Source: Ulota crispa (lineage: Eukaryota; Streptophyta; Bryopsida; Orthotrichales; Orthotrichaceae). Taken from it: a stretch of DNA of 64,000 nucleotides. The DNA is taken from contig OY987244.1 of the NCBI GenBank assembly GCA_963920765.1, positions 2,501-66,500 of the forward strand. The letters are read 5' to 3'. The position numbers were made by a program, and so were the translations under genes. The notes beneath the pieces are model-generated. The model made no database searches. It was given only the letters and a program-made list of their open reading frames with translations, and had not been told where the DNA came from. Below, one piece after another: positions 1 through 64,000 of this stretch (position 1 is its first letter; every line of letters begins with the position of its first letter).

Positions 1-372
1 AAATCCAAAAAGTCAACGCTTTAATAATTCAAAATTTGGACATCATTAGGAAAAAAAACATCGCCATTGGACTCAGAACGGTTGATTTAGTGGAGGTGGG
101 TCACCTCAAAACTTGATTCTGAAAAATGAGTTTCCCTAGTATACCCATGTAACCCTAAATCCTAAAAAATGTCAACGCCTTATCCAAAAAGTCAACGCTC
201 CTATATCTCTCAAACTATGATATTGTATCCAAACTTAGTCACACCGTTGGGCTTGCAACTATCAAAAATGGGGGGGGAGAGTAGATCACTTCAAAACTCA
301 ATTCTAAAATTTTCATTTGGAAGGGATATCCATGTAACTCCAAACCCTAAATCCTATACTAGTTTGTTCATC
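1..372. repeat. Tandem pair of a ~180-bp repeat
   Basis: The string TCCAAAAAGTCAACGCT recurs about 180 bp apart (near 4 and 184). Both units go on to a stretch reading like TCACxTCAAAACTxxATTCT, then ATCCATGTAAC and a CCCTAAATCCTA tail. The first unit is cut by the window edge or diverged at its start, and the second runs into the minisatellite. Plant satellites often have this period, but only two adjacent units plus one displaced piece (1811-1925) are visible, so calling it a satellite would be inference. Confidence 0.65.
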
Positions 373-1330
373 CAATAGCCTTTATTCATCCCTAAATTGA
401 TTTATTCATCCATACACTTGTATTCATCCAGCAGCATGTTATTTATCCATACATTGATTTATCCATCTAGCATCATGTTATTCATCCATATATTCAGTTA
501 TTCATCCATATACCCATTTGATCATCCATACATCCATTTATTCATCCATACAGCTCTTATTCATCCATCACACCATTTATTCATCTAGGAGCATGTTATT
601 CATCCAACAATCCTTTATTTGTTCAGGAACTCATTTATTTATCTATAAACTCATTTATTCATTCATGCACACATTTATTCATCCAATAGTCACTTATTTA
701 TCCATGTACACCTTTATTCATCCATACACCCATTTTTTCATCTATACATGCATTTGTTCATCTATACACATACTTATTCATCCAACAATTCATTATTCAT
801 CCATACACCCATTTGTTCATCCATACACCCATTCGTTCATCCATACACCCATTTGTTCATCCATACACCCATTTGTTCATCCATACACCCATTTGTTCAT
901 CCATGCACCCATTTGTTCATCCATGCACCCATTTGTTCATCCATGCATCCATTTGTTCATCCATACACCTATTTGTTCATTCATACACCCCTTATTCATC
1001 TATACACCTATTTATTCATCCAACAGTTCATTATTCATCCAACATTTCATTATTCATCCATACACCCATTTGTTCATCCATACACCCTTTATTCATCCAT
1101 ACATCCTTTATTTATCCATACACCCATTTGTTCATCTAAACACCGCTTATTCATCCATACACCCACTTGTTCATCCATACACCCTTCATTCATCCATACA
1201 TCCTTTATTTATCCATACATCCTTTACTTATCCATACACCCATTTGTTCATCTATACACTCATTTGTTCATCCATATACCCATTTAATGATCCTTATATC
1301 TATTTATTCATCAAACCTCCACTTCCTTTT
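366..1330. repeat. 20-bp minisatellite, unit CCATACACCCATTTGTTCAT
   Basis: A head-to-tail array of 20-bp units is most regular at about 800-980, where at least eight units are nearly identical (changes such as ATACACCC to ATGCACCC). Both flanks are degenerate, with the TTCATCCA core persisting at irregular spacing. The unit has no stop codon in the forward frames, so 100-270-residue ORFs with a HPYTHLFIHTP-like repeat appear in several frames at once; these are by-products of the repeat and not genes. Sequences with a similar TTCATCCAxATGCACA flavour recur near 51.2-51.4 and 54.5-54.9 kb. Confidence 0.93.
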
Positions 1331-1669
1331 TGAAATGCCCAATTATTCATCCAAATATGAAATTATTCATCCAAATACACAATTATTTGCTCTAAATCCA
1401 CTTATTAATCTAAACCTCCATTTCTTACAACAAAAAATAGTCAAATTTGACGTAATCTCAAACTACATAAAACTAATAAAGCATATCCTAACCAAAACAA
1501 TTCTAAAATTCTACATCCTCCATGTCTAGGTAAAACTATGAAGAGAGCTAGAAACCCATTCTAGACTACTTGAACTGGGATAAGGTAACCTACAATAGTC
1601 AAAAATGAGGTGCCAATAGTTAGAAGTCAAAAGTCAAAATTCTAGTGTCAGATGTCAGGGAAGCAAGGG

Positions 1670-1800
1670 AGCCTGCGTTGAACTTGACGTGCATTCCTTT
1701 GTATCCAGACCAAAACTACGTGCATTTGCACGAGAGGTGACACACCGTTGTAACCCTTGTGTTAAAACAGTAACCTTGTACCCCCAAGATGCGCTGCATC
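1670..1800 (+). repeat. Diverged copy of the 50-kb-array hairpin module
   Basis: The segment has GTGCATTCCTTTGTA, then ACGTGCATTTGCACGAGAGG, GTGACACACCGTTGTAACCC and a TTGTACC tail, in the same order and spacing as the module repeated at 49.7-57.6 kb. It lies between the minisatellite and a displaced copy of the 180-bp repeat, so the module is dispersed and not confined to the array. Confidence 0.5.
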
Positions 1801-1810
1801 CACGCTCTTC

Positions 1811-1925
1811 ATTGCTATAGCACTTGCAATTATCAAAAATGGGGGGTAGGTCACTTCAAAACTCAACTCTAAAAATTTCATTTGGATGGAGTACCCATGT
1901 AACCCTAAACCCTAAACTCTAGTTT
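1811..1925. repeat. Third, displaced copy of the 180-bp repeat (3' half)
   Basis: The GCACTTGCAATTATCAAAAATGGGGGG stretch (first 20 bases diagnostic), then TCACTTCAAAACTCAACTCT and CCCATGTAACCCTAAACCCTAAA, matches 250-370 closely. The minisatellite sits between these two copies. Confidence 0.7.
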
Positions 1926-1929
1926 TCTT

Positions 1930-3660
1930 GATTGGAAAATATTGGCAATTTCATCCATTTTTTGATTTTAGCGTAATGGTAGTAATGTCAATTTAAAGTG
2001 AGATTTACGGTAGGAACACCCACAAGCATTAGTGTCCACATATTTGTCACATCTAAAATCTTGGAAAATCTGTGGAAGTAAATAGATGTAATTACAAGAA
2101 TGTACAACATGTGAACATGAACCACTTGTGTTGGGTGCAATCATGGTTGTCATATTGGACCGCCCCCCAACTCTTGCATGAAGAACATCCTTGTCAATTT
2201 TTGTTGAAAATCAACCACCCCTCCAACCATTGTTGCCGCGCATGACCCTTCTTCTGCCACACCCTCAACAACTCACCTCCCCGTCAATGACCCCATTAGT
2301 TTGTGCTGCAAGCAATCCCAGGTGAACCATATCTAGATCATGGACGTGCATTGGAGGGACGCTTTCAAAACAACTGAGGAGATGCTAAGGTGGACAAAAA
2401 TTGCAAGTTTCTATTTCTGCTAAAGGAAGGGGAAGTATTCTTCTTGACTTCCCGGCCATAATGGACTCCCCATCACTGCAATCAGATTATCTATTGCTTA
2501 AAAGCCATGGACATGACCCTCTGGAGCTCTTCTTTGGGATGGAAGGACTGCGACTTTGTGGGTAAGATTCAGGGGTATAGTGGTCAAATGTTGTGGTTCT
2601 CTTGCTTGCAATAGCTTGTGTTGGAGCGGAGCTTGCGAGCTACGCAAGTGGAGTGCCTAACAAGTGTAACCTTTTGGTCAAGCCTCCTCCCTCAATCTCC
2701 CCATGGTGATCAATTGCATAATCCGGGAAGAATGTATTCCACAACAAGGAATTGATCTTTGCACTAAAGCCTCAAGGGTCACCCTTGCTGAAGCACTCAC
2801 CCCACCCAAGAATGTATTGCATGTGCCTCCAGAAGAGGAAATTTTGCCATTGAGGATTCAACACTCTTGGAGATCAAAAAGTGCAAAGAGGTAGTTGTCT
2901 CTCACGCATCCATGCAACATTAGTGAGGTCCAAAATGAAGCATGCCCAAGGTTTAGTTGCACCACAATTTGTCACCAAAGGGTGCAAAATTTACTATACA
3001 AACTCCCATGTTGGCAACATCAATTTTGCATCAAATGCTAGCAATGTCGGCATTGCCAAATACATGGTGCACGGATGAAATCCTTGAGTCCTTGCATGCA
3101 CAGAATTGTAAACACCAACCACTCTCATCCAATGTAGGCAACCCCTTTCAAAAATCATTATTGCACCTTCTCTTGAAAGCACAAAAAACCCTTAATCACA
3201 CTCCCATGTTACTACCAAATCTGCTCTACCGCAACCTACCTACTACTATCAATAAGCGCTTGGGCCGCGCCACTCTCTTCCATTGAACCACGCCACTCTC
3301 TTGCATTGAACGCACCCAACCATTGGTGTGGCGCATCTCTTGTCATTTTACCAAAGAGACGATGCTAGAATAGAGTGGAATCACACGTCAACCCTTGAAT
3401 ACACTCATTCTTCTCCCAAGTTCCCCATTTGGCTCAAAAACATGTACGTTGTATATCTGCCCATGTATAAACAAAAATGGAAGACTAAGAAACAATTTGC
3501 AAACCCTGGCAATTGTTGCATATGGTTGAGGGAAGCATTAGTACAAAGTTTTCCAACTCCAAGGCAAAGCACAACATGGGAAGGCCTCCAAATACAAGCA
3601 AGACACCTTGTATTGGTCACATGTGCACTTTGTATCCTTTAGGGGTTAATCCACATGAAT
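1930..3660. other. Unassigned, moderately GC-rich stretch
   Basis: Base composition is richer in G and C than the following 3 kb, and several ORFs of 60-109 codons exist on both strands. None shows a recognisable domain, credible splice pairing or codon pattern. The stretch ends at a TTTAGGGGTTAAT motif (about 3640) resembling the terminal motif of the TTAACCCC elements described elsewhere. It may be remnants of an old element; I could not assign it. Confidence 0.4.
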
Positions 3661-6560
3661 GAATTTTGTAGTTAGTTCCTAAAAACCCTTCAAGGATTGA
3701 TACTTGGTAAGAAGGCACTTTCAATATATAGCAATTTTCAACAATTCAATCATGTGATATTTGGAAGGACATATGCATATCATATGCATATTTGGAAATA
3801 ATCTTAATGACAAAGCAAGTGTGACAAACAAACTATCCAAAGTTCTTATATGATTATCTAAAATAGGCATGATTGCTGCTTACAATAAGTTCAAAATTCA
3901 TACAAAACATGGAGAGATTTCCAAATGTTCAATGACAAGATAATACATAATGATATGAGTAATTCATTAACAGATAAATATGATTTTTTGAGTTGCATTG
4001 AGCATCCTTTTATAATTTCACATAAAGCATTTATGACTCATAAAAATTTCAATTGCAAAATCAATGTCCTCCCAAGCTTATTAAAATACCAATCACTTGA
4101 ATTCCAAAAACACAAACGTTTGAAAGTTTGAGTCTAGTTTTGTATAATTACCAATTGTCAAAAATCACAATTATTTGGTTGCCACCGAACTCTATAATTA
4201 TCTTGATCAACTTCAATGAGATAATCTCTCATTTGAGCCCCTAAAAATCCAATTCACAAAACAAATTGGTTACTTGTAACCGTAGACTTAAAAAAACCAT
4301 GTACTTTTAAAAATGTATTCTCTTAAAAAAAGTTATAATAGAACTTACACACATTTAGAACACATTTTACACAATTTGAGTATAATTTTATCCTTTTATA
4401 CAGAATTAGAAGGTTTTCTAAGCATACAATACTAGACATTTTTATTTACTAACAAAATAAATAAAAATTGATGAAACTAAAACTTGATAACTTGCAACCA
4501 AACATTGAGAAAGTTTAGAATTGAATCTTTGACTTTGTGGTTCAAAGATTCACTTGTTGTTTTCACTACATTACTCATTTTAACAATGCAAATTTTTTTG
4601 AACAACAAAGAGATTTTAAAAGAATATGTGCTAGTATCATAGTATGCTAAAGTTAGAATTAAGCTAAATAGGATTTACAAATCTTTGATTCCAAGGATGA
4701 CCCTAAAAAAAGAAGAACAATGGTACTTGTGAAAAGTACTTGATTTAGAAGATATCTTAGATTTTTGGAATACCAATTTAAGCTTTAATCTGTTTTTTTA
4801 AAATTAAAACCTTCTGATTTTTTGAAAGTGATTGATATTCAAATAAATTTAGATTTTTGGTTTTAAGTTACATAATAGCATATTTTGGTATAAAGATTGA
4901 CCACAATTTTAGAGTTTGATTTTTTGGATTCTAATATTAGAACCAAGCCCTTTTTGTAAATCTTTTAGTTTTCCTTAAAAAATGTCATTAGAATGTAAAA
5001 GTCATTTTTTGATTTAATGTATTGTGAATTGAATATGCAATACGTGATATCAAAGTGGATAATGAATTCACTAATTAATTAGATACTCACTTCCAAGAAT
5101 AGACTCTCTTCGAGATGCTCTAATGTCTACTTCTATAGGGCTCAGGTGCAACCCATTAAAATCTTCTTCATCTTCTTGTATAGTGTTTGATAAAAGGTTT
5201 GAGCACAACAATAGAATATCTTCCTGTTAATAAAAGTAAACAAGCTAAAATATTAGGAATCTTGAAATTTATATATCTTTTTTAGTGTATTAAGAAAAGT
5301 GAATTTTTTTTGCTATGCATTGCTCTAAAAACAAGCAATAATAAACCAATGAGCCAAATAATGATAGATATTGGTTTATGTACAAATTGGTTAACAAACT
5401 CTATTTATTCCAATTATCTCTTTGAATTTTTCACTTTCATAAAAGTAATTTATTCCAAATTTTATAAGATTTTATCAATAGAAAAAGAGGAAATATAAAA
5501 TCCATCTATTAGTGTAAAGATACAAGTGCCATACAGCACAATTATTAAATTGTAAAAGTAATTCTCTATATTTTTTATCATGAACTACTGAGACTTGAAC
5601 ACCTTACACTTGAGTATTGGTTTAGGATTCTCTACTATGACTTTTTTTGAAGTGTCATTTTTAATACTATGTACTCAAATTGTAAATTCAAAGATATTTT
5701 TATGGACATTTCTTTATCATTTGATAAAGTATAAGTCTTTACTCTCCATTCTAGATAATTTCTAGGTTGAACCACTAAGCATTGAATTGGGTTCAGATGC
5801 CTTGAATCAAGCATTCCTTTCATGCAAAATGTGATACTTGGAAAATTGTCAAGTGGTGATGTTGTTGTGTCCTGTCATAATAATCACATACAATTGTATG
5901 TAAATTCTTTTATCAATAGATGACTTGTTCAAACAAGAATATTTAAATAAAGATAAGCAAGTCCCCTACTACTTAAACATATGTTCCATAATCATTTTAG
6001 TAAGTTCATACTAGTTGTTCATAGAAATTTCAACCCAAAATAATCAACTCTACACAATATATAAAACTCAATTAGTTCTTGTGTTTCAAGTGATTTCAAA
6101 TGCACATTGGATAATTATTTGCACACCAAGCATTAGCAAATAGATAAACATACTTTACAAGGCATTGTCAATGTGCTACTTTATTTTTCATAGGCACTAA
6201 TAATAGAGAAAAGTAGAATAGTAACAAAAAAAAATTTAGAAAATAAAACCTTACATTTATTGTGGAGTGTATGGAGTTGTATTTCTTAAGTAACATGCGT
6301 TACCTCTATAAAGTTGAGCCTAAATGAGCTCAAAAAAGGATAAAATATGTATGAAATCAAGAGCTTCTTCTACCCACCACTACCACTTGTTATGGCCTCC
6401 ATTTTATGTTGAGACTAACATGAAATCTTTTACATAATTATCCAAATTTTTGTCAATAGCACTTTGAACACCGTTTTATGGCTACCTCATGCAACTGTGC
6501 ATTAAGGCAATTTACATTTTATGAAGTACTTTTCTTAAAATGTCAAATATAAATAGTTAA
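3660..6560. other. AT-rich intergenic sequence, nothing recognised
   Basis: Low-complexity A/T-rich sequence with no ORF above 70 codons, no clear terminal repeats and no exon-like segment. It lies downstream of the last recognised protease exon on the minus strand, so a 3' UTR and polyadenylation region could be here, but no site can be fixed. Confidence 0.4.
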
Positions 6561-6572
6561 CATTCTCAATTA

Positions 6573-7466
6573 ACCCCTAAATGCCCAATGTACCAAATTT
6601 TAGTGTCCAAAAAATTTCAAGAAACTTTGAAACTATGTGCAAGGCGCAAATTTGAATATTTTTAGTTTTTTTTACTAGAGAAGTTCGGAGTTAAAGGTAG
6701 CTTTAGCGTTCAATTTTAGTTTCCTCCATATCTTATTCCAATTTTGTTTTGGTGGAAGCTAAATTGCAAGTATATGTTTTGTATCATGCATAGTGTCACA
6801 AAGCCTATGACAAGTTGCCACATTGAGAAAACAGATATCAAGTTGAGAAAAAAGTGAAGATTTCCCATGAGCACTCCCTTGGGTAGCAAGGGCCTGTTTA
6901 CTGAAATTGTGTCATTCAACAAAATCTAAAAGTACATTTGGACTAATTTCACTTGGAATGTCTTTGTTATAAAAATCAGCACTCATCCACCGCCAAATTT
7001 CCTTTCTTTCTTAATTACTAATGATCAATAATTAAAGCTTAAAAACTTATTAACATTAGGGATTTGTGCTTTGACCATTGCGTTGCAAGCTCATTTGTGA
7101 AACTGTGGTCATGAAATTGGAAGGGTTGCCATTAGTTTTCAAGCAATGATAAACACTAAAGCATTCTAAGTGGTTGTTTTCCAATTTTGTATCCAAAAGT
7201 TACCAGTTTGTTTAAGATGTTTTGGACAGCTCCATAAAAAGAAAGAAATTCCACACTCATCCACATTTAGTCACAAGTATCTTAAAATCTGCATGGCCAT
7301 TTTGGATTTATTTAGTAGCCCCATCTAGAAGCCTTGAAGTTTAAGATTTTATGGTTATAGTTTTACTTTGGTGTGTAATAATGATCATGCAAGGACAATT
7401 TAGAAACTTCAAAACTGCCTTACAGAAACAAGAACAGCACCCTTGGGCATTTAGGAGTTAAATTTG
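6573..7466. repeat. Inverted pair of TTAACCCCTAAATGCCC-type ends around the last protease exon
   Basis: TTAACCCCTAAATGCCC at 6573 is mirrored by GGGCATTTAGGAGTTAA near 7446-7462, each next to a TTA. The same terminal motif bounds other small elements in this window (10974-11222, 46168-46912, 49875-50799). The pair encloses the terminal protease exon, so the two ends more likely belong to two separate element copies than to one element carrying the exon. Confidence 0.4.
6716..6900 (-). CDS. Aspartyl protease terminal exon
   Basis: The acceptor is ACACAATTTCAG and the exon runs 2 nt plus 61 codons to a TAA stop (GGAGGAAACTAA). The product has LLPKGVLMGN (the family's IPPEGYLI-type segment), FLNLISVFS, LVIGFVT (the ILGD-type strand), then IYLQFSFHQNKIGIRYGGN, matching the family's terminal YDxxxxxIGW block. 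The final disulfide Cys of many relatives is absent. The start phase does not match the end of exon 8681-8794, implying an unfound exon between them. Confidence 0.78.
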
Positions 7467-7899
7467 ACTTTTGATGAATTGTTGACAATGGATAGTTGAG
7501 AAACTTTCTACATTTATTTAATTCTTTGATTATGCCTTCAGTGATATCAACACATATTTATTAAAATTAGATAGATACTCCTTGGCTCATTTTATATGCT
7601 CCAATGGCAAGAACAATGTAAAATTTGCCTCTTTTTATTTCCAATTAACCCTCAAAGGAACTTTGTAAAAAGATTGTATAGGTAGTATGGATATTGTATT
7701 CACAATGAATATGTAATAACTTTAAAACCATACACCATCTAAATGAAAAATCTTTCTATTGACTTTACAATGTTCACCAATATAAATCTAGGTGTTTATA
7801 ACTTATTCATATAGCATACACATTAACCCATCAATGCAGAGGCGGATGATTAATTGTCTGTTGGCTTTGAAAAACCATTATGTACAAGAGAAAAAAGTC

Positions 7900-8085
7900 A
7901 TTTGTTATTTGATTTTTTTTCAAATGTGATCATAAACACATGGTCCATCATGGAAGGCAAAAATTAATCTCATCAAACACACTCATATTTGTAAAATTGT
8001 GACAAGATGTTTATTATCATACTGCCCTTCTTGCAATTTTTATGAGGCCAACATGTATTGCTGACTTTTGTAGCTTTTAGGAACA
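7900..8085 (-). repeat. Dispersed repeat shared with 15870-16070
   Basis: Read on the minus strand, this segment (GGCCTCATAAAAATTGCAAG, then CAATTTTACAAATATGAGTG, then TTCCATGATGGACCATGTGT) matches the plus strand at 15870-16070 with the blocks in the same order. Both copies lie in introns of the protease locus in opposite orientation. Confidence 0.7.
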
Positions 8086-8680
8086 ATAGTACAAGCTAGG
8101 CACCTACCAAAGCACTATAGTTCTATAGGGCAAGATAGGCCACGGTTGTAAGTCCAAGGATTAAGGGATAAACATGCTTAGATGTGTTTGGTTTTTACTT
8201 GTTTACCATTATTTATTTATAGTTTACATAGCAATGAAAACCAGTAAATGTATAACAACAAGAATTCTTTTAGAAAACATCCAATGGAATATGACTTTGA
8301 AGGCATCTAATAGAGCTATTTGCAAGTTTGTGGTTTTCTAAACTTTAACAATTGCTTAAATGGTACATACGATACAATAACTAGCATCAAGAAAGTAGAG
8401 CATATGATCTTTACAATTGTTAGGTCCTATTCATCAAAATCTAAAAAGTTGCCTAAAGACCATATGTAGGACAATCTATAATCTTAGCAAATAAAAATAT
8501 TTGACGATCTTGAAAGTTAAGAAATCATTCCTAGAATTTTGCAATGAAAGATATCTCACTATTGCAAGGCTCTTTTTGCCACTTATTGCCCTTTTAGATG
8601 TTTAAGAAATAGTTTGAGATTCCCCAAAAAGTAACTCTTATACATTCTAGAACAAATAAAATTTGTAAGTATGTATGTAC

Positions 8681-8794
8681 CTTGGGGGCCAAATAACATT
8701 GTCTGCGATCTGATTCTTGAAAATTCCATTCAGTCTCGATCAAAGTATATCCTTTCTCCTTTGCATGAACATGAAGCTGCTTCCAAATGTTTGA
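8681..8794 (-). CDS. Aspartyl protease exon 6 (CYLAPK exon)
   Basis: A 38-codon exon in phase 0 at both ends, with donor CCCCAAG|GTACAT. The product includes LHVHAKEKGYTLIETEWNF and RRQCYLAPK. The position corresponds to the segment before and around the family's conserved Cys (LPxCW region) in the C-terminal lobe. The acceptor is uncertain: AAG at 8795 was chosen, and two other in-phase AGs lie 12 and 15 bases further in. Confidence 0.68.
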
Positions 8795-8926
8795 CTTACA
8801 TGTCAATTTGGAATATGTCACAAGACAAAGTGTAACGGTAACATAAAGGCACTTGTAATTTAGGGTTTAGGATTTAGGGTTTAAATTTTTTTATTCTATT
8901 TATATCAAATTCATAATAAATAAAGT

Positions 8927-9336
8927 GAATTGGTAAGGGTACACCCTAGGTTTGATATATGCACACCCCCTAGGAGGTAAATATTAGATTTTTACCATCA
9001 AAAAGCTGAATCTAAAAATCTTGAATTTAAATTTGGACTTAGAGACCTTGATTTTTAGTCTAGAATTAGAAATGAGTTTACAATTGAATAACACCCAATG
9101 AAAATGCTTAAGCTTTTTGACAAACAAAATCAAAAGTAATATTTTCCTCCTTAGCAAAGCTTTTTCATTAGGTGTTGTTCTATTGTAACCTCCAATATGG
9201 TTGTAGACTAAATCAAGGTTTCTGAGTCCAAATCTGAATTCAAAATTACTAGATTCATCTTTTTGATGGTAAAAATCTAAGATTTACCCTCGGGGGTGTG
9301 CACATATGAAACCCAGGGTGTGCCCTTATCAGTTCC
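8927..9336. mobile_element. Foldback MITE, copy 1 (TGCACACC family)
   Basis: Long imperfect inverted repeat. The left arm (GGTAAGGGTACACCCTAGGT, TATGCACACC, TTTTTACCATCAAAAAGCTG) is mirrored by the right arm (CTTTTTGATGGTAAAAATCT, GTGTGCACATATGAAACCC, GGGTGTGCCCTTATC). The middle carries AACACCCAATGAAAATGCTT and its inverse GCTTTTTCATTAGGTGTTGTT, so nearly the whole element folds. It has no coding capacity and sits in the intron between protease exons 5 and 6. Two relatives are at 36818-37220 and 40487-40746. No clear target duplication is readable here. Confidence 0.88.
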
Positions 9337-9416
9337 CCAAATTAATAAACTTTATTATCATTTCAACAAGCTTTGAATCTCATTATATAAAAGATAAAGA
9401 CAATGAAAGAATGTAC

Positions 9417-9570
9417 TTTCATAGAAACTTCATCATGGAACCAATCATCCAGACGTGTCATCTCGCTTCCGGTATCAAGGGCAAGAGGTAGACCACTTGT
9501 TGTAGGAGAGTAATAAGTTTTGCCGTCAAAAATAATATAGCTTAGTGTGGCATAAGTTGCACAATCAAAC
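9417..9570 (-). CDS. Aspartyl protease exon 5 (second catalytic Asp)
   Basis: The acceptor is TTTTTTTTGTAGAGTGCAG; one carried base plus 51 codons run to a donor ATGAAA|GTACAT. The product reads IIFDGKTYYSPTTSGLPLAL then DTGSEMTRLDDWFHDEVSM. In the ASP1/APCB1 group this position is FGGK...VVFDSGSSYTY...AY, so DTGS here is the second active-site triad. Asp and Gly are intact, with Thr replacing the usual Ser between them. Confidence 0.82.
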
Positions 9571-10369
9571 CTGCACTCTACAAAAAAAATAGCCTTCTTC
9601 AATGATGCTTGGACAAGGTCAATGCTCCAAGTGAAGAAAAAAAAGTTGACCATATTCAAGTATTGACAATAAAAAGAGGTTTCATTCAACTAGACCTAAA
9701 ACATAAAGATAGAAAGGAGATCTTGACATTATCCAAACTTTTCTCTTACAAAAGTGAGCTTATTCAAGCATCACTATAATTTGGGTGAAACATATAATAA
9801 CAAGAGCTACTTAAAGATTAACTCTTACTGTTTTTTTGACAAGTTTTCACAAAATCTATATAAAAACAATGACTCTTTTCTGAAATTATGAGAAACAATT
9901 ATAATGTATTGTTTTTCTACTTTTAAAAATGGTTTATAACAACAATTTGAATGGATTCTTGTTTCAATGCTAAACATCAAGAGGACTAATATACAACTTC
10001 TAACAAGTCCTTTACATTTTTTTATTAGGATGCTCAAATTGTTGAGTAAGATACCCTTTGACTGAAATTGACCAAGCTTTGAACTAAACATATTGTAATT
10101 GATAACATTGAGTAAATTTAAGCTTGATATAAATGAAATTGATGATGTCATTGAATTAAATATTATACCAAAATATCCACAAAAGACTCAATTAAAGACC
10201 TCAAAATGTTGCCAATAGCTCCTGATTTTTTTGTGGTATGTTGTAAACCATTTGTAATAAAATATGTTTTCATGATCATGGGAATTACATAGTTTTTTAA
10301 ATGGAATGAAACCAAAATCAATGGACTAAGTCATAGATCATTCCAAAATATTGTTTCCAAATAACTCAC

Positions 10370-10642
10370 CCTTCAGTGTTTGCTAGCTCAGCCCAACCAA
10401 AATGGTTTACACCAAACTTCTCTTGAAAATTAACACCAATAGTAACATAACCAATGTCAATTCTTGACAATAATAGTTGTCTTGACTTTGGTTGTCCTAT
10501 ACAAATCCCAATTCTTCTATTGGTTATAAGCTTTGATTTCATCCATTCACTTATGATTGTACTCTTACAAGTACCCAAACCAATGACTCCATCATCAATA
10601 CGTGATTTTATTTTTAAAGCAACAGTTTCTTCAGTTATGCAC
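10370..10642 (-). CDS. Aspartyl protease exon 4 (DDGVIGLG exon)
   Basis: A textbook exon: acceptor GTTGGATTTTCAG, 273 nt open throughout, donor GAAGG|GTGAGT. It starts one base into a codon, exactly completing the GG left by exon 3 to give VLG-CITEE, the family's FGCG position. Then come DDGVIGLG, STIISEWMKSKLITNRR (the SxxSQLxxxGLIxN helix) and ICIGQPKSRQLLLSRIDIGY (the GHCL...LFFGDD strand pair). No stops or frame breaks are seen. Confidence 0.85.
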
Positions 10643-10973
10643 CTGAAAATCCAACAAACATAAAAGGACTTAATTAATTAACTAAAACCATAGCATTGGT
10701 TATAAAGCTCAAATGTGAAGCGTATAACAAGTGTCCTTGTTTTGAAATCATTATTTTATAAAAGCAATTTTTAGATCATTAGCATGTTTCCTAAAATACA
10801 AGGTCCATCTCTATAATTGATTCCATTAAGGGAATTCCCCATACATGCCACTCATCTTGGATGCTAAATAATATATTTTCAACGTGCTAGGAACCAATAT
10901 TCTATGAAAAAAATTACAAAAGGTTAACATTGCATATGTAAACAATGATTTATTTTATATAGAAGGCTTGGGA

Positions 10974-11222
10974 TTAACCCCTAAGCATCACAACAAAGGT
11001 TTTTGGATCCGGACTTTGATAACACCTTAATCATCAAACTTTGTAATCTTCATATCTGTATGGTGGATTTCTACACAAACTATAGATTTGCACTTGTCAA
11101 GAAGTTGCCAACAAATATCTAGGATGGACATTTTAGTTGTTGCTTACACTCCAAGTTATTCCATTTTGTTTAGGATGCTCTCCCAAGCATGATGTTTTGT
11201 TTGTGACGCTTAAGGATTAAAC
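10974..11222. mobile_element. Short MITE with TTA-flanked terminal inverted repeats
   Basis: The left end TTAACCCCTAAGCATCACAA is mirrored by TTTGTGACGCTTAAGGATTAA at the right, about 20 bp with few mismatches. TTA flanks both ends, consistent with the 3-bp TTA duplication of PIF/Harbinger-type elements. The interior has no ORF. It lies in the intron between protease exons 3 and 4. Confidence 0.65.
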
Positions 11223-14020
11223 ATTTGGTGCTTTTAGAAATTTGGGCATGTGACCATACATTTGGACCTTGAACTATTGAAAAGACCAAAAAACCACGAC
11301 AACCCTAAATAATTTGTATGAAATTTATGGTCCACAAATACATAAAATTGCAAATACAACAAAATAGTCAAGCTTTCTAAATGTTTTCAGAAATAGCATA
11401 TGATTGTGCATAAAATACCAATGCAAAAACATATTTGGCATGCTGCAAAATCTCAAAACTGAATGATTTTATTTCAAGCATTGCAAAATTGAATAGTGAA
11501 ATTCTGTGTATATTAATATCATTATGGACAATCTAGTTTTGGTAAAACACATTAATTCAATTAATAGTTAGTTGATAAGTTGAATTGGAAATTTCATAAA
11601 CACAATGAAATAAAAGCTTCATAATCATGTTGTTCATATCAGTTATGTAACTCTCATTATTTTAGAGATAAAATGATATTTTCTTTGGTCTAATTTACTT
11701 TGAGTATTGCAAATTCTTATATTTGTATATGTCACAATTTTGTCTAATTCTAAAATTAGCTCGCAAGCCGTGAGAGGCATAATTTCAGCTTCTAATATTT
11801 TCAAGCAAGTTCTAGTACCCAAATATGGCTTTGAATAAATTTGAGGAAATTTGAGGAAATTTGATAATTATAGTGCTCTACATGTCAAAGTTTGTATAAT
11901 GCAATTTTAATAAATATTGCAAAATTTAATGATTATTCTTGTATGTTATTTTATATCAAATCTCATAGTCGGTACCTAAAATTGTCACTTTATCAAAAAA
12001 TAAAAACCAATTTTGGTAAGATGCACACATCTTTAGTATATAAGTTTTGAATTGTTTTATTTTTATTACTATGATATGAATCCACAAGATTTATTTTTTT
12101 GCACCAACAAATTGCATTAGCAAGAGAACTTCACATATAGCATTGTTGTATGGTATTTGGTATGCACAAATTTCCAAATAGAAAACCAAAAGAATTACAA
12201 ATGTAACCTAATACAATGTGGTGGGAGTTGACATTACTTAACCCTTTAGAGACCATTGAACCATATTTTGGTGCAACAGAGTGGTTTTTAACCCGTATAG
12301 TAAACCACTCAATAATTTGAAAATTGGTCTTGCAAAACACATGTGTGCACAAGAATCTTGCATCCAACTAAACAAATAACAATGGAATTGGGTATGTGAG
12401 CTGACAAATAATGATGGTTATACAACACAACCTCAAAATATGCATCCATTTTTGGTCAAAAATGAATCAAAGCAACAATGCAATACCTCAAATATCCAAT
12501 AATGATTTCATATCTCAATTGCACAATCCAAAAAAAAATTCAAGCTCCCTAAGAAATACGCTCATATAATTTCTCTCTATGGTACTAGATTGTAGTATTT
12601 GAAGATCTATTGAAATGGTGTTGTCATTTCATCTCTTAATTTTTCATCCATGGGAGGCCAATTTGTCATTGTTTTCACCAATCATATTCTTCATGGCATT
12701 TATCATATTTTCTATAGAATTATTTTTAGATGGTAGCTAAAGTGGGATACTTGACCATTTTTCTCCACTTAGCTACACCTTGTGATTGCTATTTTTATCC
12801 ATTTTGTGTGAAACTAGTCTCATTGAAAAGGTGTGGAAGTCCACTTTCTAAAAGTATAAGGTTCTTTTCAAGCAAAGCTCACATGAAGCAATAACATCCA
12901 AAATTACACAAGCATGAAAACTACAGATTTTTCACTTATGACATACTCAATCATCATAATGTTTCATTTTGAATTGTAGATCTAGTTGAAATCTTCTCAA
13001 TTTATAATAAGTAAGGTAATCTTTCCATTCATACAATTGGACTATTCAAATTGGGTCCAAATTTGATTGAATTGCACATCTAAGTTCACCACTATTGTTG
13101 CTAGTGGATTTTGAGAAAATGGGTATGGTCTTTGGTTAACTTCAGGCTAGAGTTACATACAAATTATGTGTCCTTCCTATTCTATATCTCCTTAAGCTTC
13201 ATTTCTTTATGAGACAATCACAAATTTTATTTGTCTCACTCTTTTGTGTGTTCTTTAACCCTTTTTCCATTTTTTTCTTTCAAAAGGCACAAAGTTGTCG
13301 AAGACATAAATTTGTGTACAAAAAAATGTGAAAGACAAAATTTCACTTTTGGAAGTGGCTGCAAACAAACTTGTTTTTAAACTTTGAGCATTATGATCTT
13401 GCAACTACAAAATTTGTTTCTGTTACTCATTTATTGCATCCCGCATTAATAGTGCTAATTTGCACTAATCCAAATAGTATATGAATAATTTGGAAGGCAC
13501 CTTACAAAAGTAGTTTGTAGTAATTTAGATTAACTCAATAAACTATGGACTACAAAATTTGATTACTACCTCAAAAAGCATGAGTCAAGTGGCCAAACTT
13601 TTGAGAAGATATAGCAAGCATGTATCTCAATTGAACAGAGTGTGTGAAAAATGTTCCATTATAGGAAAGGTGTCACCATGTTGTTGCTTGACAAACAACA
13701 AAAATTTGTGATCAAAACTTTACTTGGAGGATAAGGGCAAGCAACATATCACACCTTCACACTAACTAGACAAAATTCACCAAAACTAAAGACTAGTGAA
13801 GGGGTCTCTCATTTTTCAATGTCTCACACTAAGAAAAATAACTTGTGTAATACCAATTTGTTCTTAAAATGAGGGGTGTATTTAAACAAACTCACCAAAA
13901 TATCCAATCCTCCAATTAGATCCATCAGAAACTTATTTAGAAAAAGCTGGAGGTTTTAGCCTTGCTTTTGGGCGGAAAAGAGTATTTCAAAAATAGGTTA
14001 GGACTCAAAACATTATACCC
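11223..14020. other. Intron sequence, AT-rich, nothing recognised
   Basis: Bulk of the 3.7-kb intron between protease exons 3 and 4. Only short ORFs and a tiny local duplication (GAGGAAATTT twice near 11840) are visible, with no terminal repeats or exon-like segment. Confidence 0.5.
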
Positions 14021-14024
14021 TAAA

Positions 14025-14252
14025 CAACCAAACAACCATAGGGGATAGTATGTGTGGTGCCGTGTAACTCATTTGCTACCAACAAATAGTTTTAAATTGG
14101 AATCTTGACTAGGTCACTAAAATCGCATTGATCTATATATTAACTTCTTTGCTGATCTCAAATATAGTAATTGTGTGGATGCATTCCAAATACAAGAAAA
14201 AGACATTGTATTGTACTGCTTGCTACAGCATGCTCACACATTCAAGGGCTAA
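14025..14252. repeat. Diverged MITE-like repeat related to 27424-27695
   Basis: Shares a run of blocks with 27424-27695: TTAACTTCTTTG, GATCTCAAATATAGTAA, GTGTGGAT, a TACTGCTTGCTACAGCATGC segment and the terminal ATTCAAGGGCTAA. The right end is degenerate, and the left end is not clear. Confidence 0.55.
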
Positions 14253-14313
14253 TTTTGAATTGTTGTTAATAGTGTAGAAATTGAAATACATACATAGTGT
14301 GTGTGGCAATTAC

Positions 14314-14561
14314 CCAAGTACTCCTTGCCCCTTCACTTCCATTTTGTCTGAGGTTGGCAATGTGAAGCTCTCTTGAATATAAGTACCCTTGTATTCTGAC
14401 CCGTCTGTATATATAATCCATACTAAGCATTCAAAATTGTGATGAGCATTACATGGTATACCCTGTCCATGATGGGGTTGATGCACGTGGCATAATGTTT
14501 GGTCTTTTCCATTACACTTTATTAATTTCATATTCCTCGGCTTAAAGTATCCATGTGGTCC
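14314..14561 (-). CDS. Aspartyl protease exon 3 (flap exon)
   Basis: The acceptor is TGTAATGATGTAG and the donor CTTGG|GTAATT; 82 codons plus 2 nt, phase 0 at the start. The product begins GPHGYFKPRNMKLIKC, matching the family's KGPHxLYKPxxxxxVxC segment that also opens an exon in relatives. It continues with ECLVWIIYTDGSEYKG (the CDYEVxYADGSSSxG flap) and SFTLPTSDKMEV. The flap Tyr is conserved. No stops. Confidence 0.84.
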
Positions 14562-15177
14562 CTACATCATTACAGTTAACATCATTTCCATTGACCCCAA
14601 AAGGCCCAAGTTCTTTTTTTTGTAAGAGACATTAAAAACTGCCAGTTTTAGGGGAATGGGTAGAAAGGAAGGAAAAAGTTTGTTTTTGAAATTTAACCAT
14701 AGAATCTTGCCCTAGATTACAAGAGGTATTTTTGGGAAAAAACTTTAGTTCATTTTAGATAGAGAGGAGTGAGATATTGACACCTAAAGTGAAGAAAATA
14801 GTTTTTTCCCTTCTTGCCCAAAAATTTCAGAAGCCTTTGACCACCTTTATAGCAAAAGAATTGCTGTGCACAAAGTTGAGATTTGATTATGCAAGGTAAA
14901 TTGACCAAGTTAGGTATGTGTAGGAGAAATTTCAAATGAGTTGGAGGTGTATAACATACTTCAAAAAACCTTTAAATGCCAGAAGGTTGTAAATTTTGCA
15001 AATACATGAAGCAAAATTGGAGGATTTATGTAAAATTCAGTAGTTCGAATTACATGGATCCAAACAGTGAAAACCAAGATATCCTAACCCACTAGAACTT
15101 GGAAAAAGAAATGAAAGAACAAATAACACCATATTTGATAATTTGGGAAAAAGGTGTCATTTTGGGACTTTTGCAGG

Positions 15178-15197
15178 TTGTACATGATCATGTACAA
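15178..15197. other. 20-bp perfect palindrome TTGTACATGATCATGTACAA
   Basis: Exact inverted symmetry with no loop, in the intron between protease exons 2 and 3. No neighbouring repeats give it a context. Confidence 0.5.
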
Positions 15198-15684
15198 TTG
15201 AGCTAGTAGCGTTTTTTTTTGGCACGTGCCCTCACTTGAGAGGAGGAATATGCAAGGGAATAAATCTTAATGGCTTGGAGTGAATCTGATACCTTCAAAT
15301 TTGATTCATTGTGACTATTCTAGATCAAGGTGAATACAAATGGGACTACTGATATTCCCAAATTAACAAATATGGTGTTAAATACACAAATTGCTCAAAA
15401 ATGTAAATTACCAAATTTTACAAGAGGCAAAAGGAATGGAGGTAGGGAGTCTCCCAAAAAGAGCCCCTTCCACTCCAAATCCCATTTGCCCAAGTGTCCA
15501 CATCTTGTGCCCACAGATTGGAGCTCACATTCTTTGGAGTCAAAACTCACTTACAAAAGAGAAGCCTTGCCCAAATTGCCCCTTCTCCCCTAGTTTTGCT
15601 GAATTCTTGCACAACTTCTTTGTTAAAAGTTGGAATGAAGAAAAAATTAGATGGCCACAAAGGCATTTGAATTCCCATTTTGTT

Positions 15685-15765
15685 TGATTAAAGTTTCAAA
15701 AAATCACACAAACTAGTTTAGCAGTAGGAACATGCCCAAAATCCCACTTGGCCCCTAATGGGCCA
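15685..15765. repeat. Solo right end related to the 46.2-kb foldback
   Basis: AAAGTTTCAAAAAATCACAC, a TTTAGCAGTAGGAACATGCCC block and AAATCCCACTTGGCCCC match the last ~70 bp of the foldback ending at 46912. No matching left arm was found nearby. Confidence 0.65.
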
Positions 15766-15869
15766 CATGGGGCTTTTAGAGGATAACTTGTGAATGGCCA
15801 GCTAGTCATAATGTTTGCTCCTCTATAGAGCTCCACAATGATTTGGCAAGTACCCACCAATTATAATGC

Positions 15870-16075
15870 TATTTTTAAAAATTGTAATAGTCAACATTGC
15901 ATGATGGCCTCATGAAAATTGCAAGAAGGGCAATATGAGACCTAACACAATGTTTTTGAATTTTCTCACAATTTGGGTTATCCAAAATCATGAGTATATT
16001 TGGTGAGGTTGTTTTTTGCATTCCATGATGAATCATGTGTTTATGATCTCTTACAAAAAATTATATGAAAAATGG
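15870..16075 (+). repeat. Dispersed repeat shared with 7900-8085
   Basis: GGCCTCATGAAAATTGCAAG, CAATATGAGACC, TTTGGTGAGG and TTCCATGATGAATCATGTGT follow the same order as the minus strand of 7900-8085. Confidence 0.7.
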
Positions 16076-16853
16076 CATTTTTTTGTTTTGCAGATTTTTT
16101 TGTCATGCAATGGATGAAAAACGTCCCCTCAACATGTAAGAATCAAAAGTGCACATGATGTTTACAAAGTGCTCTTATTGTTTCAATAAAAATGTATATG
16201 ATGCTTTTAAAATACTATCATCTTTGCGAAAGCAAAGCCAAAATTGCCACAGTTGCTAACACATTCACAAATCTTTTATACTTTACATACAAACATATAG
16301 TGAGAAAAAAAAGGATTTATTATCTATAAACACAAGAGTAAAAACTAAAAATTAAAAACCTTTGCTTTTAGACCTAGAATCTAGTATTGTTATAAAAGCT
16401 AAAAAACATTAATTGTTTAAAATATTTGCACTAGGTCTTTGAAGCCTTGCAAAGAGTTGTTTATGACCTCCATGAAATGCTTTAAAAAGTTTGTATTTTA
16501 TTTCTTTATTCATTACAGATGTATTGTAAATTCTCATATTAAATACAAGGTATTGCTATTGCCACCCCAATCAGATGTTTTTGCAAGTAACACCACACGT
16601 CCACTACTCTCTTCACCAATTTTTTGCTCAATGATTTTTTTCTCATGGAGGTTGACACTATTGGTAAGTCTCAATTATGACAAGATAGTAAGGTTTGACA
16701 ATAAGTTGCAAGCATGGTCATACAAAACTGAAGAAAACAAATAGACCATAAACCCTCAAAGTAGCATTTTCTAGTTGAACACTCTTTCACTTTGTTCTTT
16801 TTACTTTGATACAAGGTCACAAGTTGAGAATGTGCATTGTAGTGGGTTGGCAA

Positions 16854-16981
16854 CACTACAAGAAAAACTATGCGCAATGACACATCCAAATTGACAAAAA
16901 CATGTCCAAATTGATAGAAAAGTGTCCAAATCAAGGTGACCTAATTGATAGAGAATGTCTTGACACTGCTCCCTTGTAGTG
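16854..16981. mobile_element. 128-bp miniature CACTA element, intact ends
   Basis: Starts CACTACAAGAAAAAC and ends CCCTTGTAGTG, a 9-bp terminal inverted repeat of the canonical plant CACTA (EnSpm) type. A 3-bp CAA duplication flanks it exactly (16851-16853 and 16982-16984). The interior has three spaced copies of TCCAAATTGA/TCCAAATCAA, the kind of subterminal motif CACTA transposases bind. It has no coding capacity and lies in the intron between protease exons 2 and 3. Diverged relatives are at 24732-24868 and 48991-49099. Confidence 0.9.
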
Positions 16982-17161
16982 CAAGTTGTGGTGATAATAG
17001 AAAATCATTTGAATGACATGTGATGTCACTAACAAAAAGAATGTTAATTGAGATAGCTATAGCAAAAATTGTGGTCACAAGAGCAATACCTACATACAAG
17101 CTATAATTTCAATATAGGTGAGTATTGTAATAGTTACTAGTGATATAAGAGAGGGACAAAC

Positions 17162-17291
17162 TAGATTTGTAATATCTGTCTTGCGGCCAGGAAGTTTGCA
17201 ATACACCTACGTGTCATCACTTGCAGTGTCAATATCAAAATTAAACAACTTTGCTTGGATCCCCAATTTCATCTCAATGTAAAACTTTTCC
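17162..17291 (-). pseudogene. Aspartyl protease exon 2 (first catalytic Asp) with TAG and DTAS
   Basis: The acceptor is AAATGCATCTTAG; one carried base plus 43 codons run to a weak donor CTA|GTTTGT. The reading is KFYIEMKLGIQAKLFNF then DIDTASDDT, a TAG codon, then VYCKLPGRK. The family consensus at this point is YYVxLxIGxPPKxFxLDIDTGSDLTWVQC, so the TAG replaces the Trp codon (a single TGG to TAG change) and Ala replaces the Gly of DTGS. Catalytic Asp, Thr and Ser are kept. The phase joins exon 1 to give YSH-K-EKFYIE. Without the TAG the exon would be open. Confidence 0.85.
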
Positions 17292-19205
17292 CTAAGATGC
17301 ATTTCACAAAGGAGCTCAAATTAGTGAAGATGTCACGAATCAATGTAAGCTACCACTTGTACAATAATTCATTTTAGCAAACGTGACTTTTATGAATAAA
17401 TAAGTCAAATAAGCAATTTGGATAAATAGGGTGAAATATTGAATTTTTTGTAAGGTGATGCTCTCACCAAGGTCAAGAAATTGTGCACAAGGGCATTTGT
17501 TCAAATTTTAGAGTCAATTCACATTACAAGGAAAGGTTATCAAAACTTGTCACTCTCTGGATATACACATGCTCTCAAACATCATCTCAAGCATTTATCA
17601 TAATAAAAGTACAATAGAAATATGTTTCATTTTCTATAATATGCAAAGGTCTTGAGATTATACTTAGAAGATTTTGTTTTTCCTAAAAGAGATAGAATGA
17701 AGGAGGAAACTAGCCAAATTAATTGAGATTTCAACTACCTCTAAAGGGCCATTTATTTCATTTAAACACCAAAATTATTTGTATTAAAATTTCCTTTAAC
17801 AAACTTTGACTACATTCACAAGCAACGTATTTGCCTTCCATTCCTGGCTGACCAAATTTTGGAATTGTGGTCTTGTCAACTCTTGTTTTTTTGAGCATTA
17901 GATATATTCATCAAATTTTGGCCATCATTCTTACACGCAAACGCCTTAGAGTTAATTTTAGAAATTTAATCAACAAATGGCAATGATTTCCATTGTTTTG
18001 AGCTCCAACACTATTTTGAGCTTTTAATCTAGAGTAAGCCATAGTTGCCTTGCATAAGTGATGCTACTAAATGAAAAAGCATATTCTACATTAAATGCTT
18101 CAAAAACTATAACACTTAATGACTTGATTTTTAATTTTTTAGTTCCAATTGCATACAATGACTTACATTCTAAGTTCATTTCTCTCACTCTTGTTTACAA
18201 AAAAGTTTTAGTGAAGTAAGTTTTACCTACTATTGACTCAAACTAAATGTCAACCCTTTCTTTCTAAATAAAAATTTGAACCATGCAATATCCAAATTGA
18301 TGAGTAGTATATAGGTGACACTTTTGTAGAGCTAGTGACCGTTTTGGAAACTGAATACACATTTTTGATACTATGGAAAAAGGCAACTTTGCAATGGAAC
18401 AAGTTGTAATATAATTCCTTTCAATTTGCCCGTCTTTTTTATCAATAACATTTTGATGTCATGAACATCTATGTCAAAATGCATGAAATGAATTTTGGAT
18501 TCATCCAAGTTTCATTTACAATATCCCTCAATACTCACCTTCCAAAATTCACTATTGATTCATTACACCTTCAAAGTTTATACAATTGCTTGCATTTTTC
18601 CTCATGAACATATGCCAATGTGCAAAAGTTGTTGTTGTTTCTCTTGCATGTTAGATGGCACCATAAATGTACATGGTGGTACTTTCAACATCATTCAAAA
18701 TAGGCTTGAGCAATGTCCAAGGAGGTTTTGAGTTTCTTTGAAAAAAATCATACATTTTTCATTTGTGACCAATTTTATTCATTCATACTCACCGTAGTGC
18801 TTGTATTAGGAAAATGCACAAATGGCAACCTCTCTTCAATAGCGTCCCTATAATTAGCTAAATAATGGATATGAAGTGGTCTTTTAATGAACCTATGTTA
18901 TGCATTGAAAGAATAGAAGAAAAAGTGTATTTTATTGCAAAAGCCAATCATATTCCTTGATTTTACCTCATCTCTTTACAAGTTGCAAGTGAACAATTTT
19001 TAAGAGACCAATAAGTCACAAATGGGTGCCTATTACAAAAAAACTTAAATTCATCAGTGACTCAATAATGCTTCAAAAAACATGAATAAAATTGTACTAT
19101 ATTTGGCATCTATTTTTTTTGTTTGAAAATTAGACAAAAAAACTTCTTGTTTCAAAAAGCCCATGAAAAGGTAAAGGAGCCCTTAAAGTGTTGCTTTTTG
19201 AACAA
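17292..19205. other. Intron sequence, nothing recognised
   Basis: AT-rich 3' part of the 3.4-kb intron between protease exons 1 and 2. It contains only short ORFs; no terminal repeats or exon-like pieces are seen. Confidence 0.45.
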
Positions 19206-20092
19206 ATTAGTTTATTATACACTACCCAATAGAAAGTACATACTCCCCTTTTAAGGCATTCAAGGAAGTTTGCTTAATACAATACTTAACTGGCATTTTA
19301 TCCTCAGGTTTTTTGTATGTGATCCTTGTGCAATCATGATCAAGCACATCAACTTTTAATCACTAAAAACCAAAATCCTATTTTTGGCAAAAATTTTGAG
19401 TCAAAATCATGGTTTTACAACAAAGTAGATAAGAAAACATTGGCGATGAATTTTTGAGATTTGATTGCATGGATACATTGGAGACATCCATATGCACATA
19501 CTTCTTTCAAGCAAACATCTCCAAAAAATTTCCAAGAAAATTCTATAAATATTTTAATGTTAGGGTGATCATTACCAAATATAGTACAATATGTATTTCT
19601 TCATGAAAGTTATTTTTTGGCATGAGATTTGTACATTGTGACTAAGTTTGTGCCTTTAAACATGATGATATGTTTATTTTGCCAAGAAACTAATTTCTAT
19701 GTAGAAGTATATGCTTTACAAAATTTGGTCCAAAAATTAAAATATTTGTAAACGATTTTTGGATTTTTTTTGGAAATGTTTGAATGAAATACGGATATGC
19801 ATATGGATGTCTCTAGCATATCCAAGCAAACAAATCTCAAAAAGTCATTGCCTATGGTTTTGAATCAACTTTCTTGGAAAACCATGATTTTGATCCAAAT
19901 CAATCTACCAAAAATAGGATTTTGGTTTTTAGTGACTGAAATTTGGTATGCTTGATCATGATTGCACAAGGATCACATACAAAAAAGTTAAGGATTAAAT
20001 GCTAATTATGTTTTGTGTTAAGCAAATTTCTTTGAATTTTTTGAAAGGGAAGTATGTAGATTTTCTTTAGGGTACTGAACTATTAATAAACA
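19206..20092. mobile_element. Foldback element, ~885 bp (GATTGCATGGATA family, copy 1)
   Basis: Two long arms mirror each other. The left has AGTTTATTATACACTACCC, TGTATGTGATCCTTGTGCAA, then CATTGGCGATGAATTT and GATTTGATTGCATGGATA. The right has the inverses, ending GGGTACTGAACTATTAATAAAC. The centre (about 19540-19760) is unpaired and AT-rich with no ORF. The same arms occur at 25537-26394 and, as half a copy, at 35535-35910. The element sits in the intron between protease exons 1 and 2. Confidence 0.9.
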
Positions 20093-20652
20093 TTTTCCAC
20101 AAATCTAACCCAAATTTTATTGAGTGACTCATACTTCAACCAATTTTTTTGACATTTCAATTGCCTAACTTTCTATAGTTTTTTGGATCTCCTTACTCAA
20201 TTGGGTTTACACAATTTCCAAAGTTTTTAGAATTATCCAAGCACATAATAGTGAAAGTGGGTTAAGTTAAAGTTGGATGATGCTATTTTGTGAGCAAAAA
20301 GCAATGAATTCCTGAGCGATGAGCCAAGATTTGTGAGCAGTAACCAATTTTGAACTCAAAATCAATGGAAAAATATAAAAAAATAGCAAATTTTTTAAGA
20401 GATGAATATTTATAATGAACTGTTATAAAGCTTGAACTACAATTTTATAGGTGAACTTAATTATTTTGACAAGAAAATTAGGCTCATGGCTAACCAGTCA
20501 TGGATCCTTGCTCACAATTTAGCATTTCCCAATCAAAGTCCACTAACCTTAATTCAAACAACGGATGTGATAATATCCTACGTCTCCTATCATTTGCTCC
20601 ACTGCCTTGATGCCACGTCTCATCTTGGCTTCCATTTAAAAACTGAATGTAC

Positions 20653-20825
20653 TTGTGACTGTACAAGGGAAACACAAGTCCTGACAATGTCCTTGGTGGA
20701 AGGTCACTACTTGATACAACTTGTTTGGAGCTCCATACAAAAATGAGGATGGCAGTGCTGAACCCCACAAGGGCAATTACCAATATGAAATTCCGGCCTT
20801 CCAACTGTTCAAAGGACGTGGAACT
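20653..20825 (-). CDS. Aspartyl protease N-terminal exon (membrane segment and FPLY)
   Basis: The acceptor TGTTTGTTTGCAG follows a strong pyrimidine tract; 57 codons plus 2 nt run to donor CACAA|GTACAT. The product has NFILVIALVGFSTAILIFVW, a 20-residue hydrophobic segment fitting a signal anchor or transmembrane helix, then SGLVFPLYSHK, the conserved (S)xVVFPLYG segment just before the protease fold in ASP1/APCB1-type enzymes. Phase 0 at the start means at least one upstream exon carries the start codon; it was not located. Confidence 0.78.
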
Positions 20826-20849
20826 CTGCAAACAAACACGCCATTTGCA

Positions 20850-21770
20850 AAAAGAAATGAAAAGAAGTAAATTAATAAAAAGTAAAAAAATGACAATTTT
20901 AAACAAAAAAACTTGATGGACACGTCTGAAGTTTGCAATAGGGGCAGTCACACCTTCTCCAAAAATGAAACTTCAATGAACAATAAGGGTAGTCACAGCT
21001 TCTTGGAGAATGAAAAGAGAATGGAGATTGAAAATCAACTGCATGAAAGCAAGAGCCAACAGGAGCTTGATTTTAGTGAAGATGTTATGACACCCCATTA
21101 GTTTGTGATGGAGAACGGAGAATGGAGAATGGATTACTTAGAGAAAGGCAGCACGGCCAGCAATTGGAGGAGCTGAAAGAGCCTGGATGAAGAGTGATTC
21201 AAGAGCAGGGAAAATAAATAGGCCATGGTAAAAGTTCACACTCAACTCATTTTCCACTCCATTCTTCACCTCTCGAGGAGAAGAATAGGCCCGTGAGAAG
21301 TTTAGCACGCTAAGCATAACAAAAGCTTTGGCAGCCACTAGCAACGCAACACACTTGCATTTTCATTCTCTGCAAGCGGAGAAGACAGTGCCGTGACTAC
21401 CCCTAATGAGACATGGTGGAGGGAAAATATGGGCAAATGGGAGCACTTCTCCATGAAAGAAGGTGGAACACCCCTTTTGTGAATAGTGTAGAACGGAGAA
21501 TAGAGAATGGACAATGGACAATGACCAAAGTAAGAAAAGCTAAAGTGTAGGTACAAGGAGTAACTTCCAAGAATAGAAAAGCTATTGCTAAAAATGAAAA
21601 AAGAAGAATAAACAAAAACCAAGTAAAATGAAAACAAGATAAAAATGGGTGAAAAATTAGTGTGTGAAGATTTTTACACCTCATTCTTTGCTTCCAAAGG
21701 TGAACACAAAAACTTCTCAATTTTCAAAGAATTAACAAGGATGGGTTGCCTTGACCCCATTCTCCAAAGA
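20850..21770. other. Upstream region of the protease, possible first exon not resolved
   Basis: This stretch is richer in G and C than the intron. It has a local repeat: GGGCAGTCACACCTTCTCC and GGGTAGTCACAGCTTCTTGG in tandem at about 20940-21005, and an inverted partner GGGGTAGTCACGGC on the minus strand near 21400. A 69-residue minus-strand ORF (21344-21138) starting at TTG with a hydrophobic start was considered but its frame is closed just upstream and no splice pairing works. GAGAATGG tandem bits occur near 21118 and 21497. Confidence 0.35.
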
Positions 21771-23970
21771 TCAAAAATGGGCAAAGAAGGTGCAACTATT
21801 CTCTAATGTTTGTATAGATGCCTCTGAATTTTCAGAAATTGTACAAATATCCTTGGATCATAATTTTCAAGTATTGATTTTGTTGTGCACACCACTTCTT
21901 TCATGATCAATGTTGAAGGAGGGAGTGTAATAGAATAAGATAGAAGCAACATGCATAAGTGACTGTTCACAACATAACACACGCTTGAAAATTATGGTCC
22001 AAGGATATTTGTGCAATTTTTGGAAAACCAAGGGCATCTATACAAATATTGCAAACTTGAGGGATATCCATCAAGTTTTTCCTCTTTAACAAAGGGTCTG
22101 AACTCTGAACCAAGCTTGTCAAAAGTGCTTTGTCAATTTGCCTAAATTATTCTGAAGGATTTCAAGAAATTCTTAAAACCAGTGAATTTGATGTTTTAAA
22201 GAAAATGTTTGTTATTTTTCTTGGATGTGATAAAGTTGTTGTAGCTTGTAAAGCTCTTTGATACTTTCAAAATTTTACACCACATGGGGAAGGTAGATTT
22301 GGCACTTGGGTGTCAAAATTGTTTACTTCTTGGGTTTGCATGATTGAATGCCTACAATTTGATACTTTTTGAGTCTTGGAGTTATTTGTATAAAAATATA
22401 TCAAGTGCTAATTTTGGAAAAAGGTGTATTTTGTTGGTATTTGTATTGGAGATTGAGTATTTTGGATGTTTTTTGGAAATTGTGAAGCCAAATTTCTAAA
22501 ATGTGCTTATGTTTTTAAGAAAAGTGCGTTTGGCATAGGATAAGCAACATAAAAGATGGTAGAAGATTCTCTTCTTTTTCCAAAGGGAGGTATATAGAGA
22601 GTTTCCCATGATTTACAAAATAGCTTATGTAGAAGCTGAAGAGCAAATTGTATGACATTGAAGGTGGATAGTAATTTTTTTGCAAAAAAAAATCTTTGAA
22701 ATGTTTTCTTAGATAATCTAAAGTTAGTAATAACCATATTTTGGATAATACATCAACATTTGTATGAGCTAAAGCACCTCAACAATAAGTGCAAACTTCC
22801 ATGCTAACCTTGGAATTGGAAAACCTAAAAACAACTCATAAATACGTTTGTCCTTTTGCAAATTTGTTTGTTGTTTATGAGTTTTATGACTCCAAGTGAG
22901 CATGGAAGTTTATATTGAATCATGAAATTTGAGAAACATCTGCAATATGCTTTTTTCAAAGAAAAATTTGAGAAAAAGTGCAAAAATATTACCGGAATTG
23001 GATCATCATGTTGCCTCCATGGCACTTGCAAATGGCAACCTTGACCTCCTCTCCTCATTACTTACACAATAGGTACAATAGTAATTGTGCATTTGCTGTA
23101 TGAATATCTTGTTTTGCTAAAATTGGTTTCACCATCTCTTCACATGTGCATTGGAATTAGGCTTAGGGTATGTTTGTAACATCAACATAGCAAATCCAAT
23201 ACACCAAAATAATTGTTGGATTTTGTGTAAACAATTAAAGTTTCATCACAAATTACTCTATATGCTTTCCCACATGTGCCTTGAATTATTGTATTCTTCT
23301 TCAAAAATGAAACCCATTGTACCATTATTTAGAGCATTCTTGCTACAAAAGATTCTTGACATCAATGCAAATGGTTCTCTACATTGGTTGTTTGTTCCAT
23401 ATTAGTAAACAATTTTTTTGACATGAACTTCAAAGGCATTATATTAGCATTGCATCTCTGGCTTGCTCTTTTAAATATGATCTTATTCAAACTTCCTCAC
23501 GTATGGCTTTTCATCAAGAACCAATAGAATGAACCAAATGTAACGAGGACTTTATGTGGTCATATGTTATTGTGGAGGGCTCATGAAGGTCTACTTGTAC
23601 AAGAATCTTTGTCTCTACAGGTTGAATAATGACACAGTGGCTTTTGTCTTAAGCTTGGCCTTGGAATTTGTAGAGCAATCATTTTAAAAAAAAAAAAAAA
23701 CTTCTTGGGCTAAAAAGGGCTAAAAAAGGTTTAGTTTTTGTCATGTTTTTTGATAGCTCTAATAAAATGGATAGAATTTTTTTGAGTTTAGCAGAATTTG
23801 TGAACACTACTGCAAAGAAATGAGTTGATTTGAGATAATAAATTGAGTGATAAAGAGATTCATAAATAACACAAATTTTGTGTGGTTATATTGTTTCATA
23901 TGGATTCACTATGGAAGCAAGATAAAGCTAAACTTGTGTTGCATTTTCTCTATTGAAATCAAATACTACC
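21771..23970. other. AT-rich sequence, nothing recognised
   Basis: No ORF above 84 codons and no clear element ends. A run of about 17 A lies at 23683-23700. Confidence 0.4.
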
Positions 23971-23974
23971 AATG

Positions 23975-24340
23975 GGATCATGTACCCGCCGTTCCAAAGG
24001 AGGGCCATCAAGGGAGAGGATCCTTGCAAAATAGTTAATATTGATTTGTATTCTCCCATCCCATGCCCATGATCCATCCCATCTCATGCCATGACCCATC
24101 CCATCTCATGCCCATAGCCCTCCATCCAATGCCGGCAAGTAATGTAGAAAATTTGATTGTAGAAAATTTGGTTATTAATTAGTTTCTCAACTGCCTTACA
24201 TTCTACTATTTTTACACTTGGCTATACAACTAATGATATAAGACTTTAATAAGAATAGATAGGTTGATAGTTGATCCGTGCACCCGCTGTTCCGGCGGAG
24301 GGCAATCTATGTGCTTTGTCTATCTCAAATTGTAAGTGAA
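23975..24340. repeat. Paired GC-rich hairpin motif with CCCATGCC minisatellite
   Basis: GTACCCGCCGTTCCAAAGGAGGGC (about 23982) and GTGCACCCGCTGTTCCGGCGGAGGGC (about 24278) are related 25-bp motifs some 300 bp apart, each with stem potential around CCG...CGG. Between them is a CCCATCCCATGCCCATG-type minisatellite (24053-24120). A third relative, ACGCAGCCGTTGTGCCAACGGAGGC, lies at 43807 beside another pyrimidine-rich minisatellite, so the association recurs. Confidence 0.5.
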
Positions 24341-24731
24341 CAATTGAGCAAAAAAATTAACATGCAGTTTGCATTTTTTGATAACACATAGAATACTATT
24401 ATAGAAAGAAGTGCTTTCCATGGCCCCCATGGCATGTCTCCTGTTCACATCAAAGAATATTCCATGGGATGATATAAATTCAAACTCGATTTTAGATCTC
24501 TACTCCTTTTATCTCAATTTCAAATTCAAGTTAGAAAAAGATTCAAGGTTCCACCAAAGATGTCCTTTCACACCCAACATCCATGTCCATCACTTTGCTC
24601 CTTGGCCTACGGTCAATCACAAATTTTATAATCATATGTGAACTACCCAACTAATACAGTCGGCCGTCATTTGCATTCTATTATAGAAATTAGATACAGT
24701 TTATTGGATTTTTGAATTAACCACAAGGGAA

Positions 24732-24868
24732 CACTATCAAGTTGGATAGTTTTTGTAGGTTTGGTTGTCTTGATTTGAACATGTTTTTGTCACTTTGGAT
24801 GATTTTTGTCATTTTGGATACATATAGTCAACTTGGAAGTGTCAATTTGGACTCGATTTCTTGTGATA
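24732..24868. mobile_element. Decayed miniature CACTA relative, inverted
   Basis: Begins CACTATCAAG and ends ATTTCTTGTGATA. Its complement shares CAAGAAA, TCCAAATTGACA, CATGTTCAAATCAAG and CTTGATAGTG in order with the 128-bp element at 16854. Terminal bases have drifted and no 3-bp duplication remains, so it is older. Confidence 0.65.
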
Positions 24869-25292
24869 CGGCTTGGAGATATTAAACATGACCAAAATAC
24901 CTCAACCTTTGAAGAATCCAAAATGTTATTGGCTTGTTATATGAACATCCAAGTTTATTCATGACTATCATGCTCTTGAAACAACCAAACATCAATCAAA
25001 TTGTAACCTTTTAGTTATTTTTAGTTGTTATTGCTACTAATAGCTTAGATAGTCTATCTACATGTTGTCCTAAAATGGTTCATTTGCCTAAATCTTCTAC
25101 AGCACATTGTTTTTCTTAAGTTAGATCCTCTAATCTATAAAACTTGAACATTGACTTGCAAAAGCTTTGCGTGTTTGTGCAACTTTGAGTAATAATTTTG
25201 TAAGGTGTTATTGGCCCTTGAAGATGCAAATGTTTTTTTTTTTGGATGACAAAAAGACAATTTGTTGGATGTAAGAAGGTCATTCTTCATCC

Positions 25293-25536
25293 ATTTAATC
25301 TTTGAATGCCCAACTGTCTTCTTGAGGGACAAATAGATTTTGGACATGTACCTATAGCTAAACTACTTGATGTGATTTTTTGAAACTTTTATTGTAGGTG
25401 GAGAATTTCAATACCTACAAGGGGATCTATGTTTTACTTCATTCCGATACTTGAAAAGGAAGTTGTGTAAGAGATTTTAGTACCCAATGAGAATAGGCAA
25501 CAAGGGAAGCAACTTTCCTTTGTACAATATCCGGAA
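25293..25536. repeat. Solo left arm of the TTAACCCC foldback family
   Basis: TTTAATCTTTGAATGCCCAAC, GGACAAATAGATTTTGGACATG, TACCTATAGCTAAACTACTT and GTGATTTTTTGAAACTTTTA match the left arm of the element at 46168. It abuts the next foldback directly, so one may have inserted beside or into the other. Confidence 0.65.
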
Positions 25537-26394
25537 AGATATTCCTGCTGGTCCTCTTTTGCACTCTTCTTCAATCACTAAATTCAAAGTCTAACAAAAT
25601 ATAACTGACGTTTTATTAATTTGCATCCATTGTACTCTATTCTTATTAGCAATCTCAATCTAGCATATCAAAATTTCAACTCCAAAAAACCAAAAACCAA
25701 ATTATGGTGAATTGTTTTGTATAATGACCATGGTTTCACAAAGAAAGTGATTGAAAAACATTGGCGATGAATTTTGGAGATTTGATTGCATGGATATGTA
25801 GGAAACATCCATATGCACACCTTCCATGGTAAAAGATTACCCCTGAAGTAACAAAATTCTAATTTAGAAAAACTTCAATGCAGCCTAGAGTATGCCCAAA
25901 TTTTGTAGGATAGACATTTCTTTATAATAATCAAATTCTATTGTTTCACTCATATAATGCGACTAAGTTTGTACTTTTGAACATGATATTATAATTACGT
26001 AATGACTAGCTAGTTGAAACACAAAAATATCTGCTCTAAAAAATTTGGGCATATCACAAGTTACATTGAAGTTTTTCTAAATCAGAATTTTGTTACTTAG
26101 GGGGTTTTATTTTACCATGGAAAGTGTGCATATGGATGTTTCCTACATATCCATGCAATCAGATCTCCAAAATTCATCACCAATGTTTTTCAATCACTTT
26201 CCTTGTGAAACCATGGTTATTATACAAAACAATTCACCATAGTTTTTTGGAGTTGAAATTTTGGTATGCTAGATTGAGGTTGCTAATAAGAATATAATAC
26301 AATTGATGCAAATTAATAAAATGTCAGTTATGTTTTGTTAGACTTTGAATTTAGTGATTGAAGAAGAGTGCAAAAGAAGAGCGGCAGGAATATC
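25537..26394. mobile_element. Foldback element, ~858 bp (GATTGCATGGATA family, copy 2)
   Basis: The ends AGATATTCCTGCTGGTCC and its mirror GCGGCAGGAATATCT continue inward as TTTTGCACTCTTCTTCAATC against GATTGAAGAAGAGTGCAAAA, and on through GAAAAACATTGGCGATGAAT and GGATATGTAGGAAACATCC. Arms are several hundred bp and highly similar, so this copy is younger than the one at 19206. There is no ORF of note. Confidence 0.93.
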
Positions 26395-26870
26395 TATCTG
26401 GGTATGGTACTTGGGAGTTGACTCCCAAATGGGGCAACTTGCAAGGGTAGAATAATGCAACAAAGTGGGCAGCCAAGGAATGGATATGTGTCAAAACCTG
26501 GTGCAGCTGACATGCTAGTGGGGGGACAGCCGGGGCTAGATGGCATGCCACTTTGGCTCAAACCGGCTGCTTTGCAGCTTGACACCATGCCTGGCCTTTT
26601 TGCTTGAACTTTGCTCTCGAACCTTGCACATTGTGCTCTTGAACCGTGCGTGAACCGAGCATGGCTTTCCAAAACCGCACAAGTTGAACTGGCTCCCCGC
26701 TTTCAATTTTACACCCCCGTGTTTGGGTCCCTTCATTTGTTGTGCTTCCAGGAAACTACTTTGTATTAGGTTCTTCACCTTCCCACGTGCTCTGCAAAGA
26801 GGTTTTTTTTTTTTTGTCAAGGTATATTGATTGGCACCCCAAAATGCATGCATGTAAGGAAAAGTTGGCT
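26395..26870. other. Isolated GC-rich block of unknown origin
   Basis: G+C is clearly higher than in both flanks. On the minus strand, overlapping ORFs of up to 105 codons exist with no recognisable domain. A short tandem feel (GGTTCAAGAGCA, GGTTCGAGAGCA) is seen on the minus strand near 26610-26650. It begins immediately after the foldback end. It may be part of a transposon or a captured fragment; I cannot assign it. Confidence 0.35.
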
Positions 26871-27423
26871 AAATTTGGAATGAAGTAACAATTTGTGCAC
26901 ATTCATCCAATAAACTTACTGATATAAGCTACCTTCATCCAAACTTTGGCAAGCAAGGAGTTAGGATAAGCAAGGATGTGGCAATTTCATCCACTCTTTC
27001 ACACTAATTTCTTAGTGTATTGGTTGCTAGAGGTAATCCGAGGTAAGATTTAGGCAAAAAAATTTCAGAAAAAAGAACCTTGCTTTGTAATCTAAAGAAG
27101 TCAAGACTACGATGGACATCCTTGTACAAAATATCAAATAGAAAAAACATAAGCAATGATTTTATAAACTAGATTTTTGATGTTAAAACTAGACTTCAAA
27201 AGGAATAGTTCAAGAATATAAACTACTAAAAATAGAAATTTAGTTAGGATTTAGGGATGTTCAAAATGAAGGCAACAGCAGGATGTGGTGCCTTTGGCAT
27301 TTAGGGGTTAAGATAGCATACTTTAGGCTTCATTGCCTTACAATCTAAGTGAAGATATGAAGGAACTATATTTCTTGGCTTTCAAGGCATGACCTACGTG
27401 ACTTTCTAAATTGCACTATCTAG

Positions 27424-27695
27424 TTAATCCTTAAATGCCCCATATTAGGCATAGTAGACATTTTGTAAAAGTAATAGGTTTTACTTTGGGATCTCAAATA
27501 GCTCACTAGAACTATATTGATATGTATTCCAACTTCTTTGTCAATCTTAAATGTTGTGAGCGTTAGTTGATCTTAAATGTAGTAAAATTCTTTGTTGATA
27601 TTGACTATAGTAAAAGTGTGGATTCATTACTAGTAAAAGAAACATGTTTCATACTGTACTAGGTGTAGTAGCACGCTCAGATGTTTAAAGGTTAA
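27424..27695. mobile_element. MITE-like repeat with TTAAYCCTTAAATG ends
   Basis: TTAATCCTTAAATGCCCC at the left is mirrored, less well, by CAGATGTTTAAAGGTTAA at the right. The interior matches 14025-14252. Just upstream, GGCATTTAGGGGTTAA (about 27299) is the right end of another copy, and the sequence leading to it resembles that before 7446. Confidence 0.5.
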
Positions 27696-27889
27696 GCTGG
27701 AAATAGATCACTCAAAATAAACTTTCAGTGCAAGTTTATGTGAAGTAATCTACTAATCCCCATAAAACAAGCACTCTTCATTCAAATCATCCTGACATAA
27801 TTACAATCATAGCCCTAAGATCTTCAAGGCGTGATTACAAAGAAAGAGAAACCATGAAATTGTTCTTTGAGGATTTTTCCAAACTAAAA

Positions 27890-28267
27890 CTAGGCATTGT
27901 TGGAAGACAAATGCCTCCAATTCCAAGGGTCAAAATCACAAGAAGCAACAAGTTTAAGGGCTTTTGTAAAAGCAGCTCCTCCAACTACTACTTTGCCATG
28001 TTCAAGCAAAGTGTAAGAAACATTTGAACCCTCCAACACTAAATGATACACTACCTTGTTGTCTCTCTCAATTCTATGGTCATACGTGCTCAATTCAACA
28101 AAGTGGATGGACAATGAAGAGGGAATAATGTCACAGTTGACGTTTGTTAGATCAAATGTTTTGGCAATGTTTGTGGCATTTTGCAACAGGTCAAATCTCT
28201 CATCCTTGGGAGCATTCAAATAATGTTCATTCAAGGCATTAAAAGTGGCATTATGAGGCCTTTGTTG
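27890..28267 (-). CDS. Terminal-exon-like ORF, protein not recognised
   Basis: From an acceptor CCCTTGTTCAACTAG preceded by a pyrimidine-rich tract, 125 codons run open to a TAG stop. The product reads PHNATFNALNEHYLNAPKDE, then FDLTNVNCDIIPSS, HLVLEGSNVSYTLLEHG, KVVVGGAAF and DFDPWNWRHL. The composition is protein-like, with regular charged and hydrophobic alternation unlike the many Phe/Ile/Ser-rich chance ORFs here. I do not recognise the family. No upstream exons were identified in 28.3-33 kb. It may be a real last exon or a gene fragment. Confidence 0.5.
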   Translation of the reverse strand, partial: QQRPHNATFNALNEHYLNAPKDERFDLLQNATNIAKTFDLTNVNCDIIPSSLSIHFVELSTYDHRIERDNKVVYHLVLEGSNVSYTLLEHGKVVVGGAAFTKALKLVASCDFDPWNWRHLSSNNA

Positions 28268-30740
28268 CTAGTTGAACAAGGGCATGTCATGAGACAAAAT
28301 TTGCTTGAGAAGTGCCTAAAACTCTGTCCAACTTGAGTACAATGACAATTTGCCTTGTAGATCAAGCACAAATAAATCACATCACTATGTTACATATGCG
28401 TAAAATGTAGCACTTGCAACTTCACTATCTTAATAACTTTTGTATAACTTATTGTTTAATCATGTGAAGATGAGAACTAGTGTTCTTGTCACTGTGCTAA
28501 ATTTATGCACCGCTTGAAAAACTAAACCCAGAGGAAACTCACGATTATATCCCAACATTTTGAAAGATCTTGTGAGAAGCTCTTTGTAAACTTGACTGAT
28601 GCCATTGCAATAACATCATCATCTCCTCTAGCTTGCATCATTTATTATAGACTTGCAATTCCTCATCAAATCAACGTTTGATATGGTATAGCCGCTTAGA
28701 AATCACACATTTATAAAAAATACTGAAGGAACTACTAGAGAAAAGATATACCTGCATCTAAAAAGGCGCAATTATATTGGATATGGCGTCCCAATAAGGC
28801 AAGTACAACTTTCTATCCAAGAATGGCTGCCAAACACATACCAATGCCACTCTCGTCACCATCAATACCAAAGCAATAGCAAAATAGCATACAATATTTC
28901 ATCCGAGTACCAAATCTGCAGACTGCACATAAATTTAATTGGACATTCCACATTCCCAATTATTCAAATATTCTTGATAGAGTTCTCAAAACACTAGTAG
29001 GTATATATTGTCAAGTGCCAGGTATTGTGCCATCAACCAAATTAGTTCCAGACAATAGAAAAGTTGCTCCATGAATGCCTTCAATCTACACATAAAAGGC
29101 CATAGAAGAGAGTCTACCACATTGAGAACTAGAATGTTCTTAATAACAGGACTGTAGCTTGATAAAATATGGACCCGGTGCATTCACTTGTCTACATGGT
29201 ACACACAAGAGTATTTGTTCATCTTTAATGCAATATGACATGAACTTTGTAGTAACAAGGTGTTTCACATTGGCTACAAGCTAAACTGAAAAAAATCAAG
29301 GTCTTGGACATGTTCAACAATGCCTTATCATACACAAACAAAACAAGAGGTTGAAGTCATGAATATACCTTGGCAATCGCCAAGCATATTGGGCACGCCC
29401 AATGTGGAATATGTGTATAAAAAACTTCCATGTTACCTCCATCTAGTTGAGGTACATGTATCTAGTTGCAATAAAAAGTTAACTTCATTAGCAATACACT
29501 AATGATAACTTCCAAGAAAACATAAAAGGTAAACAAACTGTGCTTATTCACTCCAATCTCTGAAAACCATATAATGTTAGAAGTCTCTCACTGAGAACCA
29601 TAACCCTTGAATATTATGATTTAAATGTAGCCGCCACCATGACCTAGACTTCATAACAACAACAGCAATGAAGTAGCAGTGATCAAATTCTCATTATATG
29701 TGCTATACACCATCAAGCTTATTCACAAGAGCAAGATATGTTTGTCCCCTTTTTAATATTGAAATGTGCTTCTCTAAAGATTTGTTCACAGATATAATCT
29801 GATTTCAAATCAAAATACCAATAAAGATGAAATGACAATAGAGTCCTTGGCTAGAATTAAGGACATATTATCAAATTGACTTGTAGCCTCTAAACCAACG
29901 GATCTCTTGAATCTAAGAACAATGTGAAAAACTATTGATAAAAAGATAAGATTCTTTACCTTAGCTTTCAAGTGTTTGTGTGGAGTTTGCTTCCAAAGTC
30001 TAGGTAGGTCAGTGTTTTCATAAAACACATAAATGAGCCAGCAGTGCAAGTACTTTGAGTATTGTGAGAGACCATCAAGCGCTTCAGTTGCTATGTTCTT
30101 ACTTCACAAATTAGAACATAAGGCTTGCTTTTGCTAAAGTGAGTATCACTAGTTGTGGTGTTACATTCTTGTAAAATCACCAAACACAAACAATCATCAA
30201 AAAATCTACTATTGAAACTTAAAAAGCGCAAGAACTCAAAGACAATTGTTTTTCAAACTCAGCAAGATTGACAATGGGAGCTACAAAAACAAAAAACGTC
30301 AATAGCATGGACTTTTGCAAGTTCACCATTTGGAGAAATAGGACCGGATAAGCCCAATAGGAGTCATGGAATACAGGATGTATTGCTAGCTTCCTCATCT
30401 TTGCTACTTAATACTATATTCTTCCTTTGGCATTGATACTGGTAATGCTAATGCTTGGTTATATCATCTTGAAAGTCACGTTGATGTCAACTGAGACCAC
30501 ATCAAAAATATTGAGAAGAGTTTTAGAGAATTTTATATAGAAAAAATTGGATTTTTGACTGATGACAAAATGCTGTGAATGTATGATGAAAGATTCTCAA
30601 CAAAATGCTACACACATATTTGGTACTTTTCAATATGTATCATAGAGATTGCATTATATTTTCGTCTAGAAATATCATTGTACAAATCCTTGATCTAAGA
30701 GACACGCTATAGCCATGTTTTAATGAGTCTTGCAAAACAC
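28268..30740. other. AT-rich sequence, nothing recognised
   Basis: Short ORFs only, the longest 79 codons and not domain-like. It could hold introns of the 27890-28267 candidate, but no exon pairs were found. Confidence 0.4.
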
Positions 30741-30755
30741 CTTTGCTGATTTGCG

Positions 30756-31140
30756 CCGTGAAGTGCCTTTAAATTGCTGTTTGTGTCATGGAATGGCTTG
30801 TAAATGTTGATACAAGCGACGGAGTGCCTGCTTGTCTGTGTTGCACCGCGGAGTGACTACAACTCTTGGCCAACGCCGCAAGTTGATTTTGAGCGTCAAT
30901 ATGCACCTATGAGTGTCTTTGAATTTTGGAACGCGCCATGGAGTGTCAATATGTGTTGCAATGGGGTGTTGAGTGTCGATATGCGCCTGATGTGGTTCTA
31001 GATGTTGATATGCGCCGCAATGGGATGTTGAGTGTCACTACGCGCCGCGGGTTGGTTTTGGATATTGATACGAGCTACTGAGTGTCTGCAACCATGGGTA
31101 GATGACGCGAGGTGTTTGGAGAGTGTCTACGAGTCCTACT
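30756..31140. repeat. 30-bp minisatellite in a GC-rich island
   Basis: About a dozen degenerate 30-bp units starting CCGC/CCAT: for example CCTATGAGTGTCTTTGAATT (first 20 bases) at 30906, then units at 30936 (a 20+30 variant), 30986 (29 bp), 31015, 31045 and 31075. Cores are GGAGTGTC and TTGATATGCG. The period is a multiple of three, so a 65-codon ORF appears across it, but unit-length slips of 29 and 50 bp show the frame is not maintained. Confidence 0.88.
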
Positions 31141-33230
31141 TGCAATGCAAAGTGGTTGCTAGGTGATTAAGAGTTCGAGTTGTGCCGTGAAATGCTTGTG
31201 CAAAGGCAACAACTGCGGTTTGCATTGGGGAGTGCCTTTGGAATGCATGCAAGTATGTAATAACTCACAACACATGACAAAACTTGACTCTGTATTACAT
31301 AGAACCACAAGTGTTTGTAATTGGGACCAAACTTTAATAAATTGACAAGTTGCGTTGCAGCTACAAACTGCACAACCAAACAAACATTGTTGTTATTCCC
31401 TCCGAGCCCTTTCCATTCCTTCCAAGAAAAACCATGATGCGTAACTACATTACCAAAAAAAATGTTGCAAGATATCAAGTTTCAAATAATTTGCTTCCTT
31501 TCAAACAATTTGTGATATATTCTAGGTAACAAAATGTCAAATATCCACCATATCAAAGAGGTAGCTTCAAATCATTTTAAAATGCCACATAGGTGCTCTT
31601 GATACCTATATTACTGTGAAGAAACCGTTTTGTATTAGATTCATTTGTTAAAAAAAAAGCTAGAGATGCAATTCATGTTTGAATTGGATCACTAAATTGA
31701 CCCAAGGGTAGAAAGTGACTTGTCATTGTTGGAAGCTTCCTTGACATGTTCACCCTTTGCTCCTGAAGACTTATTTCTGTTTTTTTAGCTATTGAGGAAA
31801 TATATATCATCATTACTAATAGAATCAATATAGTTGCCAAGGTGACTCAGAAGTGCTACAGGCAAGGCAATAGCATGAAGCAAGGTACTATCATATTGTT
31901 CTCATCCTACAAGATCCACTAGATTTAATTTTCCAAAGCGCATATTTACCATAGAGTTGATCACCCACTGCAATCAGTCACATTGCACATTCATGTGTAA
32001 TCCTATGAACAATACCTCCAAAAAAATGAGATAGTTACAAAGGATCCCAATGCTTTCCAAGATGTCGACATGATCAATATGGATTGCAAGCTGTCACTGC
32101 TTTATTTCTAGCATATGTTGCTTCTACAAATGCAAGTGAACACACTATGCAAGCGGCTGCTTTCACTGTTCATGTTTGTAGAAGCAACTTTCCTATTAGC
32201 ATCTCCCTTAAGGAGCAATAATATCACATCATGTGCATTTGTAAGCAATTTAGAAGAATAGGAGAGGTGGGACATGATCAACAAAGACTGCAATCAACAA
32301 TATACTTGGGCAAATTGAAAAATAAATGGGAGTTACCGCGGAGTGTAATGCCCTAAAAACACAATATATATTATTCTAAAGCAAATATTAGGTTTTTCTA
32401 GCAACACTTTCACTCTTATCATGACTTCTAAGATGGGAGAATGAGTAAATTTTGAATGACAATATACTCCACAAAAACTATTGTGGCAGAATGATGCATG
32501 CTAGTATTGCTGCTCGCTATGTTAAATTGAACCATTATTCAGTTAGATATGCAGATTACATATTATCAAGAAAACATATGTACTTGAAGATTTGAAGAAA
32601 AGGGCTCCAAGAGACATGTGACTCTCATATTGTGAATTTCTTGAAAAAAACACTTGCAAACATATCGTAGGTGTTTCAATTGTCGGTCTTGCTCTTCCCA
32701 CGCTTTATTAATTAGCTTGATGAAAGAGTAGATCCTAACACTCCATCTTAAACCACTCAGAAGCAAATGGTAATTTGCCAAATTATGTAAGCAACTTGCT
32801 AAAATGGTGTGATGCAAAATTCCTATAGAAATTGCAAGACCATTTGAAAAAGATGAGAATGGAACCAAAATTTGGTTATACAGCTAGCACAACAAATGCA
32901 TGTTCAAGAATAGTCAAGATTCTAAAAACAACTTACTTTAGTATTTAATATTGAAAACATAGGGAAGATAGAAGAGCAAAGACACATATGGTATACTCAA
33001 ATGTATAAGATACAAATTGAAGAGATGAGAGTATTCTCAAACCTTTTCATCTATGTATTCTTTCAATCACTCTCCCTTCACCTAAACATATGGGATAACC
33101 ACGCCTGTGGTCTAATCTTCTCTATGAAGTGCCTCCTATCACATGCTCTCTCTCCAATGCTAAATACCCTACATAGCATATCTCCTTTGGCCTAGAGCAA
33201 ACTCCTAATGCTCTATTCCAACCTTTCAAC
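31141..33230. other. Mixed sequence downstream of the copia fossil
   Basis: No host gene is recognised; ORFs up to 103 codons lack domains. The part nearest 33231 should contain the 3' long terminal repeat of the copia fossil (minus strand), which begins TGTTGAAAGG just after a purine tract AGTGGGAG; its far end could not be fixed because no second repeat is present for comparison. Confidence 0.4.
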
Positions 33231-35445
33231 ACTCCCACTTTGCAAATGGCTGAAGTTTCTAATATTCATAGCTCTTGTCAAACGCTCATATCTATTCCTC
33301 GCCAACGCCTTTGTCCTCACATCTGCCAAGATGTTCTAAGTTTGGCAATACTCCAATGTGATGCTTCCTTCTTCACCTTCTCTTTCACAAAATGGTATTG
33401 CACCTCAATGTGTTTTGTTTTTGCATGGTGCACTAGATTCTTGGTAAAAGTTATGGCACCTTGATTATCACACAAGATCAAGATATTCTCCATGTCCTCA
33501 TACTCCACATCCTCCAAGAACTGCCTTAGCCATGTAGCCTCTATTGTACAATAGTTTGCCGCCATGTACTCTGCCTCCTTTGTTGATAAAGCCACCATAG
33601 ATTGTTTTTTGCTACTCTATGACACCATATCCTCTCCAAGGCTAAATGCATAATCTATGGTGGATTTTTTATTGTTGGCTTTGCCAATCTAATCAGCATT
33701 GAAATACCTGATCAAGCATATGTGTCTTCTTAATTGCAACTTCACATGAAAAGTACTCTTGAGGTACCTCATGATTCTCTTCATTGCCATCCAATGACTC
33801 CATCTTAGTCACGCCATGTATTGACTCACCGTACTAATGACAAAGGTCAAATTGTCCCTTGTAGTCACCGTGGCATACATCAAAGATCCAACTGCTGATT
33901 TATAAGGTATACTTACTATCTTCAAAGCATCCATATCATACTTCTCCATGCTAAGCTTTACAAACTTCACATTGGTGTCCAATGGAGTATCAATGGATTT
34001 GCAATTTTCCATGCCAAACCGCTTGAGTACCTCTTTCATATTCTTGGCTTGGCTCATCCTGATGCTCCTTGCACCTTGAGCTCTCGCAAACTCCACTCCA
34101 AAGCTGTAGTGCAACTATCCCAAGTCCGTCATCTTGTACTCTGCCTGCAACTTAACTTTCAATGCACCCATGGTCTCTACATTGCTAGTGAAAATATTCA
34201 AGTCATTAACATATACAAACACAAGTATCACATGAACTCTCATTTATACAAAATACAAACTATGATCAATTACACTCTTCTCAAAACCAAAATCTAAAAG
34301 ACTTGCATTAATCTTTAGATAACATGTCTTCGATGTTTGTCTCAGCCTATACAAAAACTTTGTAAACTTGCAAACAAGGTCTTCATAATCACATTGCATA
34401 AATCCTTTGAGTTGCTCCATGTAGATGTTTGTCTTTCAAATTGCCGTTGAGGAAGGCCATCTTCACATCCATTTAGTGCATTTCTAAGTACAATGATGCT
34501 CTAAAGACCACAACACACCGTATGGTGGTGAACTTGGCCACCAGAGCAAAAATCTTGTAGAAATCTACTCCTTAGCTTAACATATTTTCCTTGCCACCGA
34601 CCTTGCCTTGTAGCGTACAATCTCCCTCGTGACATCTCTCTTGGTTTTGAACATCCATTTGCATCCCACCGTCTTGCGAGATGTAGGAAAGATGGTCAAC
34701 TTTTAGGTGTAGTTGGCATGGAAAGAGTGGTATTCTTCTTCCATGGCTGCCTTCCCTTTGCTTGCATTCCGAGACTTCAAAGCCTCTTTAAATATAGTGG
34801 GTCATGAACAATGACTACATTAGCATGATCAGAATTGAAAGATGGTTGAAAAAAGATGGGTTTCTTTTACCACTCTTCTGAAGGCTTGCTTACTTTTGCA
34901 GATCGCCGCACACCTCTCATATAATGGCTATCTCCCACTTTAGCGCTTGGCGTAATGCCTTGTGCTTTCTTCTTCTTTGTGACCTTTTTGGATTTAAAAC
35001 CCTCACCACCTTGACTTGCACTTGTATCTTTTATAAGGTCACCAACTCCATCCTCAAACAGATGATCTTTATCATCTCCATTATCATCATTATCATCGTC
35101 ATATAAGAGTGTTAGAGGTGTGTTTACAACAAGGTCACTACTGCTTCTACTTGGACCCAACTCCAACTCCTTTTGCAAATTTTCATGCTTGTAAAAGGTC
35201 ACATCACAACATTGAATGATCTTCTTAGACTCCAAACAAATCAGCATAAATGCTTTGGAGCCCTCACAATATCCCAAAAAGAAACACCTCACCGCCTTTG
35301 CATCAAACTTGGTCTTCGATGCATCGGAGATCTTGGCATATGTAACACCTCCAAACATCCTAATGTGTGTCACTAACGGCCTTCTTCTATTCCAAGCCTC
35401 TTTTGGAGTCTTGCCATTTATCGCACAAGTTGGACATTGATTGCA
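33231..35445 (-). mobile_element. Ty1/copia retrotransposon fossil, 5'-truncated
   Basis: Minus-strand remnant of a Ty1/copia LTR retrotransposon. Parts in element order: C-terminal integrase (about 35.44-34.87 kb, with HIRMFGGVTYAKI and RCFFLGYCEGSKAF), reverse transcriptase (about 34.7-33.8 kb) and RNase H (about 33.6-33.3 kb, with STKEAEYMAA and HIEVQYHFVKEKV). A purine tract and a probable LTR start follow near 33231. Gag, protease and the front of integrase are absent; sequence upstream of 35445 changes to foldback-type repeat. The element is broken, with several interruptions, and looks old. Confidence 0.93.
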
Positions 35446-35534
35446 AATATATAGTACTCTTGCATATATACAAGTTCAGCCCATTCTACCATTCCAAAAA
35501 CTTAGCATTTTACAAAATAGAATTGGCAATTTTG

Positions 35535-35910
35535 TATTTTGTATCATTGGCCTATAATTCTTATACAATCTTGATCAAGCATACCAAATTTTGAGTTCAA
35601 AAAATCAAAATCCTATTTTTGGTGAATTATTTTAGACAAAATTCATGGTTTTACTTGACAATTGATTAAAAAACTTTAGTGATGAATTTTTTAGATTTGA
35701 TTGCATGGATATGTAGGAATTATTTGTACGCACATCTTTTCTTTGAATTAAAACCTTCAAAAAATTTCAAAATTCCTTCTATAGAGATTTTAGTATTAGG
35801 CCCATCATGACCAAATTTAGTAAAATAGATATCTCCATTCTTTACTTAGATATTAAAATTTGAGTCATACAATGTGGTTAAATTTGCACCTTTGAGCAAA
35901 ACACAATTGA
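35535..35910. repeat. Half copy of the GATTGCATGGATA foldback family
   Basis: Left arm and centre only: TTGATCAAGCATACCAAATT, TAGTGATGAATTTT, AGATTTGATTGCATGGATAT, then GTGGTTAAATTTGCACC as in the centre of the copies at 19206 and 25537. The right arm is missing. It lies next to the truncated side of the copia fossil. Confidence 0.75.
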
Positions 35911-36223
35911 ACGTCCTAAACCCTACCATTGAAGGATGAAGTCATAACCCTAATCCCCTAAATCCAACCTCGAATTGGAAATCCTTTGTGTAGGAAAGCC
36001 ACTGGAATAAGCTTATTTATTCAAAATTTTGTTCAAGACTAGCAATATGGGTCATAGAAATGATCAGTGGTGCCATGTTTGTAACATGTCCAAAAGTTAT
36101 TTTTGGAACCACAATATTGCAATGAAACCATAAATACTCCAAACTTGTAAATCAAAATTTTAGACCTACATTGAATTTTGAATGGGCAACCTCATAGATT
36201 AAAAATGTACAAAGACATGTGTA

Positions 36224-36246
36224 TCTATATATATATACATATATAT
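36224..36246. repeat. Short TA-rich microsatellite
   Basis: Alternating TATATATATACATATATAT. Confidence 0.8.
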
Positions 36247-36782
36247 GGGGCGACACAAAGATCCATTCCTCACTCAAACCCTTCCTACACAATCAATAGT
36301 TCACCAACTTAAAATTTTAATATTACATATCTTAAAAGAAAGTAGATTGATAATGTATTGGTGATAGATTAATGGTGGATTTGTAGTAATTTTAAAAGCA
36401 TGTCAACTATATTTTGTTACTATATAAGAAAATTGCTTTTAAAACTTTTTTACATTTGATTCATATCAAATTTTACCACATTGTATGCCTCTTTCTATCT
36501 ACAAGAGGCTTCCTTAAGTTGAGGAAATTTCAAGCTATAAAAGATGGTTCAAAGCTAAAATCATTGTTGGTCAAAAGGTACAAGTTGATGAATATAGCAT
36601 ATTTGATATTGCAAAATTGCACTTGACATGGATTAAAAGGTATGGAGTTGGAAAGGTGTACTCTTCAAATTTTAAAGTATATTTCCATTTTTAAATTTTC
36701 AAAATATGTAATTGGTTTTAGATTTGATGAAGAATTGATTGCATGGAAAGGGTTGTAATGGGAATGGATTTTTTTGTTCACA

Positions 36783-36783
<1 letters not shown>

Positions 36784-36812
<29 letters not shown>
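36784..36812. repeat. (TA)n microsatellite
   Basis: About 29 bp of uninterrupted alternating TA directly left of a foldback MITE. Confidence 0.9.
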
Positions 36813-36815
<3 letters not shown>

Positions 36816-36817
36816 GC

Positions 36818-37220
36818 GAATTGATATGCGTACCACACCTTCTTGACTATTCCACCAAACTTTGAGGTAAATATAAAATTTCTACCATTAGAAAGTTGAA
36901 TTTGAGAATTTGGAATTCAAATTTGGACTCAAAGACCAAGAGTTTGTCTAGGATCTCAAAAGAAGTTCTAATTGAACAACACTCAATGAAAAAGCTCATC
37001 TTTTTTATAAACAAAAGTAAAAGTTGTACTTTTCCTGCAAGCTAAGTTTTTTCATTGGGTGTTGTTCAACTACAATATTTTATTTTGGTTCCGCACAAAA
37101 TACAAGTCTTGAAGTCCAAATCTGAACTCCAAATTCTCATATTCAGCTTTTTGATGGTAGAAATTAAATATTTATCCAAGGTGGGATAGTCAAGAAGGTA
37201 TGGTATGCATATCTATTTTC
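36818..37220. mobile_element. Foldback MITE, copy 2 (TGCACACC family)
   Basis: The left GAATTGATATGCGTACCACA, CCTTCTTGAC, TCTACCATTAGAAAGTTGAA is mirrored by CAGCTTTTTGATGGTAGAAA, GTCAAGAAGG and TATGGTATGCATATC on the right. The centre has AACAACACTCAATGAAAAAG and its inverse. Its right edge is 7 bp from the assembly gap, suggesting the repeat hindered assembly. Confidence 0.88.
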
Positions 37221-37226
37221 TATATT

Positions 37227-37426
37227 NNNNNNNNNNNNNNNNNNNNNNNNNNNNNNNNNNNNNNNNNNNNNNNNNNNNNNNNNNNNNNNNNNNNNNNNNN
37301 NNNNNNNNNNNNNNNNNNNNNNNNNNNNNNNNNNNNNNNNNNNNNNNNNNNNNNNNNNNNNNNNNNNNNNNNNNNNNNNNNNNNNNNNNNNNNNNNNNNN
37401 NNNNNNNNNNNNNNNNNNNNNNNNNN
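37227..37426. other. Assembly gap, 200 N
   Basis: Exactly 200 undetermined bases, probably a fixed-size placeholder. Apparent ORFs across it are artefacts. Confidence 0.98.
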
Positions 37427-40400
37427 TATTGTGATGCATGATCTACTTTTTGCAATATTGAATATCTTAGAAGAAAGGAAAACAAGGAAGTTGTTCATTT
37501 TTATTGTAAAAAACGTATACTTTTGTGAACCCCGGCATATAATATGAAGTTCAACCTTTGCTTTATGCTCTTACCACTTGAAAAATGTAACGGTAAAATG
37601 AAGATTTGTACATCCACATCTTGAAAACTAAAAAATTGAATATTAAATGAATGAAAACAAAGAAACAACATGTAAGTTTGGATATTGCAAAATTTCAAGA
37701 TAATTACATTGTAGTAGGACCTTTGGTTCATTTAGATATTAATTTTTTATATAGAAAGATACTTATAAAAGTGTTTCAAATATAATGTAACACATGAAGA
37801 ATAAATATTTATGTATATTTTCATGTCAAACATTTTTTCATTTATAGTTATTTCAAAAAAGCTACTTTTGAGGGCCTATTTACACCATTGACCTAGGCAT
37901 GTGACTAAGTCATTTTAAATGATATGATTGGATAAAAAAGCTAGCTCGTCCAAAGTTGCAATTCACTACCTCATGGAAAAGGAAATGATCATGGGTAAGA
38001 ATGGGTGAGAAAGTGACATCATATTCTACATGTCATGAACTAGATAACACATGGTGATTACAAATTGTTTATGTTCAAGCAACCTTGAGAGGTTCTTTGG
38101 CAGTATTTTTATTTTAATCAAGCTATTCCAACAATTATGATCAATATGCTTCTATCAATATTTATTGTTGCTTAATATGAAGAATGATGTTTAACCATTT
38201 TATTTTTATCATGACATAGTTTTAACTGCTAGAATGTTGTTGTACTACAAAAAATGAATTTTGGTTGCAGGGATTTTTTTCTTATGATAGTAAATACAAT
38301 TAATGGACACATTCATTAAATTGAGTGAATTTTTGTCAAGTTATATGATATTTCACTATGAATTATATTGGACAAGTGCACCATGACAAAGAAATAATCA
38401 TTTACTTTGTATTTTCTCTTTGTACAAATGACTATAGCTTTCATAGTCAATTTTGTTATTTTCATAATTATAAGTCTCTTCTTGTATTTTTCAACACTCA
38501 AGTTTTGATAATGTATTAAGAAGTGATAAGAAAATTCAGAGGGAGGTAGGACAAAATAAGAAAGAGAAAATGAGAAAATAGTAGAGTAAATAGTTAAACT
38601 TCCAAGGAACTTGTCTAAGTTCACTTTGCACTACTGCCATTTACCAATACATGAGAATATTCACTGTTTGGAATTAGTTGGGACTAAAAATACTTGCAAA
38701 GACAAAAACAAAGAGTTTGCTCTTGGCCAGTAATGTAGAAAGCTCCTAAGTCAAAAATAATATTTTGTACAACTTGAGGTACAACTACATGGAGAGAAAA
38801 AGCAAAAAAACATAAATTATGAACATTACATGTAACTCGATCATCATTAGATGGTCATTCAAAAAGATTTTATTACATGGGAAATGAAAAAAGTTATAAG
38901 ACTTCTCAAAAAGGTTACATAATGCTACCAATGACTAAATAGAAACTCTACAACAATTACAAAAGAAAAAATTTCTATGTTTTATTATTAATTTTAGAAA
39001 AAAAAATTACAAATTTGTCATATAATTTAAATGTGTTGTAAAATCATTAAAATTTTAATAATAGAAGTATAATCAATAAAACACTATTAGATTCTAGTAT
39101 TTCCAATGATTCAAAATATCTTAGCTAATGAATCAAAGAATTTCAAATACTTTGTTGCTTGGAGTACTAGAATTTGAACTCATGAATCATGATTTCCATC
39201 ACCTAAAGATGGCACATTGCCAAACTATGTTGTATTCCAATAATTTTTAACATTTGCTAAGAATGTTTGAATTTGTAGTAACTATTATTAACCATCTTAC
39301 ACATTCTCTAACTTCATAAATAGTTAATTCTTCATGTAAATTATTTTATGCTATTTTGTGATGACATGCCATGGTAAAATTGATGAATATGTTGCTCTTA
39401 GGAAGCAATACTAATAAAAACACCATATTTGTTATAATGAGAGAATGGGAACCTCTAAAAATAAACATGTTGATTTTGATCAAAATCACCAATTTCCATT
39501 AAAATGAGAGTTTTCAGCTTGAATCAAGCTAATTGACATAAAACTTCTTGATTTTAGGTCAAATTTGAAAGGTTTTATGTCAATTCAATTTTGTTTGAGC
39601 TGAATTGACCTAAACCCTTTTGTTGAGTTGACTTGATTTTATTTTGAATTTTGGTTAAATTGCCTTTCATTTCACTAAAAAACTCTCATACAAATATGGT
39701 TTTTACATGTTAATTAGGATCCAAGTAGCCAGATATTTAAAACATGTTCAATATATCATTTACAAAAAAAATATGTATGTTTGTATTTTTTATATATTGC
39801 TATATATAAAAGTGCTAGTAACTTCTATTATTACATACTTTATAAAAATAAAAAAACTAAATTAAGTTCAAATACTCAAATTGTACAAAAATACCATTCT
39901 ATGAATCTATTTGAAATAAATTGATTAAAAAAAGGTGTTGTGAAAAATCTTCATTTAACTCAATAGAGTTAATATTTTCATTAGAAAGTTTTTAAAAAAA
40001 ATTAGGTAAGCAAACTCTTCTATCTTATTCAATCAAAACTAAATGGCTTCAAGGTGCTTATCAATACCTATAAGAGGAAAAATGAAATAAATGAAGATGA
40101 ACCTCCAGAGCAGTCTCAAATCTTAAGTATTGAGTTAGAAAACATTATATTGGATTACCGCTAGAAAACTTTTATCCACAAAACTTTTGACATAGCATGA
40201 ATAGTAAACATATAGGAGTCAATAGTATTTTGATTGCTCATTTGAATGCAATGATTATTTTAAAGTTAAACAAATATTGGCTACCTATAACTATTTCTAA
40301 TTGAATTTTAAAGATCACAAATCTTGTTCTCCTAAGTAATGCTATCACTAGTAATAGCCTTCAGTATTAGGTTCTCAGCATAGTTTATAGTTTGGGCATG

Positions 40401-40480
40401 TAAATTGCAATATTTCTATATATTCAAGAAAATGCGTGCGTTGTATCTAAATTGATTTCAACTAAGGAAAAAAGTGCAAC
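37427..40480. other. AT-rich sequence with a weak local hairpin
   Basis: No exon-like segment or ORF above 102 codons. Around 39520-39610, AATTGACATAAAAC is followed by its inverse GTTTTATGTCAATT, with weaker outer similarity (ATGAGAGTTTT on both sides), possibly a degraded small foldback. Confidence 0.4.
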
Positions 40481-40486
40481 CTTAAT

Positions 40487-40746
40487 TAAGAGATTTGATC
40501 TATGCACACCGGTGGGTTGATATTTGCACACCCCCCCTGCCATTAATTTTAGATTTCTACCATCATAAAGCTGAATTTGAAAATTTTGAATTCAAATTTG
40601 GATTTAGAGACCATGATGCAGCTTAGAACCATACAAAAAGTTGCAATTCAACAATACCCTATGAAAAAGCTTGAGAAAATCTAAAGTTAATTCCAAAGGG
40701 GGTGTGCAAATATCAACCTTGGTGTGCACATATCAATTCCCTTAAT
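40487..40746. mobile_element. Foldback MITE, copy 3 (TGCACACC family), internally deleted
   Basis: The left arm (TTTGATCTATGCACACC, GTTGATATTTGCACACCCCC, TTTCTACCATCATAAAGCTG) is full-length. The right keeps only the terminal ~60 bp (GGGGGTGTGCAAATATCAAC, GTGTGCACATATCAA). CTTAATTA flanks both sides (40481-40488 and 40741-40748), a candidate 8-bp target duplication, although it is itself near-palindromic. Confidence 0.85.
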
Positions 40747-41150
40747 TAGTACTTGAGAACTTGTTTGTAAAATAACCTAACTCAAACTAAAATACTTCAT
40801 AGAGCTCATGTTGAAACAAATCCATACAAGTAATTGACAAGTATGCAATTATTTGTGTTGAATTATAAAGATTAAAAGAAATTAGCTATGCTTGAACAAC
40901 TTCAATTATAAACTATCATTACAATTCACACCCAAAAAATTTGAGTGAGCATGAAATATCGATTCATTATTGATTTCACTTACTCTATATCCTTTCATTT
41001 TTTTAATTGTCTTGCATATAAGCAAATAACTATAATGCGTCTGTCTACAAGTATATTGTAACCAAGCATATAAAGGAAACAATGGTATAGTGGAACTCCT
41101 CTAAACTAATGTCTCTTGAACTAGTATCTTGCATGTTCCAGCACTACCCA

Positions 41151-42332
41151 CACTAGTAGAAAACTCCGTCCAAAACAATAGAAAACCAATAGTTTCTAGT
41201 TGATTTGGGCACTTGCCCACACTAGTTGACTAATTTAACCGAATTTTGTAAAAAACTAAATACGTCCTGTTTGATTGGACACCATTATCTAAATCTACAA
41301 AAAATTTGGAATCTTTTGGAAATCTTTTGGGAATTTTTTGTGAATCTTTAAGAATATTTAAGAATCTTTTAAAAATCATTGAGAATCTTTTCAAGATTTT
41401 TAAGAATATTTAAGAATCTTTTCAAGATTTCAAAATGTTTGAGAATCTTTGAGAATCTTTGAGAATCTTTGAGAATCTTTCAGGAATCTTTGAGAATCTT
41501 TTGAAATCTTTGGGAATCTTTTCAAGTTTTTTTGGAATCTTTGAGAATGTTTGAGAATATTTGTGAATCTTTGAGAATCTTTGAGAATCTTCTTGGAATA
41601 TTTGAGAATTCTTTAGAATCTTTGAGAATAGTTTGGAATATTTGAGAATCTTTGGAAATGTTCTAGGAATTTTGAAATTTTTTGAGAATTTTTGAAAATC
41701 TTTAAGAATCTTCTTAGAATCTTTGAGCAAGTTTGAGAATCTTTAAGAATCTTTGGAAATCTTTGAGAATCTTTTTGAAAATTCTAAAAATCTTTGAAAA
41801 TCTTTGAGAAATTTCAAGAACCTTTTTGGAATCTTTGAGAATCTTTTTAAAATCTTTATGAAATTTGTTAAAGTACTTCAAAATATTTATAGAAATTGAA
41901 TTTCTTAGACTGAATTAGAGTCCTTTAGGAATCTTTTTGTAATTCATCAAAATACTTTGAAATATTTTTAATAAAAAAACTATTACAATAGTTTAGGTTT
42001 GTTTTTGAAATCTTTCTAGAATTTTTTTGGACCTCATTAAAATGCTTTGAAGTTTTAAAACATAAAAGAAGTTTTAATAAAAAATAGAATCTTTTAGAAG
42101 TTTGAGTGTACATTGACTGGTTTTATTTTCTTTACTTTTCACAATTTGGTTAGATTTAAAATTAGCAGCCTTTAAAGTCAAGTAAAAACATGACCATAAT
42201 AACAAAAAAATCAATAGAAAATCAACATACTCTTGTTGAAAAGTACCCAAATCAACTTGACCAAATCAGCAGAAAAAATCAACAGTTTTTGGTTGAAATT
42301 CTATTGATTTTGTGCTAAATTTTCTACTAGTG
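41151..42332. mobile_element. Non-autonomous CACTA element, 1182 bp
   Basis: Starts CACTAGTAGAAAACTCC and ends AATTTTCTACTAGTG, about 13 bp of terminal inverted repeat in the plant CACTA form. CCA flanks both ends (41148-41150 and 42333-42335), the 3-bp duplication expected. Subterminal motifs such as ATAGAAAACCAATAG and TTGATTTGGGCACTT recur inverted near the right end. The interior is a decamer array (41290-41870) and AT-rich filler, with no transposase ORF. Confidence 0.92.
41290..41870. repeat. Array of ~10-bp units, core GAGAATCTTT, inside the CACTA element
   Basis: Dozens of GAGAATCTTT and near variants (GGAATCTTT, AAGAATCTTT) in one orientation, spacing about 10-13 bp. A 102-residue minus-strand ORF made of FSKILKDSQRF-like repeats comes from the array and is not a gene. 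Confidence 0.9.
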
Positions 42333-42409
42333 CCACCCCTTTCCACTTCATTGTATAAGAAACAACCTCTAGTCCCTAGCATATTAGTTTAGAGGAGTTC
42401 TATTGAGTA

Positions 42410-43500
42410 GTTGAATCGTATAGGTTGTAAATGAACCTATTTGTAAGATTGTTTCTAATTCTATAAGGTACAATGTATTCAATAAATATTGTAAATCTAT
42501 TTGTGATTGTATAGCCATAAAAATCCAAATTTTAATGCTTTTATTACATAAAAAGCTTAGAAACTAATGGCTAATGTTGTTTAGTTGCATTAAAATAATG
42601 GAAATATATATTATAAAACATTTTTGCATAAAAATTTAAATTTACAAATATAGATTTCAAAATAGTATACGTAACCATAAAATTTTATGTTTCAAATTGT
42701 TATATACAGCTTTGCAACTAATCATAGTAATGTTTTGTGATGATTAGATTTCAAGTTTATAACAATATACATGTCACTATAAGAGCACTTCAACAACATA
42801 ATCTGAAAATTAAAAAAAAAACAACATAATACTATGAAATGATAAGTCTTACTTATCAATTGATTAATGAATAGAATTTCATTTCACATAATAATAAACA
42901 AAGAAAACTCCTCACTCATTCTTGATACCAGCTGAAAGACAATAAAATAGGAAATAATAAAAACTATAATTACAATGATAATGAAAAATAATTCCTACAA
43001 AACTAGATACCTAGACATAAACACTTTTAAAAAACTATCCATTCAAAACTTTGAGTTAAAAAAAGATGTGTTCTTAATTATGTTAAATAAAAAATCAAGA
43101 ATAAAAATGTACATGTTCACATATTGGCATCACAAATGTAAAATTTGGAATCATGGCTACACCGAGAACTTTTGTAATAGCAATATTTGATTGCAAAACA
43201 AGGGCAACTAACAAATCATGTTAGACAAGTTGTCCTCCTTGTCATACCGACAAGGTTATGCCTGCCATTGCCCCCATGCTATTCCCCCATGCCATCTCCT
43301 CATGCCATCTGCTGTTAAACTTGTCATTATATTGGTTAAACTTGTACTCTACCCTATTTTAACACATAACTTGTCTTTGGCCAATTGGGTGGAGGACTTT
43401 GGCTTCAAACAAAAGTTAATCAAATTCAATTACATAAGTAGAAGATAAATGTAGAGAATATAGAAGCACATGTTTACAAACTTGTATGAAAACAATCTCC
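42410..43500. other. AT-rich sequence, nothing recognised
   Basis: No element ends or exon-like ORFs. Near 43262-43310 there is a short CCCCATGC/GCCATCT repeat like those in the flanking minisatellites. Confidence 0.4.
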
Positions 43501-43520
43501 ATTTAGGATATATTTCCCAT

Positions 43521-43625
43521 CCATTTAGCATCTACATAGCATCCATTTAGAATTCACTTAGCATATACTTAGCATCTACTTAGCATCCTTTTAGCATCCT
43601 TTTACCACCCATTTAGCATCCATCT
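43521..43625. repeat. Degenerate ~12-bp minisatellite, core TTAGCATC
   Basis: TTAGCATCTACA, TAGCATCCATTT, TTAGCATATACT, TTAGCATCTACT, TTAGCATCCTTT and TTAGCATCCATC follow each other head to tail. Confidence 0.85.
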
Positions 43626-43799
43626 ATTTTGCTTTTGTTTGAATTTCACTTTGGTTGAACTTGTTGTCTACTCTTTTTTTAGTTTTTTTAGTTTGGTCTT
43701 ATTTTGGTTAAACTCTTGCTTTACCCTATTTTTAGGATGAAAGCAAGTTAAAAATGGATTCACCAAACCAACGCACACACCCAATTTTTTGTACAACCC

Positions 43800-45400
43800 T
43801 AATTTACGCAGCCGTTGTGCCAACGGAGGCAACAAAAATATCAAGGTAATAAAGAAATTGTGCAATATCAATCTTATCCCTATGCTTCTTATCCTTGCGC
43901 CCCCAATCCCCATGTCCCCTACCACTATGCCTCTTATCTATGTGCCCCATCATCCTTGTGCCCCCTTATCCTTTTGCCCTCTATCCCAGTGCCCTCCTAT
44001 CTCAGTGCCCTCCTATCCTCGTGCCCTCCTATCCCCGTGCCCCCTTATTCCCATGCTCATTATCTTTGTGCCTCCTATCCATATGCCCTCCTATCCATGT
44101 GCCCTCCTAACTCCCATCCAAGTGTCTTCCTATTCCTGTGCCTCCTATCCTTATGCCTCATATCTTTGTATTTCCTATCCCCGTGCCCAATATTTTTGTG
44201 CCTCCCTATCCCTATGCATCATATCTTTGTGTTTTGTATTTTTGTGCGCCCTATCCTTGTGCCTTCATATCCCTATGCCACCTATCTCTGTGTACCCTAT
44301 CTTCAAGGCAACGCATTTTTTTCATGCTCACAACATCACGCACATGTTATACCAAATCTCACAAATTGCATGGGCTTGATTCGATGAAACATGTGGCCCA
44401 TTTTGTTGATTGTAGCACCATGTCACATTGAAACTTCTTTGTGACCCTCTCAGCGGCTTTGGAGCTCCCTTTAGCTCAATCTGATTGTTATAGAGAAAGT
44501 GTTGTGGTGTCACTTCTAGTTAAGTACCACATGAATCATGGAGTTACTCACGATTATTGGCTAAAAAAAATGTAAAAGGTGCAACTTGTTTAACTATTGT
44601 TTACTACTACATGCATGGAATGCGACTCATAGTTACACTTGAACTTCTTTATTTTTCATCCAAAATAGCCCAAAGGATTCTTTTATAGATATTGACTAGT
44701 TTACATACCTATGGTATCAACAAAGGCAACAAAAATATCCTTACAATAAACAAATGGTGCAAAGGAATCTTATCCCCATGCCCCCTATCATTGTGCTCCC
44801 TATCCCAAGCCTCTTATCCCATGTCGACCCCATTCATGCTCTCTTCTATCTCCATGCCCTCCCTATCTTCGGACCCTCTCTATCATGGTGCCCCCTATCC
44901 CCATGCCCCCTTCCTATCCATGTCCCCACTATCCCCGTGCCCCTCCATCTTTATGCCCCATGTCCCCATGCCCCCTATCCCCTTGACCTTATCCTTGTGC
45001 CCCCTATCACCGTGTTCCTTATCTTTGTGCCTCCAAAAATACAATCTTTTGAGTCACTCATTTTGATTGAGTGAAAGTGTTGTGGTGCAACCTCTAGTGA
45101 CTTGTTGTTAACTTTTAGTGAAACTGCTCAATCTAATTGGTTGAGAAAAAGTGATATAGTGTAACTTCTGGTGACTTGTTATACTTTATTGTTAACCACC
45201 ACATGAATCATGGAGCTACTCGCTTTTATTTGCTAAAGGGAATATAAATGGTGCAACTTGTCAATCTATTGTTTACTGCTACATGCATGGAATGCAACTC
45301 ATAGTTACACTCAAACTCTTTTACTTTTCATCCAAAACAACCCACAGGATTCTTTTATAGATATAGATAGATACATGTAGAGAATATAGAAGCACATGTA
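43800..45400. repeat. Tandem duplication carrying a GTGCCCCCTATCCC minisatellite
   Basis: Two units (about 43800-44695 and 44697-45400) share GGCAACAAAAATATC, a pyrimidine-rich array of ~15-bp units (43865-44300 and 44770-45030), then ACCACATGAATCATGGAG, TACTACATGCATGGAATGC and GGATTCTTTTATAGATAT. A 45-bp direct repeat, TGTAGAGAATATAGAAGCAC and onward, lies outside at 43449 and 45377. ORFs of up to 196 codons rich in CP and SL across the arrays are repeat-derived: three frames are open simultaneously. Confidence 0.85.
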
Positions 45401-45419
45401 TGAGAAACTTGTAGTGCTT

Positions 45420-46160
45420 GGACATAAAATTTGTTATTTATAGAACAACAATTATAAATCTTTTATCTTTTTAGCTACTTTTGTTTTTACATACAAATGA
45501 TTGAAACAAGTGCAAGTGAACTTTTGAAATTGTAATCACTTCATAGTAAAAGACACATGGAATATCCAAATGTGTTGTACATGACCACTTTCTTAAATAT
45601 ACTAGTTGATTTAAGAGAATACAATCTAAAACCATGGCTATAAACATGCATTCACATAAACATTGTTTTCTTTGAATTTGGTTGTAATGCAAAATTGAGT
45701 CAATTTTGACTATATGTATGGTTAGTAGGTACAATTGAAAATCAAATTTGATTTTTGGCTTTAGTGCATGATGCAACTATGATTGCTACTAGTAATTTAT
45801 AAAGTGATTGATTATTTTTTCTTTCTCAATAAAACATAAGTTTTTGTCAAACTAAAATTAGAAACATTTGACTGATTTAATATTTCTTATGTTTCCCCTT
45901 AATAATTGTGAGAGTTTAACAAAATTTCATTGAATATTTGTATTAAACATAATCAATATATTTCATTTTTCCTAATTGGTGAGAAAACTTGCCATAAGGA
46001 ATTTTGAGCTAATTTCATTATTGCTATTATTAGTGCATTTATTTTCTATTTTTAGTATTATTGCAATTATTTATAGAAAAATACTAACTAGTCTTTCACT
46101 AAAGTAACAACATGTCTTTAATTTACAATAACAAATATAAAATTATTTTTTTTAGTTTTT
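45420..46160. other. AT-rich sequence, nothing recognised
   Basis: No feature beyond short ORFs. Confidence 0.4.
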
Positions 46161-46167
46161 GAAGTTT

Positions 46168-46912
46168 CTTAACCCTTAAATGACCATTGTCCCTTTGGAA
46201 GACAAATGGGATTTTTGGCATGTACTTATGGCTAAACTGCTTTGTGTGATTTTTTGAAACTTTTATGGATGATGGGGAACGCAAAGAGCTATGTCACTAT
46301 GTGGGCATCTAAATTTGTTGTCATTCCGACATTCATTGAAGAAGCCAAAGATGAATTTATGGAAAACACGGAACTCTGGGCAACCCAAAAACTTCTTTAA
46401 AAATTGCATTTATTAAAAATAAAAATATGAAATAGGGTTTCTAGACTTTTATAGATGTGAGAAGCTTTGAATCATTCAATTTTGATTAATGAGATGAAAG
46501 TTATGAGTAGTTTTAGTTTACCGGTAGGTGTGGAAAATCTCAAAACCACACCTACCGGCAAACTAAAACTACTCAAAACTTTCATCTCATTAATCAAAAT
46601 TGAATGATTCAAAGCTTCTCACATCTATATAAGTCTAGAAACCCTATTTCATATTTTTATTTTTAATAAATGCAATTTTTAAAGAAGTTTTTGGGCTGCC
46701 CGAAGTTCCGTGTTTTCCATAAATTCATCTTTGGCTTCTTCAGTGAATGTCAGAATGACAAAAAATATAGATGCCCACATTATAACACAGGTCTCTGCAT
46801 TCCCCATCATCCATAAAAGTTTCAAAAAATCACACAAAGCAATTTAGCCATAGGTACATGCCCAAAAATCCCATTTGTCTCCCAAAGGGATAGCAGTCCT
46901 TTAGGAGACATT
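46168..46912. mobile_element. Young near-perfect foldback element, ~745 bp (TTAACCCC family)
   Basis: Two arms of roughly 365 bp fold around a 12-nt loop (46534-46545) between CCGGTAGGTGTGG and CCACACCTACCGG. The inner ~180 bp differ at only a few positions; outer parts have more changes. The left end TTAACCCTTAAATGACC matches the terminal motif of other elements here. There is no coding capacity. Arm identity implies recent formation or ongoing correction. Partial relatives are at 15685, 25293 and within 49875-50799. Confidence 0.95.
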
Positions 46913-47446
46913 TTGAAGATATAAAAGATCTAAATTCAATTCATTGTGTCGATAATCAATGGTATAGAAGATTATGAACAAACATGGTTAATATTCTTGT
47001 AACAAACCTCTAAAATGACATGTTTGCTCAACCACTATAGAGTGTGGAAAATATTCTTAGCAAAAATTCTCTTGAATCTTACCTTGAACTCTAACTAGCA
47101 ATCATAACACTATTTTTTTTGCAAAACAAAGGAAATTGCCAAAAACCTTTCTAAATAAGCATTGTGTTTGTCATATTTTGAATGACATAAACTACTATTA
47201 GTATCTACATGAATGGAAGTGCACATGTTATAATTATCTAGTTCTATCCAAATTTTCCTTACTTGCTCGCTAGAGATCTTGAAAGTGGTTAATCTTAGCA
47301 GAATTGCTACCAAAAATATTCTACAGCTCAAAAACTTATGAACTTTACAATGTTAAATTTGAGTTTTGTTTTTTGTTTTTTTTGCTTCTTAGCACTTAGC
47401 AGTGTTTTTAGCCACATGAGCTAAAAGAAAAAAATTAGATTTGGAG

Positions 47447-47740
47447 TCATTGCAATTTGCAGTACCAGCTGGGTGTTGCTCTAGCAAATATACTTAAAGT
47501 TTGTCTTGCCATAGGGATTTGAACTTGCCCCTCTTTGTGTGATGGATGCAAGGATGGATGATATCTTACCAATGGTGCGGGCCTGCGGGGAGGAAAACTT
47601 GGCCCAGGCAGGAAACTTAGGCGCGAGGCACAAACTTGGGCTTTGGGCAAGGAGATGGAAAAAAAGTGGTTCACGTTTAAACATCACAGCGAAACCACTG
47701 CAATTCCCTTGTGAGCATCACGGGGGAATCATGTAAGCTC
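47447..47740 (-). repeat. Possible tRNA-derived SINE remnant in a GC-rich island
   Basis: On the minus strand, GCACCATTGGTAAGATATC (A-box-like) is followed about 45 bp later by GCAAGTTCAAATCCCTATGG (B-box-like), the order and spacing of a tRNA-type internal promoter. A stable cloverleaf does not fold (the T stem is poor), so this is not a tRNA gene. G+C is much higher than in the flanks. It lies just before the large tandem array. Confidence 0.4.
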
Positions 47741-48990
47741 CTTGTGACTCTAAAGCCAAAATTATTTTTTAAGATGTACGCAACTAAATGTACAAAAGTA
47801 GAAAGTTTATTGTTTGTTTACCAAAGTGGTAGATGCCAAAACAATTGTCCAAACCCCATGGCTTTCTAAACCCATATCTCATGTGATTTATATTCTTTCT
47901 ACACGTGCGCATAGTCTTTTTTTATTTTTTCAAATGTATTACATTACTTTATTCACTATAGGTACACGTCCTAGACCTTGAACCTCACGTATTTTGGGTA
48001 TCAACCCCCAAACAATTAGGTTTCTTTTATATCCCTCTTGCCCCATTTTGACTTTTGGAGCTACATGGAGTTACATTGCATTCTCTCATGGATTTGCAAA
48101 ATGAGACCCTTCTTGTTGATGGTTAACGATCCCTTGAACCTCCCTAAATCCTTGTAATTGAAAACAAGTCACCGCAAGAATGATTGACAATTGAAACAGC
48201 GCCCAAGAAAAATGAAAAAGAACCAATGTTTGATCATGTTCATACATGTTTGTTTGAATAATGAAACAAGGGCAACTCAAATATATTCAATGCCTTTTGT
48301 GAGATTGCTCATGAACTTGAATCCTTTGTTTACAATTAAATCTAGTTTTCTAATCCATTTGCATCTTGACCATGCCATGGATCTTAATCTCTAAACACAA
48401 TAAAAAGCATATGCAATGAAAGCATCAATGACCTCCACAACCCATTAAATACTAAACCTCTTAAATGAAAAATTCAAAATGTATAAAGAAACAACAAATA
48501 TCAAACCAACAAGTGAAGTTTCCTTTTTATTTACAATATTTGGTTGCTTATTCACTATTAACCACAATTCAATAGGTCCAACAAAATGCCTATAAAATTG
48601 GCTGAAGTTTTGATGAATATGATACAATGTTCCAAAACCCTTGTAGAGAAGGTCTAGTTCATAAACCCTAGAACACAAATAATTCTAAACTCCAAAATCC
48701 TAAAACCCTCTTGAATCCACTAATATGAAAAGATTATTCCATATTTACCAAAAGAGCTAAAAATCCTGCAAAACCTTTGTGCCAACTGTAATACAAAAAA
48801 TGAAGAAGAGACTAACATATAGGCACCCCTAAACTACAATAGAAGTGGAAAGAACAAATGAGGGTAACGGTCGTTTGTAATATTTCCTAAATACAAGAAT
48901 TCAACAACCCTAAACCACTAAAAATGTTTCAGATTCCTATTAAATCTTAGTGAACACAACAAACAATGGCTAGATATACGGGCAAAAATT

Positions 48991-49099
48991 CACATAGTTG
49001 GTAGGAGAAAATGGTGTCTAAATTGACAAAAAAAAACATCTGAATTGATGTGTCCAAATCTACAAAAAATGACCAAATTGACATTGTTTCTTTGTAGTG
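48991..49099. mobile_element. Decayed miniature CACTA relative
   Basis: Ends GACATTGTTTCTTTGTAGTG, the CACTACAAAGAAAC terminus in reverse. Inside are TCTAAATTGACA, TGAATTGATGTGTCCAAATC and CCAAATTGACA, like the element at 16854. The left end (CACATAGTTGG) has drifted and no 3-bp duplication is visible. It is inserted in the first monomer of the array. Confidence 0.55.
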
Positions 49100-49756
49100 A
49101 GTGGTGTTGAGGATTTTGCAATTATAGTAATTTTCTACCTTCCACCCCTTCATTGTTTGCCTAAATCTTTGCAATTTTGGAGAACTAGTTCAAAGTTGGT
49201 GAAGGGCCTCAAACCTAAACCTCCTAAACGCCTCTCTCTATGCCCCCCACCTTAAGACCCAACCGCTCTAACAAAAAAGTTGGATACATTCATTTAATGT
49301 TGACAAAGAACTTAGAAATTTGGCTTTACCACAATTGCTGAAAACAACATCCTTCATATCCTAGACCTACTTCCTAAAAACAACTGCAATGTTTTAAACA
49401 CATACACCAAAAATACTTTCATAAACCCTTGAAATAAGTAGTACATAACTCAATCAAAAAGCTCAAAGTCCCCTTGAACATAGGTGAAAATCTTAGTCAA
49501 AAGAGCTACAAAAGAGAATTTCCTAAATCTGGAGAATATTCATGTGAAAAAGCCACTAAAAATGCTATTTACAATATGTACATCACTCACATTGTTCTAA
49601 ACAAAGAGAGGTAATACTTAGGCTCTGGAAAGTGAAAATAGGGAAAATAGATAACCACCCATGTCAGAAAGTAAGATGGCAAAGACGGTGAGAGTATTGG
49701 GAATATCCAAGGGAAATGTCAAAACGTGCATTCTTTTGTAAGTGGAGAAAATTTGC

Positions 49757-49832
49757 GTGCATTCACAAAAGAAGGGTTACACAAATGTGACCCCCTTTGC
49801 AAAAGGTGTGACCATGTAAGTCATGAATGCAC
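49757..49832. repeat. Hairpin module, copy 1
   Basis: GTGCATTCACAAAAGAAGGG then TTACACAAATGTGACCCC, CTTTGCAAAAGG and TCATGAATGCAC. The outer arms GTGCATTCA/TGAATGCAC are exactly inverted. Confidence 0.85.
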
Positions 49833-49874
49833 TACATTCCTATACCTTTAAGCTCCAAGCCGGATCTTGTATCT

Positions 49875-50799
49875 TTAACCTCTGAAGCACCGAGCACCCT
49901 TTTTTGGCAACATAGCAATTTTGGGCAGCTCACCGCCAATGGGGTTTTCTTTTCCTTTATTTTGAATTTTCAAATGCAATGTGTTCTACAAGTAGCTTTA
50001 GGGCCCAACAATTTTCATAACTTTTGACTTCATGGTTTAGAAGTTATTGTTTGATATGTTGTTTCCTTTGCTTGGTGGGTAGCAAAAAACTTCCTTAAAA
50101 ATTGCACTTTTTGAATTTTGTTCTTTGAAATTTGTAATATAGATCTATATATACATGGGGAGCTTTGAATTATTCCATTTTCATCATTGAGGTGAAAGTT
50201 GTGAGGAGATTATGTTTGCTGGCAGCAATGGATTCTTTGCTCTAAAACAAACTTGGAAGTCCTTTATGTTACTCAATTTTCAATATTTTAGATGAAGAAT
50301 AGAACCAATAGATGTAAATTGTTTATCACAACAGTTTGACCATTGGGATTGGATTTTTCATTTCCATGATTTAGTTATTAACAATTTAGTGGGTTGAATC
50401 ATTTTCTTCTTGCTGCTTATCATTGTTTTTCCATGTGTTTTACAATTCCAAACAATTTGAAAATTTTCAAATGGTTATCCAACTTGATTTGAAGAACAAA
50501 TCCAACAAATTACAACCATGTTGGATTTTTTTCATACAACATGACCTTGTAAAGTGCAGCTGCCCGGATTTTTGCGAGGACAAAAAATGGCATTTTGTTA
50601 GTTCAAACTCAATTATCTAACAATCTACATGACAACAAATTTTGAAACTTTTTCTACACCTTTGGATACTAGTGTATTACAAGACCTTACAGTTAGATGT
50701 CTCAAAAAAGTTGTTTTTTCTAAAATTTGATACTTGTACTAGAAATGACAATGTTAGAGCAATTTTGGTGAAGAATCAAGCTCCGCACTTTAGGGGTTA
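49875..50799. mobile_element. 0.92-kb TTAACCCC-type element inserted in an array monomer
   Basis: The other monomers run straight from CGTATCTTTGAATGAGAATAAGTGG. Here the same path is broken after GTATCT by TTAACCTCTGAAGCACCGAGC and resumes after GAAGCTCC-type sequence ending GCACTTTAGGGGTTAA with ATAATAAGTGGTGG. The ends are inverted repeats (TTAACCTCTGAAGCACCGAGC against TTAACCCCTAAAGTGCGGAGC) and TTA borders each side, fitting a TTA target duplication. Inside, 50080-50225 resembles the left arm of the 46.2-kb foldback. There is no transposase ORF. Confidence 0.8.
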
Positions 50800-52088
50800 A
50801 ATAATAATAAGTGGTGGAAGTCCTTAAATTGGTTTGGCACTAGTGTTACTGCACCATGTCAAAAGCAGAGACCCAAAATAAAGGCATCTCTAAACTACAA
50901 TAAAAGTCAAGACCACAAATCATGAGAGTAAAATTTATTTACCAAATACAAACATATCCTAGAGACTAAACCCAATAATATGGCCAAAACCCTAATCCTT
51001 AGCAAACACAATAAACCATGGCTACGTATTTGGAAAAATGCCCTATATATCATTTTATCAAAATCACAATGACTGACACAAATACCACATCTTTGATTGT
51101 TGTGCACAATCACCCCAATAGCATAGGTATTTACCAAAATGCAAGCTCATTTACCTAATTTCCTTTTCACCATTAACCCAATGAACAATTATTTACCCAA
51201 ATCCCCCCATTTATTTGATCAAATGCACACTTATTCACTCGTATGCATAATTTTCCTAGCAAATGCTACTTTATTTGCCCTAAGTGCACGTCTATATACC
51301 CAAATGCACAAATAATCATCCAAGTGCATGTTCACCTGCCCATATGCACATGCATGCATCCAAAATACAAATTTATTCATCCACATGCACAGTCATTCAT
51401 GCATGTATGTACATGGTACCCTAAACCAATCCACTATGTATTCACCTAAATACATGTACATTGATTGAAATATACACACTCCCTTTAGGTCCTCAATTGC
51501 AATTCCATTCATTCTAAACCCATAATTCTAGACCATTATGCCCTAAACTAGCTATTCCCAGCAATGTTTTTGGCAAATTAACCCTAAACTTTGATCCCCT
51601 AAATTGATATTTAAATACCATTTCTAAATCCCTATCTCTAACCTTCCTTGAAGATCCTAAATCCTCAACCAAAAGTGTTGGATCCTAAACCCTAAAACCA
51701 TTTCGTATTTAAATAGTTGCATTCATGACAAATGCCCTAAGCCCTCCTTAAAACCATTATAACATTGTAAAAGTGATAGCCATGTTCTAAACTATGAATT
51801 ACAAAAATAATTTTCCAAAACAAAAAAAAGTAATGTCACAATATATGTTGAGAAAGCTCAAAATTTCCTTTGAGCAGAGGTGGAAAACTAAATCCAAATA
51901 ACTACGGAAGACAAATCCTAAATGAGGGGAATATTGATATAAATCAACCAAAAAAAGGTTGTTTACAAGGACCATGAAAGTAAAACTATGTCATTGACAT
52001 CGTTAAAAACAAAGAAAGAGGTAAGAATGCATGAAAGATGAAAAATACAAACTGGAGTAACTATTGTGTTGAGTAGAAGAAAAGCTAT

Positions 52089-52163
52089 GTGCATTCACAA
52101 AGGAGGGGTTACACAAATGTGACCCCCTTTGCAAATGGTATGACCTTGTAACCCGTCAATGCA
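52089..52163. repeat. Hairpin module, extra partial-duplicate copy
   Basis: GTGCATTCACAAAGGAGGGG, TTACACAAATGTGACCCCC, TTTGCAAATGGTATGACC, TTGTAACCCGTCAATGCA. It lies 260 bp before copy 2, with the intervening sequence also duplicated. Confidence 0.85.
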
Positions 52164-52348
52164 GTGCATTCTTGTAACTTTTAACCCCATGCTAGATTCT
52201 ATATGTTTAGATAAGAATAAGTTGTGATAAATGCAGAGAAGGTTAATAGCCCGTGTCAAAGAGTAAGATGGTAGAGGTAGTGAGAATACAAGGAACGTCA
52301 AGGGGGAATGTCAAAGTATGCGTTCTTTTCTAAGTAGAGAAAAACTAG

Positions 52349-52424
52349 GTGCATTCACAAAGGAGGGGTTACACAAATGTGACCCCCTTTGCAAAAAGGT
52401 GTGACCTTGTAACTTGTGAATGCA
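52349..52424. repeat. Hairpin module, copy 2
   Basis: GTGCATTCACAAAGGAGGGG, TTACACAAATGTGACCCCC, TTTGCAAAAAGGTGTGACC, TTGTAACTTGTGAATGCA. The best-kept copy: GTGCATTCACA against TGTGAATGCA at the ends. Confidence 0.88.
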
Positions 52425-53866
52425 GTGCATTTTGTACCTTTAAACCCCAAGCTGGCTTCCATATCTTTCAATGAGAATAAATGGTGGAAGTTTTGTACTT
52501 GCTACCACATGGTTGTTATTGAATGTTGGGAGGAAAGTTTGTGAAACCTAAGCTCTGCATTCTAAGGGCTTTCAAGTCCCTTGTTCACCCTAAACTACAA
52601 AGCACCCAGACCAGTCTATAGATTTACGTGGCATAATGTACAAAAGTGCAGACTTAAATGTATATTTTGAAAGTGACCCTAAACTTGCTATATCTAAACT
52701 AGAACTATTTGTTGTGTAGGAAATACACGTCTAGTAAGCAATGAAGGGATGTGTTAGATGTGCTATCCGTTTTCCCGCATCATCCAAATTCTTTGGCTTG
52801 CAGGCCAGGTGGTATGGATTACTGATTTTTTCTACATGCACCCCATGATCTTTCATCCCTCTTTTGAATGTTTTTCCTTATTGTGTAAACTATAGTGCAC
52901 CAAATGTGCAAATGATTTCTTCTACAACTCCAACTTCCAAATGATTTGGTTTCATTTAAATCTCCATTGCCTGATTTCATTTTTCATAATCCCAAAAAGA
53001 GCTTTATTTTCTTGTAAAGTTGAACAACTTCTTTTTCTTTTGCACTTATTGCCCCCCAAAACCTCTTTAAGCGTTATGTATGGGCATGTCCTATACCCTA
53101 ACAAATCCTATACCTTGAATCCAACAATAACTCTCCAGATTTCTTGAAGACTACATTTCATAATTATTTTTGAAGAGTGGTTGGAGTTCAACTTATAAAA
53201 GCATGTGATCAAATTGTACCCTCTTGTAAACCAAACATCCAACAATTCCTAACTTTTTTTGGTGACTTGTGCAATATGAAGGTCCCAATTATGTTTGGAT
53301 TTTGTTTCCTAAAAGCGAGAATGTGATTATATTAAAATCTCATGAATTCCATACAATGCATTAGTCATCATTAGACAACTTCAAGTTGTTCAATGGTTAT
53401 AGATTTTATTAGGAATGGTTAGAGTTCTTCTTATGAAAGCATGTGATCAACTTATATTTTTCTTTTATCTTGTAGCATTAGCATTTTTCCAAGTTGAATT
53501 GTTGGGATCCAACCATAAGCTCACATTTATTGGACAATAATTGTGTACATAAGTACCTTAGGCCTTCTTTCAAGAGTATACTAAAAAACTCATAAAGGAC
53601 ACACTAAATTTTAAATGGGGGGGAGGAAGAATATAATCAAATAAAAATACAATCAAAAATGCTATTTACAATGAGAATTAAAGAGAAGCTAAATCACTCT
53701 CATTGTAGAAAATAAAGAGAGTTAACAATGCCCGGGCAAGGTGAAAATTGCAGAAAAGGTTAACTGCCCGTGTCATAAAGGAAGATGGCAGAGACGATGA
53801 GAGTACATGGAATGTTACGGGGAAATGTCAAAGCGTGGGTTCCTTTGTTAGTGGGAGAAAAACTAC

Positions 53867-53942
53867 GTGCATTCACAAAGGAAGGGTTATATAAATGTGA
53901 CCCCTTTTGCAAAAAGGTGTGACCTTGTAACCTGTGAATGCA
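53867..53942. repeat. Hairpin module, copy 3
   Basis: GTGCATTCACAAAGGAAGGG, TTATATAAATGTGACCCC, TTTTGCAAAAAGGTGTGACC, TTGTAACCTGTGAATGCA. Confidence 0.86.
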
Positions 53943-55658
53943 ATGCATTCTTGTACCTTCAAACCCCAAACCGGATCCCGTATCTTTGCATAAGAATAAA
54001 TACTGCACATTGTCAAAAACTTATAACTCCAAAATCTTGCACTCCAAAGGCTTCCAAGTCCTTTTTCTATTCTAAAAAGCAAAACACCCAAATCAGTATA
54101 AAGATTTGCATGGCTAAATGTAAAAGATTACAAGTTTTGTTGTTTGTTTTTTGAAAGTGGCCCAAAACTACCTATTTGCCAAAACAAAATTGATTGTAAA
54201 CCATCACATGCTTTATCTTGAAGGAAGCAATGTTAGACTTGAAACCCATTTTCCAACTTTATCTTGAACTTGCGACCTAGAGGCTGATAGTTATATGTTG
54301 TTGATCTTCCCTAAACCATATCCCTTTGGTTGACGTCCATTTCTTTTTTGCATGCTCTATCTTATTACATACAATACTGCCATTGCAATGGTATTTTATC
54401 TCTTTCCTTTAAACATTAATGCTTTTTAAAAATTTGTGAACTGGGAGCTGATCCCAAATCTTGCCCAAGTGCTACATGCTATGTACACAAAAAATTACCT
54501 AGAATCCTAAATTCCGAGACAGAAACATTGTGAATAATCAATTATTAATCCACACTCAAACTCATTCACCTAAATGCATAGGTGCCCACCCAAAATGCAA
54601 GCTTGTATATACAAATGCCTATTTATCCAACAAGTGTGAACTCATTCATTGTAAATTGCAAATTTGGTCATGCAGATGCACACCCTTTCATCCATATCCT
54701 AAGCCCTATCGATCAAAGTACTAGTCCATTGACCTCGAATGCATGTTTTTTTACCCAATTGTTCAATAATTCATACATGTGCATGTTCATTTGCTCACAT
54801 GTACATTTATACATCACATGCACACTCAATGATGCATATGTGAACATAATCATCAACCCACCTTCCCTATGTATGTATTCAATGTACATATACTCATTCT
54901 AATATCTGCAATTTTTGCCCAAATGAAATTATATCTCCCTTTACACCGTTAGTTGCAATTTCATATATTGATAATCCTAATACTCAATCCCAAATTTCCC
55001 CCTAAGCACTTCACTTCCTAAATTAAGAATTTTAGGGGATGCTAGCAAATTGACTCCTACATCCAAAAACATAAAAAATGATATTTTTCAAACCACCTCT
55101 ACATTCCTCCCTAAACCCTCTTCTTCTCCACCTTAAGGCCCTAAACCCTAGAAGTCATACATTTATTCAAATGAAAAGAACCAAGTTGTTCAAAAAATGG
55201 CTACATGGCAAATGCAAAAAAATCCACCCTAAGCCCTAAACCTTGCTACATTACAAAAGTAATAGCATTGTCCTAAATCAAGAACAATGGTAATAGTTAT
55301 AAGACCCAAAAAATTTATGGTGCAATAATCCAATTAAAAAGCTTAAAGTCCCTAGTATGGGGCACAGTTAGAAAAATCAATCGAAAAAGCTATGAAAGAG
55401 AATTCCTAAACAAAGGAATGTTCATAAAAAAAAGGCAACTGAAAATGCCATTTAGAATAAGAATCAATGAGAAACTAATTCTCTCTCACCATCAAAAGAG
55501 AGAGAGAGGAAAGAATGTTTGAGAAAGTTGAGAAATGCATATAAGGTTAATTGTTGTGACAGAGAGTCAGAGTCAGATGGTAGAGACGGTGAGAATACAA
55601 GGAATGTCAGGGGAGAATGTCAAAGCGTGCATTCCTTTGTGAGTAAGGAATACACTAT

Positions 55659-55734
55659 GTGCATTCACAAAAAAGGGGTTACACAAATGTGACCCCTTTT
55701 GCAAAAAGGTGTGATCTTGTAACCCATGAATGCA
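55659..55734. repeat. Hairpin module, copy 4
   Basis: GTGCATTCACAAAAAAGGGG, TTACACAAATGTGACCCC, TTTTGCAAAAAGGTGTGATC, TTGTAACCCATGAATGCA. Confidence 0.86.
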
Positions 55735-57476
55735 TTGCATTTTTGTACTTCTGAACCCTAAGGCAAAATTCCGTATCTTTGAATGAGAATAAGTGGTGGA
55801 AGTTTTTAAAATGCAATGGTATAAGTGTTACCGCGCATTGTCAAAAGACTGTAAGCTCTAAACTTTGCTCCTAAAGGGCCTTCAAGTTACTTGTTCACCC
55901 CAAATTGCGAAGGACTCTAAACCCTAAACCAATCTAAAGATTAACGGGATGAAATGTACAAGAGTAGAGAGTTTATTGTTTGCATCCAAAATACTGTATG
56001 TTAAAACTATATTTTCTCCATACCATTATGTGTTTTTGAAGCAAAAAGGGGATGCTAAACGAGTGATCTATTCTCCATGTCATCCAAACCCCATGGCAAG
56101 TGGCCGCATTTCAAGGCCCTTTAATTCTTTCTACATGCGAGCATAGTATTTTATTCCTTTTCTAAATGTATTATCTTACTTTATACACTAAAACCACACA
56201 TGTCAATGATTTTTTCTACAAGTATATTGGATATTCCCCCAAACAATTAGGTTTCTTTTATATCCCTCTTGTCTCATTTCAAATATTGGGATGGCATAGA
56301 GTTGCGTTGCCTCATGGATTTGCAAAATGTTTTTTTGTTGTTGTTGGTTTTACTGATCCCTTCCACCTCCTTGAACCTCCATAATTAAGAGTTAGGTCAC
56401 CCTAGGAATGACTGGCAATTGAGATAAAGCCAAAAATAAAAATAAAAAAAATAAATTGAAATTTGATAGTGTTGATACATATTTGTTTGGGTGTAAAAAT
56501 AGAGGCAATACAAATACCTTTAATGCCTTTTGTGAGATTGATTGCACATGAAATTGAATTTGACTGAAGGACTATTCTTTAAAGTAGGTACGGCACCTTG
56601 AATCTTTGACTTGTTTCTTCCAAGGCCAATTTTCACCCTCATTTCTAATTGAACCCAATTTGCTAATCCAATTGCATTACAACCACGCCATAAACGATGA
56701 GCTCTAAACACAAGAAAAAAAGAGTTATGATGAAAGCAACAATGACCATCTCAACCCATAAATCCCTAGATATCTAAATGAAAAGGTCAAAATTGAAAAA
56801 TCAACAAATATCAAACCAACAAGTGCAGTTAACTTTGTAATTGCAATATTTACCCTTCACTGCTTGCCTTGACTTTGCAATTTTGGGGAGCTAGTTCAAA
56901 GTTGGTGAAGGGTTTTGAACCTAACTAAACCTCCTAACGCCTTATACTACGCCCTCCTATCTTAAGATCCTAGCTCTAGTAGAAGTGATGGATACATTCA
57001 TTTAAAATTGACCAAGTACTTAAAAACATGGCTATAAGTATAATGCAAAAAAACCCTCTTCAAAACCCTAGTTTCATTTAAAAATAGTTGCAATGTCCTA
57101 AATACTATACACTTTAAATAGTCTCTAAATCCAAAAAATGAACAATACAATAATCACTCAAAAAATTTCATAGTTCCTTTGGGTACAACTAGAATGCTTA
57201 GTCAAAATAGCTACAAATGAGAATTCCTTAGAATAGGGGAATATTGGTATGTAGAAAAGCAAATGGAAATCCTATTTACATGAAAAACAAAAGAGGAACT
57301 AAATCACTAACACTATTAAAAACGAAGAAAGGTAAAATTTAAGCTTTGAAGGTAAAAAAAAATGAAGCATGGTGAATGCCGCATTAGAGAGTTAGATTGC
57401 GAAGATGATAACAATACATAGAATGGCAAGAGTAAATGTCAAAACATGCATTCCTTTGTGAGCAGGGAAAAATTAT

Positions 57477-57552
57477 GTGCATTCACAGAGGAGGGGTTAC
57501 ACAAATGTGACCTCCTTTGCAAAAAGGTGTGACCTTGTAACCCACAAATGCA
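57477..57552. repeat. Hairpin module, copy 5
   Basis: GTGCATTCACAGAGGAGGGG, TTACACAAATGTGACCTCC, TTTGCAAAAAGGTGTGACC, TTGTAACCCACAAATGCA. Confidence 0.86.
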
Positions 57553-57800
57553 TTGCATTTCTGTACCTCTGAACTGTAGGGCTGGATTCTATTTAAATAA
57601 GAATATGAAGTGGAAGTTTCTAATATTGCAATTATATGAGAGTGTTATTGCACATTGTTAGAAATCCGTAACTTCAAAACCCTGCACCCCAAAGGCTTTT
57701 AAGCCCTATGTTTACTATGAAAAGCAAAGCACTTTAAGACTAAATTTAAAGATTTACATGGCTAAAATTTGAAGGAATACAAGTTTTGTTGTTTATTTTC

Positions 57801-58570
57801 TAAATTGGCCCAAATTTTGCTATAGATGCTTGAACAACAATCATTGTAAGCTTATACAGTCATATCAGTGCATTATCCTACACCACTAAACCCTTCTAGT
57901 TCTATAGAAGAGTTTATGAAAATGAGTTGAGCAATTTATATGAACCCACGTACTCATAAAATAAATAAATAAATATACAAATCACTTATATGTTCTCTAG
58001 CTATGCTTTGTATGCAAATATCTTTAGACCCAATTTTATGCATTCTATCAACACTATATATCAAAAAACCATATAAGGAAGGGAATCTTTATTTCTTTGA
58101 AAGAATGTGCAAATTAGAAAGCATCCTACATTTGACAACCAACTTTGAAATATCAAACAATGTCAAAAAGATGATCTAAAACCAAGTTGGAGTTCATATT
58201 AAATCCAAAACCCCTTATAACACTAGTTTCCCCAAAAACACCACTACATTTTATTTTCTTGCTTATTTGTCAATTGTAACCACATGCTTTTTTTCAAAAG
58301 GTAGGTGCACAAAACTTGCCTTCCTATAAACAACACAACAAAGCATATCCATTTGTTCCCTTGTTCAAACGGCAAATCAACATACATGGTTTAGGAACTA
58401 AACACAATCTAGACTGTTTTCATGTGGAGGCACCCTAAACCCTCAATCCTAAATCCCTAAAATGGACAAAATATTTATCCCCTAGTCCCCAACTATTTAA
58501 GCATTGTTCGCAATCTCTTAGTCATTGCAAAACAAAACCATTCCTAAACTTTAAATACATTATGATACTA
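57801..58570. other. AT-rich sequence, nothing recognised
   Basis: Includes an AAATAAATAAATA run near 57959 and a CACCCTAAACCCTCAATCC telomere-like stretch near 58430. No exon-like segment. Confidence 0.4.
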
Positions 58571-58580
58571 GTTATAATAT

Positions 58581-58710
58581 ATTCCACCCTTAATTGTTTG
58601 TAATAAGTCCGTGGTCATTGCCTTGGCATCCTAAATGCTCTTGAAGCATTGCTACAAGGAGATACAATTCAAACTCCAGATGGTGTTATATTTGACAATG
58701 CAACTCAAAG
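58581..58710 (+). pseudogene. Decayed aspartyl protease C-terminal exon (second locus)
   Basis: Plus-strand segment whose early part reads IPPLIVCNKS in one frame, and whose rest reads GHCLGILNALEALLQ then GVIFDNATQR in another. It ends at a good donor CTCAAAG|GTAAAT. The ASP1/APCB1 family has IxPEGYLIISNKGHVCLGIL followed by YDNxxQxIGW exactly here, with a splice site possible before IGW. One frame change near 58605 separates the two parts, so this is a pseudogene. It is on the opposite strand to the main protease locus; no companion exons were found nearby, so it may be a fragment. Confidence 0.7.
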
Positions 58711-58711
58711 G

Positions 58712-60955
58712 TAAATATTACTAATATTTGTGGATAAAATGGTCAAAGCATTATAAAAATCAGAACTACTAGTGGTTTAGACTTTAGAGTTATGACTAAC
58801 TTTATTATTGATTATTGACTGCATTTGGCATTGATGCGTAGCATGAGCTTTTGATGTTCCTAAAGTTGGTTTGTAAATACGGTTGAGTTTGTTTAGTAAC
58901 ATCTTTGTAGTATTGTGGCAAAGGAGATATTTGTTACTGCCTTTACTTAATAGATGGAAAATTGGGTGTCTCCTGAATCCTAGAATTTGGTCCTTCTAAC
59001 TCTTAATCCAAAGTCAGATTATAGTTATCAATGCTCTTGGTCTTACATTTGCTTAAAAGCACCACGTAACTTATAGTTCCAAATATTCTTAGCTTAAATC
59101 CCAAAAAGAGTCCTTGAAATATTCATAACTCTTAATCCCCTTTTCAAAATTTCGTTCTCAATAAATTCCCACAATTGAATAATAATCCACTTTTATGGAT
59201 TATTGTGTTAGTATAGATGGAGTCTCAAAACTCCATTAACGCCAATGTTTGTGCAAGTGGACAATTCATGGTTGATCCCAAAGTGTATGAATGTGAACCC
59301 CCAAAAAATGCTTTCCTAAACCCAAGAAACCCTGAATCGCTGTCTCTTTTTAATTTTTTTGAAAAAAACTAGCATCCTTCTTCAAAAAATTTATTGTTTA
59401 CAACCTAAAAACACTAGCGTTAAATAGAGGTTACAAGGTTCCAATGTATGATGTACAGGTTTGCACTCCTAAGAGCTTAATTCACCATTGTGGTCATGAT
59501 TTCTAATTTTGATTATGTTTGTCAATGTATTCCAAAGGAATACCCTTGTCAAAACACCATGATGGAGTTTTCTTGGTAGTGAGTATTGTATGATTTTGCC
59601 ATGAGGATTGTATGGAGTTTGTCAATTACTTACCTTCTTACAGATATCAAATTAGCATAAGTTCTAAATGAATCCATGGAAGTTGCATTCAAAAACCATT
59701 CAAACAAAAAATATTTACCACAAAGATCAACCAGGCAACAAATGATTATAATGAATAGCAACTACATTTGAATGTGTATACCAATAAGAATTAAAAAATG
59801 TTGTTGTTGGACTTCAATTTTATTACAGGCTATCTAATCAAATCATCAGCTTCTCTCCCTTTTTTGTATTTGTACATACATAAATGTCTCTCTCTAAACC
59901 CCTTAAACCCTATACCACATGATTTTTTGATATCCTTTAGTTGTCTTCAAAGTAGTTAAGTGTACTTGCTATGTGCTAGTACTTTCAATATGAATTTGTT
60001 TATTTGGAATTGTTTAACATGTTCCTTGAAAATTGGATGAATGTCCTAGTATTATGAGTACAATACTAGTGCATGACGTTATAGTTTGTTTGTGAAGCCT
60101 TTGTTGAGGTATTGATATCCATTTTTTTAAATTTGGATTTTAAACAACAGTGTCATTTTGAAAGAATTTTAACATAGTTTTGAACATATGAACTCTTAAA
60201 CACTGAATCCATCGTTCTTTGGTTGTTGCACTTTATTGTGGAATGCCTCACAAGCAAGAAAATGATTATGTACAAAACCAAACACAAATTTCAAATAGGA
60301 AGGCAACCTACCTTTTCATCCTAAATCAAATCATTCCCATCCAAGCTAAACTCTACCAAAAATAATTTTCTAAAAAGACACATTTTGGTGTTCACCAATG
60401 TTGTAAAAATTACTATTTTGGAAAACTAATGATGTTTTTCCTATTAAAAATAGGGCATATTTGTATTTTGAAATAGAATGTCCATTTTTGACCAGCCTTG
60501 CTACCTTTTGAGTCTCATGAATAAAACTTAAAATTTTGATGAATATGAAATGGTAAATGCTTCTAAATTCATTTTAAAAAAGTCCAAAGCATTTTTTTGA
60601 ATGTTTGACTGCCTAGAAAATTGCTAAAGATCATGACTCATGTTTTGTCTTGTAAGACTCACTTCATGAAAGGAAGAAGAAAATCATTTTATAATGCCTC
60701 TAAATCCGGAAACCTCATAGTACGTGCATGACATGCACGTATTATAGTGACCAAAACACAAGTAACCTATTTAAATCACAAGAAATTTGGACAAGTGTGG
60801 AAACATGGCCATATCAATACCAAAAGTTTCAATCAATAAAATAACCATTTTATCATTTCAAAAACAAACAAACAATTAATAAATCTAGACAAAGATATTA
60901 CTAACAATACATTATCTAAGGTTGTTTGATGCTTCAAACAAAAAACCATCCATAA
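58712..60955. other. AT-rich sequence, nothing recognised
   Basis: No ORF of interest and no element ends; scattered CCCTAAA-like heptamers (for example 59896-59912). Confidence 0.4.
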
Positions 60956-60961
60956 ATCCAA

Positions 60962-61450
60962 ACAAGTGTTCCATGTCCCCTTGCAATGATTCAACAAAGA
61001 AGAATTAAATCTCAAACTTTGCATCACCATGCATCATTGCTATAGGTGCACAGAAAGTTCAAAAAAAAGTGGCTCCTTCCACAAGCACTCCACGCCCAAT
61101 AACTTTTTGGAATCAACCCTAAACCTGACCCTCAAAAGACACTCCTAACCCTAGAAATCATATTGTGAATCCAACCTCAAATCCCAAACAAGTGCTCCAC
61201 GCCCCCTCAAAATGACTCTGCTACTCGGAATCAAAGTCTCAATTCCTTAGCATTGTCATGCATTCAAGTGGGTGCACTTCAAGTTTTAGAATCATGGCAA
61301 ATATCACAAATGCCCTGGCCCTAATCCCTTGACCATAATTCCAAGCAAGTGCACCACATCTCCTTGGAATGATTCAGCAAGGCAGAACTAAATCTCAAAC
61401 CTCTGCGTCATCATGCATCAAGGTAGGTGCCCTGCAAGCTCAAAAAGTAG
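60962..61450. repeat. Three diverged ~105-bp direct repeats
   Basis: CAAGTGTTCCATGTCCCC (60964), CAAGTGCTCCACGCCCCC (61189) and CAAGTGCACCACATCTCC (61345) each continue as AATGATTCAGCAAxGCAGAA, TCTCAAACxTTTGCxTCA, CATGCATCAAxxTAGGTGC and a CAAGTTCAAAAA-like end. Spacings are about 225 and 155 bp, so intervening sequence varies. Confidence 0.75.
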
Positions 61451-61967
61451 GGCAGATTTCAGGAGCCCAAGACAATCAAGTCTACAATTAGGTTCACAAT
61501 CATTGCAACATTACCACCATGTGGCAGAAAACCTTAAACTAGTCTCTAAACTTGACCCCAGCTCAAACCTTGCTAGGAACAACCTTTACACATGAACATC
61601 ACAAATTCATTGCTTGAAAACAAATACCCCCTTAGACAAGAAAATCAACTACTTTTGACATGTACCCTAAATATGAGCAGTAGCACTATGAACCCTTAAA
61701 TTTGTAAACATGACAAACCCACCTAGAAAGCTCTAAACCCAAAATCCATCCCATGACCTAGAATCAAACTTTATCTTAAAATTCAATTGTGGCTGGAAGA
61801 TATCAAGCCCAAATTTGAACAAACCCGTTTGAAACAAGAATACATTGAGCAATCAATGACATTGACCCTTACCCAAACAATCCAAAAATCAATACAAGAT
61901 GGTCTATCCTAAACCTCATAGATTATGCTTCACTATGTCTACATTGTCTCCACAAAGACACAAAACC

Positions 61968-62490
61968 TTGATTTGACTACCAGCTCAAGCATTAGTGCTA
62001 TAAAAGTATGCATGTTAGCATCCTAGGTTATGACACTTGTGTGGTTAGACCCTTGGACTCCAAAGTCATAGAGGCTATAATTAGCAAGAACTAGATTGTC
62101 TTACTTCTCAAGTAAGATATACCCTACCCGCAAGTTCTTGTGCACCACCGTGATGGGTTCCAAAAGGCCACCATAGAGGTGTGTCAATCTTGCAAGAAAA
62201 CTTCCATAGATTTATAATGTAGTGTTTGGTCCTAGTTTGAAAGTTCTCCACATCAAAATAAAGAAACTTTAGGATTTCAAAATGACCTTACCTTCCATGG
62301 TGCCACAAATGATGTTGTCTTGCATGCCTTGTGTCATAGAATTGTTGCTACTGCCATGGAGATGGTGGTCTACAGAACTATTGGCCACAAAAACATACGT
62401 CAAGTTCCGAGCTCCTTTTGAAAGAGCAAAACTCCAAGAACTTGATAAGATTTTCAAGCTTGATGTGCGTGAGCGCTTCTAGTACCCAAA
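61968..62490 (-). pseudogene. Receptor-like kinase domain, broken
   Basis: Minus-strand pieces of a plant receptor-like protein kinase catalytic domain in order. VLEALTHIKLENLIKFLEFC (62485-62426) matches the EVExLSxIxHxNLVxFLGFC region. LTYVFVANSSVDHHLHG (62405-62353) matches LLVYEYxPNGSVxxHLHG, one frame away. A donor CATGGAAG|GTAAGG follows at 62291. Then PITVVHKNLRVGYILLE (62157-62112), the catalytic-loop region, ANYSLYDFG, and DANMHTFIALMLELV (62024-61980), the DVYSFGVxLLEL segment. Two in-frame stops (after ILLEK and after SVIT) and loss of the activation-loop/APE region make it a pseudogene. The catalytic loop reads HKN where active kinases have HRD, so even the ancestor may have been catalytically weak. 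The N-lobe upstream of 62490 is not recognisable. Confidence 0.75.
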
Positions 62491-64000
62491 GAAATGTTCT
62501 GCATCCACCGCATCAATACCCAAGATCCAAGTTACAAACATTCCATTGACAATGAATAGCAGACATTGTCACTAACACTTTCTCTTTCCATGGAAGAGAA
62601 ACTGTGAGCAACACTGTCAATATATACCCAAAGCCCAACATCCTCCCATGGAATATCAAGGATTGCCATTGTCTCTATCCACTGATCATAGCAAAGAGTA
62701 TTGCACCATAGAGAACTTCAACCAGAAGAGTGAGCTCAACTGTAAAGAAGCCCGAAATGTTGTAAACCTAAATTGAGAATCAAGAGCATACCTAAATCGT
62801 CTTGGACTTCATTGCTAGCAACAATTTGTCAATGAAAAAGAAGTACGCAATAGCTAGACCACGTACTTTGTTGCAGCCACAAACCTTGTGCTTCCACAAA
62901 ACCGCTCTGGCCTCTCGTCCATGAATTACTCTAAACCACTTATTCTCAACCCCTAACCCTAAATTGAAGTACTCCATAGGCTAGTGCACCCTAAACAACA
63001 GCCCGTTATCAGGCAGAGGAGCAACAATGAAATGTAAATAGTCTTAAAAGAAAGACAACGGGTATGAGAGACAAATAAGAAAGTCCATTGCAGCACTTAG
63101 TGATGCAATATGTAACTCTCAATGCTTCAATAAGCGGCCCTTTCCATCCCTTGCCCTTGTTGTCTTCTTTCTACCGTCAACCCTCCTTCCATCCCCTTTC
63201 TATTGTCATCATCTCTCAGCCATCACAACTAAGTTGCTGGCAGACGGAGAGCAAGCTAGGGTTTCAAGAAAGGAGAGCAAAAGGCGAGCGGGTTGTGGCT
63301 CATGGCTTGTTGGAGGGGTGGCCCTAGACCCTAATGCAGTGGAGTTTGTAATTGGATCCAATGCACGGTCCCCTTTTTAAACTTAAGAAACTTGCAAATC
63401 AATTTGGTCAGTGATCGGAAACTAAAATGAAGAGCCCTAGACCTTGGTTTCTGATGGAAGGGAGAGCATTCACTAGCTTCTCATCTAAGAGAAGCTTGGG
63501 TTTCTAGTTCTTGGAAAAGATCAAATGGATCCTTTAATTAAATGGAGGCTCAAAGAGGTCTTCAAGTCCCTACTTCTTGAGGCTATTTTTTATATTTTTG
63601 GGAGATTGTTTTGATGTTTTTGAATTGTCCTAGTACCCCATTGACACAAAACGGTCTTGTAAAATCTTGAAATTTGAGGCTTCTAGATGGTACTACTAAA
63701 AAGAAATCAAAATGGCCAAGTGAATTCTAAGACATTTTGGGGTTCATTGTAGATGAGTATGGAATGTTTTGCTCTTTTTGGACCCACCCTATAGTAAACC
63801 CTTCTAATGCTAGTTTGCAACTTGTTGAGATGGATAGGAAAAAATAGTAAGTAAAATGATTGAAAACACTACATTGTCAAGGATTTGTACCCTATAATGA
63901 GAAATGTCAATTCCAATGGATTTTGTGTTGTAATAAAAATTCAACATCCTTGACTTTTTTTTCCAAAACATTGAAAATTAAGTGTTTTTTGTTTTGATTT
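62491..64000. other. Unassigned region upstream of the kinase remnant
   Basis: Richer in G and C than average. The minus strand has exon-like bits (a good donor ACGATTTAG|GTATGC near 62790; a CTTTGCTATGATC segment near 62690) that could belong to the kinase ectodomain, but no reading frame could be trusted. From about 63120 to 63330 the sequence is C/T- then A/G-rich, like a 5' leader with CTAGGGTTT (63257-63265). Nothing was recognised in the last 600 bp. Confidence 0.3.

What the first reader, a model, noticed from the sequence alone, without database searches (positions are those of the whole stretch)
6716..20825. Seven-exon aspartyl protease gene recovered from scattered short ORFs, nearly intact except one exon
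Exons found by motif and splice signals join in phase at five consecutive junctions (20653/17291, 17162/14561, 14314/10642, 10370/9570, 9417/8794), which is very unlikely by chance. Family knowledge (plant A1B proteases, ASP1/APCB1 type) gives the expected motif order. The only visible damage is concentrated in one exon.
Basis: partly seen in the sequence, partly recalled or inferred. Interest (0 to 1): 0.85.

Follow-up and report, generated by a model that had tools for sequence, protein, structure and literature searches.

The report
Decayed plant aspartyl protease gene
This stretch holds the intron-containing remains of a plant membrane-type aspartyl protease gene, broken by a stop codon next to its first active site; it is an ordinary kind of gene relic, though its reading frame is better kept than its key residues.

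Summary
The scattered minus-strand ORFs do belong to one gene. Exons 2-4 in the join match Pfam TAXi_N (N-domain of plant pepsin-like proteases) at E = 5.8e-16, 59.6 bits, cut-off 30; three joins of other ORFs from the same stretch match nothing up to E = 10. The resulting eight-exon model (1293 nt, seven GT/AG introns of 637-3671 nt) has one internal stop. Damage is not confined to one exon: a TAG at 17209-17207 follows DTASDDT directly, DTG reads DTA, two cysteines beside it are gone, family motifs in exons 3 and 4 are eroded, no TAXi_C match exists, and the PE-YL/VCLGIL region was not found. Best reading: an unprocessed pseudogene of an APCB1-type plant protease. Mild oddity: the frame is better kept than the hallmark residues. 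Interest low.

The parts
20653..20825 (-). exon 1: membrane helix (FILVIALVGFSTAILIFVW) and start of the protease domain (SGLVFPLYSHK); ends in phase 2
   Evidence: Kyte-Doolittle 2.69 over 19 aa; acceptor GTTTGTTTGCAG, donor GTACATTC; no Pfam hit of its own
17162..17291 (-). exon 2: first catalytic motif, DIDTASDDT*VYC (DIDTGSELTWIQC in the recalled APCB1)
   Evidence: TAXi_N profile 1-33, E 0.029 alone; best place in the 64 kb, both strands, for the DTGS query
17207..17209 (-). in-frame TAG stop in exon 2, where the recalled APCB1 has Trp
14314..14561 (-). exon 3: GPHGYFKP...CNGKDQTLC...ECLVWIIYTDGS...GVLG
   Evidence: TAXi_N profile 48-110, E 0.002 alone
10370..10642 (-). exon 4: (G)CITEE...DDGVIGLG...IGICIG (GCGYDQ...DGILGLS...VGHCL in the recalled APCB1)
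   Evidence: TAXi_N profile 131-166, E 0.11 alone
9417..9570 (-). exon 5: second catalytic motif, PLALDTGSEMTRLDD
   Evidence: second-best place in the 64 kb for the first-site DTGS query (9488; residues); in-phase junctions; no Pfam hit, and the second-site query did not rank it in its top 5
8681..8779 (-). exon 6: QLHVHAKEKGYTLIETEWNFQESDRRQCYLAPK (starts 8794 or 8776 also in phase)
   Evidence: in phase 0 with exon 5; matched to LPICW by eye only; no TAXi hit
5091..5223 (-). tentative exon 7: EDILLL...RRESILG, phase 0 in, phase 1 out (acceptor TTTTATTAACAG, donor GTGAGTAT)
   Evidence: open and in phase on both sides; ILG joins the last exon without a gap and raises the score with 4 of 4 queries; only its last residues are supported
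4158..4240 (-). probable terminal exon: (R)AQMRDYLIEVDQDNYRVRWQPNNCDF and TGA
   Evidence: best ungapped place of the 64 kb for the APCB1 C-terminus (42; next 35); 0 of 500 shuffles reach 42; against: see text
8916..9346 (.). foldback (inverted-repeat) element inside intron 5
   Evidence: arms 8916-8974/9288-9346 (80%) and 8957-9054/9210-9307 (84%)
19228..20067 (.). larger foldback element inside intron 1
   Evidence: arms of 160 nt (84%) and 170 nt (79%)

Best explanation
An unprocessed (intron-bearing) pseudogene of a plant A1B aspartyl protease of the nucellin-like/APCB1 type, on the minus strand from about 20825 to 4158. The working ancestor would have been a membrane-anchored pepsin-like protease: a membrane helix in the prosegment, then a two-lobed protease domain with two catalytic Asp motifs. 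Here translation would stop at the TAG in exon 2, right after the first catalytic loop, leaving a membrane-anchored stub with no C-terminal lobe and no second Asp; the transcript would be a candidate for nonsense-mediated decay. Skipping exon 2 (130 nt; exon 1 ends in phase 2, exon 3 starts in phase 0) shifts the frame and gives no bypass. Shown: family match, exon order, phases, stop codon, changed residues. Inferred: membrane insertion, fate of the transcript, loss of function, plant host. The species is unknown.
For: TAXi_N at 5.8e-16 for the six-exon join and 1.6e-15 for the eight-exon join; still 4.5e-12 when exon 2 is cut before the stop and joined to exons 3-4 only (46.9 against 59.6 bits). 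One internal stop in the 1293-nt eight-exon frame, against 25 and 39 stops in the other two frames. DTG reads DTA, QCDYE reads ECLVW, GCGYDQ reads GCITEE (hallmarks as quoted in PMC9937552). Introns of 3361, 2600, 3671, 799, 637, 3457 and 850 nt. No TAXi_C match in any join tried, although the recalled APCB1 sequence hits it at 1.2e-15.
Against: Few lesions: in simulated neutral decay of the six exons with 0.1 indels per substitution (my assumption), at most one stop and no indel has probability 0.0235 at 3% divergence and 0.0015 at 5%, so the loss is recent or the frame is still kept. Exons were chosen because they are open, which biases this. No transcript data and no relatives were available to test loss of function.
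Confidence: 0.78

Rival explanations
1. A working, fast-diverging APCB1-type gene whose TAG is an assembly error or a rare allele; the unfound part of the C-terminal half lies unrecognised in an intron.
For: The 1293-nt frame is otherwise open with usable splice sites at seven introns; both catalytic Asp are present; the last Cys is followed by Asp, Phe and a stop.
Against: DTG to DTA, two neighbouring cysteines lost, QCDYE and GCGYDQ eroded; no place found for the PE-YL/VCLGIL region; no TAXi_C match.
Confidence: 0.14
2. A catalytically dead paralog kept for another use, for example as an inhibitor-like or truncated membrane protein.
For: Frame kept better than catalytic residues; seed plants have a group of A1 proteases without canonical active sites (PMC9937552, abstract).
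Against: The TAG would remove everything behind the first motif; nothing here shows expression.
Confidence: 0.05
3. Chance ORFs strung together by a reader who knew the motifs.
For: In-phase GT/AG junctions are easy to find (9-24 GT x AG pairs within 30 nt). Four of 9 motif queries do not rank their expected place in the top 5 of the window. The largest of 60 shuffled queries beats the observed spliced score. The C-terminal spliced-pair scan is not unique to this place.
Against: Pfam 5.8e-16 over three exons in order, while 3 of 3 control joins hit nothing. Five of 9 motif queries rank first or second in the whole 64 kb at collinear places.
Confidence: 0.02

Closest known systems
Arabidopsis APCB1 and relatives (A1 aspartic protease group II-A, nucellin-like)
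   Same: Membrane helix before the protease domain; order of both catalytic motifs; 6 of 12 cysteines aligned by script; C-terminus ILG-x-x-x-M-R-x-x-L-I-x-x-D-x-x-x-x-R-x-x-W-x-x-x-x-C
   Different: In-frame stop, DTA for DTG, neighbouring cysteines lost, QCDYE and GCGYDQ eroded, part of the C-terminal half unfound, no TAXi_C match
Pfam TAXi_N family (N-domain of plant A1B pepsin-like proteases and xylanase inhibitors)
   Same: 59.6 bits over profile 1-166 of 176, cut-off 30
   Different: Far weaker than the recalled APCB1 sequence (164.2 bits)
Unprocessed pseudogenes of plants with long introns, such as conifers
   Same: Introns retained, some several kb, with repeats inside; long introns and repeats in introns are described for Picea glauca (PMC4108047, abstract and passages)
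   Different: The species of this window is unknown; conifer origin was not tested

Membership tests
A1B aspartyl proteases (TAXi_N/TAXi_C) | TAXi_N domain above the gathering score | tested here: met
   59.6 bits, cut-off 30, E 5.8e-16; 58.1 bits for the eight-exon join
A1B aspartyl proteases (TAXi_N/TAXi_C) | TAXi_C domain | tested here: not met
   No hit up to E 10 for 4 C-terminal joins and a full join or for the final C-terminal and full joins
active A1 aspartyl protease | two D-T/S-G motifs in an open frame | tested here: not met
   First is DTAS followed by a stop; second is DTGS
nucellin-like / APCB1 (group II-A) | acidic-hydrophobic-DTG-S-acidic first site (definition quoted in PMC9937552) | tested here: inconclusive
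   DIDTASD: 6 of 7 positions fit, G to A
nucellin-like / APCB1 (group II-A) | QCDYE and GCGYDQ between the first DTG and GILGL (the same passage says these are not conserved even in nucellin itself) | tested here: not met
   ECLVW (1 of 5) and GCITEE (2 of 6); GVIGL for GILGL
nucellin-like / APCB1 (group II-A) | membrane helix in the prosegment | tested here: met
   19 aa at Kyte-Doolittle 2.69 in exon 1; hydropathy only, no topology program was used
nucellin-like / APCB1 (group II-A) | twelve protease-domain cysteines | tested here: inconclusive
   6 of 12 aligned by script (233, 263, 281, 320, 365, 568; the numbers 365 and 568 come from the recalled sequence); 471 and 275 matched by eye only; 237, 240, 278 absent; 525 not found
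processed (retro)pseudogene | no introns | tested here: not met
   Introns of 637-3671 nt between exons 1-6

The most novel reading that the evidence does not exclude
The locus passed through a long phase as a catalytically altered, frame-constrained paralog (hallmark residues lost while about 1.3 kb stayed open) and was truncated by a stop only lately, or is still expressed as a membrane-anchored stub with some non-protease role.
Probability: 0.12. Interest if true: 0.35.

Novelty: new member of a known kind. Interest (0 to 1): 0.14.

Why it matters
Mostly as annotation: it corrects where a plant APCB1-type relic ends and which exons are real. It is also a small case in which reading by eye found a true gene across some 16 kb of long introns but misplaced its 3' end. 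If relatives showed long constraint before the stop, it would be a modest example of a protease that lost its catalytic hallmarks before losing its frame.

Tried and rejected
Against four C-terminal queries it scores 17-26; the best segment of shuffled DNA averages 29.5-32.7 (100 shuffles per query).

A second protease copy further along the minus strand, suggested by stray motif hits at 42734, 56533 and 59432: spliced alignment of 36-64 kb gave only incoherent, frameshifted fits; rejected as chance.

The unfound middle of the C-terminal half: candidates at 7010-6915 and 5761-5636 were looked at; none stands out, and low-intron-cost alignments take different, unconvincing paths.

Results against the terminal exon: with the junction left free, other places score as well or better (61.4 at 12349 against 55.2 at 4167 for intron cost 8; 49.2 at 42669 against 48.5 for cost 12). 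As a single segment it is the best of the observed segments for 2 of 4 queries, with scores (44, 32) that the largest shuffles also reach (44, 46). The final C-terminal join has no Pfam match. It rests on the ungapped scan, 0 of 500 shuffles, its place and strand, the stop just behind the Cys, and the in-phase join.

PDB by sequence: the joined relic finds no protease (2 weak unrelated rows). Rfam at gathering score: no match; tRNA: none. Own genome: not held, so copies elsewhere were not counted. I did not run the search for related loci, search_dna_similar or structure prediction: the collections are of prokaryotes, plasmids, phages and virus contigs. Paper searches were seen as listings; only PMC9937552, PMC5349150 and PMC4108047 were opened, for abstract and passages.

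Full report
What is there. Their join hits one Pfam family, TAXi_N, at E = 5.8e-16 (59.6 bits, cut-off 30; profile 1-166 of 176). Exons 2, 3 and 4 hit it singly at 0.029, 0.002 and 0.11, in the right order. Three joins of other ORFs from the same stretch, two on the minus and one on the plus strand, hit no family up to E = 10. In a scan of 9 motif queries from a recalled APCB1 sequence over both strands of the window, 5 rank first or second at collinear minus-strand places: 17242, 14561, 14432, 10596 and 4241. The second place for the first-site DTGS query is 9488, which is the DTGS of exon 5. The other 4 queries do not show their expected place in the top 5. So the gene is real; chance is excluded for exons 2-4, while exons 1, 5 and 6 rest on motif, phase and position.

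A weaker test. Spliced alignment to the recalled sequence scores 65.6 (exons 3-4 only at that setting), against 46.8 +/- 4.7, largest 60.6, for 60 DNA shuffles. Of 60 shuffled queries the largest reaches 70.1; the reversed query gives 55.1; the opposite strand 46.0; eight other stretches and strands 39.3-60.2. This alone would only be suggestive.

The 3' end. The best ungapped place in the window for the APCB1 C-terminus is at 4241 on the minus strand (42, next 35); 0 of 500 shuffles of the 8.7 kb downstream of exon 6 reach 42. Reading 5223-5091 | 4240-4158 gives ...ESILG-R-AQMRDYLIEVDQDNYRVRWQPNNCDF-stop, in phase with exon 6. It aligns without a gap to the recalled APCB1 and to EDGP, basic 7S globulin and beta-secretase fragments; adding the upstream piece raises all four scores (47 to 55, 30 to 37, 24 to 34, 23 to 31). 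Against it: with the junction left free, other places in the window score as well or better; as a single segment it wins for only 2 of 4 queries and within the reach of shuffles; and the final C-terminal join has no TAXi_C match. I hold the terminal exon as probable and 5223-5091 as tentative. The region that should carry PE-YL and VCLGIL was not found.

Which family. PMC9937552 (abstract and passages seen) describes APCB1 as a nucellin-like protease of group II-A with a membrane helix in a long prosegment. Exon 1 has such a helix (Kyte-Doolittle 2.69 over 19 aa). The recalled APCB1 sequence agrees with all ten cysteine numbers printed in the passages. By script alignment 6 of its 12 cysteines are kept here; two more match by eye. 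APCB1's part in cleaving BAG6 in fungal resistance is from PMC5349150 (passages seen) and says nothing about this copy.

Damage. A TAG at 17209-17207 follows DTASDDT directly; DTG reads DTA; cysteines 237 and 240 are gone; QCDYE reads ECLVW and GCGYDQ reads GCITEE; no TAXi_C match. The recalled APCB1 scores 164.2 bits for TAXi_N, this copy 59.6. Exon 2 is 130 nt, exon 1 ends in phase 2 and exon 3 starts in phase 0, so skipping exon 2 breaks the frame. Introns of 637-3671 nt between exons 1-6 exclude a retrocopy. Introns 1 and 5 hold foldback elements.

Tension. The eight-exon frame of 1293 nt has one internal stop. Simulated neutral decay of the six-exon join gives P(at most one stop and no indel) = 0.0235 at 3% and 0.0015 at 5% divergence, and P(at most one stop) = 0.098 at 10% (the indel rate of 0.1 per substitution is assumed). 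Loss at the quoted hallmark motifs looks much heavier than a few per cent. Either the protein diverged while still read and broke recently, or the choice of open exons hides damage, or both. Without relatives I cannot separate these.

Verdict. An ordinary unprocessed pseudogene of a known plant protease family, better delimited than before; interest low.

Noticed in passing
34867-35475 (-): ORF of 202 aa with the retroviral polymerase SH3-like domain (Pfam PF25597, E 3.3e-19), so part of a retroelement; Ty1/copia-like by recalled look.
   Followed up: partly
19228-20067: Foldback element with long imperfect inverted arms (160 nt at 84%, 170 nt at 79%) in intron 1 of the relic.
   Followed up: partly
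8916-9346: Foldback element about 430 nt long in intron 5, arms 80-84% complementary; its end motif, with up to 3 mismatches, occurs only at its own two ends in the window.
   Followed up: yes
7916-8094 and 15861-16060: Two inverted copies of a repeat (75-80% alike) in two different introns of the relic; not identified.
   Followed up: no
363-1312: Minisatellite of about 20-nt units (TTTATTCATCCATACACCCA), with long plus-strand ORFs in three frames, up to 291 codons; most likely a repeat, not a gene.
   Followed up: no
41305-41864 and 43941-45031: Further degenerate tandem arrays, units such as TTTGAGAATC and TGCCCTCCTATCTCAG.
   Followed up: no
37227-37426: Run of 200 unresolved bases (N).
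   Followed up: no
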